A stretch of 60,198 bases of DNA from Eubacterium sp. ER2 (GTDB lineage: Bacteria > Bacillota > Clostridia > Lachnospirales > Lachnospiraceae): the NCBI RefSeq assembly GCF_000765215.1, contig NZ_JPJE01000048.1:1-60198 (forward strand), written 5' to 3'. Every line of letters begins with the position of its first letter. The stretch's first letter is position 1. Under the pieces are notes generated by a model. The model had not been told where the DNA came from and did not search any database. It was given only the letters and a program-made list of their open reading frames with translations. Below are positions 1 through 60,198 of this stretch, piece by piece. The position numbers and the translations under genes are program-made.

Positions 1-44
1 ATCCTTTATAAGAAAATATGGGAGTTGGCATTTTGGCAAAAAGA

Positions 45-117
45 GTGGTGCTGGAGCTAGGGCTCCAGCACCACCTTTGTCTACAGTCTGAGACATCCCT
101 GTGGGGATGTCTTTTTT
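45..117 (+). repeat. hairpin-linker-hairpin element, copy 1, ending in a terminator
   Basis: A perfect 13-bp stem with a 4-nt loop (45-57 with 62-74) is followed by the 16-nt linker CTTTGTCTACAGTCTG (75-90) and a second stem, GACATCCC/GGGATGTC (92-99 with 104-111), that runs into TTTTTT (112-117). The second hairpin is a good rho-independent terminator for a gene left of the window. The identical linker with two unrelated hairpins occurs in inverted orientation at the other end of the window, so the arrangement is a repeated element, not just a terminator. Confidence 0.75.
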
Positions 118-302
118 ATGTCTCTTTTTGTGGAGCGGGAGCAGGAGAAAAATAAAAAGACTGTGAAATCTATTAACTTTTTTGGGGTTTTGTTGAAACG
201 GCCGGGAAAATGTACCAAGTAATCCTTGGAAAACGATGGGCGAGGGCTTGTCATGGCTGTGGCCGGCAAGCTGTCTGCCGGCGGAAAGGATCGAAGAAAT
301 CT

Positions 303-1127
303 ATGTTCGGATATATCGGATGTATAAAAGAAAATCTGGATGAGGATCAGCAGAAGCAGTATCAGAGTATTTACTGTGGACTGTGCAGGAGCCTAAAGGA
401 GAGGTACGGGCAGATGGAGCGGATGTGTCTGTCCTACGATATGGCCTTTCTCATCCTCCTTCTGTCTTCCCTCTATGAGCCGGAGGAGAGGAGCGGGAGG
501 TTCCGGTGCAGCGTCCATCCTCTCGGTGGGAGGGAGGAGACGAGGAACAGATTTACAGATTATGCGGCGGATATGACCATTATTTTGTCCTATTATAAAT
601 GCCGGGACGACTGGGAGGACGAGGGAAAGCGCGTTCAGCGCTGGTATGCCCGGTCCCTTGAAAAAAAGTGTGAGGAGCTGAAAATGCGGTATCCCAGGCA
701 GTGGAGGGCTGTGGCTGAGGGGACGGCTGGTCTGGAAGCGGTGGAGAAGAAGGCGGCCCGGGAGTTTGACAGGGCCATCAACTGCTCCGGGCAGATGCTG
801 TCAGAGCTCTTTGTCTGCGGGGAGGATTTCTGGAGCGACAGCCTGCGGACCTTTGGCTGCGAGATCGGCAGGTTCATCTATCTGATGGACGCGGCCATGG
901 ATTATGAAAAGGATGAGAAAAAGGGAAATTACAATCCTCTGTTCTATATGAGAAGAAAGCCGGAGGACATGAGGGAACTCATGGAGATCCCTCTGGGGAA
1001 CGCCATGAGGATATTTGAGAAGCTTCCCCTTATCCAGGACGCTGCCCTCATGCGGCATATCCTGTACAGGGGCGTGTGGCAGCAGCATGACGACTCCCAG
1101 CGTAGTGGCTTTTACAAAGAAGGGTGA
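303..1127 (+). CDS. DUF5685 family protein with a replaced C-terminal tail
   Basis: Recognised as DUF5685 from its start [12 protein letters not shown], the [13 protein letters not shown] motif near residue 20 and the later [14 protein letters not shown] and YNPLFY segments. Function is unknown; the family often sits beside DnaJ/DnaK-type chaperone genes. I start it at 303 because the family begins there and GGAAAGG lies upstream; an in-frame ATG at 210 would add 31 residues with no family resemblance. Homology continues to about GVWQQHD (nucleotide 1090). The last residues are then read out of frame from the dnaK remnant, so the normal tail of roughly 20 residues has been lost by a deletion joining the two genes. 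Predicted 274 residues, soluble, Cys-rich at the N-terminus. It may still be functional. Confidence 0.75.
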
Positions 1128-2658
1128 GCGGCTGGTAGGAGAGGCTGCCAGGCGGCAGGCCGTGACAAACCCGGACCGGACCATCAGCTCTGTGAAGCGC
1201 CACATGGGAACCGAGTGGAGCGTGCGCATTGACGGGACGGACTACAAGGCGCAGACCATCAGCGCCATGGTGCTGATGCAGCTGAAGGAGGACGCGGAGA
1301 AATTTCTGGGGGAGCCGGTGACAGAGGCGGTCATTACAGTGCCCGTCTACTTCAACAATATCCAGAGGCAGGCCACCAAGGACGCGGGACGGATCGCCGG
1401 CCTGAACGTAAAGCGCATCATCAACGAGCCCACAAGCGCGGCCATGTCCTACGGGCTGAACCACGGGGAGCCCCAGAAGGTGATGGTGTATGACCTGGGC
1501 GGCGATGACTTTGATGAGAGGATCAGCCAGTGGCTGGTGAGGCGCTTTAAGGAGGAGACAGGGGCAGACCTGTCCCGCGACTTCGGGGCCATGCAGCGGG
1601 TGAAGGACGCGGCGGAGCAGGCCAAAAAGGAGCTGTCCGCGTCGGAGAGCGCCCACATCACGCTCCCATATCTGACCCAGCACAGAGGGGAGATGCTGCA
1701 CATGGATCTGACCCTCACAAGAGGACAGCTCCAGGAGCTCATAGGAGACCTCATTGAGCGCACGGCCCGGCCAGTGCGCGGCGCCCTCAGCGATGCGGGC
1801 ATCGCCCCGGCGGAGCTTGGGAGAGTCCTCTTGGTGGGAGGCTCCACGAGAATTCCGGCTGTCCAGGAGAAGGAGCGGCTGCTGACGGAAAAAGAGCCCT
1901 CCAGGAACATCAACCCGGACGAGTGCGTGGCGAAAGGAGCGGCCATCCTGGGAAGCACCCTGGAAGGGAACAGTCTGGTGGCGGCAGGAACAGGCAAGAG
2001 CCTGCTCCTTCTGGACATGACCCCTCTGAGTCTGTCCATTGAGACTGTGGGCGGCGTGGCCACCCGCCTGATAGAGAGGAACACGACCCTTCCCACCCGG
2101 TATTCCAGGGTGTTCACAACAGCGGTTCCCTACCAGCGCTCCGTGGATATCCATGTGCTCCAGGGGGAGCGCCCCATGGCCAGGGACAACAAGACCATCG
2201 GCAAATTCAGGCTGAAGGGTATCAAGGCGGCTCCCGCCGGCGTGCCCCAGATCGAGGTCTCCTTTGACATTGACGCCAACGGCATTCTGAAGGTGTCTGC
2301 CCGGGATCTGGACACAGGGAAGCAGCAGTCCATCACCATTACCTCCAACGACAGCATGTCCTAGGATGAGATCCAGCAGGCCATCCGGGACGCCCGGGAT
2401 TACGCCGGGCAGGATCAGACGAGAAAGGACGCGGTGGAGATCCTGGGAGAGGCCCGGAAGCTGATGGCGGAGACAGAGCGGAAGCTGAAGGAGAAGAAAA
2501 AAGACCTGGACAGAGGGACGAAAAAGCAGGTGAAGGGTGACGTGAACAGACTGAACAAGCTGACTATGAAGTGCCGCCTGGACAAGGTGACAGAGGAGCA
2601 GCTCGCGGAGATCCGGGAGGCTGTGCGCCAGCTCGAGGAGAGCGCCGGGAGTCTGTAG
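1090..2658 (+). pseudogene. dnaK: decayed dnaK (Hsp70) copy: 5' truncated, internal deletion, nonsense codon
   Basis: The reading frame matches DnaK from [18 protein letters not shown] onward through [28 protein letters not shown] and the substrate-binding domain ([16 protein letters not shown]). Three lesions are visible. The first roughly 36 residues, including the IGIDLGTTNS phosphate loop, are missing at the junction with the DUF5685 gene. YDLGG joins directly to DDFDERI at about 1503, removing about 30 residues of the second phosphate loop. A TAG at 2362-2364 interrupts the frame where MSxDEIQQAI is expected, after which the same frame continues to 2658 with the helical lid. There is no start codon with a ribosome site. 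ATPase activity is not expected; a functional dnaK presumably lies elsewhere in the genome. Confidence 0.88.
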
Positions 2659-2669
2659 ACGCTTGCTTA

Positions 2670-2725
2670 AATAATACTCCGGAGAGTCAGTTGTATTTCA
2701 ACACTCTTTGGAGTATTATTTTCTT
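2670..2725 (+). terminator. rho-independent terminator after the dnaK remnant
   Basis: An 11-bp outer stem AATAATACTCC/GGAGTATTATT (2670-2680 with 2710-2720) encloses a smaller AGAGT/ACTCT pairing and is followed by a T-rich run (2719-2725). It ends any transcription through the pseudogene before the ligase operon. Confidence 0.75.
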
Positions 2726-2793
2726 AAAACGAAAAGAGAAATCAGCAGGGGCCTTTCGGGCGGGGGATTTTAAATTTTTCGCAAATTAATGCT

Positions 2794-2821
2794 TTAACTT
2801 GCGAAAGTATTGTGCTATACT
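2794..2821 (+). promoter_or_regulatory. candidate sigma-A promoter of the ligase/ior operon
   Basis: TTAACT (2794-2799) and TATACT (2816-2821) are separated by 16 bp and lie about 45 nt before the first ligase start. No other promoter is evident before the six-gene operon. Confidence 0.45.
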
Positions 2822-2866
2822 AAGGGAAGCACGACGCGGAAGCGTAAAATTGAAGGAGGAAATGTC

Positions 2867-4177
2867 ATGATCTGGTCGAAGGAAGAGACCCTGCCAAGAG
2901 GCGAGATAGAAGCGATCCAGCTGAAGAAGCTGAAGGAGACGGTGCCCTATATTTATGAGAGGGTTGCTCCCTACCGCAGGAAAATGGACGAGGCAGGGGT
3001 GAAGCCGGAGGATATAAAGACACTGGCGGATCTGACGAAGCTGCCCTTTACATACAAAGCGGATTTCAGAGACAACTACCCCATGGGGCTTTTTGCCGTG
3101 GACAAGAAGGAGCTGGTCAGGTTCCACGCCAGCTCAGGGACCACAGGAAAGCCCACGGTGGTGGGATACACAAGGAATGACCTGGACATGTGGCTGGAAA
3201 ACGTGGCCCGCATCGCCTGTATGGGCGGCGCCACAGCCGATGACGTGGCCCAGATTTCCTTTGGATACGGGACCTTCACAGGGGCCCTGGGACTCCATGG
3301 AGGTCTTGAGAAGATCGGCGCGTCTGTCATTCCCATGTCTTCGGGAAACACGAAGAAGCAGATCATGTTCCTGCAGGATATGGGCGTGACCCTTCTGGTG
3401 GCCACCCCCTCCTATGCGCTCCACCTGGGGGAGGAGATACGGGCGAGAGGCCTGGACCCGGAGAAGGATCTGAAGGTGCACATCGGTCTCTTCGGAGGCG
3501 AGGGCATGACGGAGCCCATGCGGGATGAGATGCACAAGGTGTGGGGCCAGCGCTTTCTGTGCACCCAGAACTACGGCATGAGCGAGCTGTGCGGCCCGGG
3601 CGTGGCCGGAGAGTGCGAGGAGCTTGTGGGCATGCATGTCAACGAGGACTGGTTTATCCCGGAGATCATCGACCCAAAGACAGAGGAGGTGCTGCCTCCC
3701 GGAGAGAGAGGCGAGCTGGTGGTCACCTGTCTCGGGAAAGAGGCGCTGCCCCTTGTGCGCTACCGGACAGGGGATATGACAAGGCTCATGTATGAGCCCT
3801 GCAGATGCGGAAGGACGACCGTGCGCATGGAGAACATCTCCGGCCGGGCGGACGACATGCTGGTCATCAGAGGCGTGAATGTATTCCCGACCCAGATCGA
3901 GGAGGTGCTGCTCCAGATACCGGAGATCGGACCCCACTACGAGATACTGGTGGAGAGAAAGAACCGGCTGGATGTCATGACCATCACCGTGGAGCTGGTG
4001 GACGACAGGCTGCTTGACAGCTACGCGCAGCTCAGCGAGCTGGAGATGAAGATCAGGAAGGGACTGAAGTCCCAGCTGGGCCTTGCCACCCAGATCAAGC
4101 TGGTGGCTCCCTACTCCCTGAAGCGGTTTGAGGGAAAGGCAAAGAGAGTGACAGATTTGAGAAAGGATGGACTGTAA
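2867..4177 (+). CDS. paaK: phenylacetate-CoA ligase (aryl-acid:CoA ligase), copy 1
   Basis: An adenylate-forming ligase that activates an aryl acid (phenylacetate or a related indole/hydroxyphenyl acid) with ATP and CoA. The AMP-binding loop SSGTTGKPTVVGYT, the YRTGDMT motif and the C-terminal GRADDMLVIRGVNVFPTQIE hinge are all present, and the 436-residue length is normal for PaaK. I chose 2867 because GAAGGAGGA sits just upstream; an in-frame ATG at 2810 lies in the promoter region. The next gene, iorA, begins one base after the stop. This coupling to indolepyruvate oxidoreductase suggests it acts on the same aromatic 2-oxoacid pathway, either on products or, run in reverse, to make ATP from aryl-CoA. 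Substrate specificity cannot be read from sequence. Confidence 0.9.
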   Translation: MIWSKEETLPRGEIEAIQLKKLKETVPYIYERVAPYRRKMDEAGVKPEDIKTLADLTKLPFTYKADFRDNYPMGLFAVDKKELVRFHASSGTTGKPTVVGYTRNDLDMWLENVARIACMGGATADDVAQISFGYGTFTGALGLHGGLEKIGASVIPMSSGNTKKQIMFLQDMGVTLLVATPSYALHLGEEIRARGLDPEKDLKVHIGLFGGEGMTEPMRDEMHKVWGQRFLCTQNYGMSELCGPGVAGECEELVGMHVNEDWFIPEIIDPKTEEVLPPGERGELVVTCLGKEALPLVRYRTGDMTRLMYEPCRCGRTTVRMENISGRADDMLVIRGVNVFPTQIEEVLLQIPEIGPHYEILVERKNRLDVMTITVELVDDRLLDSYAQLSELEMKIRKGLKSQLGLATQIKLVAPYSLKRFEGKAKRVTDLRKDGL

Positions 4178-4178
4178 A

Positions 4179-5933
4179 ATGTCAGAGTCAAAGAGAGTGA
4201 TCATGCTCGGCAATGAGGCCATTGCCAGAGGCGCCTACGAGGCGGGAGTGAAGGTGTCAGCCGCCTACCCGGGCACGCCGAGCACGGAGATAAGCGAATA
4301 TCTTGTACAGTACAGAGACGACCTGTACTGCGAGTGGTCTCCCAACGAGAAGGTGGCCACAGAGGTGGCTATCGGCGCCTCCATAGCGGGGACGAGAGCT
4401 ATGTCCTGTATGAAGCACGTGGGCTTTAACGTGGCGGCAGACCCGGCCTACACCGTCTCCTACATGGGAGTGAACGGGGGCCTTGTCATCGTGGTGGCCG
4501 ACGATCCGGGACTTTACAGCTCCCAGAACGAGCAGGACACAAGGATGGTGGCAAGGGCGGCCCACCTGCCGGTGCTGGAGCCCTCCGACAGCGCGGAGGC
4601 AAAGGAGTTCATGAAGCTGGCCTTTGACCTGAGCGAGCAGTTTGACCGGCCCTTCGTGTACCGGACCACTACCCGGCTGGCCCACTCCCAGGGGCTGGTA
4701 GAGCTGTGTGAGAGAGAGGAAGTGCCGGATAAGCCCTACGAGAGAGACCCGGCCAAGAACGTCATGATGCCAGGCAACGCGAAGGGGCGCCATGTGGTCA
4801 TCGAGAGGCGGATGGAGGAGCTGGCTGAGGCAGCCAACACACTTTCCATCAACAGGGTGGAGATGAACGATACGAAGATCGGCGTCATCACAAGCGGTAT
4901 TCCCTACCAGTATGTAAAAGAAGTGCTGCCGGAGGCATCCGTGCTGAAACTTGGCATGGTCAATCCTCTGCCGAGAAAGCTGATCGAGGACTTTGCGTCA
5001 AAGGTGGAAACGCTCTATATCGTGGAGGAGCTGGATCCGGTGATCGAGGAGCAGGTGAAGTCCTGGGGCATTAAAGCCATCGGCAAGGAGATCTTTACCG
5101 TGCAGGGCGAGTACAGCGCCAATATGCTCAGGGAAGCCATCCTCCATGAGGACCTGCAGCTTGATGCGCCGGCCCAGGTGCCGGGACGCCCGCCTATCCT
5201 CTGCCCGGGATGTCCCCACCGCAGCGTCTATTATGTGCTGAACAAGCTGAAGATACACGGGGCAGGCGATATCGGATGCTATACGCTGGGAGCGGTAGCG
5301 CCGCTGAGCGTGGTGGACACCACCGTCTGTATGGGTGCCAGCATTTCCACTCTCCACGGAATGGAAAAGGCGAAGGGCAAAGACTATATTAAAAACTGGG
5401 TAGCCGTCATCGGCGACTCCACATTTTTACATACAGGTGTCAATTCCCTCATGAACATGATGTACAACAAGGCCACGGGAACGGTGATCATCCTGGACAA
5501 TTCCACCACCGGAATGACAGGACATCAGGACCACGCGGCCACGGGCAAGACGCTCCAGGGCGACCCCACCTACGCCATCGACATCCCGGGACTTTGCCGG
5601 GCACTGGGCGTGAAGCACGTGCAGGAGATCAATGCTCTGGACATTGACACTCTGGAGAAGGCCATCAGGGAAGAGGTGGCAAGGGACGAGGTGTCGGTCA
5701 TCATCACAAAGACCCCCTGTGTGCTCCTGTCCAAGGCGAAGAAGCCTCTCTACACTGTACATGCGGACAAATGCAAGAAGTGCGGCATGTGCATGAAACC
5801 GGGATGTCCGGCCATGACGAGAAACGAAGACGGAACCATCCATATTGACGATACGATGTGCACCGGATGCGGACTGTGTCAGTCGCTGTGCAAATTCGGG
5901 GCGATCGAACTGGTAAAGGAAGGTGACAGATAA
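4179..5933 (+). CDS. iorA: indolepyruvate:ferredoxin oxidoreductase, alpha subunit
   Basis: The large, thiamine-diphosphate and iron-sulfur subunit of the enzyme that oxidatively decarboxylates aromatic 2-oxoacids (from Trp, Phe, Tyr) to aryl-acetyl-CoA, passing electrons to ferredoxin. Visible are the N-terminal pyrimidine-binding half (YPGTPSTEISEYL), the CPGCPHR motif, the TPP/Mg motif region around GDSTFLHTG, and two C-terminal cluster motifs, CKKCGMCMKPGCP and CTGCGLCQSLCKFG, for two [4Fe-4S] clusters. 584 residues, normal for IorA. Start 4179 has AAAGGATGG upstream; an ATG at 4167 overlaps the ligase and has no ribosome site. iorB follows with a 1-nt overlap. Confidence 0.95.
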   Translation: MSESKRVIMLGNEAIARGAYEAGVKVSAAYPGTPSTEISEYLVQYRDDLYCEWSPNEKVATEVAIGASIAGTRAMSCMKHVGFNVAADPAYTVSYMGVNGGLVIVVADDPGLYSSQNEQDTRMVARAAHLPVLEPSDSAEAKEFMKLAFDLSEQFDRPFVYRTTTRLAHSQGLVELCEREEVPDKPYERDPAKNVMMPGNAKGRHVVIERRMEELAEAANTLSINRVEMNDTKIGVITSGIPYQYVKEVLPEASVLKLGMVNPLPRKLIEDFASKVETLYIVEELDPVIEEQVKSWGIKAIGKEIFTVQGEYSANMLREAILHEDLQLDAPAQVPGRPPILCPGCPHRSVYYVLNKLKIHGAGDIGCYTLGAVAPLSVVDTTVCMGASISTLHGMEKAKGKDYIKNWVAVIGDSTFLHTGVNSLMNMMYNKATGTVIILDNSTTGMTGHQDHAATGKTLQGDPTYAIDIPGLCRALGVKHVQEINALDIDTLEKAIREEVARDEVSVIITKTPCVLLSKAKKPLYTVHADKCKKCGMCMKPGCPAMTRNEDGTIHIDDTMCTGCGLCQSLCKFGAIELVKEGDR

Positions 5934-6511
5934 TGGCAGTAAAAAATATTATGATCGTAGGCGTGGGCGGCCAGGGGACCCTGCTCACCAGCCGTGTCCT
6001 GGGAGGGCTGGCCATCGCCGGGGGCTATGACGTGAAGCTGTCCGAGGTGCACGGTATGGCCCAGAGGGGCGGAAGCGTTGTCACCTTTGTGCGCTACGGA
6101 GACAAGGTGGCGGAGCCCATCGTGGAGGAAGGGCAGGCGGACGTGATCATCGCCTTCGAGAGACTGGAGGCCATGCGGTACGCCCATTTCCTCAAAAAGG
6201 ACGGGGCCCTTGTAGTCAATGACTGGAGGATAGACCCCATGCCTGTCGTGATCGGCAGCGCCAGCTATCCGGAGGGCATCCTGGAGGAGCTGGGGAAGAC
6301 CCACAAGGTGTACGCGGTCAACGCCACGGAGGAGTCCAAGAGGCTGGGCAATCCAAAGGTGTTCAACATGATCGTGCTGGGCGTGGCGGCGCAGCACATG
6401 GATTTCAGCAAGGAGGACTGGTACAGGGTCATTGAAAATACAGTGCCGCCAAAGACAATAGATATCAACAGGAAGGCATTTGACACAGGATATCACCTTA
6501 CTGCAAGATGA
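5933..6511 (+). CDS. iorB: indolepyruvate:ferredoxin oxidoreductase, beta subunit
   Basis: The small gamma-domain subunit that pairs with IorA. It begins with the dinucleotide-like loop IMIVGVGGQGTLLTSRVLGG and carries the family motif SEVHGMAQRGGSVVTFVRYG. 192 residues, as expected. The TAATG junction (stop of iorA, start of iorB) implies translational coupling and a 1:1 complex in the cytoplasm. The motifs are all intact, and the electron acceptor is presumably ferredoxin. Confidence 0.95.
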   Translation: MAVKNIMIVGVGGQGTLLTSRVLGGLAIAGGYDVKLSEVHGMAQRGGSVVTFVRYGDKVAEPIVEEGQADVIIAFERLEAMRYAHFLKKDGALVVNDWRIDPMPVVIGSASYPEGILEELGKTHKVYAVNATEESKRLGNPKVFNMIVLGVAAQHMDFSKEDWYRVIENTVPPKTIDINRKAFDTGYHLTAR

Positions 6512-6547
6512 TATAGATTTTAAGGACCAGAAAAAAGGAGGTGTCAC

Positions 6548-6967
6548 ATGATCAAGCAGCTATCAGTTTTCGTGGAGAATAAGCCGGGCAGCCTGATGGA
6601 GGTTACATCCAAGCTCACAGAAGCACACATCAACATCCGGGCCGTCGCGTCTTTTGATACTCCGGAGTTTGGGATCCTTCGTCTCGTAGTAGATAAGCCA
6701 ACAGAGGCGAAGGGTTATCTCACTGAGAGGGGATTTGTCGTCAGAGTGAATGATGTCATCGGCGCAGAGCTGGAGGACAAAAAGGGCAATCTCAATCAGA
6801 TGTTGGCAGTACTTGCAGAAAACAGCATAAACGTGCGCTACATCTATTCATTTGTAATCCGCGAAGGACGCGCTCCGGTTCTGGTTTTCAGCACCGACGA
6901 TTATGAGAAAGCAGCTTCCATTCTTAAGGATGCAGGTGTGAAGATGGTAGACGAGTCAGACCTGTAG
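6548..6967 (+). CDS. tandem ACT-domain protein, copy 1
   Basis: 139 residues made of two ACT domains: KQLSVFVENKPGSLMEVTSKL at the start and GNLNQMLAVLAENSINVRYIYS in the second half. ACT domains bind amino acids and regulate metabolic enzymes. Stand-alone tandem ACT proteins of this type are commonly found beside phenylacetate-CoA ligase and indolepyruvate oxidoreductase genes. It starts at 6548 behind AAAAAGGAGGTGTC. Its place between iorB and the second ligase suggests it senses an aromatic amino acid or its 2-oxoacid for this operon, which is inference from context. Confidence 0.85.
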   Translation: MIKQLSVFVENKPGSLMEVTSKLTEAHINIRAVASFDTPEFGILRLVVDKPTEAKGYLTERGFVVRVNDVIGAELEDKKGNLNQMLAVLAENSINVRYIYSFVIREGRAPVLVFSTDDYEKAASILKDAGVKMVDESDL

Positions 6968-7009
6968 GCCTGGCCGCACCAAAAGTATCAAGAATAGGAG
7001 TAAAAGAAA

Positions 7010-8341
7010 ATGGCAGGAGTATCATTAGAAAATTGGCAGGAGAGGATCAGGGATCCGAAGATCGAGTGTATGAGCAGGGACGAGATGAGCGCCCTGCAGA
7101 GTGAAAAGCTTGTTAAGCAGGTAAAGAGAGTGTATGAGAACGTACCCTTCTACCGGAGAAAAATGCAGCAAAAAGGTGTGGAGCCCGGCGATATCCGGGG
7201 GATTGAGGATATAGGAAAGCTGCCCTTCACCACAAAGGAGGACTTAAGAGACAACTATCCTTTCGGTCTGCTGGCAGTGCCCCAGGAGAAGATCGCCCGG
7301 GTACAGGGAACATCCGGCACGACAGGCAAGCTGACACTGGCCTCCTACACAAAGTATGACGTGGAGGTGTGGGGTGAGTGCGTGGCCAGGGCCCTCACTA
7401 TGGCCGGCCTTACAAGCGAGGACCGCATCCACATCTGTTACGGGTACGGGCTTTTCACGGGAGGTATGGGGCTCGACTATGGCGCTATGCAGCTGGGAGC
7501 TATGGCCATTCCCATGTCTGCGGGGAATACCCAGAGACAGATGATGTGCATGGAGGATTTCGGAGCCACAGCCTTCGCCTGCACCCCGTCCTACGCCCTC
7601 TACCTGGCCGAGTCCATCCAGGAGGCAGGGCTTGTGGACCGCATGCAGCTGAAGGCGGGCATCCACGGTGCGGAGCCCTGGACGGAGGAGATGCGCAGAA
7701 AGATTGAAGATATCCTCCATATCAACTGCTTTGATATTTACGGCCTCTGTGAGGTGACAGGACCGGGCGTTGCCCTGGACTGCATCCACCACGAGGGACT
7801 CCATGTATACGAGGACCATTTCTATCCGGAGCTGATCAATCCTGCGACCTACGAGCCCTGCGCGGACGGAGAGACGGGAGAGCTGGTGTTCACAACCCTA
7901 TCCAAGGAAGGAATGCCCCTGATCCGCTACCGCACAAAGGACCTGACGAGTATGACCCACGGCACCTGCAAGTGTGGGAGAACGCTCGTGAGGATCCACA
8001 AGTTCACAGGACGCACCGACGACATGAAGGTCATCCGCGGCGTGAATGTATTCCCGACCCAGGTGGAGACGGCCCTGCTGTCCATGGGCGGAGGCGTGGC
8101 GCCCCACTATCTGATGATCGTGGACAGGGAGAACAATATGGATGTGCTCACGGTCATGGTGGAAGTGGACGAGAGATATTTCTCCGACGAGATCCGCAAG
8201 CTGGACGAGCTGAAGAACAAGGTGGCGGCTGTGCTGAAGCAGGCGCTCGGCGTATCTGTCCGCGTGAAGCTGGTAGAGCCGAAGACCATCCAGAGAAGCG
8301 AAGGCAAGGCCAAGCGCGTCATCGACAACAGGCAGATGTAA
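7010..8341 (+). CDS. paaK: phenylacetate-CoA ligase (aryl-acid:CoA ligase), copy 2
   Basis: A second PaaK-type ligase of 443 residues, sharing with copy 1 the N-terminal arrangement LPFTTKEDLRDNYPFGLLA, the AMP loop GTSGTTGKLTLASYTK, MSAGNT, IRYRTKDLT and the hinge GRTDDMKVIRGVNVFPTQVE. It diverges between motifs (for example MQLGAMAIPM against LEKIGASVIPM), so the two ligases probably prefer different aryl acids. AGGAG upstream of the ATG at 7010 gives a normal start. It is followed 16 nt later by the second ACT protein, so each ligase in the operon is trailed by an ACT gene. Confidence 0.9.
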   Translation: MAGVSLENWQERIRDPKIECMSRDEMSALQSEKLVKQVKRVYENVPFYRRKMQQKGVEPGDIRGIEDIGKLPFTTKEDLRDNYPFGLLAVPQEKIARVQGTSGTTGKLTLASYTKYDVEVWGECVARALTMAGLTSEDRIHICYGYGLFTGGMGLDYGAMQLGAMAIPMSAGNTQRQMMCMEDFGATAFACTPSYALYLAESIQEAGLVDRMQLKAGIHGAEPWTEEMRRKIEDILHINCFDIYGLCEVTGPGVALDCIHHEGLHVYEDHFYPELINPATYEPCADGETGELVFTTLSKEGMPLIRYRTKDLTSMTHGTCKCGRTLVRIHKFTGRTDDMKVIRGVNVFPTQVETALLSMGGGVAPHYLMIVDRENNMDVLTVMVEVDERYFSDEIRKLDELKNKVAAVLKQALGVSVRVKLVEPKTIQRSEGKAKRVIDNRQM

Positions 8342-8357
8342 GAAGGAGGGGAATATC

Positions 8358-8801
8358 ATGGGAATTAGTAATACAGTACAGCAGTTATCCGTATTTCTGG
8401 AGAACAGGGAGGGACGTCTGGACGAGGTGCTGGCAGCGCTGGCAAAGGGCGGCGTGAATATCGTGGCCCTCAGTCTGGCGGACACCTCCGAGTATGGTAT
8501 GCTCCGGATGATCGTATCGGACCCCCACAAGGGACGGATGGTCCTGAAGGAGGAGGGGATCACGGCCATGCTCACGGACGTGGTGGCCCTGCGGGTGCCT
8601 CACGCCACGGGCTCGCTTTCCAAGGCTATGCACCAGCTTGTGGAGGGAGAGGTCAATATCGAGTACATGTACGCCTTTGCCAATGGAAGCGACGCGGCGG
8701 CAGTGCTGAAAAGCGACGAGCCGGGAAGAGTGATCGACATCCTGAAGGGAAGCGGCTTTGATGTGTATACTGCAGACGAGGCATACCGGGCTAACGTGTA
8801 A
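8358..8801 (+). CDS. tandem ACT-domain protein, copy 2
   Basis: 147 residues with two ACT domains (QQLSVFLENREGRLDEVLAAL at the start, GSLSKAMHQLVEGEVNIEYMYAF in the second half). It is a paralogue of the protein at 6548, with the same spacing of the two ACT units. It follows AAGAAGGAGGGG and closes the aryl-acid operon. A role as an aromatic amino-acid or CoA-pathway sensor is likely from the neighbours but unproven. No clear terminator follows; the next consensus promoter begins 60 nt downstream. Confidence 0.85.
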   Translation: MGISNTVQQLSVFLENREGRLDEVLAALAKGGVNIVALSLADTSEYGMLRMIVSDPHKGRMVLKEEGITAMLTDVVALRVPHATGSLSKAMHQLVEGEVNIEYMYAFANGSDAAAVLKSDEPGRVIDILKGSGFDVYTADEAYRANV

Positions 8802-8827
8802 AAAACTGCAGAGTTGTGAAAAAATAG

Positions 8828-8862
8828 ACAATTGTACGAAATGTCAAATAAAAAACAATTGT
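8828..8862. promoter_or_regulatory. pair of ACAATTGT palindromes upstream of the gcv promoter
   Basis: The 8-bp palindrome ACAATTGT occurs at 8828-8835 and 8855-8862, 27 bp apart; the second touches the -35 box at 8862. This could be a repressor site, but the sequence is AT-rich and short. Confidence 0.3.
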
Positions 8863-8890
8863 TGACAGAAAATTCACGGGCGGTTATAAT
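8862..8890 (+). promoter_or_regulatory. consensus sigma-A promoter of the glycine cleavage operon
   Basis: TTGACA (8862-8867), 17 bp, TATAAT (8885-8890): a perfect sigma-A match. Transcription would start near 8897, just before the glycine riboswitch. Confidence 0.85.
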
Positions 8891-8910
8891 AGAGCCAGAT
8901 TTAATGAGAC

Positions 8911-9089
8911 AAATGATCGGGTGAAGGATCCAAGAGAGACTGTCACATATATCTGAGGCAGCGCCGAAGGGGCAAGGGGACACTTGAAACTCTCAGGCAA
9001 AGGTATTGGGTTCGGACGAGGCTCTGGATGAACAGACAGGGAGAGACTGATTTCAAATGAAGGGGACAGTCTCTCCCTGTTTTATTTTA
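8911..9089 (+). ncRNA. glycine riboswitch (single aptamer) with terminator
   Basis: The conserved aptamer strings GCCGAAGGGGCAA (8962-8974), CTCAGGCAAAGG and GGACGAGGCTCTGG identify a gcvT-type glycine riboswitch. Only one aptamer is present; a small GATC-loop-GATC hairpin (8915-8918 with 8927-8930) just 5' may be the ghost stem seen in singlet versions. The expression platform is a 14-bp terminator, ACAGGGAGAGACTG with CAGTCTCTCCCTGT (9036-9049 with 9067-9080), followed by TTTATTTTAT. The aptamer's 5' strand 8934-8944 can alternatively pair with 9065-9075, the terminator's 3' arm. Glycine should control read-through into gcvT; in this family glycine usually turns expression on. Confidence 0.92.
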
Positions 9090-9132
9090 TCTGTCTCTTA
9101 AATGTAAGTCCGGCAAAGGAGGAAAAGTAGGA

Positions 9133-10221
9133 ATGGAATTGAAAACACCGCTCTATGAGGCGCATGTGAAGGCGGGCGGAAAGATCGTGCCCTTTGGGGG
9201 ATACCTTCTCCCGGTACAGTACAAGGAAGGAGTGATCAAGGAGCACATGGCAGTGCGCACCCAGGCGGGTCTCTTTGACGTGTCCCACATGGGAGAGATC
9301 CTCTGTCAGGGGAAGGACGCCCTGGCCAACCTGCAGATGATGCTGACCAACAATTTTGACAACCTGACGGACGGTCAGGCCAGATACAGCCCCATGTGCA
9401 ATGAGCAGGGGGGCACGGTGGATGATCTGATCGTATACAAAAAGGGCGATGAGGATTATTTCATTGTAGTCAATGCGGCCAACAAGGACAAGGATTACCA
9501 GTGGATGCTGGACCATCAGTTCGGGGAAGTGACATTCACGGATGTGTCAGACCAGTACGCCCAGCTGGCTCTTCAGGGCCCGAAGGCCATGGAGATCCTG
9601 CGCAAGCTCGCCCCGGAGGAAAATATCCCGAAGAAATACTATCACGCTGTGTTTGACACGGAGGCCGCGGGTATTCCCTGTATCATCTCAAAGACCGGTT
9701 ACACAGGCGAGGACGGGGTGGAGATCTACCTGGACAGCGCAAGGGCCCAGGAGATGTGGGACGCTCTTCTCGAGGCCGGGAAGGAGGAGGGACTCATCCC
9801 CTGCGGACTGGGAGCCAGAGACACTCTCCGGATGGAGGCAGCTATGCCCCTCTACGGCCACGAGATGGACGAACAGGTGACACCACTTGAGGCCGGCCTG
9901 GGATTTGCTGTGAAGATGACAAAGGAGGACTTTATCGGGAAGAAGGCTCTTGAGGAGAAGGGAGAACCGGCGAGAAAGCGCATTGGACTGAAGGTGACCG
10001 GCCGGGGCATCATAAGAGAACATCAGGATGTGTACCTGGGCGACCGGCTTATCGGCCACACTACATCCGGGACCCACTGTCCCTATCTGGGCTGCCCGGT
10101 GGCCATGGCCCTGGTGGACGCGGACTGTACCGAGCCGGGGACAAAGGTGGAGGCAGACGTGAGAGGACGCCGGGTGGAGGCCCAGATCGTACCCCTTCCG
10201 TTTTACAAGAGAAGTAAGTAG
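9133..10221 (+). CDS. gcvT: aminomethyltransferase (glycine cleavage T-protein)
   Basis: Transfers the aminomethyl carbon from lipoyl GcvH to tetrahydrofolate, releasing ammonia and giving 5,10-methylene-THF. 362 residues, normal for GcvT, with [20 protein letters not shown] at the start, the FDVSHMGEI motif and the [20 protein letters not shown] signature that binds folate and the carboxylate. It starts behind AAAGGAGGAAAAG. It is the first gene of the riboswitch-controlled operon, followed by gcvH after 69 nt. Confidence 0.96.
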
Positions 10222-10290
10222 GATAACAGAGATATAAAGAGAGCAACAGGAGAAACAAACAGAGCATAGAGAGTGAAAGGAGAAAAGATC

Positions 10291-10674
10291 ATGGAATTAA
10301 GAGAGGGACTGCTGTATTCAAAATCACACGAGTGGGTAAAAGAGGAGGGCGAGGAGGTCCTCATCGGACTGACAGACTACGCCCAGTCTGAGCTGGGGGA
10401 TCTTGTGTTCGTCAATCTCCCGGAGGAGGGCGACGAGGTAACTACCGGGGAGAGCTTCGCGGATGTGGAGTCTGTCAAGGCCGTGTCAGATGTGTACTCC
10501 CCTGTGACCGGCGTGGTGAGCGCTGTGAACGAGGAGCTTCTGGACGCGCCGGAGTCCATCAATGAGGCGCCCTACGATGCCTGGTTTGTCAGAGTCAAGG
10601 ATATTTCTGACCGGGAGGAGCTGCTGACAGCGGCGGAGTATGAGGCGTTTGTGGAGAGCGAGAAGGACGCATAA
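10291..10674 (+). CDS. gcvH: glycine cleavage system H protein
   Basis: The lipoylated carrier shuttling between P, T and L proteins. Lys63 in [14 protein letters not shown] is the lipoylation site, and the fold markers SHEWV and [16 protein letters not shown] are present. 127 residues. I use ATG 10291, preceded by GTGAAAGGAGAA, rather than the in-frame ATG at 10273 that overlaps that ribosome site. The operon also encodes a lipoate ligase that would attach the cofactor. Confidence 0.95.
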
Positions 10675-10715
10675 GGGCATACGGGCAAAGGAGAAAAACA
10701 GAAGGAGGAAAATAT

Positions 10716-12026
10716 ATGGGAAGCTATGTGCCGAACACCCAGGAGGAACGGCAGGCAATGCTTGAGGCCGCCGGCTATGAGTCCATGGACGACCTGTTCC
10801 GGGATATCCCGGAGGAGGTGAAGCTGAAGGGCGGACTGAACATACCTGCAGGGCTTTCTGAGCTGGAAGTAAAGAGAAAGATGCAGTCCATTGCTGCAAA
10901 AAATAAAGTGTTCCCCACCATTTTCCGGGGAGCGGGGGCCTACCGCCACTATATCCCGGCCGTGGTGGGCAGCGTGACATCCAAGGAAAATCTCCAGACT
11001 GCCTACACCCCTTATCAGGCGGAGATCAGCCAGGGAATTCTCCAGTCTATCTTTGAGTATCAGACCATGATCTGCGACCTGACCGGGATGGACGTGTCCA
11101 ACGCCTCTGTCTATGACGGCGCCTCAGCCGCGGCAGAGGGAGTGGCCATGTGCAGGGAGAGGAAGCGAGGCAAAGCCTACATATCTGCCGCCGTTCTCCC
11201 CTACACGCTGGAGACGGTAAAGACCTACTGCTTTGGAAACGGGATGGAGCTGGAGGTGATACCGGAAAAGGACGGCGTGACGGATGTGGAGTGGCTGAAG
11301 GAACGGCTGGCGGGGGAGACCGCCTGCGTTCTCATTCAGCACCCTAACTATTACGGAAACCTGGAGCCTGCAGAGGAGATCGGGGAGGCGGTCCACCAGG
11401 TAGGGGGCAAATTCATTATGAGCGTGAACCCTATTTCCCTTGGAATTATGAAGACGCCGGCCGAGTACGGGGCCGATGTAGCGGTGGGAGAGGGACAGCC
11501 CCTGGGGCTTCCTCTCGCCTTCGGAGGACCCTACCTGGGCTTTATGGCTGCCACCAGAGCCATGATGCGCAAGCTGCCTGGCAGGATCGTGGGACAGACG
11601 AAGGACCGGAACGGAAAGACCGGCTACGTGCTGACTCTCCAGGCCAGAGAGCAGCACATCCGCAGGGAGAAGGCGTCCAGCAACATCTGTTCCAATCAGG
11701 CTCTCTGCGCCCTGGCGGTGGGCGTCTACCTGACAGCCATGGGAAACGTGGGGCTCGAAAGAGCCGCCTCCTCCTGTATGTCCAAGGCCCACTACTTTGC
11801 AAAAAGGCTGGGAGAGGCCGGCTTTGAGCTGGAGAACAGGGGCGAGTTTTTCCACGAGTTCGTGACCGTGTCAGAAAAGGAGTCCGGCCGGGCGCTGCAG
11901 GCGCTGGAGGGGCATGGAATCCTGGGGGGACTTCCCCTGGACGATCACCGGATCCTCTGGTGCTGCACGGAGATGAACACAAAAGAAGAGATGGACGAGG
12001 CAGTCCGCATCCTGAAGGAGGTGTAA
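10716..12026 (+). CDS. gcvPA: glycine dehydrogenase (decarboxylating) subunit 1
   Basis: N-terminal half of the split P-protein, which decarboxylates glycine with PLP and loads GcvH. 436 residues begin SYVPNTQEERQAMLEAAG, with MYDGASAAAEG-like SVYDGASAAAEGVAM, GEGQPLGLPLAFGGPYLGF and REQHIRREKASSNICSNQAL. The two-subunit arrangement is typical of Firmicutes. A GGAGGAAAATAT ribosome site precedes the start. gcvPB begins 3 nt after the stop, consistent with a 1:1 heterotetramer. Confidence 0.96.
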   Translation: MGSYVPNTQEERQAMLEAAGYESMDDLFRDIPEEVKLKGGLNIPAGLSELEVKRKMQSIAAKNKVFPTIFRGAGAYRHYIPAVVGSVTSKENLQTAYTPYQAEISQGILQSIFEYQTMICDLTGMDVSNASVYDGASAAAEGVAMCRERKRGKAYISAAVLPYTLETVKTYCFGNGMELEVIPEKDGVTDVEWLKERLAGETACVLIQHPNYYGNLEPAEEIGEAVHQVGGKFIMSVNPISLGIMKTPAEYGADVAVGEGQPLGLPLAFGGPYLGFMAATRAMMRKLPGRIVGQTKDRNGKTGYVLTLQAREQHIRREKASSNICSNQALCALAVGVYLTAMGNVGLERAASSCMSKAHYFAKRLGEAGFELENRGEFFHEFVTVSEKESGRALQALEGHGILGGLPLDDHRILWCCTEMNTKEEMDEAVRILKEV

Positions 12027-12029
12027 GGC

Positions 12030-13472
12030 ATGTTAGTATTTGAAAAGAGCAGACCGGGCAGAGGATGCCTTGAGCTTCCTCCCTGCGATGTGGAGACAGT
12101 GGGCCTGCCGGAGGGAGACAGACGGGAGAAGAAGCTCCATCTGCCCGCCCTGTCCGAGGTGGAGATATCCCGGCACTACACGGAGCTTGCGAGGAAGACC
12201 CACGGGGTCAATGACGGCTTTTATCCCCTGGGCTCCTGTACAATGAAATACAATCCCAGGATCAACGAGGCGGTGGCCTCCCTTCCCGGATTTGCCGATA
12301 TCCATCCTCTCCAGGGAGAGGACACGGTGCAGGGATGCATGGAGGTGCTGCACCTGGCGGAGAAATACCTGTGTGAGATCACCGGTATGGACCGCATGAC
12401 CTTCCAGCCCGCGGCGGGGGCTCACGGTGAATTTACCGGGCTTCTCCTCATCAAGGCCTACCACGAGAGCAGAAAGGACAGCAAAAGGACCAAGATCCTC
12501 GTCCCCGACTCTGCCCACGGCACCAACCCGGCCAGCGCGGCCATGGCAGGCTACTCGGTGGTGACTATTCCGTCCAACGCAGAGGGCTGCGTGGACATTG
12601 AGAAGCTGCGGGAGGCAGCCGGGGACGATGTGGCGGGCCTGATGCTGACCAACCCCAACACAGTGGGCCTGTTTGACAAAAATATCCTGGAGATCACAGA
12701 TATCGTACACAAGTGCGGCGGACTGTGCTATTATGACGGGGCGAATCTGAACGCGGTCATGGGCACAGTGCGGCCAGGTGATATGGGCTTTGACGTGGTT
12801 CACCTGAACCTTCATAAGACCTTTTCCACGCCCCACGGCGGCGGCGGCCCGGGGAGCGGCCCGGTGGGATGCAGGGAGCTGCTGGCAGACTTCCTTCCCT
12901 CCGTGCTCGTGACGGGGGAGGCCCCCTACCGGTTTGAAAAGCCGTCCCGGAGCATAGGAGAGATGAAGAGCTTCTACGGCAATTTCCTTGTTGTGGTGAA
13001 GGCTCTCACCTACATCCTCACTCTGGGCAGAGAGGGCATTAAGGAGGCCAGCCAGAACGCGGTGCTGAACGCCAATTACATGAGATGTGCCCTGAAGGAT
13101 CTGTACACCATGGCCTATGATGAGACCTGTATGCACGAGTTTGTCATGAGCCTTGCGGATCTGAAGAAGGAGACCGGTATCTCGGCTATGGATATTGCCA
13201 AGGGACTTCTGGACAACGGCATCCATCCGCCAACCATGTACTTCCCGCTGATCGTGGAGGAGGCCCTCATGGTGGAGCCCACGGAGACCGAGTCAAAGGA
13301 GACGCTGGACGACGCCATCCAGGTGTTCCGCAGCCTGTATGAGATGGCAAAGACAGATCCGGAGAAGCTGCACGCGGCGCCTGTCACCACGCCGGTCACA
13401 AGGCTGGACGAGGTGGAGGCGGCCAGACATCCGGTCCTCACCTATGATTTCGGAGCAGAGGGAGAAGCATGA
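12030..13472 (+). CDS. gcvPB: glycine dehydrogenase (decarboxylating) subunit 2
   Basis: C-terminal half of the P-protein carrying the PLP-binding lysine, Lys263 in NLHKTFSTPHGGGGPGSG. Other family marks are YPLGSCTMKYNP, HGTNPASAAM and LTNPNTVGLF. 480 residues. The stop overlaps the next start (ATGA at 13469), coupling it to the lipoate ligase. No defect is visible. Confidence 0.97.
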   Translation: MLVFEKSRPGRGCLELPPCDVETVGLPEGDRREKKLHLPALSEVEISRHYTELARKTHGVNDGFYPLGSCTMKYNPRINEAVASLPGFADIHPLQGEDTVQGCMEVLHLAEKYLCEITGMDRMTFQPAAGAHGEFTGLLLIKAYHESRKDSKRTKILVPDSAHGTNPASAAMAGYSVVTIPSNAEGCVDIEKLREAAGDDVAGLMLTNPNTVGLFDKNILEITDIVHKCGGLCYYDGANLNAVMGTVRPGDMGFDVVHLNLHKTFSTPHGGGGPGSGPVGCRELLADFLPSVLVTGEAPYRFEKPSRSIGEMKSFYGNFLVVVKALTYILTLGREGIKEASQNAVLNANYMRCALKDLYTMAYDETCMHEFVMSLADLKKETGISAMDIAKGLLDNGIHPPTMYFPLIVEEALMVEPTETESKETLDDAIQVFRSLYEMAKTDPEKLHAAPVTTPVTRLDEVEAARHPVLTYDFGAEGEA

Positions 13473-14467
13473 TCGATACAATCAGATACACGGAGAGCAG
13501 GCAGTTTGTGCCCTACCACAATCTGGCTGTGGAAAAATATCTTCTGGAGACCTGCGGGGAGAGGGAGTGCATCCTGTATCTCTGGCAGAACCAGAGGACT
13601 GTCGTCATCGGGAGGAACCAGAACGCCTGGAAAGAGTGTAAGGTGAGCCGCCTCGAAGAGGACGGCGGGTATGTGGCCCGCCGCCTCTCCGGAGGCGGCG
13701 CTGTCTACCACGATCTGGGAAACCTGAATTTTACCTTTCTGGTGAGAAAGAAAAACTACAGTGTGGAAAAGCAGACCGAGGTGATCCTGCGGGCAGTCAA
13801 AGCCCTGGGCATCCCGGCCGTCCGGTCGGGGAGGAACGACCTTCTGGCAGACGGGCGGAAGTTCTCAGGGAACGCCTACTACGAGCAGGGGGATCACTGT
13901 TATCATCACGGCACGCTGATGGTGGACGTGGACAAGGAGGTGCTGGGGAACTATCTCACGGTGAACAGGGAGAAGCTGAAGTCCAAGGGGGTGGACTCTG
14001 TCCGTTCCAGGGTGGTGAACCTGAGAGAATTTGTCCCGGATCTGACGATAGAAAGGCTGAAGGCGGCCCTGCGGCAGGCCTTTGAGGAGGTGTACGGCCG
14101 GAGGAGCACTCCCCTGACAGAGGAGGAGCTGGACGGGGAGAGGCTGAAGGCCGACGAGGAGCGCTTTGCGTCCTGGGAGTGGAAATTCGGCCGCAGTCTG
14201 GAGTTCCAGTTTGAGCTGTCCCACCGGTTTTCCTGGGGGAGCCTTTCTCTGGAGCTCAAGGTGGACCAGGGGAAGGTGACAGACGCGGCGGTCTATTCCG
14301 ACGCACTCAGGCCGGATTTTATCCTGGCTCTGCCCGCCTGTCTGAAGCATGCCAGGTACAGCAGGGAGGAGCTCTGCCGGCAGCTGGGCCTGTTCCATCC
14401 GGCTGACCCGGCTGAGACAGAGATGCTGCGGGATGTCATCCAGTGGATCGCTTCGGCGGATATATAG
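13469..14467 (+). CDS. lplA: lipoate--protein ligase
   Basis: Activates free lipoate with ATP and attaches it to GcvH. 332 residues with the N-terminal biotin/lipoate ligase domain (RRLSGGGAVYHDLGNLNFTF, GRNDLLADGRKFSGNAYY) and the small C-terminal LplA domain (about residues 245-330). It overlaps gcvPB by 4 nt. Presence in the operon and lack of visible lipoate synthesis genes suggest reliance on scavenged lipoate, which is inference. Start is ATG 13469. Confidence 0.93.
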   Translation: MIDTIRYTESRQFVPYHNLAVEKYLLETCGERECILYLWQNQRTVVIGRNQNAWKECKVSRLEEDGGYVARRLSGGGAVYHDLGNLNFTFLVRKKNYSVEKQTEVILRAVKALGIPAVRSGRNDLLADGRKFSGNAYYEQGDHCYHHGTLMVDVDKEVLGNYLTVNREKLKSKGVDSVRSRVVNLREFVPDLTIERLKAALRQAFEEVYGRRSTPLTEEELDGERLKADEERFASWEWKFGRSLEFQFELSHRFSWGSLSLELKVDQGKVTDAAVYSDALRPDFILALPACLKHARYSREELCRQLGLFHPADPAETEMLRDVIQWIASADI

Positions 14468-14490
14468 GAAAACAAGAGGAGAACAGGAAA

Positions 14491-15897
14491 ATGGAAGAAA
14501 GATTTGATCTGATCATCATAGGCGCAGGCCCGGGGGGCTATGTGTGCGCCATCAAGGCCGCCAAGCTGGGACTTAAGACGGCTGTCGTGGAGGAGAGCCG
14601 GGCAGGCGGCACCTGCCTGAACCGGGGCTGTATTCCCGCCAAGGCCATGCTCCACGCCTCCGGGCTCTACCGGGAGATCCGCCAGGCTGAGCGGTTCGGG
14701 ATAAAGGCAGAGGAAGTCAGCTATGACTTTGACAGGATACTGGCCTACAAGGAGGAGACTACAGATCAGCTGGTGCAGGGAGTGGAGCAGCTCTTTAAGG
14801 CCAACGCAGTGACCTGTCTGGAGGGCAGAGGAAAGCTCCTGCCGGGAAGACAGGTGGAAGTGGAGAAGGACGGGGAAAGGCAGGTGTACCAGGCGGAGCA
14901 TGTGGTGCTGGCGGCCGGCTCCAGGCCTGTTATCCTGCCTATCCCGGGCATGGATCTGCCGGGCGTTCTGACAAGCGACGAGCTCTTCCGGCTGCGGGAG
15001 GTGCCGGAGAGCCTGGTCATCATCGGGGGAGGGGTCATCAGCGTGGAGTTCGCCACCATCTACTCCTCTCTTGGATGTAAGGTGACGATCCTGGAGGCCA
15101 TGCCCCGGCTGGTGCCGAACATGGATAAGGAAATCTCCCAGAATTTAAAAATGGTCCTGAAGAAGAGAGGAGTGGATATCCACACCGGGGCGGCGGTCCG
15201 GTCTGTGGAGGAGGAGCCAGGGGGGCTTGTCTGCCGGTTTGAGGAGAAGGAAAAGGAGCAGACTGTCTCCGGACAGTATGTGCTCTGCGCCGTGGGGAGG
15301 CGGCCCGCCTCAGAGGGACTTTTCGGGGAGGGCGCGGTTCCGGACATGGAGCGGGGCCGTATCCTTGTGGACGAGAAGTTTGCCACAAGCATTCCCGGCG
15401 TCTACGCCATCGGGGATATGATCCCGGGTGCCCAGCTGGCCCACGCTGCCAGCGCACAGGGCATGGTTCTGGCGGAGCTGCTGGCGGGGCAGGAACCCTC
15501 CGTGGATCTGTCCGTTGTGCCGGGCTGCGTGTACACGGAGCCGGAGATCGCCTCGGCGGGGCTGGACGAGGAGACCGCCAAAGCGCAGGGAATTCCTGTG
15601 CGGACAGGAAAATTTATCATGAGCGCCAACGGGAAATCCCTCATCTCAAAGGAGGAGAGAGGATTTATCAAGGTGGTTGTCCACGAAGAGACAGAGGAGA
15701 TACTGGGCGCTCAGATGATGTGCGGCCGGGCCACTGACATGATCGGTGAGTTTGTCAGTGCCATCTCCAACCATCTGACTGCCTCCCAGGTGCTCAGGGC
15801 CATGCGTCCCCATCCCACCTACAACGAGGGTGTGGCGGAGGCCCTGGAGGAGCTGGAGGGCGGAGCCATCCATGTGATGCCCAGAAAGAAGAGATAG
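14491..15897 (+). CDS. lpdA: dihydrolipoyl dehydrogenase (glycine cleavage L-protein)
   Basis: FAD flavoenzyme that reoxidises dihydrolipoyl-GcvH with NAD. The FAD loop IIGAGPGGYVCA, redox disulfide Cys42-Cys47 in GGTCLNRGCIPAK, NAD loop IIGGGVISVEFA, and C-terminal HPTYNE with the catalytic His are all visible. 468 residues, no added lipoyl domain. Start 14491 has AAGAGGAGAACAGG upstream; an ATG at 14443 lies inside lplA. It completes the four-component glycine cleavage system in this operon. Confidence 0.95.
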   Translation: MEERFDLIIIGAGPGGYVCAIKAAKLGLKTAVVEESRAGGTCLNRGCIPAKAMLHASGLYREIRQAERFGIKAEEVSYDFDRILAYKEETTDQLVQGVEQLFKANAVTCLEGRGKLLPGRQVEVEKDGERQVYQAEHVVLAAGSRPVILPIPGMDLPGVLTSDELFRLREVPESLVIIGGGVISVEFATIYSSLGCKVTILEAMPRLVPNMDKEISQNLKMVLKKRGVDIHTGAAVRSVEEEPGGLVCRFEEKEKEQTVSGQYVLCAVGRRPASEGLFGEGAVPDMERGRILVDEKFATSIPGVYAIGDMIPGAQLAHAASAQGMVLAELLAGQEPSVDLSVVPGCVYTEPEIASAGLDEETAKAQGIPVRTGKFIMSANGKSLISKEERGFIKVVVHEETEEILGAQMMCGRATDMIGEFVSAISNHLTASQVLRAMRPHPTYNEGVAEALEELEGGAIHVMPRKKR

Positions 15898-15926
15898 ACA
15901 GAGACAAAAAGAGAAGGAGAAGGATA

Positions 15927-16556
15927 ATGATGATGCTGGAGATGAAGACTACAAAGTTTCTTGAGGAGCTGTCTTCCAAAGCCCCCGTGCCCGGGGGAGG
16001 GGGAGCCTCCGCGGCTGTGGGAGCCTTCGGGGCTGCCCTTGGCATGATGGTGGCAAACCTGACTGTGGGGAAAAAGAAATACGCGGCAGTGGAGGAGGAG
16101 ATCCTGGCGGCCCGGGAGGAGCTGGAGAGGCTGCGGGACAGGCTGGTCACACTGACAGACCGGGATGCCCAGGCCTTTGAGCCCCTGTCCAGGGCCTACG
16201 GTCTCCCGAAAAACACAGAGGAGGAGAAGGCGGCCAGGGAGAAGATCATGGAGTCTGCCCTCTATGAGGCCAGCGTGGTCCCCATGGAGATCATGGAGAC
16301 CGTGCTCTCCTCCATGGATCTGCTGGAGACGCTGGGGGAGAAGGGCAGCAGGCTGGCCCTAAGCGACGTGGGGGTGGGCATCCTCTTCGCCCAGGCGGCC
16401 CTGGAGGGTGCCTCCTTAAATGTCTTTATCAACACCCGCCTTATGAAGGACCGAAGCCAGGCGGAGGAGCTGAACGCCCGGGCTGACCGGATGATCGCAG
16501 AGGGGCGGGAGAAGAAAGAGCGTATTTACAGCCAGGTGCTTCAGAGTGTAAAATAA
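15927..16556 (+). CDS. cyclodeaminase/cyclohydrolase family protein (FchA-like)
   Basis: 209 residues of the formiminotransferase-cyclodeaminase C-terminal family, marked by PVPGGGGASAAVGAFGAALGMMVANLT near the N-terminus. Such proteins either deaminate formimino-THF or act as methenyl-THF cyclohydrolase. Here, between the glycine cleavage genes and folD, a role in interconverting methylene-, methenyl- and formyl-THF is the natural reading. Three consecutive ATG codons (15927, 15930, 15933) follow AGAAGGAGAAGG, so the exact start is uncertain by two residues. Confidence 0.87.
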   Translation: MMMLEMKTTKFLEELSSKAPVPGGGGASAAVGAFGAALGMMVANLTVGKKKYAAVEEEILAAREELERLRDRLVTLTDRDAQAFEPLSRAYGLPKNTEEEKAAREKIMESALYEASVVPMEIMETVLSSMDLLETLGEKGSRLALSDVGVGILFAQAALEGASLNVFINTRLMKDRSQAEELNARADRMIAEGREKKERIYSQVLQSVK

Positions 16557-16601
16557 AGCGGTAATACAACATGCAGATTACAACACAGGAGGGACAAAAA
16601 G

Positions 16602-17465
16602 ATGGGAACAGTGATGCTGGGAACCGAAGTGGCCAAGGCCATGAAGGAGCGCCTGATACAGAGGACAGAAGCGCTGAAGGAGAGAGGAACAGAGCCGAAG
16701 CTGGCGATCCTGCGGGTAGGGGCAAGGCCGGACGACCTCTCCTATGAGAGGGGAGCCAAAAAGAGAATGGAGCTGACAGGCATCGGCTGCCAGGTGGTGG
16801 AGCTTCCGGAGGATGTCTCCCAGAGAGAGCTGGAGGAGTCGCTAAAGTCGCTGAACAGGGACTCATCCGTGCACGGAATTCTTGTGCTGCGGCCTCTTCC
16901 CAGACACCTGGACGAGGAGCCTCTGACGCGGATCATCGATCCGGTCAAGGACGTGGACTGTATGAGCCCTGTCAACATAGCGAAGATCTTTTCCGGGGAT
17001 GCCAGCGGCTATGCGCCCTGCACGCCGGAGGCGGTGATGGAGATGCTGGACCATTACGGCATTGACCCGAAGGGGAAGAAGGTGACTGTCATCGGAAGGA
17101 GCATGGTGGTGGGCAAGCCTCTGGCTATGCTGCTCCTTGGTCGGCATGCCACAGTCACCATCTGTCACACCAGGACAGCAGACCTTGCCGCGACGTGCCG
17201 GGATGCGGAGATACTGGTGGCCGCTGCGGGAAAGGCGAAAATGGTGGGCGCTTCCATGGCAGGGGAGGGCGCCGTCGTAGTGGATGTGGGCATCAACATG
17301 GACCCGGAGGGAAACCTGTGCGGGGACGTGGACTTTGAGGCGGTAGAGCCCAAGGCATCCTTTATCAGTCCCGTGCCCAGGGGCGTGGGGAGCGTCACCA
17401 CTTCCGTGCTGGCCCAGCATGTAGTCCGGGCGGCGGAAACCCTGAGCGGACAAAAGAGAGTATAG
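16602..17465 (+). CDS. folD: bifunctional methylene-THF dehydrogenase / methenyl-THF cyclohydrolase
   Basis: Oxidises 5,10-methylene-THF made by the T-protein and hydrolyses the product to 10-formyl-THF. 287 residues; the NAD(P) loop VIGRSMVVGKPLAMLLL, the PVKDVDCMSPVN motif and the C-terminal PVPRGVGSVTTSVLAQH signature are intact. The usual catalytic Tyr-x3-Lys helix reads SYERGAKKRME. Last gene of the glycine operon; its terminator overlaps the next promoter. Confidence 0.94.
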   Translation: MGTVMLGTEVAKAMKERLIQRTEALKERGTEPKLAILRVGARPDDLSYERGAKKRMELTGIGCQVVELPEDVSQRELEESLKSLNRDSSVHGILVLRPLPRHLDEEPLTRIIDPVKDVDCMSPVNIAKIFSGDASGYAPCTPEAVMEMLDHYGIDPKGKKVTVIGRSMVVGKPLAMLLLGRHATVTICHTRTADLAATCRDAEILVAAAGKAKMVGASMAGEGAVVVDVGINMDPEGNLCGDVDFEAVEPKASFISPVPRGVGSVTTSVLAQHVVRAAETLSGQKRV

Positions 17466-17508
17466 AAAATACTGTATAGTCAGCGTAAAAAGGCGCGGGA
17501 GCGCTGCG

Positions 17509-17542
17509 GGCAGCCCGGTTGGATTTGACAGGGCTGCCTTTT
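17509..17542 (+). terminator. terminator of the glycine cleavage operon
   Basis: GGCAGCCC/GGGCTGCC (17509-17516 with 17531-17538) followed by TTTT. The loop contains the -35 box of the next promoter and the 3' arm lies in its spacer. Confidence 0.7.
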
Positions 17543-17553
17543 CCATGTATAAT
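17525..17553 (+). promoter_or_regulatory. consensus sigma-A promoter of the DUF1538/P-II operon
   Basis: TTGACA (17525-17530), 17 bp, TATAAT (17548-17553): a perfect match, nested in the preceding terminator hairpin. Confidence 0.8.
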
Positions 17554-17601
17554 TACTAATAAAGTTAGCAATTTGACACAGCAAAAGAAAGGAGACGATT
17601 T

Positions 17602-19179
17602 TTGAGCAGAGGCAGTACATCTTACACAGAAACAGGACACTATAAAATCGAATTGAAAGAAAGACTGAAGGAAAAGCTGAAAGAGGCTGTCAGCGCAGTA
17701 CTCCCGATCATCATTATCGTGCTGGCGCTGTGTTTTACCATCGTTCCCATCTCGCCTGGCATTATGCTGGAATATATTATCGGAGCCGTGATGCTGGTGA
17801 TCGGAATGATGTTTTTTACCCTGGGAGCTGAGATGGCCATGACTCCCATGGGAGAGCGGGTGGGAAGCAGCATGACCCGCTCCAGGAAGCTGTGGGTGAT
17901 GGTTATCCTTGGCTTTGTCCTTGGCTTTATCATCACCGTGTCGGAACCGGATCTGCAGGTTCTGGCGGAACAGGTTCCGGCGGTCCCCAACATGGTGATC
18001 ATCCTGGCCGTTGCCACCGGGGTGGGGATCTTCCTCGTTGTAGCGCTTCTGCGTATGCTGTTTGGCATTCCGCTGTCGCGCATGCTTGTATTCTTCTACG
18101 TGATCGTGTTTGCGCTGGCCGCGCTGACACCGAAATCCTTCCTGGCCGTTGCCTTTGACTCGGGGGGAGTGACCACAGGACCTATGACCGTACCCTTTAT
18201 CATGGCTCTCGGTATCGGTATTGCCGCCATCCGAAGCGACCGGCACGCGGCGGACGACAGCTTTGGACTGGTAGCCCTTTGTTCCATCGGGCCCATTCTG
18301 GCTGTGCTCATACTGGGGCTGATCTTTGAGACAGACGGCGGAGCCTACAGCATGTCTTCCATCACGGAGGTGGAGAACTCTGTAGAGCTGGGACAGCTGT
18401 TTTTACACGCGCTTCCGGAATATTTTGGAGAGATCGCGGTTTCACTTCTGCCGATCGTTGTATTTTTCGGATTATTCCAGTTTTTTTCACTGAAACTGAA
18501 GAAGCGTCCCCTGATCAAGATCTTAGTGGGACTTTTCTATACGTACATTGGCCTGGTGCTGTTTTTGACAGGCGTGAACGTGGGATTTATGCCTGCGGGA
18601 AATTATCTGGGCCAGATGATCGCGGCGCTGCCCTACCGGTGGATCATCATTCCCATCGGCATGGTGATCGGCTACTTTATCGTCATGGCAGAGCCCGCTG
18701 TGTACGTGCTGACAAAGCAGGTGGAGGAGCTGACAGACGGGGCTATCGAGGGAAAGGTCATGAAGACCGGACTTTCCATCAGTGTGGCTGTATCCGTGGG
18801 ACTTGCCATGCTGCGGGTGCTGACGGGCATTTCAATTTTCTATTTGCTGGTGCCCGGCTATGTGGCGGCGATTCTTCTGTCCTTCTTTGTGCCGAAGATC
18901 TTTACGGCGGTTGCCTTTGACTCGGGCGGAGTGGCCTCCGGCCCTATGACAGCCACCTTCCTTCTGCCCTTTGCCACCGGGGCCTGCCTCTCCGTGGGGG
19001 GAGACATTGTGGCGGATGCCTTTGGCGTGGTGGCTATGGTGGCCATGACTCCCCTCATCACCATACAGGTGATTGGGCTGATCTACAAACTGCAGGAAAA
19101 ACGCGCCGATGCCGCCGCGGCAGCCGGCCAGGTCGTATCCCTGGATGCCTATGCGGATGACGCGATCATTGAATTATAG
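17602..19179 (+). CDS. DUF1538 family membrane protein (two DUF1538 units)
   Basis: A 525-residue integral membrane protein with about a dozen hydrophobic segments. It has an internal duplication: the signature AVAFDSGG-V-x-x-GPMT occurs in both halves, followed by a further membrane segment each time. DUF1538 proteins are predicted transporters of unknown substrate. A TTG start at 17602 is chosen because AAAGGAG lies 8 nt upstream and no ATG occurs before the first membrane segment. The next gene encodes a tandem P-II protein, a frequent partner or fusion of this family, suggesting nitrogen-state or nucleotide control of transport. Confidence 0.85.
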   Translation: MSRGSTSYTETGHYKIELKERLKEKLKEAVSAVLPIIIIVLALCFTIVPISPGIMLEYIIGAVMLVIGMMFFTLGAEMAMTPMGERVGSSMTRSRKLWVMVILGFVLGFIITVSEPDLQVLAEQVPAVPNMVIILAVATGVGIFLVVALLRMLFGIPLSRMLVFFYVIVFALAALTPKSFLAVAFDSGGVTTGPMTVPFIMALGIGIAAIRSDRHAADDSFGLVALCSIGPILAVLILGLIFETDGGAYSMSSITEVENSVELGQLFLHALPEYFGEIAVSLLPIVVFFGLFQFFSLKLKKRPLIKILVGLFYTYIGLVLFLTGVNVGFMPAGNYLGQMIAALPYRWIIIPIGMVIGYFIVMAEPAVYVLTKQVEELTDGAIEGKVMKTGLSISVAVSVGLAMLRVLTGISIFYLLVPGYVAAILLSFFVPKIFTAVAFDSGGVASGPMTATFLLPFATGACLSVGGDIVADAFGVVAMVAMTPLITIQVIGLIYKLQEKRADAAAAAGQVVSLDAYADDAIIEL

Positions 19180-19193
19180 GGAAGGATGGAAGT

Positions 19194-19886
19194 ATGAGCG
19201 AAGTATATATGATGGTGACCATCACCGACAGGAAAGACGCCGCGTCCTTTCTGGAGTTCTATAAGGAGAAGAACGCGGACGCCCAGATCGTTACCCTGGG
19301 CAGAGGCACGGCAAACAGCGAGGTGCTGGACTACCTGGGGCTTGAGGACGCGGAGAAGACGGTTTCTCTTTGCGTTGTCACGGACACAGTCTGGAGAACG
19401 CTGAAAAGAGGACTCAGACAGAAGTTCCAGATCGATGTGCCGGGGACAGGCATCGCCTTTATCGTGCCTGTGAGCAGCATCGGAGGCAAGAGAGAGCTGC
19501 TGTTTTTACTGGAAAACCAGAATTTTGAGAAAGGTGAGGAGACGACATTGAAGGATACAGCGCATGAACTTTTAGTTGTGATCGCAAATCAGGGCTACAA
19601 TGAGATGGTGATGGACGCAGCCAGGAGCGCCGGGGCGGCGGGAGGCACGGTCCTTCACGCAAAGGGAACCGGCATGAAGAGGGCTGAAAAGTTTCTGGGC
19701 GTATCCATTGTCTCTGAGAAGGAGCTGGTGCTGATCGTCACAAAGACGGAGAATAAAAATGCTATTATGCGGGCTGTCATGGAGAAGGCGGGAATGGAGA
19801 CAAAGGCAAAGGCCATCGTGTTCTCCCTCCCGGTGACAGACACGGCGGGCCTCCGCCTGATCGAGGAGGAGGACACGGACGAGTAG
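19194..19886 (+). CDS. tandem P-II (GlnB-like) signalling protein
   Basis: 230 residues containing two P-II-like domains: the first ends near residue 110 (IAFIVPVSSIGGKREL), the second begins ELLVVIANQGYNEMVMDAARSAGAAGG and ends AKAIVFSLPVTDTAGL. The glycine-rich T-loop base (AGAAGGTVLHAKGTG) is seen only in the second unit, so the two halves have diverged. P-II proteins bind ATP/ADP and 2-oxoglutarate and control transporters. It lies 14 nt after the DUF1538 gene and presumably regulates that membrane protein. Confidence 0.85.
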   Translation: MSEVYMMVTITDRKDAASFLEFYKEKNADAQIVTLGRGTANSEVLDYLGLEDAEKTVSLCVVTDTVWRTLKRGLRQKFQIDVPGTGIAFIVPVSSIGGKRELLFLLENQNFEKGEETTLKDTAHELLVVIANQGYNEMVMDAARSAGAAGGTVLHAKGTGMKRAEKFLGVSIVSEKELVLIVTKTENKNAIMRAVMEKAGMETKAKAIVFSLPVTDTAGLRLIEEEDTDE

Positions 19887-19903
19887 TCAGAGGATGACAG
19901 ACA

Positions 19904-19965
19904 GCAAAACGCTGCCCGGGCAGGCCGGATAGGAAATCCGGCGGCCCGGGCAGCGTTTTGCTTTT
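19904..19965. terminator. strong terminator after the P-II gene
   Basis: A perfect 18-bp stem (19904-19921 with 19944-19961) carries a second inner stem GCCGGAT/ATCCGGC (19924-19930 with 19936-19942) and is followed by TTTT. It may also stop convergent transcription from the cold-shock gene. Confidence 0.8.
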
Positions 19966-20079
19966 GCGCCTGGCGCAGTGTGTCTAATCGCATTCGCATG
20001 TATTGCTTTTAAATATCTAAATGAAATTGCCGTTTATATAAATAAAAGGTACATCTTATTCCGATTAATGCTTTTTCAG

Positions 20080-20280
20080 TTACAGCTTGACAACATTGAC
20101 AGCCTGCGGTCCTTTTGTGCCTTCCGTCACCTCAAATTCTACGGCCTGGCCTTCTTCGAGGGATTTGAAACCATCCATCAGAAGTCCGGAGTAGTGGACG
20201 AAGATGTCGTTGCCCTCTTCGTCAGAGATGAAGCCATAGCCCTTCTGATTGTTGAACCACTTTACAGTACCTTTGTTCAT
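20080..20280 (-). CDS. cold-shock domain protein (CspA family)
   Basis: A 66-residue single cold-shock domain with RNP1 KGYGFISD and RNP2 DIFVHYS, which binds single-stranded RNA/DNA as an RNA chaperone or antiterminator. It starts at 20280 behind GGAGGTAG on the minus strand. The gene is preceded by a leader of about 70 nt with a 5'-terminal hairpin, and faces away from the PurF-like gene. Length and sequence are typical of Firmicute CspA/CspD. Confidence 0.95.
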
Positions 20281-20321
20281 ATGCTACCTCCATATAAATG
20301 AAATAAAAAATAAAAGGTTCA

Positions 20322-20349
20322 TAAATCTACAGAATTGTCTGTAAATTTA
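20322..20349 (-). promoter_or_regulatory. hairpin at the 5' end of the cold-shock mRNA
   Basis: TAAATCTACAGA-ATTG-TCTGTAAATTTA forms a 12-bp stem with one mismatch and a 4-nt loop. With the -10 box at 20357-20362 (minus strand), transcription should begin at about this hairpin. Leader structure in csp mRNAs often affects cold-dependent stability or translation; that role here is inferred. Confidence 0.5.
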
Positions 20350-20356
20350 CTCTGAC

Positions 20357-20385
20357 AGCGTAGCATAAATCATGAAAAAAGTCAA
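20357..20385 (-). promoter_or_regulatory. candidate sigma-A promoter of the cold-shock gene
   Basis: On the minus strand TTGACT (20385-20380), 17 bp, TACGCT (20362-20357). The -10 box is weak; spacing and position fit. Confidence 0.4.
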
Positions 20386-20427
20386 TCGATATGACAGAAA
20401 TATACAGAAAATTCTCATAAAATAGAT

Positions 20428-20476
20428 ATTCAGCTGTACAATTCAGCTTGTATATAGAGGGCAAATCATTTATAAT
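20428..20476 (+). promoter_or_regulatory. promoter of the PurF-like gene with a tandem 13-bp repeat
   Basis: TTGTAT (20448-20453), 17 bp, TATAAT (20471-20476). Two near-identical 13-mers, ATTCAGCTGTACA (20428-20440) and ATTCAGCTTGTAT (20441-20453), abut, the second covering the -35 box. The repeat could be an activator or repressor site. Confidence 0.55.
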
Positions 20477-20538
20477 GGAAAAGTATCTATTAAAGTAACT
20501 GTATTGGATAAACTATTGTTGAACAGGAGGAAAAGTAC

Positions 20539-21951
20539 ATGGGAGGACTTTTCGGTGTGGCGTCCAGGAAGGACTGTATGCTGGAACTTTTTTACGGGGT
20601 GGATTACCACTCCCATCTGGGGACAAGGAGAGGCGGCATGGCCGCCCACGGGGAGGACGGCTTCTGCCGGGCCATCCACAATATAGAGAACGCTCCGTTT
20701 CGCACAAAGTTTGAGCGGGATGTGGAGGAGATGAAGGGAAATCTGGGCATTGGCTGCATCTCGGACTACGAGCCGCAGCCTCTGCTCATACAGTCCCATC
20801 TGGGCAGCTTTGCCATCGCCACGGTGGGCAAGATCAACAACCTGGACGCGATCCTGGAGAAGGCTTACAACGAGGGGCATTCCCATTTCCAGGAGATGAG
20901 CGGCGGCCTCATCAATGCCACGGAGCTGGTGGCGTCCCTGATCTGCAGAAAGGGATCCTTCACGGAGGGGATCCGCTATGCTCAGGAGACCATAGACGGC
21001 TCTCTGACCATGCTGGTCATGACAAAGGAGGGCATCTACGCGGCGAGGGATATCATGGGGAGGACGCCCCTTGTGATCGGCCAGAAGGAGGGGGCCTACT
21101 GCGTCTCCTTTGAGAGCTTTGCCTACATCAACCTGGGATACACCGACTGCAGGGAGCTGGGCCCCGGAGAGATCGCCTACATCACGCCGGAGGGAGTGGA
21201 GACAGTCCTGCCTCCGGGGGATAAGATGAAAATCTGCTCCTTTTTGTGGGTATACTATGGATACCCCACATCCTCCTACGAGGGAGTCAATGTGGAGGCT
21301 ATGAGATACAGATGCGGAAGCATGCTGGCAAAGCGGGACAACGGCTCTGTCCAGCCGGATATTGTGGCCGGCGTGCCCGACTCCGGCGTGGCCCACGCCA
21401 TCGGCTACTCCAATGAGTCCGGCATCCCCTACGCCCGTCCTTTTATCAAGTACACGCCCACATGGCCCCGGTCCTTTATGCCTCAGAACCAGAGCCAGAG
21501 AAATCTCATCGCACGGATGAAGCTTATACCGGTGCGGGAGCTGATCGAGGACAAGAAGCTGCTCCTTATCGATGACTCCATCGTCAGGGGGACCCAGCTT
21601 CGGGAGACAACGGAATTCCTGTACAAGAGCGGCGCAAAGGAGGTGCATGTGCGTCCCGCCTGCCCGCCCCTTGTGTACGGCTGCAAATATCTGAATTTCT
21701 CCCGGACCAAATCAGAGCTGGAGCTGATCACCAGGAGAGTCATCCGCGAGAAGGAGGGGGAGAACTGTCCGGAGGAGGTACTGGAGGAGTACACCGATCC
21801 GGATTCCTGCCGCTACGCGCAGATGATCGAGGCGATCCGGAAGGAGCAGAATTTCACCACCCTGCGGTACCACCGCCTGGACGATCTATTGGCCTCCATC
21901 GGCATAGAGCCGTGTAAGGTATGTACCTACTGCTTTAACGGAAAAGAATAG
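20539..21951 (+). CDS. PurF-like phosphoribosyl amidotransferase paralogue lacking the N-terminal Cys
   Basis: 470 residues with the layout of amidophosphoribosyltransferase: N-terminal Ntn-type glutaminase-like domain, then a phosphoribosyltransferase domain with PRPP loop LLLIDDSIVRGTQLRE and a C-terminal Cys-rich end, CKVCTYCFNG. The expected Met-Cys start, which provides the glutaminase nucleophile, is replaced by MGGLFG, and the glutamine-binding HNGNLTN region reads VGKINN. A paralogue of this type is recurrent in Clostridia. It is probably not a glutamine-dependent PurF; it may use ammonia or serve another role. Start 20539 follows AACAGGAGGAAAAG. cysK follows 53 nt later. Confidence 0.8.
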   Translation: MGGLFGVASRKDCMLELFYGVDYHSHLGTRRGGMAAHGEDGFCRAIHNIENAPFRTKFERDVEEMKGNLGIGCISDYEPQPLLIQSHLGSFAIATVGKINNLDAILEKAYNEGHSHFQEMSGGLINATELVASLICRKGSFTEGIRYAQETIDGSLTMLVMTKEGIYAARDIMGRTPLVIGQKEGAYCVSFESFAYINLGYTDCRELGPGEIAYITPEGVETVLPPGDKMKICSFLWVYYGYPTSSYEGVNVEAMRYRCGSMLAKRDNGSVQPDIVAGVPDSGVAHAIGYSNESGIPYARPFIKYTPTWPRSFMPQNQSQRNLIARMKLIPVRELIEDKKLLLIDDSIVRGTQLRETTEFLYKSGAKEVHVRPACPPLVYGCKYLNFSRTKSELELITRRVIREKEGENCPEEVLEEYTDPDSCRYAQMIEAIRKEQNFTTLRYHRLDDLLASIGIEPCKVCTYCFNGKE

Positions 21952-22004
21952 ATCCGATCTGAGAAAACATCATAGCAAAAACAACAAGACGAGAGGAGAA
22001 CATC

Positions 22005-22937
22005 ATGGGACATATTTATAAGAAGGTTGAGGAAATGATTGGAGGGACCCCCCTCCTGGAGCTGGAAAAGATTGAGAGGGAGGAGGGCCTGAAGGCCAGG
22101 GTGCTTGTGAAGCTGGAGCTTTTTAACCCGGCCGGGAGTGTGAAGGACAGGGCCGCCCTCTTTATGATCCTGGACGCGGAGGAGAGAGGACTCCTCCATC
22201 CGGGGGACACCATCATAGAGCCCACAAGCGGAAATACCGGCATTGGCCTGGCCTCTGTGGGGGCCTCCCGGGGCTATAAGGTCGTCTTCACCATGCCGGA
22301 GACCATGAGCGTGGAGAGGAGAAAGCTGCTTGCAAGCTACGGGGCTCAGATTGTGCTGACAGAGGGAGCCAAGGGAATGTCCGGAGCCATTGCAAAAGCC
22401 GATGAGCTGGCCCGGCAGACAGAGGGAGCCATTGTCCTTGGACAGTTTGTCAATTCCGCCAACCCCAGAGCCCACATGGAGACAACCGGCCCGGAGATCT
22501 GGGAGGACACAGAAGGGAAGGTGGATGTGTTTGTGGCCGGCGTGGGCACAGGAGGAACCATCACGGGCACCGGCAGATTTCTGAAGGAAAAAAATCCGGC
22601 TATCCATGTGGTGGCTGTGGAGCCTGCCGACTCCCCGGTGCTCTCCGGCGGAAAGCCGGGCCCGCACGGACTGCAGGGGATCGGAGCCGGGTTTGTACCG
22701 GAGATCCTGGACACCGAGGTGTACGACGAGGTCATCCGGATGGAGACCCGGGATGCCTATGAGGCGGCCAGACTGCTGGCAAGAAAACAGGGCGTGCTGG
22801 TAGGCATCACCTCCGGCGCAGCTCTTCACGCCGCGCTGAAGCTTGCAAAAGAGGACAGATTTGCGGGAAAGACTATTGTTGCCCTGCTCCCGGACACAGG
22901 GGAGAGATATCTCTCCACGCCCCTGTTTGAGGAGTAA
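22005..22937 (+). CDS. cysK: cysteine synthase (O-acetylserine sulfhydrylase)
   Basis: PLP enzyme making cysteine from O-acetylserine and sulfide. Lys47 in [12 protein letters not shown] is the Schiff-base residue; the substrate loop [12 protein letters not shown] and the phosphate-binding [14 protein letters not shown] are intact. 310 residues, normal for CysK. The ribosome site GAGAGGAGAAC precedes ATG 22005. It probably shares the PurF-like gene's promoter; a separate promoter for ptsI follows. Confidence 0.93.
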
Positions 22938-22954
22938 GACGGACAAGCCCGCAC

Positions 22955-22983
22955 TTGACTGTACCTGCGCCAGCGTGTAAAGT
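22955..22983 (+). promoter_or_regulatory. candidate sigma-A promoter of ptsI
   Basis: TTGACT (22955-22960), 17 bp, TAAAGT (22978-22983), about 35 nt before ptsI. Confidence 0.5.
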
Positions 22984-23023
22984 AAAAGGCATACAGAACA
23001 AATAAAGGACAGGGAAGTATCAT

Positions 23024-24649
23024 ATGATAACGTTGACAGGAAAAAAAGTATCGGAAGGAATCGTGATTGGCCGGCTTGTGTTTTTTAACAGGGGAGAGCG
23101 GGAGATCCGCAAGATTTATGTGGAGGATCCGGAGAAGGAGCTGATCAGATTTCAGAAGGCCAGAAAGAAGACGGCGGCGGAGCTCCAGGAGCTGTACGAT
23201 GAGTCCGCCAGCGAGCTGGGGGAGGCCAACGCTACTATCTTTGAGATGCAGCAGACTGTCCTGGAGGACGAGGAGTTCGTCAACCAGGTGGTGCGCATCA
23301 TTACCGAGCAGAAGCTGAATGCGGAATACGCGGTGAAGGAGTCGGTGGAACGCTTTCTGAAGGTCTTCTCAGGCAGGCCGGAGAGCTATGTGCGGGGACA
23401 TGAGGCGGACGTGCAGGACGTGGCGTCCCGCATCCTGCGCATCCTCTCCAGGAGCCGGAAGGACCGGATGTTCATGGACGAGCCGTTTATCATGGCAGCC
23501 AGGGATCTCTATCCAAGCGAGGCTGTCAAGCTGGACAAGACAAAGGTGCTTGGCTTTGTCACCATGTACGGATCCATCAATTCCCACACCGCCGTGCTGG
23601 CCAGGACAAAGGGGATTCCCTCGGTCATTGGCATCGGAGAGGCTCTCAAGAAGGACTATGAGGGCAAGATGGTCATCATAGACGGCTTTGACGGCAAGCT
23701 GTACATTGAGCCGGACCAGACGACCATGGAGAAGATGAAGCAGAAAAAGCAGCAAAATCTCCAGAAGGTGGAGACTCTGGAGCGGCTGAAGGGAAAGGAA
23801 AATGTCACCCAGAGCGGCCAGAGGATCGATGTGTGCGCCAACATAGGAAGCCGGGAGGATATCGAGAGAGTGCTGCGCAATGATGCGGGCGGCATCGGCC
23901 TGTTCCGCAGCGAGTTTCTCTACATGGAGTCCCCCGGGAAGCTGCCCACAGAGGATCAGCAGTTCCAGGTGTACAAGCTGGCGGCGGAGGCCATGGGGAC
24001 CAAGAAGGTAGTCATCCGCACCGCTGATCTGGGCGGGGACAAGCTGCCGGAGAGCATGGATCTTTCCGGGGAGAGCAATCCCATGATGGGCTACAGGGGA
24101 ATTCGCATCTCCCTGGACAAGGAGGAGATGTTCAAGACCCAGCTGCGGGCCATCCTGCGGGCGTCCGCCTTTGGAAATCTGCAGGTTATGTTTCCCATGA
24201 TCACCTCCATCGAGGAGGTGACAGCCGCAAAGAAGGTGCTGGAGAAGGCCAAGGCTGAGCTGAAGGAAGAGAAGACAGCCTTTGACGAGAACATCAGGGT
24301 GGGCGTTATGATCGAGACGCCGGCGGCCGTCATGATCAGCGGGGAGCTGGCCAGGGAGGTGGACTTTTTCAGCATTGGGACAAACGATCTGACCCAGCAC
24401 ACCCTGGCTATGGATCGGACCAACCGGAAGCTGACAGGCTACTACAATGTCTATCACCCGGCCCTGATCAAGATGATCCGGATCGTGGCCAACAACGTCC
24501 ACCTGGAGGGAAAGCATATCAGCATCTGCGGCGATCTGGCGGCGGACACCAGCATGACCGAGACCTTCATACAGATGGGCATTGACGAGCTCTCTGTGGC
24601 TCCCGGAAAGGTGCTGCCCCTCAGGAAGAAGATCCGAGAGATACGCTGA
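23024..24649 (+). CDS. ptsI: phosphoenolpyruvate--protein phosphotransferase (PTS enzyme I)
   Basis: Cytoplasmic enzyme that takes phosphate from PEP to HPr to drive sugar uptake. 541 residues: N-terminal HPr-binding helices (about 20-145), swivelling phosphohistidine domain with His188 in GSINSHTAVLART, and C-terminal PEP-binding barrel (GIGLFRSEFLYM, GIRISLDK, GTNDLTQ, SICGDLA). The usual GGxTSHxA around the active His reads GSINSHTA, a mild variant. HPr (ptsH) is not adjacent. Start is ATG 23024 after AGGGAAG. Confidence 0.94.
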   Translation: MITLTGKKVSEGIVIGRLVFFNRGEREIRKIYVEDPEKELIRFQKARKKTAAELQELYDESASELGEANATIFEMQQTVLEDEEFVNQVVRIITEQKLNAEYAVKESVERFLKVFSGRPESYVRGHEADVQDVASRILRILSRSRKDRMFMDEPFIMAARDLYPSEAVKLDKTKVLGFVTMYGSINSHTAVLARTKGIPSVIGIGEALKKDYEGKMVIIDGFDGKLYIEPDQTTMEKMKQKKQQNLQKVETLERLKGKENVTQSGQRIDVCANIGSREDIERVLRNDAGGIGLFRSEFLYMESPGKLPTEDQQFQVYKLAAEAMGTKKVVIRTADLGGDKLPESMDLSGESNPMMGYRGIRISLDKEEMFKTQLRAILRASAFGNLQVMFPMITSIEEVTAAKKVLEKAKAELKEEKTAFDENIRVGVMIETPAAVMISGELAREVDFFSIGTNDLTQHTLAMDRTNRKLTGYYNVYHPALIKMIRIVANNVHLEGKHISICGDLAADTSMTETFIQMGIDELSVAPGKVLPLRKKIREIR

Positions 24650-24710
24650 TTTCCGGAGAAACAGATGATGTAAGACGGATATAGGATGGATATCAGACGA
24701 ATACGGAAAG

Positions 24711-24741
24711 ACGGATCTGTTTGAACTGGCAGATCCGTTTT
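24711..24741 (+). terminator. terminator of ptsI
   Basis: ACGGATCTG/CAGATCCGT (24711-24719 with 24730-24738) followed by TTTT. The -35 box of the next promoter lies in the loop. Confidence 0.65.
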
Positions 24742-24749
24742 GCTATACT
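24721..24749 (+). promoter_or_regulatory. sigma-A promoter of the purine permease gene
   Basis: TTGAAC (24721-24726), 17 bp, TATACT (24744-24749), nested in the ptsI terminator. Confidence 0.6.
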
Positions 24750-24802
24750 TAAAACTGTTAAAGGAAAGTACAGCAGTGGAAGAGAGTACAAAGGAGGAGA
24801 AG

Positions 24803-26185
24803 ATGTTAGAAAAATTATTTAAACTGAAGCAGAACGGTACTGATGTCAGGACCGAGATCCTGGCAGGCGTCACCACCTTTATGACCATGGCCTACATCCT
24901 GGCGGTGAACCCCAGTATCCTGTCGGCCACGGGAATGGACCAGGGGGCTGTCTTTACCGCCACGGCGCTGGCCGCCCTGATCGGGACGCTTTTGATGGCT
25001 GTTTTTGCCAACTATCCCTTTGCCCTGGCGCCGGGCATGGGGTTGAACGCCTATTTTGCCTACACGGTGGTGCTGAGCATGGGATACACCTGGCAGGTGG
25101 CTCTGACAGCGGTTTTTGTGGAGGGTATTATTTTTATCATCCTCTCCCTGACCAGCGTGCGGGAGGCTATATTTAACGCTATCCCACAGAATCTGAAGGC
25201 GGCGGTCAGCGTGGGAATCGGCCTTTTCATCGCGTTTATCGGATTGCAGAACGCCAATATCGTGGTGGGAGGCTCCACTTTGCTAGAGCTCTACTCTCTG
25301 GACGGGTACAATGCGGCAAACGGTGTGGAGGCCACCTTCAACGACGTGGGGATCACGGTGATCCTGGCGCTGGCCGGCGTGATCATCACCGGAGTGCTGG
25401 TGCTGCGCAATGTCAAGGGCAATATACTCTGGGGTATACTGATCACCTGGGTGCTGGGGATCATCTGTCAGCTGGCGGGCATCTATGTGCCCAACCCGGA
25501 GGCCGGATTTTACGGGCTCCTGCCGGATTTCAGCAACGGGCTGTCCATTCCCAGTCTGTCTCCCATCTTCTGCAAGATGGAGTTCAGCGGGATCTTCTCT
25601 TTGAATTTCCTCGTTGTCATATTCGCCTTCCTCTTTGTGGACATGTTTGACACCATCGGGACACTCATCGGTGTGTCCTCCAAGGCCGGCATGCTGGACG
25701 AGGAGGGGCGGCTGCCCCACATCAAGGGCGCGCTTCTGGCCGACGCGGTGGCCACCGCCGCGGGAGCTGTGCTGGGCACATCCACGACCACCACATTTGT
25801 GGAGAGCGCATCCGGCGTGACAGAGGGGGGGAGGACCGGGCTCACGGCCCTGACGACAGCGATCCTGTTCGGCGCGGCGCTGTTTTTCTCGCCCATCTTC
25901 CTCGCCATCCCCTCCTTTGCCACCGCGCCGGCGCTGGTGATCGTGGGCTTCTATATGCTGACCAACGTGGTCAACATTGATTTCAACGATATGAGCGAGG
26001 CCATTCCCTGCTACATCTGCATCGGAGCCATGCCGTTTTTCTACAGCATATCCGAGGGCATTTCCATGGGAGTGATCTCCTATGTGGCCCTCAACCTGCT
26101 GAGCGGCAAATTCAGGGAGAAAAAGCTGAGTGCCCTCATGTATGTGCTGGCGGTTCTGTTCATCCTGAAATATATTTTCCTGTAG
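24803..26185 (+). CDS. NCS2 family purine permease (hypoxanthine/guanine/adenine type)
   Basis: A 460-residue, roughly 12-14-segment membrane transporter of the AzgA/PbuG branch. Marks are the start EILAGVTTFMTMAYILAVNPSIL, NYPFALAPGMGLNAYFAY, DMFDTIGTLIGV and GTSTTTTFVESASGVTEGGRTGLT. It imports purine bases with protons. Start 24803 follows AAAGGAGGAGAAG; an ATG at 24740 overlaps the promoter. The leader of about 45 nt is too short for a purine riboswitch and I see none. Confidence 0.92.
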   Translation: MLEKLFKLKQNGTDVRTEILAGVTTFMTMAYILAVNPSILSATGMDQGAVFTATALAALIGTLLMAVFANYPFALAPGMGLNAYFAYTVVLSMGYTWQVALTAVFVEGIIFIILSLTSVREAIFNAIPQNLKAAVSVGIGLFIAFIGLQNANIVVGGSTLLELYSLDGYNAANGVEATFNDVGITVILALAGVIITGVLVLRNVKGNILWGILITWVLGIICQLAGIYVPNPEAGFYGLLPDFSNGLSIPSLSPIFCKMEFSGIFSLNFLVVIFAFLFVDMFDTIGTLIGVSSKAGMLDEEGRLPHIKGALLADAVATAAGAVLGTSTTTTFVESASGVTEGGRTGLTALTTAILFGAALFFSPIFLAIPSFATAPALVIVGFYMLTNVVNIDFNDMSEAIPCYICIGAMPFFYSISEGISMGVISYVALNLLSGKFREKKLSALMYVLAVLFILKYIFL

Positions 26186-26194
26186 GAGAGTGAC

Positions 26195-27331
26195 ATGCGG
26201 TATATAAGACCTGATTATTATGATACGTTCAGATGTCTGGCAGACAGGTGCCCCTCCTCCTGCTGTGAGGGATGGCAGATCGTTATCGACGAGGCATCCC
26301 TGGAAAAATACAGAGGCTACCAGGGGGATTTCGGGAGGAGGATGGCCAGGTCCGTCTCCTGGGAGGACGGCACCTTCCGCCAGTATGAGGGAAGGTGCGC
26401 CATGCTGAACCGGGAGGGGCTCTGTGACCTCTACATCGAGAAGGGGGAGGAGGCTCTCTGCGAGACATGCACCCGGTATCCCAGACATGTGGAGGAGTTT
26501 GAAAATGTGCGGGAGTACTCCCTCTCCCTGTCCTGCCCTGAGGCGGCCCGGATCATGCTGGAGGAGGACAGGGAGCTGTCCTTTGTGACAGAGGACACCC
26601 CGGAGGAGGAGACCTTTGAGGAGGGCTTTGACTTTCTTCTCTATACCAATCTGGTAGACGCAAGGGAAGCCCTGTATGCCCTTCTGCAGAGGAGTGATCT
26701 GCCCTTTGAAGAGAAGGAGAGGGCCTGTCTGGCCTTTGCGGGCGGTGTGCAGCTCCTGCTGGAGGAGGGAGACTATCCCGGTATGGAGGAGTGGATCCGG
26801 ACCGGGGGAAAACAGGAACCTGGCTTGCCGGAGGAGGAAAGGTGGGTGAATCCTGCCCGGCTGTCCCGCTATGACAGGCTGCTGGAGGAGCTGCGGGTGC
26901 TGGAAGGTCTGGAGAGACTGGAGCCTGCCTGGGAGGCGCTGCTGAGAGAGGAGGAGGCGTTCCTTCGCCAGGCGGGGGAAGAGAAGTATGAGAAGATACG
27001 GGCCTCCTTCCGGGAGAGCCTGGAAAGCGGCGGGCCGGGCAGAGAGGCCTGGGACCGAAGGCTGGAGAAGCTGGCGCTGTTCTTCGTCTACACCTACTTC
27101 TGCGGAGCTGTGTACGACGACGCGGTCCACGCCAAGGTATGCCTGGCCTTCTTTTCCACCCGGTGGATACAGGAGCTTGTGATGATGGAGTGGTATGTCC
27201 GGGGAACCACTGCTGACATAGAGGCGCTGATCCGCATGTCCCGCCGCTATGCCAGGGAGATCGAGCACTCGGACGAAAACCTGAACGCCCTGGACGATTA
27301 CTTCTGGGACAGGACACACGAAAAGAGCTGA
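26195..27331 (+). CDS. FliB-like lysine-N-methylase family protein
   Basis: 378 residues of the FliB family, first known for N-methylating lysines in flagellin. The family Cys pattern is present near the N-terminus (CLADRCPSSCCEGW, then CAML..GLCDLY..ALCETCTRYPR), suggesting a metal or Fe-S site. It begins MRYIRPDYYDTFRC behind GTAGGAGAGTG, 9 nt after the permease gene. No flagellar gene is in the window, so its substrate here is open. The stop codon lies inside a terminator hairpin. Confidence 0.82.
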   Translation: MRYIRPDYYDTFRCLADRCPSSCCEGWQIVIDEASLEKYRGYQGDFGRRMARSVSWEDGTFRQYEGRCAMLNREGLCDLYIEKGEEALCETCTRYPRHVEEFENVREYSLSLSCPEAARIMLEEDRELSFVTEDTPEEETFEEGFDFLLYTNLVDAREALYALLQRSDLPFEEKERACLAFAGGVQLLLEEGDYPGMEEWIRTGGKQEPGLPEEERWVNPARLSRYDRLLEELRVLEGLERLEPAWEALLREEEAFLRQAGEEKYEKIRASFRESLESGGPGREAWDRRLEKLALFFVYTYFCGAVYDDAVHAKVCLAFFSTRWIQELVMMEWYVRGTTADIEALIRMSRRYAREIEHSDENLNALDDYFWDRTHEKS

Positions 27332-27351
27332 CGCATATTAGGCGTCAGCTC
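27321..27351 (-). terminator. hairpin between convergent genes
   Basis: GAGCTGACGC/GCGTCAGCTC (27325-27334 with 27342-27351). On the minus strand it is followed by TTTT, so it terminates the 27358-28122 gene; it also overlaps the stop of the FliB-like gene and may serve both. Confidence 0.65.
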
Positions 27352-27357
27352 TACGAG

Positions 27358-28122
27358 CTATCGGGAGAAAAGCTTCCGGAGTATGCAGCTTATGACGCCC
27401 GCGATGCACAGGGGCACCAGTGTGACGGAGAGAGATCCGTAGATGTCCACAGCTCCCGAAAGTCCTCTAAGAGGCGCAGGGGATCCGGGGATAAGGCCTG
27501 CCAGTACATAGGCCAGGACGGAGCCGGCACCCACCAGAATGAAGGAGAACATGCCTCTGCCTGTGTCGCTCTGGAAGCTGCGTCTGCCATCTCTTGCCAC
27601 CCGGGGGCCGGTCAGGGCCCAGAGGAAAGAGATGATTTCAAAGAGCAGGAGGAAGAGGGCAAAGGCGGCGTAGGCTGCCATCGTATAATTCTTTTCCCCC
27701 ACGGCCGCGGCCGGGTTGCCGTAGGTGAAGAGCCCCTCCAGAAAGTGGGAGCCCAGGATCAATGTGATCACTGCAATCAGAACAAGGGAGGCTGTCTTAC
27801 AGACCACCTGTATCAGACGGGCCGCAGCCCGGGCCCCTGTCTGGGCTGTCTTTTTGACGGGGGAGAGGACGCTGTGCCTGCTCCTGGAGCGGGACCTGCT
27901 CCTTCCGTCCTCCTGGCCGTCCCTGCCGGAGCGCTCTCTTTTGTCTTTTCCGGAGCCGGAGCGCCTGCTCTTCCGGCTTGCGGAAGAGCCCCGGCTGCGA
28001 TCGCCGTATTCCTCATCTTCGTCATCATTGTCATCATCGTTTATATTGATTTCGGGCAGATCCTCCTCGTAGACTACCTCGAAGTCGTCGTCAAAAAAGT
28101 CACTGTATGATTTGCCGTTCAT
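27358..28122 (-). CDS. membrane protein with acidic and Arg/Ser-rich N-terminus, function unknown
   Basis: Not recognised as a characterised family. 254 residues: an acidic stretch (EININDDDNDDEDEEY, residues about 25-40), then a basic Arg/Ser-rich low-complexity region (about 42-85), then four hydrophobic segments in residues 105-250 (for example SLVLIAVITLILGSHFL and MAAYAAFALFLLLFEIISFLW). The charged tail is probably cytoplasmic. It starts at 28122 behind AAGGAGGTATAC. Single-gene unit with its own promoter and terminator. Confidence 0.7.
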   Translation of the reverse strand: MNGKSYSDFFDDDFEVVYEEDLPEININDDDNDDEDEEYGDRSRGSSASRKSRRSGSGKDKRERSGRDGQEDGRSRSRSRSRHSVLSPVKKTAQTGARAAARLIQVVCKTASLVLIAVITLILGSHFLEGLFTYGNPAAAVGEKNYTMAAYAAFALFLLLFEIISFLWALTGPRVARDGRRSFQSDTGRGMFSFILVGAGSVLAYVLAGLIPGSPAPLRGLSGAVDIYGSLSVTLVPLCIAGVISCILRKLFSR

Positions 28123-28147
28123 ATGTATACCTCCTTATAACAGGACT

Positions 28148-28176
28148 ATTCTATAATGTATGAGGGCGGGATGCAA
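28148..28176 (-). promoter_or_regulatory. candidate sigma-A promoter of the 27358-28122 gene
   Basis: Minus strand TTGCAT (28176-28171), 17 bp, TAGAAT (28153-28148). Confidence 0.45.
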
Positions 28177-28227
28177 GCAAAGACACAGAAGCTTTATAAA
28201 GTCCTAAGATTTTCTTCAGAAACGTAG

Positions 28228-28263
28228 AAAAGGGCAGGGGCATCAAAAGGATGCCTCCTGCCC
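28228..28263 (-). terminator. terminator of the substrate-binding protein gene
   Basis: GGGCAGG and GGCATC pair with GATGCC and CCTGCCC around an AAAAG loop with one bulged T (28232-28263); on the minus strand the stem is followed by TTTT (28231-28228). Confidence 0.65.
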
Positions 28264-28333
28264 GGCCGCCCTGCGCCAAAGCGGCGCGAAAGGAACGGCG
28301 ATATATATGATCAGCCTGCAAGCAGGATGGTCA

Positions 28334-29371
28334 CTATCTGGCTGCCTCCTGGGCGAACCTTGTGGTTACAAGGTCCTCGTAGGGGGCTCGCTTCTCCAGC
28401 TCGCCTGCATCCTCCAGGATATCCTGGAGAAGGTCAAAGCTGTCCTCAGAGAAGACCAGATTGTCAGCCCAGGTGTCCTGGTCATAGTAGCGGGTCACAA
28501 TGGTGGTGATGGTATCCAGGTCTGTCTCCTCAAACTGAGGCGCGATGATACCTGCGATCTCCTCCGGAGTGTGGCCCTGCACATAGTCCATGCCCTTCTG
28601 GAGGGCGTTGGTAAAGCCCTGGATCACATCCGGGTTCTCCTCTATATAGCTCTTCTTCGCGGAGAAGGCGGTGTAGGGGACATAGCCGCTGTCTGTGCCA
28701 AGGGAGGCCACCACATAGCCCTTTCCCTCCTGCTCCAGGCTGGTGGCTCCCGGTTCGAACTCGACCGTGAAATCTCCCTGACCGCCGGCAAAGGCCGCCG
28801 CGGTGGAGCCGAAATCAATGCTCTGGTCGATGGTCAGGTCGCTCTGCGGATCTATGCCGTTCTGGCGCAGGATATACTCAAACACCATCTCCGGCATGCC
28901 GCCCTTTCTTCCTCCGAGAACAAGGTGACCCTTCAGGTCCTCCCATGAGAAATCCTCCACAGGCTCCCGGGCCACCAGGAAGTTGCCGGCCCGCTGGGTC
29001 AGCTGGGCGAAGTTGACCACATAGTCGCCCGCTCCCTCGTTGTAGGTGTAGATGGAGGCCTCTGACCCCATGAAGCCGATATCTGCCTCACCGGAGAGGA
29101 CGGCGGTCATGGTCTTGTCGGCTCCAAAGCCGTTGACCAGCTCTACCTGTATGCCTTCCTTCTCAAAGTATCCCTCCTCGATGGCCACGTACATGGGCGC
29201 ATAGAAGATGGAGTGTGCCACCTCGTTCAGCACTACCTTTGTGGACTTTTTTTCGCTGCCGCCGGCCTGGCCGGAGGCAGAGGTGCCATCGTCTTTACCG
29301 GATGAACAGCCGGCCAGGGCTGCAAGAGCCAGGACGGCGGCAAGCAGTACAGTAAACAGACGCTTTTTCAT
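28334..29371 (-). CDS. NitT/TauT-type ABC transporter substrate-binding lipoprotein
   Basis: 345 residues with a lipoprotein signal (MKKRLFTVLLAAVLALAALAG, Cys22 lipobox LAGC), a Gly/Ser-rich linker, then an SsuA/THI5-like (NMT1) periplasmic-binding fold: FYAPMYVAIEEGYFEKEGI, VLSGEADIGFMGSEASIY and FVARE-like FLVAREPVEDF. Such proteins deliver sulfonates, nitrate, taurine or thiamine precursors to a permease. No permease or ATPase gene is adjacent, so it is an orphan here. It starts at 29371 behind AAGGAGG. Ligand unknown. Confidence 0.87.
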   Translation of the reverse strand: MKKRLFTVLLAAVLALAALAGCSSGKDDGTSASGQAGGSEKKSTKVVLNEVAHSIFYAPMYVAIEEGYFEKEGIQVELVNGFGADKTMTAVLSGEADIGFMGSEASIYTYNEGAGDYVVNFAQLTQRAGNFLVAREPVEDFSWEDLKGHLVLGGRKGGMPEMVFEYILRQNGIDPQSDLTIDQSIDFGSTAAAFAGGQGDFTVEFEPGATSLEQEGKGYVVASLGTDSGYVPYTAFSAKKSYIEENPDVIQGFTNALQKGMDYVQGHTPEEIAGIIAPQFEETDLDTITTIVTRYYDQDTWADNLVFSEDSFDLLQDILEDAGELEKRAPYEDLVTTRFAQEAAR

Positions 29372-29399
29372 AAAATCCTCCTTAAAAATTCTGGTGGTT

Positions 29400-29408
29400 T
29401 AGTATATG
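29400..29408 (-). promoter_or_regulatory. CATATACTA motif upstream of the binding-protein gene
   Basis: Minus-strand CATATACTA lies 29 nt before the start, preceded by TCCTCCTTCCG. It matches the CATAnnnTA -10 pattern of sporulation sigma factors E/K, but no convincing -35 is seen. Confidence 0.3.
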
Positions 29409-29425
29409 CGGAAGGAGGAAAAGTG

Positions 29426-29902
29426 CTAACACACGACAATGATCCGCCTGGGTGTGGTCTGGGGCGGTATGCTCATGGTGGCGGCGGAGTAGTAGACGAT
29501 GAGGAGCTGTCCTTCCAGGCTGCAGTTAAACCTCTGCCCGTTGGATGTCATGATCTGGGTGGAGGGTCCCACATTCAGCTTCAGCGACTGGTCCACAGCC
29601 AGCAGGTCTCCGTCAAACCAGCCGGCGTAGATCGTCTCGTTGGCATTCTTCCGGCCGATGATGACGGCCTGGTATTCCGGCGGATACACGAGAGGGATCG
29701 CCAGATCGCTGTCGTAGAAGGCGGTTACCAGCATGCCGGCCCGCAGATGAACCTCCTGGATGACGTAGGTGGAGGGGCTGACGATAAAGTTGGATACCCC
29801 GCTGTTGTTCACGATTGAGACCTGCAGGGAGCAGCAGTCTCCGGAGAGAGGCGTGATGCGCTGGATCACACCACTCACCGGGACAAGTGTCTGATTTGCC
29901 AT
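29426..29902 (-). CDS. conserved hypothetical protein
   Basis: 158 residues, no signal peptide or membrane segment. It is predicted beta-rich (QRITPLSGDCCSLQVSIVN, HLRAGMLVTAFYDSD, PEYQAVIIGRK). Not recognised. It starts at 29902 behind AAAAAAGGACTG, 23-31 nt after a CATATAGTA motif similar to that of the next gene downstream. It lies between an orphan binding protein and a 72-residue protein, all on the minus strand; the three may form a loosely spaced set. Confidence 0.6.
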   Translation of the reverse strand: MANQTLVPVSGVIQRITPLSGDCCSLQVSIVNNSGVSNFIVSPSTYVIQEVHLRAGMLVTAFYDSDLAIPLVYPPEYQAVIIGRKNANETIYAGWFDGDLLAVDQSLKLNVGPSTQIMTSNGQRFNCSLEGQLLIVYYSAATMSIPPQTTPRRIIVVC

Positions 29903-29924
29903 AATAATACAGTCCTTTTTTCCT

Positions 29925-29933
29925 TACTATATG
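29925..29933 (-). promoter_or_regulatory. CATATAGTA motif upstream of the 158-residue protein gene
   Basis: Minus-strand CATATAGTA preceded by TCCTCCTTTTTCCG, closely matching the motif at 29400. AACA lies 16 nt upstream, which would suit a sigma-K -35. The assignment is tentative. Confidence 0.3.
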
Positions 29934-29956
29934 CGGAAAAAGGAGGATGTGTTTCC

Positions 29957-30175
29957 CTATTTTTTCTTTGGGGGAAATTTAGGTGGGAGATACTGGTAGG
30001 CGTACAGGTCCTGGTAGGACTCCCGCTCCGCCTCCGAGACGGGCTCGGAAGGGATCAGTCCGGTGCAGTCGCCGGCCGAGGCGGCGCCCGATATATAGTC
30101 GTAGGAGTCGATGAGTGACTGGTTGTCCAGGTCCTCCCTCTTCTGTGATGCGGCCTTCTTTTCTTTTCTGTTCAT
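29957..30175 (-). CDS. small conserved hypothetical protein
   Basis: 72 residues, hydrophilic: a basic N-terminus (NRKEKKAASQKRED), a central DYISGAASAGDCTGLIPSEPVSEAE stretch resembling small Clostridial proteins with a DCTGLIP motif, and a C-terminal YAYQYLPPKFPPKKK. AAAGGAGG precedes the ATG at 30175. Function unknown; no signal or membrane segment. A good ribosome site and motif conservation support it as a real gene. Confidence 0.6.
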   Translation of the reverse strand: MNRKEKKAASQKREDLDNQSLIDSYDYISGAASAGDCTGLIPSEPVSEAERESYQDLYAYQYLPPKFPPKKK

Positions 30176-30195
30176 GTGACTGGGACCTCCTTTAT

Positions 30196-30224
30196 TTGCT
30201 AAATAAAAATGGATACGTTATAAT
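30196..30224 (+). promoter_or_regulatory. candidate sigma-A promoter of the PHP gene
   Basis: TTGCTA (30196-30201), 17 bp, TATAAT (30219-30224). Confidence 0.55.
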
Positions 30225-30306
30225 GATTACCGGACAGAAGAAATTTATACCTGATACGAACGGAGAAAAACAGACATAAGCGACAGCAGATGATAAGGAG
30301 GAAGAG

Positions 30307-31032
30307 ATGGAAATTAAGATTGATACCCACACCCACACCATTGCCAGCGGCCATGCTTACAACACGATCCGGGAGATGGCTTCCATGGCTGAAAGTAAAG
30401 GGCTGGAGGGACTTGCTATCACGGAGCACGCGCCGAAGATGCCCGGAACCTGCGGCCTGTACTATTTCCAGAACCTGAAGGTGGTCCCCAGGAAGCTGGG
30501 AAATCTCAGGCTGCTCTTCGGTGTGGAACTGAACATACTGGATGAGAATGGCACGGTGGATCTGCCGGAGGAGACGATCCGGTCTCTTGACATAGCGGTG
30601 GCCAGTATCCATCCGCCCTGCTATGGAAAGACAAGCGGCAGGGAGGAGAATACAAGAGCCTACGTCAATGCCATGAGGAAGGACTATATCGACATTATCG
30701 GCCACCCCGACGATGGACGGTACGGACCGGACTATGACATCCTTGCCAGGACAGCCAGGGAGACGGGTACGCTCCTGGAGATCAACAATTCCTCCCTCCG
30801 GCCGGGCGGCTTCCGGGAAAACACCTATGGAAACGCTCTGGAAATGCTGCGCTGCTGCAAGAAATACGGCACAATGGTGACACTTGGCAGCGATGCCCAC
30901 GTGGATGTGGACATCGTGAACACAGAGTACTCGGAAAGGCTTCTCACTGAGGCAGACTTCCCGGAGGAGCTGGTGGCCAATACATCCTTTGACAGGCTGA
31001 TGTCCGTGCTGAAGCGCAGGGCCCGCAAATAG
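30307..31032 (+). CDS. PHP-domain phosphatase (YcdX-like)
   Basis: 241 residues with the metal-binding PHP motifs: DTHTHT near residue 6, AITEHAPKMPG, GVELNI, SIHPP, IGHPDDGRY, LEINNSS and GSDAHV, giving the His/Asp/Glu ligands of a trinuclear site. Closest in appearance to YcdX-type phosphoesterases, not histidinol phosphatase or polymerase PHP domains. It starts behind AAGGAGGAAGAG. Substrate unknown. Not coupled to the following yerC-like gene, which has its own promoter. Confidence 0.88.
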   Translation: MEIKIDTHTHTIASGHAYNTIREMASMAESKGLEGLAITEHAPKMPGTCGLYYFQNLKVVPRKLGNLRLLFGVELNILDENGTVDLPEETIRSLDIAVASIHPPCYGKTSGREENTRAYVNAMRKDYIDIIGHPDDGRYGPDYDILARTARETGTLLEINNSSLRPGGFRENTYGNALEMLRCCKKYGTMVTLGSDAHVDVDIVNTEYSERLLTEADFPEELVANTSFDRLMSVLKRRARK

Positions 31033-31084
31033 CGGATAAAATATAGGGCAAAATACCCGAAGGGAAAATATTCCGGCCTCCCTA

Positions 31085-31113
31085 TGGACTTTATGAATTT
31101 AGTGTGCTAAAAT
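31085..31113 (+). promoter_or_regulatory. candidate promoter of the yerC-like gene
   Basis: TGGACT (31085-31090), 17 bp, TAAAAT (31108-31113) with an extended TG one base upstream (TGCTAAAAT). Confidence 0.5.
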
Positions 31114-31152
31114 ATACGCATAATGAATTTCGTTTCGGAGGAGAGAATAAAT

Positions 31153-31449
31153 ATGAGCAAAAAAATCAGAACCGAGGCGGTGGACTATCTGTTTAGCGCC
31201 ATACTGAGTCTGAAAGATAAAGAAGAGTGTTATATATTTTTTGAAGATATCTGTACCATCAACGAGCTGCTCTCCCTGTCCCAGCGGTTTGAGGTGGCCA
31301 AGATGCTGCGGGACCACAAGACTTACCTGGAGATCGCGGACAAGACCGGGGCCTCCACTGCCACTATCAGCAGGGTGAACCGCTCTCTCAACTACGGGAA
31401 CGATGGGTACGACATGGTGTTTGAGAGGATCAACAAAAAAGAAGAATAG
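31153..31449 (+). CDS. YerC/YecD family TrpR-related DNA-binding protein
   Basis: 98 residues with the TrpR-like helix-turn-helix: FEDICTINELLSLSQRFEVAKMLRDHKTYLEIADKTGAS, then TATISRVNRSLNYG as recognition helix. Family members are small dimeric regulators of uncertain ligand. I use ATG 31153 behind GGAGGAGAG in preference to ATG 31123. Followed by a strong bidirectional terminator shared with the convergent DUF1836 gene. Confidence 0.88.
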   Translation: MSKKIRTEAVDYLFSAILSLKDKEECYIFFEDICTINELLSLSQRFEVAKMLRDHKTYLEIADKTGASTATISRVNRSLNYGNDGYDMVFERINKKEE

Positions 31450-31453
31450 ATAA

Positions 31454-31484
31454 AAAAGAAGATTGCCCGAGGCAATCTTCTTTT
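31454..31484. terminator. bidirectional terminator
   Basis: A 14-bp stem with a 3-nt loop (31454-31467 with 31471-31484), with an A-run at the start and TTTT at the end, between convergent genes. Confidence 0.8.
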
Positions 31485-31506
31485 GCGTAGGTGCACTGAT
31501 AATATG

Positions 31507-32109
31507 CTATTTCTTCTCCTCAGAGCCGGGGAGCTGGTCGATCAGCTTTTCCATGAGGAGTTTTTTTACATAGACATCAAAGGCAAGGCTGCAGATGAAA
31601 GAGAAGAGCTGCAGCGACTCCTGGTCCTCCTCTGGCGCGTCCTGGAAGGTCTCGGCAGATGTATTGTACATTTTCGCGATATCCTTTGCCAGCTGGTCGA
31701 TTCTGGATTTCTCCAGACTGCATACCTCCTCGTACACGGAGGTGATGTCAAAGTCCTCCCCATTGTGAAAATATTTCTCCGTGAGAGGCACAAGGAGCGT
31801 CTCGATATCTTTGATGGAGAGGATATTTTTAAAATAGTAGATAAAGATCAGGACCAGCACATGCTCCTTTGAGTATTTCTTCTTCACCGGAGGGGGAAGA
31901 AGATTGTTCTTTGCGTAGTTGTTGATCATGGTCTTTGTCAGGATCTTGTCCTCGCCGTGCCGGCGGGTGGAGCCGAGCTGGCTCTCCATAAAGGTTGTGA
32001 CCTGATCCATGTACAGGTCAATATTCGGAATATCCTGGGGCTTCACGTAGTCGATGCGGGAGAGGCTCTGCAGGATACTGTTCAGCATATCTTTTGTATC
32101 AATTGTCAT
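31507..32109 (-). CDS. DUF1836 domain protein (MerR-like HTH)
   Basis: 200 residues; the MerR-like winged helix region reads ILTKTMINNYAKNNLLPPPVKKKYSKEH (about residues 55-82), followed by a helical C-terminus. DUF1836 proteins are probable transcription factors of unknown regulon. It begins at 32109 with GAGGTGGTGA upstream, under a strong promoter. No adjacent target gene stands out; the divergent NYN gene is a candidate. Confidence 0.85.
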   Translation of the reverse strand: MTIDTKDMLNSILQSLSRIDYVKPQDIPNIDLYMDQVTTFMESQLGSTRRHGEDKILTKTMINNYAKNNLLPPPVKKKYSKEHVLVLIFIYYFKNILSIKDIETLLVPLTEKYFHNGEDFDITSVYEEVCSLEKSRIDQLAKDIAKMYNTSAETFQDAPEEDQESLQLFSFICSLAFDVYVKKLLMEKLIDQLPGSEEKK

Positions 32110-32132
32110 AGTTTCACCACCTCAATATACCT

Positions 32133-32161
32133 ATTATATAGTATTCAAAACCAGATGACAA
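32133..32161 (-). promoter_or_regulatory. sigma-A promoter of the DUF1836 gene
   Basis: Minus strand TTGTCA (32161-32156), 17 bp, TATAAT (32138-32133). Confidence 0.65.
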
Positions 32162-32229
32162 GAGCGGCTTGAAGTGTTTTTGCCGAAAACGTTTTTCGTT
32201 ATATTTTACTATGTATGACCGGAAAATTC

Positions 32230-32238
32230 TGCTATAAT
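32230..32238 (+). promoter_or_regulatory. extended -10 element before the NYN gene
   Basis: TGCTATAAT, an extended -10, 52 nt before the GTG start; no good -35 box is visible. Confidence 0.45.
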
Positions 32239-32289
32239 AAATAAGAATGTGTTATTCAGAACGGAAAGATTTAATGGGAGGTAACAGGC

Positions 32290-33210
32290 GTGGAGGACAG
32301 ATTTGCGCTGCTCATCGATGCGGACAATGTATCATCCAGGTACATTGAGCCCATTCTGGATGAGCTTTCAAAATATGGGAAAGTGACATACAAAAGGATT
32401 TACGGGGACTGGACCAGCACCAACAATTCAGGGTGGAAGGATGAGCTTCTCAACAACTCTATCACACCCATCCAGCAGTTCAGCTATACCCACGGGAAAA
32501 ACGCCACGGACTCAGCCATGATCATTGATGCCATGGACATGCTGTATACGAGTGAGCTGGAGGGCTTTTGCCTTGTGTCCAGCGACAGCGACTTTACTAA
32601 GCTGGCCAGCCGTCTGAGGGAGAGCGGTAAGACTGTGATCGGGATGGGCGAAAACAAGACGCCGGCTCCCTTCCGCAAGGCCTGCGACATTTTCACTGTG
32701 CTGGAGCTCCTCATGGAGGAGAATATGGGAGACAGCGACGTGGTGGACAGAAGCCAGATCGAGGAGGCGGTCATCCGGATCATCACAGAGAACCAGAACG
32801 ATGACAGAAAGACAGGCCTGGGCGAGGTGGGAAGCCGTCTCGTGAAGCTGTACCCGGACTTTGACGTTCGCCGCTACGGCTACAGCCTTCTGTCCCGGTT
32901 CCTGGAGTCCTGCCCCAAGCTGAAGCTGATCCAGTCCGGCTCCCAGATTACAGTGACTCTTTTTGAGGATAAGAGCAGGAGAGAGCAGATCGAGGAGTTT
33001 ATCTTAAAGCAGATCAAGGACAGCGGGAAGCACGGCATTTTCCTGAGTGTCCTGGGAAACCGGATACGGAACAAATTCGGGGACTTTAAGGTACGGGATT
33101 ACGGGTATTCCCAGTTCAAGCAGTATATTCAGAGTTTCTCCGGTGTCCACGTTCTGGATGACGGAGAGCATAACAGAGTGATCTACAGCAAAAAGGATGA
33201 GCATAAATGA
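32290..33210 (+). CDS. NYN-domain putative RNase with two OST-HTH/LOTUS domains
   Basis: 306 residues. The N-terminal NYN (PIN-like, LabA type) domain shows the acidic catalytic residues in LLIDADNVSS, KNATDSAMIIDAMD and LVSSDSDFTKLA. Two C-terminal repeats, VGSRLVKLYPDFDVRRYGYSLLSRFLE and LGNRIRNKFGDFKVRDYGYSQFKQYIQ, look like OST-HTH/LOTUS RNA-binding domains. Likely an RNA-processing nuclease or RNA-binding regulator. GTG start at 32290 is supported by GGGAGG 9 nt upstream. The stop overlaps the transporter start (ATGA). Confidence 0.87.
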   Translation: MEDRFALLIDADNVSSRYIEPILDELSKYGKVTYKRIYGDWTSTNNSGWKDELLNNSITPIQQFSYTHGKNATDSAMIIDAMDMLYTSELEGFCLVSSDSDFTKLASRLRESGKTVIGMGENKTPAPFRKACDIFTVLELLMEENMGDSDVVDRSQIEEAVIRIITENQNDDRKTGLGEVGSRLVKLYPDFDVRRYGYSLLSRFLESCPKLKLIQSGSQITVTLFEDKSRREQIEEFILKQIKDSGKHGIFLSVLGNRIRNKFGDFKVRDYGYSQFKQYIQSFSGVHVLDDGEHNRVIYSKKDEHK

Positions 33211-34127
33211 AAATAGACGGGCTTTTTGACCTCCAGGTCATGATGTTTCTTCTCATGGCTGTGGGGGTCGTCCTGAGAAAAATGAATATTATCACAAAAG
33301 AGGGAAAGAGCATGATGACGGATCTTGTCATTGACCTGATCCTTCCCTGCAACATCATATCGGCCTTCTACATGCCTATGGACAAGTCGGTATTTGTGGC
33401 GGAGCTGGAGATCCTCGTCATCTCCATACTGATCCAGATATTCTGTACCCTTGTGAGCGCTGTGTTTTACCGGAAGGTGCCAAGGGAGAAGAAGATGGTT
33501 CTTCAGTATGCCACAGTCTGCTCCAATGCGGGATTTCTCGGCAATCCGGTGGCGGAGGGGCTCTACGGCTCCATCGGCCTTCTGTACGCCTCCGTCTACC
33601 TGATCCCCCAGCGGATCGTCATGTGGTCAGCGGGGATATCCTATTTTACAGAGAGCCCCAGCAGGAAAGAGGTTGTAAAAAAGGTGCTGACACATCCCTG
33701 TATCGTAGCGGTGGAAATTGGCATCGTGCTGATGGTGACCCAGGTAAAGCTGCCTGGGTTCTTAAGCTCTGCTATTGACAATGTGGGGGGCTGCACCACG
33801 GCCATTACCATGATCCTTATCGGCACCATCCTGACAGATGCGGACATGCGCCATATTTTGACAAAGACCACGGCCCTTTATTCCTTTATCCGTTTGATCT
33901 TTATCCCGGCGGCGGTGTTTGCGGGGTGCTGGCTGGCGGGTATTGACTCCATTGTGGCCGGCGTCTCTGTGACTCTTGCGGCCATGCCCGCCGGCACGAC
34001 CACAGCCATCCTGGCTATGAAGTACCATGGAGATGAGGAGTTTGCCACCCAGTGCGTGGTACTTACCACCCTCCTGTCCGTGGTCGCCATTCCTGCGTGG
34101 AGCCTGATCATACACAGCGCCCTGTAA
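33207..34127 (+). CDS. AEC family transporter (auxin efflux carrier type)
   Basis: 306 residues, about ten membrane segments in the two five-helix halves of the AEC fold. Marks are LILPCNIISAFYMP in the first half and AAMPAGTTTAILAMKY in the second. Substrate could be a carboxylate such as malate or an amino acid. It is translationally coupled to the NYN gene by a 4-nt overlap, an unusual pairing. A 12-bp hairpin covers its stop codon. Confidence 0.87.
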   Translation: MKIDGLFDLQVMMFLLMAVGVVLRKMNIITKEGKSMMTDLVIDLILPCNIISAFYMPMDKSVFVAELEILVISILIQIFCTLVSAVFYRKVPREKKMVLQYATVCSNAGFLGNPVAEGLYGSIGLLYASVYLIPQRIVMWSAGISYFTESPSRKEVVKKVLTHPCIVAVEIGIVLMVTQVKLPGFLSSAIDNVGGCTTAITMILIGTILTDADMRHILTKTTALYSFIRLIFIPAAVFAGCWLAGIDSIVAGVSVTLAAMPAGTTTAILAMKYHGDEEFATQCVVLTTLLSVVAIPAWSLIIHSAL

Positions 34128-34162
34128 GCAGCTTCAGAGCTGATACTTAGCAGGGCGCTGTG
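34113..34162. terminator. hairpin at the end of the AEC gene
   Basis: CACAGCGCCCTG/CAGGGCGCTGTG (34113-34124 with 34151-34162) spans the stop codon between convergent genes. There is no good T-run, so termination is uncertain. Confidence 0.4.
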
Positions 34163-34182
34163 ATTAGCTGTGAACGGGGGCC

Positions 34183-34818
34183 TTATCCGGTCACCTTCGT
34201 CAGTTCCCGGATGGAGGAGATGGAGGCAAAGCAGTCCCTTTCCTCCACCTGGCCAAATCCGTAAGAGGCATAGATGAACGGTATCCCAGCCCATTTGGCG
34301 GCTTTCTGGTCACCGGCGGTATCCCCTACATAGCAGGTGCTGCCGGGGATGTTTCTGTCCATGACGAGCCTGATGTTCTCCCCCTTTGTCCTTTTTGTGT
34401 TGCCAAAGCATTCAATGTCTGTGACATATTTCCCCAAGCCGGTCTTTCTTAAGAAAAGCTCGATATAGCCGCTCTGGCAGTTGCTGACGATAAAGAGCCT
34501 GTGGGTCCCTGCGAGGGCGGCGACGGTCTCCCGGACGTCCGGGTAGAGGGGTGGGATATCCAGCCTCTCCAGAAATTCGTCCTCCCAGCGGCAGCAGGCC
34601 TCCATGAGCACATCTCTTTCTGACACAGGCAGGTGGGGGAATAGATCCTCGGCGATCACGTCCATTGTCTTTCCGAACTCATTTTTCAGCTGCTCCCCCG
34701 TGATGCCAGCAGAGGGATAGCCCAGTGTCTCCACCGCGTAATTCCACGAGTCAGCCACAGTTTTGGTGGTATCCCACAAAGTTCCGTCCACATCGAAAAT
34801 AATATTCTCAAATTTCAT
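34183..34818 (-). CDS. HAD family hydrolase (phosphoglycolate phosphatase-like)
   Basis: 211 residues with HAD motif I FDVDGTLWDT, motif II IVSNCQSG, motif III lysine in GNTKRTKGEN and motif IV YVGDTAGDQKAA. A helical cap of subclass I lies between motifs I and II. Likely a small phosphomonoesterase. Start set at 34818 (MKFENIIFDVDG) behind AAAGGAAATC in preference to an ATG eight codons upstream. Convergent with the AEC gene. Confidence 0.88.
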   Translation of the reverse strand: MKFENIIFDVDGTLWDTTKTVADSWNYAVETLGYPSAGITGEQLKNEFGKTMDVIAEDLFPHLPVSERDVLMEACCRWEDEFLERLDIPPLYPDVRETVAALAGTHRLFIVSNCQSGYIELFLRKTGLGKYVTDIECFGNTKRTKGENIRLVMDRNIPGSTCYVGDTAGDQKAAKWAGIPFIYASYGFGQVEERDCFASISSIRELTKVTG

Positions 34819-34944
34819 AATGATTTCCTTTCTGAAAAGCAAAAATTCCTATTCCAGTCTATCATAACTCCTATATTTTTGGGAAAAATATTGTGCAGTT
34901 TTACGGTGAAAAGCGGTAAATTCTCCGGATGGGAAATAAAAAAG

Positions 34945-34973
34945 TTGACAGCCCAGGTGGTTTATAGTAGAAT
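34945..34973 (+). promoter_or_regulatory. sigma-A promoter of the wall-hydrolase gene
   Basis: TTGACA (34945-34950), 17 bp, TAGAAT (34968-34973). An AT-rich leader of about 110 nt follows, with no clear structure. Confidence 0.6.
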
Positions 34974-35090
34974 AGCCGGCGTAACATTTTTGTAATATTT
35001 GTAATACATGTGCAATAAAACGCATATAAATACATATAAATATAAAACAAATGTAAGAATATTGCAGGAAATGGAAATCAGGAGGAGTAT

Positions 35091-35723
35091 ATGAAGTTAA
35101 TAAGGACGAGAAATCTATTCTGTGCCGCGGCTGTCATGACGGCCTGCACCTTCTGCACAGCCGGATTTACCAGCTATGCTATGTCGCCTGACCAGGGGAG
35201 AGACGGCGGCGTTCTCACAGCAGAGGACAGTGTGCTGACGGATGAGATGGCCCAGACTCTGTCACAGTCGGCAGTGCAGATCGCCGCGGAGAACAGGACA
35301 CAGAGAGAAGAGGAGCTGAAGGCCCAGGCGGAAGCTGCCAGACAGGCGGAGGAGGCCAGGAAGGCGGCAGAGGAAGCCGAGAGGCAGGCCAGAGAGGCGG
35401 ATCAGAGACTGCTGGCAGCCCTGATCTTCTGCGAGGCCGGCAACCAGCCCTACGAGGGCCAGGTGGCCGTGGGGGCCGTAGTCATGAACCGGGTGAACAG
35501 CGGCGCCTATCCGGGCTCTATCCGCGAGGTGATCTACCAGTCCGGACAGTTTGGGCCTGCCATGACCGGATGGCTGGATCAGGTCCTGGCAAATGGCAGC
35601 TATACTCAGACTGCCCTGCAGGCCGCGGCGGACGCCCTGGCAGGCAGTGATCCGGTGGAGGGGTGTCTTTCCTTTGGAAATGGAAATTACGGCATCCGTA
35701 TTGGTGACCACTATTTTCACTGA
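35091..35723 (+). CDS. secreted cell-wall hydrolase, SleB-like domain
   Basis: 210 residues: signal peptide (about 1-30, ending SYAMS), an Ala/Glu/Arg-rich coiled coil (about 65-105, with EEARKAAEEAERQAREAD), then a Hydrolase_2/SleB catalytic domain (ALIFCEAGNQPYEGQVAVGAVVMNRV with the catalytic Glu in CEAG). Such domains cleave peptidoglycan glycan strands, in spore cortex or vegetative wall. The coiled coil without a LysM domain suggests a vegetative role. Start 35091 follows TCAGGAGGAG. Confidence 0.87.
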   Translation: MKLIRTRNLFCAAAVMTACTFCTAGFTSYAMSPDQGRDGGVLTAEDSVLTDEMAQTLSQSAVQIAAENRTQREEELKAQAEAARQAEEARKAAEEAERQAREADQRLLAALIFCEAGNQPYEGQVAVGAVVMNRVNSGAYPGSIREVIYQSGQFGPAMTGWLDQVLANGSYTQTALQAAADALAGSDPVEGCLSFGNGNYGIRIGDHYFH

Positions 35724-35769
35724 ATAATGAGACATATAAAATAATTGAGAAAAGTTCTCAAATAAGAGA

Positions 35770-35798
35770 TTGATTATCCATCATTCTTCTGGTACGAT
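35770..35798 (+). promoter_or_regulatory. candidate sigma-A promoter of enolase
   Basis: TTGATT (35770-35775), 17 bp, TACGAT (35793-35798). Confidence 0.45.
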
Positions 35799-35804
35799 AC
35801 ATAT

Positions 35805-37208
<1,404 letters not shown>

Positions 37209-37235
37209 ATAAGTGAAGATATTTTCTCCTTTCAG

Positions 37236-37278
37236 GCAGGTCAGCCCGCGGGATTTTCCCTGGGCAGCCTGCTTTTTT
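37236..37278 (+). terminator. terminator of enolase
   Basis: GCAGG/CCTGC (37236-37240 with 37268-37272) and inner GCCC/GGGC (37244-37247 with 37262-37265), followed by TTTTTT. Confidence 0.7.
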
Positions 37279-37296
37279 AATGATTATCATTAAAAA
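37274..37296. promoter_or_regulatory. Fur-box-like palindrome
   Basis: TTTTTAATGAT-T-ATCATTAAAAA is a perfect 11-1-11 inverted repeat whose core AATGATTATCATT equals the centre of the Fur box consensus. It ends 4 bp before the -35 box of the DUF2975 operon and overlaps the enolase terminator's T-run. Confidence 0.5.
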
Positions 37297-37300
37297 TACA

Positions 37301-37329
37301 TTGCAAAACATAAAATATGCTGGTATGCT
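37301..37329 (+). promoter_or_regulatory. candidate sigma-A promoter of the DUF2975 operon
   Basis: TTGCAA (37301-37306), 17 bp, TATGCT (37324-37329), directly after the Fur-box-like palindrome. Confidence 0.55.
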
Positions 37330-37404
37330 GAAAGCAGGTAATAAAAAGAGCGAGGCGGATAAAACCGCGGAGAAGGACAGAAGACATGAGAGGAGGAAAT
37401 GTGT

Positions 37405-37911
37405 ATGGATGAAAAGATCAGGGTGGACTGCAGCAGGGAGAAGGAAGTCCCCGGAGGAAGGCTGTTTCGCAGGCTGACGGTTGTGACGATTATTTTTCTT
37501 GTGATTATAGCGGGCTGCACAGTTATGTATCTGGACTGGCTTCTGGACCGGGAAATCTGGTCAGGAGACAATGCAGCCGCTGTCTTGTGGGGCTTACTGC
37601 TGTCTGTCCTGTCATGGTTCTGGGCGGGAGCGCTTATCTGTGTGATAGCAAGGCTACATGACGGTCAAAGAATTCTGGGAAAAGAAATCTACAGAGCTAT
37701 GTATGTGAGCGGTGTCAGCGTGACGGCGGCTTCCACAGTTTTTCCCTTTGTGCCGGGCTACAGGATCTTGCTGGGCCTGCATATATTGAAGATTTCCGAT
37801 GTTTTTGTGATTGACGGCTTCCCCTTTGTGATCGGACTTCTCTGCCTGATACTGGGATATATCCTGCGGGTGGGGCTGGCCTGTCAAAACGAGGTGGAGG
37901 AGACGATATAG
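37405..37911 (+). CDS. DUF2975-like membrane protein
   Basis: 168 residues with four hydrophobic segments (LTVVTIIFLVIIAGCTVMYL; LWGLLLSVLSWFWAGALICVI; a third around VSVTAASTVF; FVIGLLCLILGYILRVGL). Size, topology and a downstream YozG-type HTH gene match DUF2975 systems, whose function is unknown. Start 37405 is preferred over ATG 37399 because the GAGGAGG site is then 8 nt away. First gene of a three-gene operon. Confidence 0.7.
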   Translation: MDEKIRVDCSREKEVPGGRLFRRLTVVTIIFLVIIAGCTVMYLDWLLDREIWSGDNAAAVLWGLLLSVLSWFWAGALICVIARLHDGQRILGKEIYRAMYVSGVSVTAASTVFPFVPGYRILLGLHILKISDVFVIDGFPFVIGLLCLILGYILRVGLACQNEVEETI

Positions 37912-37929
37912 ATACAGGAGGAACTGGAT

Positions 37930-38400
37930 ATGAACTTTATAGAAGAAAGAGAAACACCGGGGAATGTGGTAAAGAAAAGATGCGGTGAGATCGGGATGCT
38001 CTTCCGCATCCTGTTCTGGATCTCCCTTCTTTTCCTGGCGGCAAAAGTCATATGGGCCATCTACATAGGGACCATGCCCGGGTCTTCGTTCCGTCTGACT
38101 CTGATGGACGCGGAAGGCCTGACCTACGGGGTGGCGTTCTATGGGACGGGGCAGAGGATTGAATTCCAGGAGGGAGTCCTAAGCTATGCCGCCCAGAGCT
38201 CCCCCAAGCTCTGCTTTATGGCGGGTATGGCGGTGTATGTGCTGCTTGGCGCTGTCACCACCTGGATCCTCTGGCTGGTGAGGGCACAGGTCTCACTGGT
38301 GGACGGGAAAATGGTGCTGGTGGGCTGCCTGATCATCAGCCTGTCCTATATTTTTGAGTACGGCTCTGCGCTTCAGAAGGAAGCGGATGAGACATTGTGA
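37930..38400 (+). CDS. membrane protein, probable partner of the DUF2975-like gene
   Basis: 156 residues with at least three hydrophobic segments (MLFRILFWISLLFLAAKVIWAI; FMAGMAVYVLLGAVTTWILWL; MVLVGCLIISLSYIFEYG) and a soluble stretch between the first two that is probably extracytoplasmic. Its C-terminus (YIFEYGSALQKEADETL) resembles that of DUF2975 proteins (YILRVGLACQNEVEET), suggesting the pair arose by duplication. AGGAGGAAC precedes the ATG. Confidence 0.65.
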   Translation: MNFIEERETPGNVVKKRCGEIGMLFRILFWISLLFLAAKVIWAIYIGTMPGSSFRLTLMDAEGLTYGVAFYGTGQRIEFQEGVLSYAAQSSPKLCFMAGMAVYVLLGAVTTWILWLVRAQVSLVDGKMVLVGCLIISLSYIFEYGSALQKEADETL

Positions 38401-38410
38401 GGTGAGAGAT

Positions 38411-38632
38411 ATGTCCATTATACTTCGGCTTGACAGGGTGATGGCGGATCGGAAAATGTCTCTGAATGAGCTGTCCGAGCGTGTGGGGATCTCCAATGTG
38501 AACCTGTCCAACTTAAAGACAGGGAAGGTGAAGGCCATCCGGTTCTCTACGCTGGATGCCATCTGTGATGTGCTGGACTGCCAGCCTGGCGATATACTGG
38601 AGTACCAGAGGGAGGAGCCAGGCGGCCAGTAA
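38411..38632 (+). CDS. YozG-like XRE/Cro family HTH regulator
   Basis: 73 residues, a single helix-turn-helix: LDRVMADRKMSLNELSERVGIS, then NVNLSNLKTGKVKAIRFSTLDAICDVLDCQPGDIL. Small Cro-like regulators of this type usually accompany DUF2975 genes. GAGGTGAGAG precedes the ATG at 38411, 10 nt after the membrane gene. Likely autoregulates the operon or senses the membrane proteins' state. Confidence 0.87.
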   Translation: MSIILRLDRVMADRKMSLNELSERVGISNVNLSNLKTGKVKAIRFSTLDAICDVLDCQPGDILEYQREEPGGQ

Positions 38633-38683
38633 AAGAGAGCATGGCGGGATTAAAAAGCTGCCAGGGTTAAAGGGACGGCAGGG

Positions 38684-40045
38684 TCACGACCTCTCAGAGG
38701 CGAGGCGGCCGGCGCAGGCAAGAGCGATGCGGAAGAATTTCCCGCAGCTCTTGACGCCGTATTCCGGCAAGTCCTTCATCTGCCAGCTATCCCCCTCAAA
38801 GCTGTCCAGGCCATAGAAGAAGGGGTAGAGCTCTGCCCCGCGGAAGATGGCTACAGCCAGGGCTGCCGCATACTCCATTTCCACCGCCAGACATCCCTGT
38901 GCCCGCCTCTGCGCGACCTGGGAGTCAAGCTCCCGGTAAATGGCGTCTGTGGTCCAGATTTTTCCGGTAACGCCGGGTATTTCCAGCTCTGCCAGGATTT
39001 CTTCCATAAAAGAAAGTATGTGCTCCGGCGTGGTCAGCTCCGGGGAGGGCGGACAGTAGTGGAAACTGGTACCCTCGTCCCGCAGAGCAGAGGAGGGGAG
39101 GATGATCCGGCCTTTTGTTTTTGCTTCATCCAGAATTCCGCAGCTCCCGAAAAAGATGATTTTCTTTGCGCCCATGGCGATAACCTCCTCAAGCCCCACG
39201 GCGCAGGCGGGGGCGCCCACGCGGGAGAGGAAAAGGGCCGCTTTTTTCCCGCCGGCAGATATCTCATACACAGGCAGATCCCCGTTGGCAGTTTTCAGGG
39301 ATGCGATCATCCGGGCTGGATTATTGCTGACAAACTGTGCGATCATGTCCTGCGAGAAGGTGGTGATGCACACTTCAGGAAAGCCGGGAATCCTGGAGAT
39401 GACATCGGTGGGATTGATGAGAGCTGTCCCGTCCTTTCCTTTTTGCCCTCCATCCTGATCTCTGACCAGAATTTTTCGGATTTCCCCTGTGATGCGGGAG
39501 GGGAGAGACCGGCTGGCTGGCCCGATCTGACTGTACATCCGGACACCCTGATAGGAAAAGAGGATCAGATCACACACAGCAGGGATGTGAACCTGCCGGA
39601 ATTCACCCCGATCCACGCCGTACTGTATCAGCTCCGTCCACATGGCCACAGAGCGCTGATACTGGAGGGAGATGGGATTTTGATTTTTCCCGGAGGCGGC
39701 CGTTTCCCTGCTGCTGAAATATTCATAGATGGCCAGAGAGAGGCACGAGGAGCTTTCTGCCATCTCCGCTTCATAGCGGTCCAGAACATCGTCCAGTATG
39801 GCAGCGGCGCTTTTTCCCGCTTGGATCTTCGCGCGGAATTCATTTTCCTGCTGCTTCATGAGATCCTCTATGATTTCCCGGAAGATCTGTCTGGTGCTGC
39901 TGTAGTGGCAGTAGAGACCGCCCCGGCTCAGTCCGGTTATCCCGCAGATATCCTTCATGGTCACTCCCTTAAATCCCTTCTGTGAGAAGAGGACAAGGGA
40001 CTTTTTTTTGATCATTTCCCGGGTCTGGGCGCCGCGCATGTTCAT
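38684..40045 (-). CDS. TetR-family regulator fused to a nucleoside phosphorylase domain
   Basis: 453 residues in two parts. Residues 1-195 are a TetR regulator, with HTH MKDICGITGLSRGGLYCHYSS (about 30-50) and a helical ligand domain. Residues 215-453 match the PNP/UDP phosphorylase family: FGSCGIL (299-305), LRDEGTSFHY (321-330) and the catalytic-type VEMEYAA (388-394). Start 40045 follows GGGAGGAAC; in-frame codons to 40156 would lie in the promoter. Fusion of a DNA-binding repressor to an intact-looking phosphorylase suggests nucleoside-responsive control or a moonlighting enzyme. No nucleoside transporter is adjacent. Two operator dyads lie on its own promoter. Confidence 0.85.
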   Translation of the reverse strand: MNMRGAQTREMIKKKSLVLFSQKGFKGVTMKDICGITGLSRGGLYCHYSSTRQIFREIIEDLMKQQENEFRAKIQAGKSAAAILDDVLDRYEAEMAESSSCLSLAIYEYFSSRETAASGKNQNPISLQYQRSVAMWTELIQYGVDRGEFRQVHIPAVCDLILFSYQGVRMYSQIGPASRSLPSRITGEIRKILVRDQDGGQKGKDGTALINPTDVISRIPGFPEVCITTFSQDMIAQFVSNNPARMIASLKTANGDLPVYEISAGGKKAALFLSRVGAPACAVGLEEVIAMGAKKIIFFGSCGILDEAKTKGRIILPSSALRDEGTSFHYCPPSPELTTPEHILSFMEEILAELEIPGVTGKIWTTDAIYRELDSQVAQRRAQGCLAVEMEYAAALAVAIFRGAELYPFFYGLDSFEGDSWQMKDLPEYGVKSCGKFFRIALACAGRLASERS

Positions 40046-40106
40046 ATAGGTTCCTCCCTGATCATTGTAAGTCAAATTATGGGTGATTTCTGTACACAAA
40101 TTTTCC

Positions 40107-40156
40107 GACACGTATGTCTGTAAAATAATTATACGACACACATGTCGGAAAAACAA
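40107..40156 (-). promoter_or_regulatory. promoter of the TetR-phosphorylase gene with two operator dyads
   Basis: Minus strand TTGTTT (40156-40151), 17 bp, TATAAT (40133-40128). Dyad 1, GACA-CGTA-TGTC (40107-40118), lies at the start site; dyad 2, CGACA-CACA-TGTCG (40134-40147), fills the spacer. Their centres are 28 bp apart. Both share GACA-N4-TGTC, consistent with autorepression by two TetR dimers. Confidence 0.65.
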
Positions 40157-40181
40157 GTGGAAAGAACAATAATGGGAATAG

Positions 40182-40565
40182 TTACGAGATTTTGGCCTTC
40201 AGATATTCGACATCCGTTTTTAACGTAGAAACGACATCCACCAGCAGAGCGATCGTGCTTTGCTCTGATCGTACAACGACTTTATTTTCCAGATTTCTGA
40301 TGCGGGTGCTGAGCTCTGCGTAGTGCTCTTCAGACCGTTCCTGGATCCGGTCTACCTCTGTGAGTATCATGTTTTCCGTCTCTCTAAGATCATCTTTGGT
40401 GGCCATCTTTGTTTCCAGAGCTTCCAGATTGCCCTCCAGAGCCCTGAGCTCGTCCTTGGTAGCCATCTTTGTTTCCAAAGCTTCCAGATTGCCCTCCAGA
40501 GTCCTGAATTCGTCCTTAGTCAACATATGCTCCGCTATGTACCGAAGCAGCTCATCGTTTGACAT
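40182..40565 (-). CDS. small coiled-coil protein with a 20-residue tandem repeat
   Basis: 127 residues, nearly all helical with heptad character (EEHYAELSTRIRNLENKVVVRSE). Residues about 20-60 contain two copies of a 20-residue unit, LEGNLEALETKMATKDELRA; the DNA copies (40402-40461 and 40462-40521) are nearly identical, so the duplication is recent. Resembles short coiled-coil proteins of phage or DUF1640-like type, but I cannot assign it. GGAGGTG precedes the ATG at 40565. Confidence 0.7.
   Translation of the reverse strand: MSNDELLRYIAEHMLTKDEFRTLEGNLEALETKMATKDELRALEGNLEALETKMATKDDLRETENMILTEVDRIQERSEEHYAELSTRIRNLENKVVVRSEQSTIALLVDVVSTLKTDVEYLKAKIS
40402..40521. repeat. 60-bp tandem duplication inside the coiled-coil gene
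   Basis: Two adjacent 60-bp units differ at only a handful of positions (for example CCAGAG/CCAAAG and GCCCTGAGC/GTCCTGAAT). They encode the 20-residue repeat in frame. Confidence 0.85.
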
Positions 40566-40617
40566 ATGTGTTCACCTCCTGCCTGTCAAAAAGCGCTTTG
40601 TCAGCGAGAAACTCAGA

Positions 40618-40651
40618 AGTTTACGTAAAAATCTGTAAACTAAGTATAGCA
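40618..40651 (-). promoter_or_regulatory. extended -10 promoter and AGTTTAC dyad before the coiled-coil gene
   Basis: Minus-strand TGCTATACT (40651-40643) is an extended -10. Just downstream AGTTTAC-N10-GTAAACT (40618-40641) is a perfect 7-bp dyad at the likely start site, a possible operator. Confidence 0.45.
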
Positions 40652-40826
40652 CGGATGGCGGGAAAATGCCAGTGGTATCCCCTTAAAAATCACATCATTT
40701 TTTTGCCGCTTTTTGATTTCCAGCTTTCATATGTTTTTCCAGAAAAACCATAAGGAATATCCATGGGCAGGATGTTAGACTGATAGCGCAGCAGGAAAGA
40801 GACACAGGGGTAAGGAGAGATGGGCT

Positions 40827-42002
40827 GTGAGACAGAAGAATGTACTGATTGTGACGACGGTGAGCGGCTTTTTGTGGCAGTTTGAAAGGAATACAGTGGA
40901 CATTCTGCGAAAGGCAGGAGCCAGGATCCACTATGCGTCCGACTTCGGGAGTAAGGACTATGATTTTGATGAGGAGTATTTCACGGAAAATGAGATCCAG
41001 GTGCACCCTGTTTCTATCCGGAAGTCCCCTTTTCATATAAAGGAAAATTGCCGGGCGCTGGTGGAGCTGATCCGCATCATACGCAGGGAGGAGATCCATG
41101 TGGTGCACTGCCACAATCCTGTGGGAGGTGTGCTTGGACGGCTGGCTGCCTGGCTTTCCGCAAGAGAGGTGAAGGTGATCTACACGGCCCACGGCTTTCA
41201 TTTCTACAAAGGTGGGCCTCTGAAAAGCTGGTTTCTCTTTTACCCTGTGGAGAGAGCGCTGGCCAGGATGACAGATGTGCTGGTGACTATCAACAGGGAG
41301 GACAGAAGCTGTGCCGGCCGGTTTATCTTAAAGAAGGGCGGCCAGGTGGCGTTTATGCCGGGAACGGGGACGGATACAGACAGGTTCTGCCCGGACAGGA
41401 GCAGACGGCAGGAGGCGAGACAGGTCATGGGTGTGAAGGAGGGGGAGTACTGCCTTGTGACAGCGGCCCGCCTGGACCGGGAAAAGAACTGTCAGACTGT
41501 CCTGCGAGCCATGGAGGAGCTGGGAGATATCCCCTGCCGGTATGTGATCTGCGGGGAGGGACCCTGGCGGCCCTTCCTGGAAAGAGAGGTCAGGCGGCGG
41601 GGGCTGGAAGACAGGGTGAGGCTCATGGGCTTTCGGGCAGATATGGATTTCCTTCTGCAGGGCGCCGACCTGTTTCTCTTCCCCTCTCTCAGGGAAGGGC
41701 TGGGAATGGCGGCTCTGGAGGCTATGGCCTGCGGCCTTCCGGTAGTGGCAGCAGACAGCCGGGGGACGAGAGAGTATATCCGCCAGGGGGAGAACGGCTT
41801 CCTGTGCAGCGGACGGCAGCCCCGGGAGTTTGCGGAGGCGGTCAGAGAGCTGTGGCAGAGGGAGGATCTGCGAAGCGACATGGGCAGGGAAGCAAGAAGG
41901 ATGAGCCTTCGGTTCTCCCGGCAGAGGGCAGGAGAAAAAATGGAAGAAATTTACAGGAGCGTTGGAATATGGAAAAAAGACCCGAAGTCAGCGTCATTAT
42001 GA
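40827..42002 (+). CDS. GT4 family glycosyltransferase
   Basis: 391 residues, GT-B fold: N-terminal acceptor domain (VLIVTTVSGFLWQFERNTVDILRKAG, YTAHGFHFYKG) and C-terminal nucleotide-sugar domain (VTAARLDREKN, FPSLREGLGMAALEAMACGLPVVA, the E-x7-E motif). Resembles Wbb/EpsD-type capsule glycosyltransferases. GTG start at 40827 with TAAGGAGAG upstream. First gene of the glycan operon, overlapping the next by 34 nt. No confident promoter was found in the 260 nt before it. Confidence 0.87.
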   Translation: MRQKNVLIVTTVSGFLWQFERNTVDILRKAGARIHYASDFGSKDYDFDEEYFTENEIQVHPVSIRKSPFHIKENCRALVELIRIIRREEIHVVHCHNPVGGVLGRLAAWLSAREVKVIYTAHGFHFYKGGPLKSWFLFYPVERALARMTDVLVTINREDRSCAGRFILKKGGQVAFMPGTGTDTDRFCPDRSRRQEARQVMGVKEGEYCLVTAARLDREKNCQTVLRAMEELGDIPCRYVICGEGPWRPFLEREVRRRGLEDRVRLMGFRADMDFLLQGADLFLFPSLREGLGMAALEAMACGLPVVAADSRGTREYIRQGENGFLCSGRQPREFAEAVRELWQREDLRSDMGREARRMSLRFSRQRAGEKMEEIYRSVGIWKKDPKSASL

Positions 42003-42814
42003 GTGTGTATGATCCAAGACCTTTCAGGCAGCTTGAGGAGGCAGTGCACTCTGTGCTGGAGCAGACCTTTTCAGATTTTGAGCTTCTCCTGTACAATGAC
42101 GGCTCCTGCGAGGCTGTGTCGGAGAGGATCCGGCAGCTGGCCAAGAGGGATCCGAGGATCCTTTATCTGGAAGGGGATGAGAACAGAGGTATTGCCAGCG
42201 GGCTGAACTGCTGCATCAGGAAGGCCCGGGGGAAATATATCGCCCGGATGGACGGAGATGACCTTCTTCTTCCCCAGCGGTTTGAGCGGCAGGTCCGGTT
42301 TCTTGAGGAACACCAGGAGTACGGCTTTGTGGGCACCGGAGCCTGGCTCTTTGACGAGGGCGGCATCTGGGGAGAGAGACTGATGAGGGAGAAGCCCAAG
42401 AGGGAGGATTTCCTTTGCTTTTCCCCCTACATCCACCCCTCTGTCATGTTTCGCAGGAGCATTTTTGAAAAGTGCGGATTCTATGATGAGTCAGAGAGAG
42501 TCAGGAGATGTGAGGACTATGAGCTTTTTGTGAGGCTGCATATTTTGGGCTGCCGTGGGTATAATCTCCAGGAGAGGCTGATCTGCTACCGGGAGGGAGC
42601 GGACAGCTGGAAGAAGAGAAAATTCTGTTACCGCCTGGACGAAATGCGTTTTCGCAGCCAGGGCTTTCAGGCTTTGGGGCTCACAGGGGGCAAGGCCTGG
42701 ATCTGCCGTTTCCGTCCCCTGGCCGCAGGGATGATTCCCCGGTCAGCGGGAAGATGGCTGAAGAGGCGGCAGGCCGCGCTTTCACACAGCGGCCCGCAGA
42801 CCGGCCCGGACTAG
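41969..42814 (+). CDS. GT2 family glycosyltransferase
   Basis: 281 residues, GT-A fold, begins EKRPEVSVIMSVYDPRPF, with the substrate motif YNDGSCE, the DXD-type ARMDGDD and the catalytic region CEDYELFVR. It starts inside the end of the GT4 gene; AGGAG lies 10 nt upstream. It adds a sugar during glycan assembly on the cytoplasmic face. Donor and linkage are unknown. Confidence 0.9.
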   Translation: MEKRPEVSVIMSVYDPRPFRQLEEAVHSVLEQTFSDFELLLYNDGSCEAVSERIRQLAKRDPRILYLEGDENRGIASGLNCCIRKARGKYIARMDGDDLLLPQRFERQVRFLEEHQEYGFVGTGAWLFDEGGIWGERLMREKPKREDFLCFSPYIHPSVMFRRSIFEKCGFYDESERVRRCEDYELFVRLHILGCRGYNLQERLICYREGADSWKKRKFCYRLDEMRFRSQGFQALGLTGGKAWICRFRPLAAGMIPRSAGRWLKRRQAALSHSGPQTGPD

Positions 42815-42859
42815 CCGGCGGGGGAGATAAGGGGGCAGGTGACAGAGGAAGGAGCGGAT

Positions 42860-44161
42860 ATGGACGGAAGTCTTGTCACAGAGGAGGAGCGCCTCGAGAC
42901 TGTGCGGGATCGTGCCCGGGAGGTGCTGGCGCCTGCCATGGTTGAATTTGTAAAGTGGATCTTAAGATCCGCCGGAGAGAGAAATATCCGGCGGATCTAT
43001 TTTCTTGCCAGGGACGGCTGGCCTATGTACCGGGCTGCCAGGATTTTGGGAAGGGATGTGGAGCCTGCTGTTGATTGCCGGTATTTCTGCTGCTCCAGGT
43101 ATGCGCTTCGGATCCCCTGCTTTCACCTCATGGACAAAAGAGAGATAGCGGATCAGGTCTGCGTGGGAGGAGTGGATGTCACACTGCGGAAAATCCTGAA
43201 AAGAGGGGGGCTGGATGAAAAGGAGGCAGAGAGGACGGCGGAGGTGATGGGCATGCGTGAGGAGCTGGACCGGGTCCTCCCCTACCGGGAGATTCTCCGG
43301 CTGCGGGAGAGCCTCCTGGAGGGGGAGCTGTTCTGGCGGTATGTGTACAGCCACGCGGCAAAAGCCTATGACAACGCAGTCTCCTGGATCGCCCAGGAGG
43401 GATTTCTGGAGCCGGTCCGGTGCGCTGTGGCGGACAGCGGGTGGACAGGGAGTATGCAGCTGACGCTGAAGCGGCTTTTGGAGTCCATGAACTACAGAGG
43501 GAAGCTGGAGGGCTTTTACTACGGGCTGTACCACATTCCGGAACAGGCAGATCCCCGGGATTACCATGCATATTATTTCGGCCCGGATGGAAAGATAAGA
43601 AGAAAGGTGTATTTCTCCAACAGTCTCTTTGAGTGCGTGTTCAGCCAGCCCGAGGGCATGTGCGTCGGATACGGGAGGACAAAGGAGGGGATGGCTCCCG
43701 TGCGGGAGAAAGGCCGGCCTGAAAACCGGGCCCTCCTCACCTGTGTGACTGAGGCGGTGGAGGAGCAGGCGGGAGAGGAGAGAAAGGAGCTGGCAGAGCG
43801 GACGCTGGACTGGCATATCCAGGATCCGGGGACAGCCCAGAGGAAGCTGGCCCGGCTCATGGGAAGCCCTACCCGGGAGGAGGCGGAGGCCTTCGGGGGC
43901 ATGGCCTTCTCCGACGACGTGCTGGATGCGGATCAGACCCTGGCGGCGCCCTTAAGCGAAGAGCAGATCCGGGAAAACAGGTTTCTGGCACGGGGCCTTT
44001 CCATGGTCGGACTTCGCAGGGATCCGGTCCATGAGAGCGCCTGGATGGAGGGCTCCATTCTCCTCTGCGGGAGACATGTGAGGCGCCATCTCTGGCATAA
44101 CCGCCTGTACAAATACGCTCTGTATTACAGAAAACAGATGGGAGAGAGAAGGAAGCGATGA
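42860..44161 (+). CDS. stand-alone 'FLxRDG / DxGWxG' domain protein of the glycan operon
   Basis: 433 residues. It shares with two later operon proteins a domain whose marks are IYFLARDGW (residues 46-54) and ADSGWTGSMQ (191-200), resembling the C-terminal part of COG5610-type HAD proteins, but has no HAD domain itself. It ends in a basic tail. No signal peptide. I prefer ATG 42860, with GGAAGGAG 5 nt upstream, over GTG 42839. It overlaps the ABC permease start by 4 nt. Possibly a glycan-modifying or chain-capping enzyme, but the activity is unknown. Confidence 0.65.
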   Translation: MDGSLVTEEERLETVRDRAREVLAPAMVEFVKWILRSAGERNIRRIYFLARDGWPMYRAARILGRDVEPAVDCRYFCCSRYALRIPCFHLMDKREIADQVCVGGVDVTLRKILKRGGLDEKEAERTAEVMGMREELDRVLPYREILRLRESLLEGELFWRYVYSHAAKAYDNAVSWIAQEGFLEPVRCAVADSGWTGSMQLTLKRLLESMNYRGKLEGFYYGLYHIPEQADPRDYHAYYFGPDGKIRRKVYFSNSLFECVFSQPEGMCVGYGRTKEGMAPVREKGRPENRALLTCVTEAVEEQAGEERKELAERTLDWHIQDPGTAQRKLARLMGSPTREEAEAFGGMAFSDDVLDADQTLAAPLSEEQIRENRFLARGLSMVGLRRDPVHESAWMEGSILLCGRHVRRHLWHNRLYKYALYYRKQMGERRKR

Positions 44162-44916
44162 AGGGACAGCCATACTTTGCGCTGAGGCAGCTGGTGACAA
44201 GGGAAATGAAAAGAAAATACAGCCGTTCCAGGCTGGGCATCCTGTGGAGTGTGCTGAGTCCGCTCCTCTCCATGGCTGTTCTGTCCCTGGTCTTTTCCAC
44301 CATGTTCCGAAAGTCTATCGAGAACTATCCGGTATACTATCTGACCGGGTTTGTGATCTGGAGCTTTTTCACTGCGGCCACCAACACGGCTATGACAGCC
44401 CTGGCGGACAACCAGGCCCTGATCCTCCAGGTCCGGCTGCCCAGGTCTGTCTTCCCCCTCTCCAGGGTGGTGACAGCCTTTGTGAATTTTCTCTACTCCC
44501 TGGCAGCCTACGGCGTCATGCTCCTTTTGTTCCGCATTCCGGTGAGGGGGAGCGCGCTTGTCTTTCCGGTGCTGGTCTTTTTTCTCTTCCTTTTCTCCCT
44601 GGGCATGGGGTATATCCTGTCCGTCCTCTATGTGTTTTTCGGGGATATCCGCCACCTGTACGGAGTGGCCCTGACGCTGTGGATGTATCTGTCCGCCCTG
44701 TTTTACCCTCTGGAGCTTCTGCCTGGGACTATGCAGGCGGTGATCTGGCAGAACCCGGTGTACAACTTCATCGCCGGGGCCAGGGACTGCATCCTCTACG
44801 GCAGGATCCCCCCGGCCGGCGTCCTCCTTCGGACGGCAGTGTGGGGAGCCGGCATGTACGGGATCGGGAGGCTTGTGTTCCGCAGGAGTCAGAGCAAGGT
44901 GATACAGAAACTGTAA
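44158..44916 (+). CDS. ABC-2 type polysaccharide/teichoic acid exporter, permease
   Basis: 252 residues with six hydrophobic segments, of the Wzm/TagG/KpsM family (LVTREMKRKYSRSRLGILWSVLSPL, then LTGFVIWSFFTAATNTA, and a C-terminal YNFIAGARDCILYG). It forms the membrane channel with the next gene's ATPase to move lipid-linked glycan outward. Start overlaps the preceding stop (ATGA). Confidence 0.92.
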   Translation: MKGQPYFALRQLVTREMKRKYSRSRLGILWSVLSPLLSMAVLSLVFSTMFRKSIENYPVYYLTGFVIWSFFTAATNTAMTALADNQALILQVRLPRSVFPLSRVVTAFVNFLYSLAAYGVMLLLFRIPVRGSALVFPVLVFFLFLFSLGMGYILSVLYVFFGDIRHLYGVALTLWMYLSALFYPLELLPGTMQAVIWQNPVYNFIAGARDCILYGRIPPAGVLLRTAVWGAGMYGIGRLVFRRSQSKVIQKL

Positions 44917-44931
44917 GGCAGGTGAGAGGTC

Positions 44932-45708
44932 ATGGAGAAGAGAACAGAGGAAAAGCCGATCATCTCGGTGCAGCATGTGAGCATGCATTTTAAGGTGCCC
45001 CTGGAGGGGGCCTCCAGCCTGAAAGAGTATGTCATAGGAGGGCTGCGTGGGAAAAACAAGACCCGGATTTTACGCGCCCTGGACGACATCAGCTTTGAGG
45101 TCAGGCGGGGAGAGATACTGGGCATTATCGGGACAAACGGGTCCGGAAAGAGCACCCTTTTGAAAATCATTTCCGGCGCCCTCCTTCCTACGGAGGGGCG
45201 GGTGGTGGCGGACCAGGACAGCATCCAGCTCCTCACTTTGGGAACCGGGTTTGACCGGGAGCTGACAGCCAGGGAGAATGTCTATTTAAGCGGCGCTCTT
45301 CTGGGCTACAGCAGGGAATTTATCCGGCGCAAATACAGGCGGATCGTGGAATTTGCGGAGCTGGAGGGCTTTATGGAGCAGAAGGTGAAGAATTTTTCCT
45401 CCGGCATGGTCTCCAGACTGGGATTTGCCATCGCCACAGCCAGGGAGACGCCTGGCATTCTCATACTGGACGAGGTGCTCAGCGTGGGAGATATGTTTTT
45501 CCGGGAAAAAAGCGCCGGCCGGATCCAGGAGATGATCCACAGCGGGGCTACGGTCCTGATCGTGTCCCACTCGGTGGACACGATACGGAAAAACTGTACC
45601 CGGACCCTGTGGCTCGAGAGAGGCCGTCAGCGGATGGAAGGATCCCCCGGGGAGGTGTGTGCGGCCTACACAAAGTGGGGCAGGCAGGAAAACGAAGGGA
45701 AGGGGTAA
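44932..45708 (+). CDS. ABC-type polysaccharide/teichoic acid exporter, ATPase
   Basis: 258 residues: Walker A GTNGSGKST, Q/signature FSSGMVSRLGFAIA, Walker B ILILDEVLSVGD and switch His in IVSHS. Matches Wzt/TagH/KpsT. It is short and ends after the nucleotide-binding domain, so it lacks the C-terminal carbohydrate-recognition domain of some Wzt proteins. It starts 15 nt after the permease behind GGTGAGAGG. Confidence 0.93.
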   Translation: MEKRTEEKPIISVQHVSMHFKVPLEGASSLKEYVIGGLRGKNKTRILRALDDISFEVRRGEILGIIGTNGSGKSTLLKIISGALLPTEGRVVADQDSIQLLTLGTGFDRELTARENVYLSGALLGYSREFIRRKYRRIVEFAELEGFMEQKVKNFSSGMVSRLGFAIATARETPGILILDEVLSVGDMFFREKSAGRIQEMIHSGATVLIVSHSVDTIRKNCTRTLWLERGRQRMEGSPGEVCAAYTKWGRQENEGKG

Positions 45709-45713
45709 GAAGG

Positions 45714-47774
45714 ATGAAGGAGCATACGAGACAGGAAAATGTAAAACGGAAGGTGTACAGCCTCCTGGCCGGCAGGGTGCCGGGGATCGCCGGGAGATAC
45801 CAGCGCTTTCGGAAAGACCATCCGGGGATGGCCGGCAAAGTGGGGGCGGCGGCAGGCCTCCTGTGGTGGAACGCTCTCTACTATGGAGGGCGAAAGGAGA
45901 GCCTCAGGTTTCCGGACGGATACGGCTTTTATGAGAGGAGGAGGCTGAGGCTGCCGGAGTCGGGTGCCACTGGTCTTCCCACCTGGAAGGAGACGGCAGA
46001 GCTGCTGCTCTCCTTTGACCTGGTATCCTTTGACGTCTTCGACACTCTGCTCCTTCGCCCCTTTCGGGAGCCTGCGGATCTTTTCTATCTGCTGGGAATG
46101 AGGCTGTCCATTCCGGATTTCCGGCATCTTCGGATAGAGGCGGAGCATCTGGCAAGGCAGGAGGATGTGAGGCGGGGCGGCAGCGGTGAGGTAACCCTGG
46201 AAAAGATCTGGAGGATCCTCTCCGCCATGACAGGGGCGGACGCGAAAGAGGGACAGAGGGCGGAGATGGAGCTGGAGAGGCAGTACTGTCAGGCCAATCC
46301 TTATTTCATCCCCATCCTGGAGCGGCTGAGAGGAGAGGGAAAGCGGCTCCTCCTTGTGAGCGACATGTACCTGGAGTCTGATTTTATCCGGCAGCTCCTG
46401 AAGGAGAAGGGGCTGGGGGCCTTTGACGGCTGCTTTGTGTCCTGCCAGCAGGGACGGTCCAAGTGGAGGGGAGACCTGTACCAGGAGGTAAGAGGGAGCA
46501 TTGAGAGAAAATGGACGGACGGGGGAGACTGCCGGGCAGTCCACGTGGGGGATAATCTCCACGCGGATGTGCGCATGGCAGAGAGGGCCGGCTTTGCGGC
46601 CTTTTGGTACCCGGGTCCCCAGGAGGCCGGACGGCCCTGCCGTGCCAGGGACATGTCCGCCGTCACCGGCAGCATGTACGCGGGCCTTGTCAACATCCGG
46701 CTCCACAGCGGACTTAAGAGATACACCTCCTTCTACGAGTACGGCTACGTGTACGGCGGTCTCCTGGCCCTTGGCTACTGTCGGTTCATACACAGGTTTG
46801 TCAGGGACAGGGGAATCCGCCGGCTCTGGTTTCTCTCCCGGGACGGGGAGGTGCTGAAGAAGGTGTACGACCAGCTCTATCCGGGGGAGGATACCTGCTA
46901 TGTGCTCTGGTCCAGGAGCGCGGCCGCCAGGCTTCTGTCTGGCGTCAATCAGCACGATTTTTTTCAGAGGTTTCTCTTCCAGAAGGCGGACCAGGGGTAT
47001 TCCATCCGTCAGATCTTTGCCAGTATGGAGCTGGACTTTCTCCTGGAGGAGGCCTGCCGGAAGCAGGGCTGGGGACAGGAGGAGCGGCTAAGCGCCGCCA
47101 GGGCCGAAGCGTGCCGTGATTTTCTCCTCTCTAAGTGGGAGGAGGTGCAGGCGTCCTACGAGAGAGAGCGGGAGGCGGCCGGGAAATACCTGGCGGGGCT
47201 TTCCTCCGGCGCGGCGGCCATGGCGGCGGTGGACGTGGGGTGGGCCGGAAGCGGGGCCGCCTCCCTGGATGTGTTCCTGCGCCAGGTTCTGGGGCTGCCC
47301 TGCTGGGTCTACGGTACCCTGGCGGGCACGGCCACTGTGTACAGCGCCTCCCCGGACACGGCGGAAGGCTTTTTCTTCTCCGGACAGATGGACAGCTACC
47401 TCTTCTCCCAGAGCAAGAACAGGGATCTCTGGAAATTCCACAACCTGGGGGAAAAGCATAACCTCTACATGGAGCTTCTGTTTACCTCCCCCTCCCCGGG
47501 GCTCAGAGGCTTTGCCCTGGGGGAGGAGGGGGAGGTGGTGTTCCGGTACGGGAGGGAGGAAAAGCATGCGGATGAGATCCGGCGGATCCAGAAGGGAATT
47601 TTGGATTTTGTCCGGGATTACATGCGCTGCTTCCCGGAATTCCTGGAGGGGGAGACGGGCTGGATCTCCGGACGGGACGCCTACGCCCCGCTGCTTTTGT
47701 TCCTGAGGGACAGGAGGATAAGGCGAAAATTTGAGGCCTCCTTCTGCTGGGACACGGACGTGAATGTGGAGTAG
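45714..47774 (+). CDS. HAD hydrolase plus 'FLxRDG / DxGWxG' domain (COG5610-like)
   Basis: 686 residues. HAD motifs: FDVFDT (106-111), VSDMY (215-219), Lys in SKWRGDL and HVGDN (277-281). The C-terminal half has GYVYGGLLALGYCRFIH, LWFLSRDGE (371-379) and VDVGWAGSG (506-514), the same module as the genes at 42860 and 51224. Likely acts on a sugar phosphate or phosphodiester during capsule synthesis, but specificity is unknown. Start 45714 follows AAGAAGG; an ATG at 45609 lies inside the ATPase gene. Cytoplasmic, no signal. Confidence 0.75.
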   Translation: MKEHTRQENVKRKVYSLLAGRVPGIAGRYQRFRKDHPGMAGKVGAAAGLLWWNALYYGGRKESLRFPDGYGFYERRRLRLPESGATGLPTWKETAELLLSFDLVSFDVFDTLLLRPFREPADLFYLLGMRLSIPDFRHLRIEAEHLARQEDVRRGGSGEVTLEKIWRILSAMTGADAKEGQRAEMELERQYCQANPYFIPILERLRGEGKRLLLVSDMYLESDFIRQLLKEKGLGAFDGCFVSCQQGRSKWRGDLYQEVRGSIERKWTDGGDCRAVHVGDNLHADVRMAERAGFAAFWYPGPQEAGRPCRARDMSAVTGSMYAGLVNIRLHSGLKRYTSFYEYGYVYGGLLALGYCRFIHRFVRDRGIRRLWFLSRDGEVLKKVYDQLYPGEDTCYVLWSRSAAARLLSGVNQHDFFQRFLFQKADQGYSIRQIFASMELDFLLEEACRKQGWGQEERLSAARAEACRDFLLSKWEEVQASYEREREAAGKYLAGLSSGAAAMAAVDVGWAGSGAASLDVFLRQVLGLPCWVYGTLAGTATVYSASPDTAEGFFFSGQMDSYLFSQSKNRDLWKFHNLGEKHNLYMELLFTSPSPGLRGFALGEEGEVVFRYGREEKHADEIRRIQKGILDFVRDYMRCFPEFLEGETGWISGRDAYAPLLLFLRDRRIRRKFEASFCWDTDVNVE

Positions 47775-47780
47775 AAAGAA

Positions 47781-49172
47781 ATGGCAGGTATGAAGAAAAG
47801 AAGGAAGGGATACACTATATTCAGGGCGTTGAAGACGGGCGGTCATCTCCTGGTCCTTGGGGGCAGCTTTCTTGGAGCCTTTCGGGTGCTGGAAGATCTG
47901 GGGCATGGGCGGCCTCTTCCCCTGGCGGTCCTGTACCTTGTCCTTCTGGAGGGGTTCTGGCTTATTCTGGAGGCAGGAGATGTGGAACAGCGAAGATTTC
48001 TGGATCTCATGTACAGTCAGTTCTTCGGGGCCGCGGCGGCCAGCCTTTTCTTCGGGGCGCTGATGTGCGCGGTGAGCTCCCTTTCCATGTGGCAGATACT
48101 GGGGGAGTTCTTCCTGCTCCTCGTCCTGCAGTCCGGGGCGGGCATGGCATGGGCGGCCCTCTGCTTTGGCCTGTACCTGCGGGGACAATCCCACAAGCGG
48201 GCGCTTTTCATCTACGGGGAGAGGGAGGAACCGGAGGAGATCACAGAGAAAAACAACCGGATCAACGGCTATTTTCACATTGCGGCCAGTGTCCCCTGCC
48301 GGGAGGCGGCCAAAAGGCCGGGGGAGGTGCTGGGCGGATACCAGGCGGTGTACCTGGGAGACCTGCCCCCGGGGGACAAGGGGGCCATCCTGGAGCAGTG
48401 CATGATCATGGGAAAGGACTGCTACAGCATCCCCGGGCTCATAGATGTCTATACCCAGAACGCCCGTATTCTGCGGCTCCAGGACAAGGTACTGTTCCAG
48501 TACCACAAAGGAGGGCTGACGGCGGGGCAGAAAAAGGCAAAGAGAGCCCTGGATATAGGGGTGGCTCTGGCTCTCCTTGCGCTGTCGGCGCCTCTGATGC
48601 TGGTCATCGCTCTGTGCGTCCGGCTGGAGGACGGGGGGCCTGTGCTCTACAGGCAGATCAGGTACACTGAAGGGGGCAGGCCCTTCCGGATGCTCAAATT
48701 CCGGAGCATGCATGTGGATGCGGAGCGGGAGGGGGCCAGGCTTGCCAGCAGGAATGACAGCCGGATCACCCGGGTGGGGCGGATCATAAGGAACCTGCAT
48801 TTTGACGAGCTGCCCCAGCTTGTCAATGTGCTGAAGGGGGACATGTCCATGGTGGGGCCCAGGCCGGAGCGCCGGGAGTTTATTGAAGAATACTCCCGCG
48901 TTATCCCAGAGTTCTCCCAGCGCATGAAGGTGAAGGGCGGCCTCACCGGGTACGCCCAGATCTATGGCAAGTACAACACCGGGCCGGAGGACAAGATCAA
49001 GTACGATCTCATCTATATATACAACTACTCCCTCAGGCTGGATGTGCGCCTCCTTTTCCTCACGGTCCGGATTTTATTCCAGAAGGAGAGCGCAGAGGGG
49101 GTGGAGGAGGGGCGCAGGAGCGCTGTGAGGGAAAGAAAGGAGAGACAGGATGGAGACGATCAGACTTCTTGA
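47781..49172 (+). CDS. polyprenyl-phosphate sugar-1-phosphate transferase (initiating)
   Basis: 463 residues. Four N-terminal membrane segments and a central Rossmann-like region precede the bacterial sugar transferase domain: KRALDIGVALALLALSAPL, RQIRYTEGGRPFRMLKFRSM, FDELPQLVNVLKGDMSMVGPRPERREF, GLTGYAQIYGKYN. It links the first sugar phosphate to undecaprenyl phosphate, starting the glycan. Its C-terminal tail is very basic and overlaps the aldolase gene by 23 nt. It begins 6 nt after the HAD gene. Confidence 0.93.
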   Translation: MAGMKKRRKGYTIFRALKTGGHLLVLGGSFLGAFRVLEDLGHGRPLPLAVLYLVLLEGFWLILEAGDVEQRRFLDLMYSQFFGAAAASLFFGALMCAVSSLSMWQILGEFFLLLVLQSGAGMAWAALCFGLYLRGQSHKRALFIYGEREEPEEITEKNNRINGYFHIAASVPCREAAKRPGEVLGGYQAVYLGDLPPGDKGAILEQCMIMGKDCYSIPGLIDVYTQNARILRLQDKVLFQYHKGGLTAGQKKAKRALDIGVALALLALSAPLMLVIALCVRLEDGGPVLYRQIRYTEGGRPFRMLKFRSMHVDAEREGARLASRNDSRITRVGRIIRNLHFDELPQLVNVLKGDMSMVGPRPERREFIEEYSRVIPEFSQRMKVKGGLTGYAQIYGKYNTGPEDKIKYDLIYIYNYSLRLDVRLLFLTVRILFQKESAEGVEEGRRSAVRERKERQDGDDQTS

Positions 49173-50727
49173 CTGTACCCTCAGAGACGGGGGGTACATC
49201 AATGACTGGGACTTTAAGCGGAAGAACATACGAAGGATCATGGCGGGGCTGGAGGAGGCCGGGACAGACCTCATTGAGGCGGGTTTCCTGCGGGACTGCG
49301 CCTACCGGGAGGACCGCACCCTCTTCAACTCGGTGCGGGAGCTTAAGCAGATCCTGCCTGAGGGCGGCGGACGGGGCGGCTACGTCCTCATGGCCCTCCA
49401 CGATAAGTACGATGTCCGCAAGCTGGAGGAAAATGACGGTACTGTGGAGGCCATCCGGGTCACCTTTCACGACTACGATGTGGACGAGGGGCTGGAATTT
49501 GGCAGAAGGGTCATGGAGAAAGGATACCGTCTCTTTGTCAACCCCATCAACATCATGGGCTACAGCGACAGCAGTCTCCTGCGGCTCCTGGAGAAGGTGA
49601 GGGAGCTTCGGCCCTACGGCTTCTCCATCGTGGACACCTTTGGCTCCATGACCAAAAAAGAGCTGGTGCGGATCAGCTCCCTGTGCGAGAACAACCTGGA
49701 CAGGGGAACCGTGCTGGGACTTCATCTCCACGAGAATATGGCCCAGTCCTTTCTGCTGGCCCAGACCTTTCTGGAGATCAAGAGCCAGGAGAGATCCTGC
49801 GTGCTGGACGCCTCCCTGAACGGGATGGGGCGGGTGCCGGGCAACCTGTGCATGGAGCTGATCATGGACTATCTGAACCGAAGCTACGGGAAGCGCTACG
49901 ACCTGGATCCGGTGCTGGATGTCATCGAGACCTGCATCACGCCCATCAGGGAGAAGGAGCCCTGGGGATACATGGCGGAATATTTTCTGTCCGCCAAACT
50001 GAACCTCCACAGAAACTACGCGGAGTACCTGCTCTCCAGGGGCAATCTGACAGCCCGGGACATGCACCGCATCCTGCAGCTCATACCAGAGGAGAAAAAG
50101 AGTGTCTATGACGAGCGGTTTGTGGAGAAGCTGTACCGGGTCTACGAGGACCGCACGGTCCAGGATCAGGCCGCTATCCGGAGCCTGGGGGAGGTATTTG
50201 CCGGGAGGACCGCAGTCCTTTTGGCGCCGGGAAAGTCCCTGGAGTACCAGTGGGACAGGGTGCGGGACTATATCCGTGAGAAGGATGCCATCCCTGTGTC
50301 AGCCAATTTCTACTTTGAGGAACAGCAGGGAGGCTACGCCTTCTTCAGCAACGCCAAGAGGTACGACAGCTACCGGGCTTTCCGGAACCCGCGGGAGCAC
50401 GTGATCCTCACCTCCAACATTACCAGAGGGGTGGGAGAGGAGGACGATGTGGTCAGCTACGGACGGCTGGCACAGGACGGCCGTCCCACGGAGAACTGCG
50501 GGGTGCTGCTTTTGCGCCTGATGCGGCTTCTGGGGGCAAAGGAGGCGGCCCTGGCCGGCTTTGACGGCTACAGTACGGGGCAGGACAATTACATGAAGGG
50601 ATATTTCGGGGAATACCACAGCGCCAGGAGCGCGGACAATGAAGAGATCGCGGAGGAGATCCGGGAAGTGGGGAGAAGTCTTCCTGTCACCTTCCTCACT
50701 CCCTCTCTGTACGAGGAGGCGGTGTAG
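49150..50727 (+). CDS. HMGL/DRE-TIM-type aldolase with extra C-terminal domain
   Basis: 525 residues. Residues 1-300 are a DRE-TIM barrel: LDCTLRDGGY (7-16) with the catalytic Arg-Asp, and metal ligands in HLHEN (192-196). Closest in appearance to 4-hydroxy-2-oxovalerate aldolase-like proteins of capsule loci. Residues about 345-525 (VLLAPGKSLEYQWDRV onward) form a second domain I cannot name. Adjacent KdsC-like phosphatase and, later, KdsB-like cytidylyltransferase suggest it makes a 2-oxo-3-deoxy sugar acid by aldol addition. Start ATG 49150 behind AAAGGAGAGACAGG overlaps the transferase by 23 nt. Confidence 0.8.
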   Translation: METIRLLDCTLRDGGYINDWDFKRKNIRRIMAGLEEAGTDLIEAGFLRDCAYREDRTLFNSVRELKQILPEGGGRGGYVLMALHDKYDVRKLEENDGTVEAIRVTFHDYDVDEGLEFGRRVMEKGYRLFVNPINIMGYSDSSLLRLLEKVRELRPYGFSIVDTFGSMTKKELVRISSLCENNLDRGTVLGLHLHENMAQSFLLAQTFLEIKSQERSCVLDASLNGMGRVPGNLCMELIMDYLNRSYGKRYDLDPVLDVIETCITPIREKEPWGYMAEYFLSAKLNLHRNYAEYLLSRGNLTARDMHRILQLIPEEKKSVYDERFVEKLYRVYEDRTVQDQAAIRSLGEVFAGRTAVLLAPGKSLEYQWDRVRDYIREKDAIPVSANFYFEEQQGGYAFFSNAKRYDSYRAFRNPREHVILTSNITRGVGEEDDVVSYGRLAQDGRPTENCGVLLLRLMRLLGAKEAALAGFDGYSTGQDNYMKGYFGEYHSARSADNEEIAEEIREVGRSLPVTFLTPSLYEEAV

Positions 50728-51243
50728 ATGCAGCAGGTGATGGAAAATCTGGAGAAAATACGGTATCTCATACTGGACGTGGACGGCACCATGACGGACG
50801 GGGGTGTCTATCTGGACAGCAGGGGAGCGGAGATGAAGAAGTTCAGCATCAAGGACGGGGCGGGGATCCTCCTGGCCAGGAGGGCAGGCATCGAGTCCGT
50901 CATCCTCACAGGGAGAGAGAGCCAGTGTGTCCGGAAGCGGGCCGAGGAGCTTGCCATCCCTCTCGTCTTCCAGGGAGTGAAGGACAAGAGGGCGTTCCTT
51001 CTGGAATTTCTTGAGACCAATGAGATCCTCCCCCAGGAGGCGGCCTATATGGGGGACGACCTGAACGACCTGGAGGCCATGCAGTGCGTGGGCCTTGCCG
51101 TCTGCCCTCAGGACGCGGCCAAGCAGGTGAAGGCCTACTGTCCCATCGTTCTCTCCGCCAGAGGCGGTGAGGGGGCTGTGCGGGAATTTGTGGAAATGAT
51201 ACTGGAAAAGCGAGGGATACAGTATGAAGGACTGGCTCTATGA
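50728..51243 (+). CDS. KdsC/YrbI-type HAD phosphatase
   Basis: 171 residues, capless HAD of the KdsC family: ILDVDGTMTDGGVYLD, ILTGRESQCVRKRAEEL, Lys in GVKDKRAFL, and MGDDLNDLEAM. KdsC removes phosphate from 3-deoxy-ulosonate 8- or 9-phosphates; related proteins serve sialic and other nonulosonic acids. It starts directly at the aldolase stop and overlaps the next gene by 20 nt. The normal short length suggests a tetramer. A free-sugar product would feed the cytidylyltransferase at 55533. Confidence 0.9.
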   Translation: MQQVMENLEKIRYLILDVDGTMTDGGVYLDSRGAEMKKFSIKDGAGILLARRAGIESVILTGRESQCVRKRAEELAIPLVFQGVKDKRAFLLEFLETNEILPQEAAYMGDDLNDLEAMQCVGLAVCPQDAAKQVKAYCPIVLSARGGEGAVREFVEMILEKRGIQYEGLAL

Positions 51244-53938
51244 CAGGATCGTCCGCCATAACGAGAGGATCCAGAGGGAGTATGAGCGGTATGTGCGGGG
51301 ACATATGGGAGAGCACAGGAAGAAAAGGTGGAAGCATTGGATCGTCCTTCTCCTGCTGGCAGTGAAATACAGGGACAGCCAGAAGGACCGGGTCCACAGC
51401 CTTGTCCTTGTGAAGCTGAAGGAGGGGACCGCGAAGCTGCGCATGGAGTGGGTGCCGGGGGCGGTCTGGTACAATGTGTATATGTCCCGGGACGGGCTGA
51501 ACTACCGCTTTGTGGAGAAGGTGAAGAGGCACGTGTGCAAGGTGCGGGGGCTGGAGGAGGACAAAATGTACTTTTTCCGGTTCAAGGTCTCCCTGGACGG
51601 CAGCAGCTACAGCGAGTTCTCCGAGGCGCTGACTGTCACGGCTGTCAAAAACAAGGAGCACTACCTGATGGAGCAGATCTCTGTAAGAGAGGCGGAGGGA
51701 GGCTGCGGAAGGGCCGATGACAGGGAGTTCCCCGGAGCGGAGACCGGGTCGGGGAAGGACAGGAGAGAAAAAAAGGGGGACGGCAGCTATGCTTTTTCGG
51801 CCTCCCCGGGGGAGTCCGGAGGCCTGCTGCTTGTCTGGGAGAAGATCCCGGGAGCCCTCCACTACAATCTGTACCGGTCCCGGGAGGGCGGCAACTGGCG
51901 TTTTGCGGTGCAGACCGAGGAGGACCGGTATCTGGACAGCCAGGTGAAGGGCGGAGACGCCTATGTATATAAGCTCAAGTACACCTTTGACGGGAAAAGG
52001 TACCACGAGTTCCCGGAGCAGGCGGCCGGGCGGGCGCCGCTGGAAAAATACCGGAACGCCAACAGCGGGCGTCTCTGGGAGAGAGGGGCTGAGTCGGAGG
52101 CAGTGGGGCGGCCTCTGCCGGTCCATCTGGCCAAGAGCATGCTGGCCTTTGACGTGGTTTCCTTTGACGTCTTTGACACACTCATCCTGCGCCCCTTTTC
52201 CGAGCCCTCAGACCTCTTTATCCTGGTGGGTGAGGAGCTGGGTATCATGGACTTCTGCGAGATACGAAAGAAGGCGGAGGAGGACGCCCGCAGAAGGAGC
52301 GAGTTCCTGCGGGGCAGCCGGGAGGTGACCTTGTACGACATCTACGAGATGGTGGAGGAGGAGACCGGCGTGGAGGCGGTGTCGGGGGCCAGGACAGAGT
52401 TCCTCACAGAGAGAAAGCTCTGCTTTGCCAACCCCTATATGCTGGAGGTATTCCGCATGGTGAAGGCCAGGGGAAAGACGGTGGTGGCCGTGTCGGACAT
52501 GTATCTGCCCCGGGAGCTGATGGAGGAGCTGCTGCGGTCCTGCGGATACGAGGGATTTGACGACATCCTCGTCTCCTGCGACTACAGCTGCACCAAGAGA
52601 AAGGGCGGCCTGTTCGACATCCTGAGAAAGAAATACAGGGGCGCGATCTTCCATGTGGGGGACCATCCAAGGTCCGATGTGGAGGCCGCCCGGGAGAGGG
52701 GCATCGAGGCGAGGCAGTACAGGAATGTGAACGAGGCCGGAAGGCCCTTCCGGGCAAAGGATATGTCCCGCCTGGCGGGCAGCGCCTACCGGGGCATCGT
52801 CAACGCGAAGCTACACAACGGCAGAGACCGGTACACACCCTGGTACGAGGTGGGCTATGTGTACACAGGGCTGTACTGTATGGGATTTTGCCGCTGGATC
52901 ATGGAGCAGGCCAGGGCACACGGGCTGGAGAAGATCCTGTTTCTGGCAAGAGAAGGGGATCTGTACCAGAAGGTGTTTTGCCAGATGTACCCGGATTTCC
53001 CCACAGCCTATGTGCTCTGGTCCAGAATTCCCGTGGTGAAGACTACTGTGAACTGGAACAGGCATCCCTTTCTTCTCCAGATCATCCACCACAAGGCCGG
53101 GGCTCTCTACAAGTCCAGGCTGGGAATCCTTTTTGATAGAGTGGGCATCGGGGCCCTGAAAAAATATTTTCCCGCCTACAGGCTGCGGGAGGAGGAGTAC
53201 CTAACCAGTGAGAACGAGAAGGCGGTGCGGCGACTGGTGACGGAGCACTGGGATGAGCTGGCCTCCTGCTACAGCGCGGACCAGGCCTGCATAGAGTCCT
53301 ACCTGAGACGGCAGGTGGGGGACGCCCGCAGAGCCGCCGTGGTGGACGTGGGCTGGTCCGGCAACAATGTGCTCCAGGTCAGGCATCTGATCGAGGAGGA
53401 GTATGGCATGGACTGCAAGATCCACTGTCTTCTGGCGGCCGCGAGGGATGTCAACGACACCTACATGGCAGGCATGATGCAGCGGGGGCAGGTGCAGACC
53501 TACCTCTTTTCCCCCATGCACAACAAGGGGCTCCACGATGCCCACCAGGAGGAAAATGAGAGGCTTAACTCCTTCTTCTTTGAGATACTGACCCAGTCCG
53601 CCACCCCCACCTTCCTCGGCTTTGACAGCCAGGGCCGGTTCCTCTACGACATTCCGGAGGTGGAGAACTACGCAAGAGACGGACAGATCCATGAGGGTGC
53701 GCTGGATTTTGTGAGGGACTACACGGAGATATTCAGGGACTTCCCCTATATGATGGATATCTCCGGGCATGACGCCTACATGCCCTTCCAGTATTTTTCC
53801 AGAAACCTTCTCTGGATGAGACAATATTTTGGAGACTATATTTTCGGGAGAGACCTTTTTGCCACCCAGGACAAGGCAGTGATGGAGTCCGTGCGGGAGG
53901 TGATGGAAAAGGCCGGATTATGGGAGGAGAGACAATGA
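51224..53938 (+). CDS. FN3-like x2 - HAD - 'FLxRDG / DxGWxG' multidomain protein
   Basis: 904 residues. Two beta-sandwich, fibronectin-III-like units (about 68-140, WVPGAVWYNVYMSRDG; and 200-265, WEKIPGALHYNLYRSREG) precede a HAD domain with FDVFDT (314-319), VSDMY (423-427) and HVGDHP (477-482). The C-terminal module GYVYTGLYCMGFCRWI, LFLAREG (572-578) and VDVGWSGNN (707-715) matches the proteins at 42860 and 45714. No signal peptide. FN3-like units fused to a cytoplasmic HAD enzyme are unusual and may bind the growing glycan. Start overlaps kdsC-like by 20 nt, stop overlaps the next start. Confidence 0.75.
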   Translation: MKDWLYDRIVRHNERIQREYERYVRGHMGEHRKKRWKHWIVLLLLAVKYRDSQKDRVHSLVLVKLKEGTAKLRMEWVPGAVWYNVYMSRDGLNYRFVEKVKRHVCKVRGLEEDKMYFFRFKVSLDGSSYSEFSEALTVTAVKNKEHYLMEQISVREAEGGCGRADDREFPGAETGSGKDRREKKGDGSYAFSASPGESGGLLLVWEKIPGALHYNLYRSREGGNWRFAVQTEEDRYLDSQVKGGDAYVYKLKYTFDGKRYHEFPEQAAGRAPLEKYRNANSGRLWERGAESEAVGRPLPVHLAKSMLAFDVVSFDVFDTLILRPFSEPSDLFILVGEELGIMDFCEIRKKAEEDARRRSEFLRGSREVTLYDIYEMVEEETGVEAVSGARTEFLTERKLCFANPYMLEVFRMVKARGKTVVAVSDMYLPRELMEELLRSCGYEGFDDILVSCDYSCTKRKGGLFDILRKKYRGAIFHVGDHPRSDVEAARERGIEARQYRNVNEAGRPFRAKDMSRLAGSAYRGIVNAKLHNGRDRYTPWYEVGYVYTGLYCMGFCRWIMEQARAHGLEKILFLAREGDLYQKVFCQMYPDFPTAYVLWSRIPVVKTTVNWNRHPFLLQIIHHKAGALYKSRLGILFDRVGIGALKKYFPAYRLREEEYLTSENEKAVRRLVTEHWDELASCYSADQACIESYLRRQVGDARRAAVVDVGWSGNNVLQVRHLIEEEYGMDCKIHCLLAAARDVNDTYMAGMMQRGQVQTYLFSPMHNKGLHDAHQEENERLNSFFFEILTQSATPTFLGFDSQGRFLYDIPEVENYARDGQIHEGALDFVRDYTEIFRDFPYMMDISGHDAYMPFQYFSRNLLWMRQYFGDYIFGRDLFATQDKAVMESVREVMEKAGLWEERQ

Positions 53939-55536
53939 TACTGTACCAGGCTCTGTCGGCCTACCAGATACTGGAGTGTATGGTCCACCGGCAGATGTAT
54001 TACAGAGACAGAAAATGTGTCCTCATACTGGGGGACTACATCAAAGAGAGGATGCCCCGGTATTTTGAGCTGGAGACGAAGCGGTTCTTCAATGAGGTGT
54101 ACCTGTTCCGGTTCGGGGGCTACAGAGGGTCGGAGGAGGAGATCATCCGCCAGGTGGGAGAGGAGCTGGCAAGGAGCATTCCCTACAGGCCACAGGACTT
54201 TGAGAGGATACTCATCGCCGGGATCCACACCTACCTGCAGGTCTATCTCCTGTCAGAGGGCATCTCCTTTGAGATGTTCGAGGACGGCAGCGGGGCTCTG
54301 AGCCGTCCCTGGGTCCTGGCGCAGATTCACCAAAAGAGCGCGCCGGGGCGGTACGCCCTCATAGAGAAATACGGACTTTACGACCACACCAGTCCCCTGA
54401 TCACAAAGAAGTACTGCGACATGGCTGCCCAGGAGCCGGGCTTTTTGGACCCCAGAGCGGAGGATTTTCAGGTCATGGAGGAATTCCACAGACTGCCCGG
54501 GCGGCAGCAGGAGGAGATCCGGTGCATTTTCCAGGTTCCGAGGCTTTCGGGGCGGGAGGATGAGGTGCTCCTTCTCACCCAGCAGTTTGCCAGCCTGGGC
54601 CAGCTTACCTTTGACGGCCAGATCGACATTTACCGGCATCTGTTTGACTACTATCTGGAGGGCCGACGGGTGCGCATCAAGCCCCATCCGGACGATATCC
54701 TCTACTACTCCCTCCTCTTTCCCGAGGCGGAGCTCATAGAGGGGAACTTTCCCTCGGAGCTTCTGCCCCTGGCCTTTGACCGGCTTCCGGGCACGGTCTG
54801 CACGGTCAGCTCCACAGGGGTGAACCAGATCCGGCGGTTTTTTGACAGACAGATCCTTTTTAATCCGGAGTACGAGGAGAGCTATCAGCACGATGCCCTT
54901 TACTGTATGGCTCTCTGTCTGGCGCTGCATTTAGGGATGGAGGGGATCCTGACAGAGGGGGTCAACCTGGCGCAGCTGCGGAATATGGCCAGGTGTATGG
55001 GAGAGCCCTGGGACGCCCTGGACATCCGGGAGTACCGGGAAGGAGAGTACCGGAAAAAAGAGTGCCGGGAGGCGGAGGCCTGCGCCCTCCTCCTGCTGCG
55101 GGGAGATGAAGGCTCCCGGGAGCTGCCGGGGGAGCGTCCTCCCGGGGAGGAGACGGATCCCTGGGCAGTCCTCTGGCTCAATGAAAAGGGAAGGTACAGG
55201 ATGTATGACCCCGGCAGCAGGGAGCGCTTTTTTCAGCTGCGGCCCCTGGTGGTCCGGGAGGGAGATGCGCGGCATATCATGTATTTTTATTCGGCAAGGA
55301 GCGAGGTGAACAGGATGGCAGAGGAGTTCAGGGAAAGGAGGGAGCTTCCCCACCAGGGGAAGACCATCTCCGTGGAAGGGCTGACAGAGGAGGAGCTGCG
55401 GATTTGCATGCTGGAGGGAATTCTGGCAGCTACGGAGCGGCGGCTGCTGGAGTATATAGAGACGGAGAAGGAGCTGAGAGAGGAAATAAGAAGCCTGAAG
55501 GAAGCGGGCGAGAGAAGAGGGGGGAGGACGCAGTGA
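53935..55536 (+). CDS. sialyltransferase-like CMP-sugar glycosyltransferase (GT52/polyST type)
   Basis: 533 residues. It shows the motif order of bacterial sialyltransferases using CMP donors: FEDGSG (115-120, D/E-D/E-G), KPHPDD (249-254, HP) and VSSTG (291-295, S-S/T). It starts ILYQALSAYQILECMVHR, like polysialyl and LOS sialyltransferases. A C-terminal extension beyond residue 340 is Glu/Arg-rich with a coiled-coil end. Start 53935 overlaps the preceding stop (ATGA); GGGAGGAGA is upstream. Expected donor is the CMP-sugar made by the next gene. Confidence 0.75.
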   Translation: MILYQALSAYQILECMVHRQMYYRDRKCVLILGDYIKERMPRYFELETKRFFNEVYLFRFGGYRGSEEEIIRQVGEELARSIPYRPQDFERILIAGIHTYLQVYLLSEGISFEMFEDGSGALSRPWVLAQIHQKSAPGRYALIEKYGLYDHTSPLITKKYCDMAAQEPGFLDPRAEDFQVMEEFHRLPGRQQEEIRCIFQVPRLSGREDEVLLLTQQFASLGQLTFDGQIDIYRHLFDYYLEGRRVRIKPHPDDILYYSLLFPEAELIEGNFPSELLPLAFDRLPGTVCTVSSTGVNQIRRFFDRQILFNPEYEESYQHDALYCMALCLALHLGMEGILTEGVNLAQLRNMARCMGEPWDALDIREYREGEYRKKECREAEACALLLLRGDEGSRELPGERPPGEETDPWAVLWLNEKGRYRMYDPGSRERFFQLRPLVVREGDARHIMYFYSARSEVNRMAEEFRERRELPHQGKTISVEGLTEEELRICMLEGILAATERRLLEYIETEKELREEIRSLKEAGERRGGRTQ

Positions 55537-56267
55537 GGACAGCAGGCATCATACCGGCCCGGTACGGCTCCACCAGGCTGCCCGGGAAGCCCCTGCTTAA
55601 GATCCAGGGCAGACCCATGGTGTGGTGGGTCTGCGAGAGGGCCAGGAGGGCCCGGCGGCTGGATGAGGTGTGGGTGGCCACGGACGACCGGCGGATAGAG
55701 GAGGCCTGCAGAGGCCTTCAGATCCCGGTGGTCATGACAGGGCGGGAGCACCGGACGGCGGCGGAGAGGCTGCAGGAGGCGGCAGGGCAGGTGAGGGCGG
55801 ACTTCTACGTGCAGATCAACGGGGATGAGCCCCTCATCGACCCGGCCAACATCGACGCCGCCGTGCCGGACGAGGTTCCCCTGGACGTGGAGTTCGGCAC
55901 CAACATCATCGCCCGGGTGAAGGACCCGGCCCAGCTCTGTCACGCCTCCAACATCAAGGTGGTCTTTGACGACAGCTTCCGGGCCCTCTACATGTCCAGG
56001 ACGCCGGTGCCATACCCCTTCTGCGATGTGTCTTTTTCCTATTATAAGCATGTGGGGATCATCGGCTACAACCGGAAAATGCTGGATTTTTATAAGTCCT
56101 CCGTCCCGGGGCGGCTGGAGCTGATCGAGGGAATTGACACCCTGCGTTTTCTGGACTACGGAAAAGAGCTTCGGCTGATCCCGGTGGAGCGGGCGGACAG
56201 TCTGTCTGTGGACACGGAGGCGGACCTTCGCTGGGTGCGGGAGAGGATGGGTGAAAAGAGGTTATAA
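55533..56267 (+). CDS. CMP-ulosonate synthetase (KdsB-like cytidylyltransferase)
   Basis: 244 residues: the CTP-binding GIIPARYGSTRLPGKPLL, VQINGDEPLID and the C-terminal LRFLDYGKELRLIPVE of KdsB. KdsB couples CTP to 3-deoxy-manno-octulosonate. In a Gram-positive context the substrate could be Kdo or another 2-oxo-3-deoxy acid. GTG start at 55533 overlaps the preceding stop (GTGA) and follows GGGGGGAGG. Last gene of the glycan operon. Confidence 0.9.
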   Translation: MRTAGIIPARYGSTRLPGKPLLKIQGRPMVWWVCERARRARRLDEVWVATDDRRIEEACRGLQIPVVMTGREHRTAAERLQEAAGQVRADFYVQINGDEPLIDPANIDAAVPDEVPLDVEFGTNIIARVKDPAQLCHASNIKVVFDDSFRALYMSRTPVPYPFCDVSFSYYKHVGIIGYNRKMLDFYKSSVPGRLELIEGIDTLRFLDYGKELRLIPVERADSLSVDTEADLRWVRERMGEKRL

Positions 56268-56280
56268 AAATTTAATAATG

Positions 56281-56368
56281 GGCTCTGTTGACTATAAAAG
56301 AGCCGCCCGCTATACTTGAAACTGGATTGTTTTTCGCGGGCGGTGATCTTTTGTGCAAAGATCACCGC
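56281..56368 (+). promoter_or_regulatory. promoter and leader hairpin of the MacB-like exporter gene
   Basis: TTGACT (56288-56293), 17 bp, TATACT (56311-56316). A 6-bp dyad GGCTCT/AGAGCC (56281-56286 with 56299-56304) brackets the -35 box. The leader then forms a perfect 12-bp stem, GCGGTGATCTTT/AAAGATCACCGC (56340-56351 with 56357-56368), without a T-run, ending 36 nt before the start codon. Confidence 0.6.
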
Positions 56369-56404
56369 GCGGACATTTACAGAAAAAAGGAGACGGGATC
56401 ACAC

Positions 56405-59400
56405 ATGCTTCAGATTAAAGACATCTGTAAGGAATACAGGACAGGAAGCCTGGTGCAGAAGGCGCTGGACCATGTAAGCCTGAACCTGCGGGACAACGAA
56501 TTTGTGGCCATCCTGGGGCCCAGCGGCTCCGGAAAGACCACGCTTCTCAACATCATAGGGGGACTGGACCGGTATGACAGCGGCGACCTGATTATTAATG
56601 GCGTGTCCACGAAGAAATATAAGGACAGAGACTGGGACTCCTACCGGAACCACACCATCGGCTTTGTGTTCCAGAGCTATAATCTCATCGGACATCAGAC
56701 CATCCTGGCCAACGTGGAGCTGGCTCTCACCATATCCGGCATCGGCAAGGCGGAGCGCCGGCAGAGAGCGGCGGACGCCCTGGCCATGGTGGGGCTGGGG
56801 GAACAGCTCCACAAGAAGCCAAACCAGCTCTCGGGCGGGCAGATGCAGAGGGTGGCCATCGCCAGGGCTCTGGTGAACAACCCGGATATCCTGCTGGCGG
56901 ATGAGCCCACCGGCGCTCTGGACAGCGACACCAGCGTGCAGGTCATGGATCTTCTGCGGGAGGTGGCCCGGGACCGCCTGGTGGTCATGGTGACCCACAA
57001 CCCGGAGCTGGCCCAGGAGTACGCCACCCGTATCGTGCGCCTGCGGGACGGGAAGATCCGGGAGGACTCAGATCCCTTTGCGGTGGATGAGAGGGAGCTG
57101 GAGGAGCCGGAGCACAGAAACCTGGGGAAGACGTCCATGTCCTTCCTCACGGCCCTCTCCTTAAGCTTCAACAACCTGCGGACCAAGAAGGCCCGGACCA
57201 TCCTCACCTCCTTTGCGGGCTCCATCGGCATCATCGGCATTGCCCTCATCCTGGCCCTCTCCACGGGAGTCAACGACTATATCCAGAATATGGAGGAGGA
57301 GACCCTGTCAGAGTATCCCCTGGAGATCCAGAGCACAGGCTTTGACCTGTCCTCCATGATGATGACCGGCTCCGGCAGCGGCGGCAGCTCCGGGGAGGTG
57401 AATGTCATCCAGATGGTGACAGACATGTTTTCCAAGATGGACTCCAACGACCTGAAGTCCCTGAAGGAGTACTTTGACAGCGGGAAGAGCGGCATCGGGG
57501 ACTACACGAACGCGGTGGAGTACAGCTACAATGTGACGCCCCAGATCTACCGCGTAAACGACGACCAGGTGCGCCAGGTGAACCCGGACCACTCCTTTGA
57601 CGCCCTGGGGTTCGGCTCCTCCTCCAGCTCCAGCAGCCTCATGTCCTCCATGATGAGCACGGACGTCTTTTACGAGATGCCGGCAAACGCCTCCCTCTAC
57701 GAGGGGCAGTACGACGTGAAGGCGGGCAGATGGCCCGAGAAGTACAATGAGTGCGTGGTGGTCCTGACCCAGGGAGGCAGCATCAGCGACATGATGCTCT
57801 ACACGCTGGGACTGCGGGATCCCCTGGAGCTGGATGAGATGATACAGCAGTTTTTGAATGAGGAAAACATTGACACGCCGGAGGATATCGGCACCTACTC
57901 CTACGATGACATCATCGGCACCACCTTCAAGCTGGTGGACAGCGCGGACTACTACACCTACGACAGCCAGTACCAGGTGTGGACGGACCGGTCCGACGAC
58001 CAGTCCTACGTCCGTAAGCTGGTGGAAAACGGGGAGGACCTGACTGTGGTGGGCATCGTGCAGCCCTCACAGGACGGCAACGCCATGATGCTCCAGTCCG
58101 GCATCGGCTATCCGGCCTCCCTGACAGAGCACCTGGTGGAGGAGGCTGGGGACAGCCAGATCGTACAGCAGCAGATCGCGGATCCGAATGTGAACGTGTT
58201 CTCCGGCGAGCCCTTCGGGGAGGAGAGCAGCCAGGGGCTGGATATGGACTCCCTCTTTACCATTGACGCGGAGGCCCTGCAGAACGCCTTCTCCTTTGAC
58301 TCCTCCGCCATGGCGGCCGGGCTGTCCGGCTCCCTTGACCTGACAGGCGGCTCAAGCGGAGGCGGCGGGACTCTGGACCTGTCCGGCATGATCGACCTGG
58401 ATGCGGTGGAGACCCAGCTGCCCGCCATGGAGGGCTTTGACCTGTCCTCCCTGGGCCAGGCCATGGATCTGACCGTCACGCCGGAGCAGCTGGGCAGCCT
58501 GGCCCAGGGCCTGCTGGAGGGCTACCAGGCCTATGCCTCCCAGAATCCGGCCACAGACTACACAAAGCTGGGGGAGGCCTTTGTGTCCTACCTGAACACG
58601 GAGGAGGCCAGGGAAATCCTGGAGGACAATATCCGCGAGATCATCCAGTCCGGCGGCGGGACCACCGTCACCACAGACCAGCTCCGGGAGCTGCTCTCCA
58701 GGATACTGGCAGGTTATCAGTCCTATGCCCAGGCAAATGGCTGGACAGACGGGGAGAAATTTGACGAGTACCTGACGGCCTACCTGCAGACAGGGGAGGC
58801 CCAGGCCATCCTGGAACAGTGGGCGGGGGAGACCTTCCCCTCCGGCATGGACATCAATATCACCCAGGAGCAGCTCCAGAAGCTGGCCAGCGAGCTGGCG
58901 GCCGGCTACCAGACCTACGCGGCAAATAACAATCTGCCGGACCCCTCAAAGATCGGGGAGAGCTTCCTCGCCTATCTGGGGACGGAAGGAGCCAAGGGGC
59001 AGCTGACGGCGGCCCTGGCGGGCATGCTGGATACAGAGGCCCTGGAGCAGCAGCTGACGGGGGCGGTGGAGAGCTACATGTCCTCTGTCATGGAGAGCGG
59101 CACAGCCCAGGCCCTGGAGGGGCAGATCACCTCTGCTGTCCAGACCATGATGGGACAGATCACCTCCGGCATGGAGAGCGCCATGCAGAGGGCGGCAGCC
59201 CAGATCGGGGAGAACATACAGAACGCCCTCTCCATCGATCCGGAGGCCTTCCAGAGCGCCTTTGAGATGAACATGGATGAGACCCAGATGACGGAGCTGC
59301 TCATGTCCTTCCAGTCCGCGGGGACAGCCTCCTACAAGAGCAATCTGCGGACCCTTGGCTACGCGGATTTCGATGAGCCTGCAGGCATCAGCATCTACCC

Positions 59401-59953
59401 GAAGGACTTTGAGAGCAAGGACCAGGTGGTGCAGATACTGGACGACTACAACAGCCGCATGGAGAAGGAGGGGCAGGATGAGAAGGTGATCACCTACTCC
59501 GACATGGTGGGCACACTGATGAGCTCCGTCACGGACATCGTCAATGTGATCAGCTATGTGCTCATCGCTTTTGTGGCCATCTCCCTCATCGTGTCCTCCA
59601 TCATGATCGGCGTCATCACCTACATCAGCGTCCTGGAGAGAAAGAAGGAGATCGGCATTCTGCGGGCCATCGGCGCATCCAGGAGGAATATCTCCCAGGT
59701 GTTCAACGCGGAGACCTTTATCATCGGGGGCTGCGCGGGGCTCATCGGCATCGGGCTGAGCCTTCTGCTTTTGATCCCGGGCAACATGCTGATCCACTAT
59801 GTGGCCGGCTCCAATGAGGTCAGCGCGGTGCTGTCGCCCGTCCCGGCGGTCATCCTCATCGCCCTGAGCATCGTGCTCACCCTGCTGGGCGGGCTGATCC
59901 CATCCAGGAAGGCGGCAAAGAGCGATCCGGTGACGGCTCTCCGGGTGGAGTAG
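56405..59953 (+). CDS. MacB-like ABC exporter (fused ATPase and FtsX-type permease) with giant repeated outer domain
   Basis: 1182 residues. ATPase domain: Walker A GPSGSGKTT (38-46), LSGGQ (142-146), DEPTGALD (166-173). One membrane segment (about 264-288), a very large outer domain (about 290-1035) and three C-terminal segments with FtsX-type VLERKKEIGILRAIGASRRNI. The outer domain has Gly/Ser-rich linkers and three 64-residue repeats keyed on QL at 695, 759 and 823 (QLxxL...GYQxYA...YLxT). Usual MacB-type proteins are about 650-800 residues. Probably exports or senses a peptide or lipid at the envelope. Start 56405 follows AAGGAG; an ATG at 56288 is in the promoter. Confidence 0.88.
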   Translation: MLQIKDICKEYRTGSLVQKALDHVSLNLRDNEFVAILGPSGSGKTTLLNIIGGLDRYDSGDLIINGVSTKKYKDRDWDSYRNHTIGFVFQSYNLIGHQTILANVELALTISGIGKAERRQRAADALAMVGLGEQLHKKPNQLSGGQMQRVAIARALVNNPDILLADEPTGALDSDTSVQVMDLLREVARDRLVVMVTHNPELAQEYATRIVRLRDGKIREDSDPFAVDERELEEPEHRNLGKTSMSFLTALSLSFNNLRTKKARTILTSFAGSIGIIGIALILALSTGVNDYIQNMEEETLSEYPLEIQSTGFDLSSMMMTGSGSGGSSGEVNVIQMVTDMFSKMDSNDLKSLKEYFDSGKSGIGDYTNAVEYSYNVTPQIYRVNDDQVRQVNPDHSFDALGFGSSSSSSSLMSSMMSTDVFYEMPANASLYEGQYDVKAGRWPEKYNECVVVLTQGGSISDMMLYTLGLRDPLELDEMIQQFLNEENIDTPEDIGTYSYDDIIGTTFKLVDSADYYTYDSQYQVWTDRSDDQSYVRKLVENGEDLTVVGIVQPSQDGNAMMLQSGIGYPASLTEHLVEEAGDSQIVQQQIADPNVNVFSGEPFGEESSQGLDMDSLFTIDAEALQNAFSFDSSAMAAGLSGSLDLTGGSSGGGGTLDLSGMIDLDAVETQLPAMEGFDLSSLGQAMDLTVTPEQLGSLAQGLLEGYQAYASQNPATDYTKLGEAFVSYLNTEEAREILEDNIREIIQSGGGTTVTTDQLRELLSRILAGYQSYAQANGWTDGEKFDEYLTAYLQTGEAQAILEQWAGETFPSGMDINITQEQLQKLASELAAGYQTYAANNNLPDPSKIGESFLAYLGTEGAKGQLTAALAGMLDTEALEQQLTGAVESYMSSVMESGTAQALEGQITSAVQTMMGQITSGMESAMQRAAAQIGENIQNALSIDPEAFQSAFEMNMDETQMTELLMSFQSAGTASYKSNLRTLGYADFDEPAGISIYPKDFESKDQVVQILDDYNSRMEKEGQDEKVITYSDMVGTLMSSVTDIVNVISYVLIAFVAISLIVSSIMIGVITYISVLERKKEIGILRAIGASRRNISQVFNAETFIIGGCAGLIGIGLSLLLLIPGNMLIHYVAGSNEVSAVLSPVPAVILIALSIVLTLLGGLIPSRKAAKSDPVTALRVE
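58472..59047 (+). repeat. three 192-bp coding repeats in the exporter's outer domain
   Basis: The CAG-CT codon pair of the QL motif falls at 58487, 58679 and 58871, exactly 192 bp apart. Each unit encodes QL-x2-L...GYQ-A/S/T-YA...K-x2-E/D...YL-x-T followed by a helical end. Confidence 0.8.
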
Positions 59954-59998
59954 GCGTTGGCGGGGACGGATACCCGGAATTTAGCAGATATACGGAAT

Positions 59999-60075
59999 TA
60001 AAAAAGGATATACCTGCCTTTGGAAGCAGGTATATCCTTTCAGACTGTAGACAAAGTCCCCGGTTTACCCCGGGG
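59999..60075 (-). repeat. hairpin-linker-hairpin element, copy 2 (inverted)
   Basis: Read on the minus strand: CCCCGG/CCGGGG hairpin (60075-60070 with 60063-60058), linker CTTTGTCTACAGTCTG (60056-60041), then a perfect 15-bp stem with an 8-nt loop (60040-60026 with 60017-60003) and TTTTTT. The linker is identical to that at 75-90 while both hairpins differ. It would terminate a minus-strand gene to the right and may also stop the exporter transcript. Confidence 0.75.
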
Positions 60076-60198
60076 CTTTTCTATTGTAGTTATCAACATT
60101 TCAATAATCCTTCCGGTTTTTATCAAGAAAAATCCCCTACTTATCAACTCTAAAGTTAAGCGGTACGTTCCCTGCACATGGTATAATTATCCTATAAG
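60076..60198. other. intergenic tail of the window
   Basis: AT-rich, no gene seen. It holds two TTATCAAC strings (60090-60097 and 60141-60148) and a TATAAT (60182-60187) without a proper -35, possibly the start of a promoter for a gene beyond the window. Confidence 0.4.

Follow-up and report, generated by a model that had tools for sequence, protein, structure and literature searches.

A predicted PEP-independent route to a CMP-activated ulosonic acid

The 60,198-nt contig of the gut bacterium Eubacterium sp. ER2 analyzed here in full (the window; NZ_JPJE01000048.1 of assembly GCF_000765215.1, genome code G000) carries an operon that probably produces a sialic-acid-like 3-deoxy-2-ulosonic acid in CMP-activated form, with no PEP-condensing synthase involved, a reading in which the enzyme activities are deduced from family membership and gene context. 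To our knowledge, published de novo routes to Kdo, KDN, and sialic-type acids condense PEP with a sugar by means of KdsA- or NeuB-type synthases, and within the open-licence literature, which bounds the search, we found no report linking an HMGL-type aldolase with a CMP-ulosonate.

A single plus-strand operon (42839-56267), whose neighboring genes either share 4-23 nt or lie 0-15 nt apart, encodes Wzm/Wzt export, an HMGL-type aldolase, a KdsC-type phosphatase, a GT52/polysialyltransferase-type transferase, and a KdsB-type cytidylyltransferase. The preliminary description had placed the last four enzymes in one operon, and profile matches together with gene spacing recovered all of them in one transcription unit. 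The features of the cluster are as follows.

40827..42002, + strand: GT4-type glycosyltransferase at the upstream end of the glycan cluster (PF00534, 143 bits)
41969..42814, + strand: GT2-type glycosyltransferase (PF00535, 101 bits)
42839..44161, + strand: 440-aa protein (no NCBIfam family at E <= 0.1, no significant Pfam family)
44158..44916, + strand: Wzm-type ABC-2 permease, polysaccharide export (PF01061, 60 bits; galactan export permease model NF050109, 64 bits, under its cut-off of 380)
44932..45708, + strand: Wzt/TagH-type export ATPase (PF00005, 78 bits; top models teichoic-acid/galactan export ATPase, under their cut-offs)
45714..47774, + strand: HAD-domain protein of ~686 aa, its long C-terminal part uncharacterized (weak HAD matches; conserved in relatives)
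47781..49172, + strand: polyprenyl glycosylphosphotransferase (TIGR03025, 314 bits, cut-off 296; PF02397, 212 bits)
49150-50727, + strand: HMGL-type aldolase gene (PF00682, 48 bits, cut-off 29)
49150..50154, + strand: aldolase domain, DRE-TIM/HMGL fold, proposed C-C bond-forming step (invariant R12-D13, H192-x-H194, N196)
50155..50724, + strand: C-terminal domain of the aldolase protein, sialyltransferase/Maf/MptE fold (window copy without a Pfam match)
50728-51243, + strand: KdsC/KDN-9-phosphatase-type HAD phosphatase (TIGR01670, 148 bits, cut-off 107)
51224..53938, + strand: 904-aa protein with a HAD-like part (same place in relatives)
53920-55536, + strand: GT52/polysialyltransferase-type transferase, candidate CMP-ulosonate user (PF07388, 28.8 bits, and PF07922, 28.5 bits, both above cut-off)
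55533-56267, + strand: KdsB-type CMP-ulosonate synthetase, GTG start (PF02348, 143 bits; sole CTP_transf_3 match in the genome)

The transcription unit extends upstream to at least 42839, taking in Wzm/Wzt, and this extension, like the 904-aa protein lying between the phosphatase and the transferase, was absent from the preliminary description. The 440-aa protein perhaps bears a distant likeness to part of the long HAD proteins; three relatives (L221, L226, and L227) have similar-sized proteins at this position, upstream of Wzm, and these score 62-72 bits with the long-HAD profile. The glycosylphosphotransferase likely starts the glycan on lipid, and the translation of the GT52/polysialyltransferase-type gene contains the EDG, KPHP, and SST motifs.

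Searches for PEP-condensing synthases

That the operon works without a PEP-condensing synthase had been proposed from the window, and the proposal held across the whole G000 genome (99.9% complete), which gave zero matches to KdsA (PF00793 and TIGR01362) and zero to NeuB (PF03102). These zero genome matches ruled out both a nonulosonate pathway and a classical Kdo pathway that relies on a distant kdsA. The best TIGR00393 (KdsD) score in G000 is 26.6 bits against a cut-off of 203.7, and among the 18 genomes searched only G313, G202, and G243 have KdsD above cut-off. The phosphonate route also uses CMP activation, by PntC-type enzymes, in the part of the source consulted (PMC6697681); within the operon no PEP mutase was seen, and this candidate was rejected at that scope.

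Of 80 aldolase-positive genomes in the family, 47 have NeuB (E < 1e-30) and four have KdsA; a same-genus genome (G676) has NeuB 0.33 Mb from its aldolase, G313 itself has three NeuB, and classical kdsA is used in G202 and G243 of the same family. Weaker hits in relatives (NeuB at ~1e-4 to 1e-13, KdsA at ~1e-4 to 1e-43) were not counted as true synthases, and we read them as DAHP synthases because their frames are mostly 330-400 aa and their coordinates are shared. The KdsA-profile match at locus L089 (82 bits in a 349-aa frame, vs 580 bits for a true KdsA) is probably a DAHP synthase as well.

Linkage of the aldolase with CMP-sugar genes

Among 391 genomes of the window genome's class, 10 have a strong KdsB, and in eight of these the aldolase belongs to the KdsB operon (P ~3e-8); the co-occurrence of the gene set is not chance. 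The two genes are adjacent in seven of the eight operons and 4.8 kb apart in the window, and one of the two remaining strong-KdsB genomes has classical kdsA. Relatives of the aldolase turned up in 93 of the 397 genomes sampled from the family, and many of these relatives come from animal guts according to the titles of their sequence entries; the route, which had been described as unusual in a Gram-positive, is thus no single-organism oddity.

Of 80 named aldolase loci, searched with profiles that were built from those same loci, 75 have a same-strand cytidylyltransferase in the examined flank (62 within 500 nt), 56 a KdsC- or HAD_2-type phosphatase, and 54 a GT52/polyST or MptE-like transferase; NeuB is found in one, and the KdsA profile gives only the L089 match. 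Along the aldolase phylogeny, loci change repeatedly between the two cytidylyltransferase types (18 and 20 changes, of which starred branches force at least 11 each), which argues that the link between aldolase and cytidylyltransferase does not reflect common descent only.

KdsD adjoins the aldolase at one locus, in G313, and at none of the 80 named loci. Its gene order is CTPT2-aldolase-kdsD, compared with CTPT2-kdsA-kdsD-kdsC in G202 of the same family (KdsD 64% and CTPT2 48% identical between the two), such that the G313 aldolase occupies the kdsA slot, between the cytidylyltransferase and kdsD. Along with the KdsB-aldolase linkage and the gene fusions described below, this arrangement lends weight to the originally suggested pyruvate-type aldol route to a CMP-sugar, for which substrate, product, and CMP-sugar are predicted.

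These associations also bear on an alternative in which the ulosonic acid, for example host sialic acid or an acid of other bacteria, is imported and activated by KdsB, the aldolase being unrelated or degradative. Aldol reactions are reversible, such salvage would equally explain the zero matches to either PEP synthase family searched in G000, and in one genome of the class (G011) KdsB is paired with a protein of the DHDPS family, which includes lyases. We nonetheless regard salvage as unlikely. It needs no phosphatase, and a KdsC/KDN-9-phosphatase-type gene adjoins the window aldolase, the 56 phosphatase-bearing flanks (HAD_2 types included) repeat the association, and in L051 the phosphatase is fused to the aldolase. 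In addition, KdsD, the neighbor of the G313 aldolase, is a biosynthetic isomerase, and profile searches recognized no importer of free sugar acids in the operon.

Fold and active site of the aldolase

By profile and by structure, the nearest characterized kin of the aldolase is 4-hydroxy-2-oxovalerate aldolase. It shares the fold and metal-site motifs of the DmpG/BphI type (1nvm, 4lrs, and 8ih7) at 16-18% identity to DmpG-type enzymes in structural alignments, but those enzymes are catabolic and have an aldehyde dehydrogenase partner, whereas the window aldolase sits in a glycan operon with CMP-sugar genes. The closest solved structure (E 1e-47) is the N-terminal domain of the putative aldolase BVU_2661 of Bacteroides vulgatus (3dxi), which, going by the structure title, is likewise one domain of a larger protein; in the titles and abstracts of literature under its names we found no function for it. 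Sequences were aligned in sets of 28 (A1, from which L021 was excluded for a stop inside the match) and 47 (A2 and A3, the window plus 46 of the 80 named loci). All 47 aligned aldolases keep the R-D, HxH, and Asn metal-site motifs unchanged, and we take these residues to have the roles assigned to them in such aldolases, with the HxH histidines as metal ligands. The His that follows RDGx in DmpG, presumably the catalytic base, aligns with Tyr16 of the window aldolase, so the base would have to differ from that of DmpG.

This substitution gives some room to a donor other than pyruvate, whether another 2-oxo acid or, as in isopropylmalate synthase, an acyl-CoA, with a branched or longer sugar acid as product in place of a 3-deoxy-2-ulosonic acid; the DRE-TIM superfamily includes acyl-CoA synthases, and they are present among the aldolase matches. 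We consider such a donor quite unlikely, given that by profile and by structure the best characterized match is 4-hydroxy-2-oxovalerate aldolase and that the substrates of KdsB-type enzymes are 2-ulosonic acids, whose formation requires the pyruvate pattern.

The second domain of the aldolase protein, ~190 aa and absent from the preliminary description, has the sialyltransferase/Maf fold. It differs from Maf, the Cst-I/CstII sialyltransferases, and MptE (PF01973, PF06002) in being fused to an aldolase, in its size, and in lacking the conserved catalytic histidine of the GT42/Maf type, with no alignment column having His in more than 9 of the 47 copies. It may bind a CMP-sugar, the product, or a partner, and it is not essential, because it is missing from close relatives that have the same operon.

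Specificity of the cytidylyltransferase and alternative partners

The window KdsB has the cytidylyltransferase fold, the GDEP motif, and the PF02348 family score listed above, and all 13 solved structures that it matched at E <= 1e-10 are named CMP-Kdo synthetases. It scores above cut-off with NF003952 (223 bits, cut-off 193) and below that of the kdsB equivalog (142.8 vs 155.2). The Glu-Gln of the SLEQLR motif, which we take to bind Kdo, is present in the two solved CMP-Kdo synthetases that were inspected in alignment and in two of two other aligned KdsB, compared with none of 57 KdsB in aldolase loci; the window enzyme has Asp-Thr where the classical enzymes have Glu-Gln. With this replacement and the absence of KdsD, the window acid is probably not Kdo.

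Other partners are found elsewhere. Of 32 close aldolases in the class sample, 15 have no CTP_transf_3 gene adjacent or in the operon, and 11 of these 15 loci have a TPP enzyme instead, which indicates that CMP activation is not the only use of the aldolase. All five named loci without a cytidylyltransferase have a TPP enzyme that contains the three TPP-enzyme domains, and enzymes of this kind act on 2-oxo acids. Three relatives (L061-L063) are fusions of an IspD-type cytidylyltransferase with the aldolase. That the aldolase extends a nucleotide-linked sugar (a CDP- or UDP-sugar) while KdsB serves a separate route would suit these fusions and the relatives that have a TPP enzyme or sugar-nucleotide genes without KdsB, but it is very unlikely for the window, in whose clade aldolase, KdsC, and KdsB travel together and in whose operon no sugar-nucleotide dehydratase was recognized.

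Proposed pathway and comparison with known systems

In the pathway that we propose, the aldolase would use a divalent metal to form the enolate of pyruvate, and addition of this enolate to an aldose phosphate would yield the phosphate of an ulosonic acid. The KdsC-type phosphatase would, from its family, remove the phosphate, and the KdsB-type enzyme, again from its family, would use CTP to form the CMP-ulosonate. The GT52/polysialyltransferase-type enzyme may then move the ulosonate onto a lipid-linked glycan, which the glycosylphosphotransferase would start and Wzm/Wzt would export.

The Kdo pathway (KdsD-KdsA-KdsC-KdsB) has the same phosphatase and cytidylyltransferase families and, in one relative, the same gene order around the C-C step. 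It differs in that a metal-type aldolase stands in place of PEP-condensing KdsA, in that the window genome has no KdsD above cut-off, and in the KdsB residues. The Kdo gene island of Bacillus coahuilensis is likewise a case of Kdo-type genes in a Gram-positive, but in the part of that report consulted it is the classical set, with kdsA and kdsD (PMC4744853).

For the wider family, we put forward a proposal whose chances we judge to be about even. Bacteria, above all gut Bacillota, would have a widespread PEP-independent synthesis of 2-oxo sugar acids for surface glycans, in which one metal-aldolase family, often with its own sialyltransferase-fold domain, adds the three carbons of pyruvate to sugar phosphates, and swappable partners (KdsB-type, a second CTP_transf_3 type, fused IspD-type, or a TPP enzyme) set the fate of the acid. 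In G313 the aldolase would replace KdsA and make Kdo from arabinose 5-phosphate.

If a metal aldolase does replace the PEP-condensing synthase, the system would offer a direct test of how a committed step is exchanged with the flanking genes retained, and would provide new enzymes to make such sugars from cheap pyruvate. Host lectins can read sialic-like sugars in the gut, and many gut commensals would have acidic, sialic-acid-like surface sugars that genome annotation overlooks. With the gene set common to many relatives, a hidden branch of bacterial surface-sugar chemistry would now be testable.

An operon for a putative aldolase route to a CMP-activated ulosonic acid

The Eubacterium sp. 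ER2 genome (G000) comprises 3.27 Mb in 74 contigs and is 99.91% complete, and the window is one of these contigs (G000:C49). Adjoining genes in 42839–56267 (+) lie 0–15 nt apart or overlap by 4–23 nt, and are arranged as follows.

Immediately upstream of 42839: GT4 and GT2 glycosyltransferases
42839–56267 (+), first half: 440-aa protein, Wzm, Wzt, ~686-aa HAD-like protein, glycosylphosphotransferase
42839–56267 (+), second half: HMGL-type aldolase (49150–50727), KdsC-type phosphatase, 904-aa HAD-like protein, GT52/polysialyltransferase-type transferase, KdsB-type cytidylyltransferase

The preliminary description had named four of these genes (aldolase, phosphatase, cytidylyltransferase and transferase) correctly, and the EDG, KPHP and SST motifs that it ascribed to the transferase are present. 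Its proposal that an aldolase supplies an ulosonic acid for CMP activation remains the best supported reading, in which we infer the central aldolase step. Two long related proteins (45714–47774 and 51224–53938), which combine a HAD domain with a C-terminal region that is uncharacterised, are conserved at equivalent places in relatives. Elsewhere in the window, a single frame at 38684–40156 (−) encodes in turn a TetR-type regulator (PF00440) and a domain of the phosphorylase superfamily (PF01048, 83 bits).

By profile, the solved structure closest to the aldolase is 3dxi (E 1e-47), an uncharacterised domain from the N-terminus of a putative Bacteroides aldolase, followed by DmpG-type 4-hydroxy-2-oxovalerate aldolases (E 3e-25), and the predicted model (pLDDT 91.8) likewise ranked 3dxi first and 4-hydroxy-2-oxovalerate-type aldolases next. 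Residues R12-D13, H192-x-H194 and N196 are invariant in all 47 aligned sequences, and Tyr16 occupies the column of a DmpG histidine that we take to be the catalytic base.

PEP-condensing synthases

The operon had been described as lacking a KdsA or NeuB synthase, and this extends to the whole genome, which has no match to PF00793 (KdsA and DAHP synthase), TIGR01362 (KdsA) or PF03102 (NeuB); among 14 control genomes, PF00793 matched in 11 and NeuB in nine. Because PF00793 is unmatched, the genome is also without a type I DAHP synthase, and a type II enzyme or an external source may account for its aromatic amino acids. Its single PF02348 match is the KdsB-type gene of the window, and no KdsD (TIGR00393) is over cut-off (best 26.6 bits vs 203.7).

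In the first 80 of 93 aldolase-positive family genomes, KdsA was over cut-off in four, NeuB (E < 1e-30) was found in 47 and neither in 33, and an outside supply of ulosonic acid is possible in the NeuB-bearing genomes. Six of the seven whole-operon genomes were included (G767 lay outside the 80); G000, G416, G477, G587 and G726 have neither synthase, and G676, from the genus of the window, has NeuB ~0.33 Mb away.

Linkage of the aldolase to cytidylyltransferases

Among 391 sampled class genomes, aldolase relatives occur in 50 at E ≤ 1e-20 and in 32 at E ≤ 1e-44, KdsB (TIGR00466) occurs in 10 at E < 1e-39 (next match 6e-18), and KdsA is over cut-off in only two. Eight of the 10 KdsB genomes have the aldolase on the same strand, adjoining in seven and, in the window, 4.8 kb off within the same operon; the hypergeometric P of at least eight shared genomes is 3e-8, only a guide since the genomes are related. 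The other two are G243, with kdsB-kdsA-kdsD-kdsC, and G011, with no KdsA over cut-off, in which KdsB directly precedes a protein of the DHDPS family (PF00701, 95 bits; L182, G011:C113, 4702–6400), a pair that may form a second aldolase route, of class I, or else serve salvage or breakdown.

Every one of the 32 class genomes with an aldolase at E ≤ 1e-44 could be sorted by partner: in 17 a CTP_transf_3 cytidylyltransferase adjoins it or belongs to its operon (one, G181, also has a TPP enzyme), three have a fusion to an IspD-type cytidylyltransferase, 11 further genomes have a TPP enzyme in the flank examined, and in G014 a CTP_transf_like protein adjoins. The fusions place the IspD-type domain ahead of the aldolase in one frame, which suggests a CDP- or CMP-linked product.

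L061, 6854–8602: IspD-type–aldolase fusion
L062, 1522–3312: IspD-type–aldolase fusion
L063, 7916–9670: IspD-type–aldolase fusion

At locus L051 a 755-aa frame joins the aldolase, its C-terminal domain and a KdsC-type phosphatase, and at L057 the aldolase shares a frame with a GT2 domain.

A second set comprised the best 80 of at least 565 confirmed relatives from a scan of genome contigs, among which those nearest to the window aldolase are from Lachnospiraceae; several contigs are identical between the two sets, so their counts are kept separate. Partners were counted with home-made profiles at 60 bits, with representatives identified by Pfam. A KdsB-type gene or one of a second CTP_transf_3 type (CTPT2) lay on the same strand in the flank examined at 75 of the 80 loci (within 500 nt at 62), a KdsC- or HAD_2-type phosphatase at 56, and GT52/polysialyltransferase or MptE-like transferases at 54 (E ≤ 1e-5). 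KdsD was found at none of the 80, NeuB at one (L132, 235 bits), and the KdsA profile matched once (L089; 82 bits, 349-aa frame, 7.3 kb from the aldolase), probably a DAHP synthase.

The five loci of this set that have no cytidylyltransferase (L103, L147–L150) all have a TPP enzyme, and L132 has both. A TPP enzyme with no CTP_transf_3 neighbour was also seen at L044, L046–L049 and L052–L054; at all these loci its three TPP domains mark it as acetolactate-synthase-like, and it may decarboxylate the aldol product or subject it to acyl transfer. On a FastTree phylogeny of 121 aldolase domains (42 of 117 inner branches starred), the partner label switches 24 times, the KdsB and CTPT2 types being intermixed, and it therefore seems likely that the aldolase has repeatedly been re-paired with cytidylyltransferases; the TPP type is more clustered (four changes).

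An aldolase in the kdsA slot

Two genomes of the same family as the window allow a direct comparison, G202 with CTPT2-kdsA-kdsD-kdsC and G313 with CTPT2-aldolase-kdsD (KdsD 64% and CTPT2 48% identical). The G202 set (L184, 3521–10670) is flanked on both sides by MptE-like proteins. No KdsA was found in the G313 genome (best E 4e-4), which has three NeuB genes, one on the contig of the aldolase, ~20 kb off. This locus, the only one of its kind among 160 scanned, gives the strongest indication that the aldolase takes over the role of KdsA, and arabinose 5-phosphate is the likely acceptor there.

Identity of the acid

The Glu-Gln pair of classical KdsB, which presumably binds Kdo, occurs in both solved CMP-Kdo synthetases compared and in 2/2 other KdsB sequences in the alignment, and in none of the 57 from aldolase loci, that of the window included; the Gln preceding GDEP is kept in 13 of the 57. 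The top score of the phosphatase is to the KDN-9-phosphatase model (155 bits, below the cut-off of 180), and its best structure match is 3e81, an entry named acylneuraminate cytidylyltransferase that we take to be the KDN-9-phosphate phosphatase of B. thetaiotaomicron. Because the Glu-Gln pair is absent, the phosphatase is KDN-9-phosphatase-like and no KdsD is over cut-off, the pathway probably yields an ulosonic acid that is not Kdo.

There is precedent for Kdo genes in a Gram-positive: Bacillus coahuilensis m2-6 carries an island of kdsB, kpsC, kdsD, kdsC and kdsA (PMC4744853). What seems new here is that the PEP step is replaced, on which searches of an open-licence collection listed no paper. 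The finding is real, a pathway of known type in altered form whose central enzyme step we infer, and the observation in one operon extends to a widespread module.
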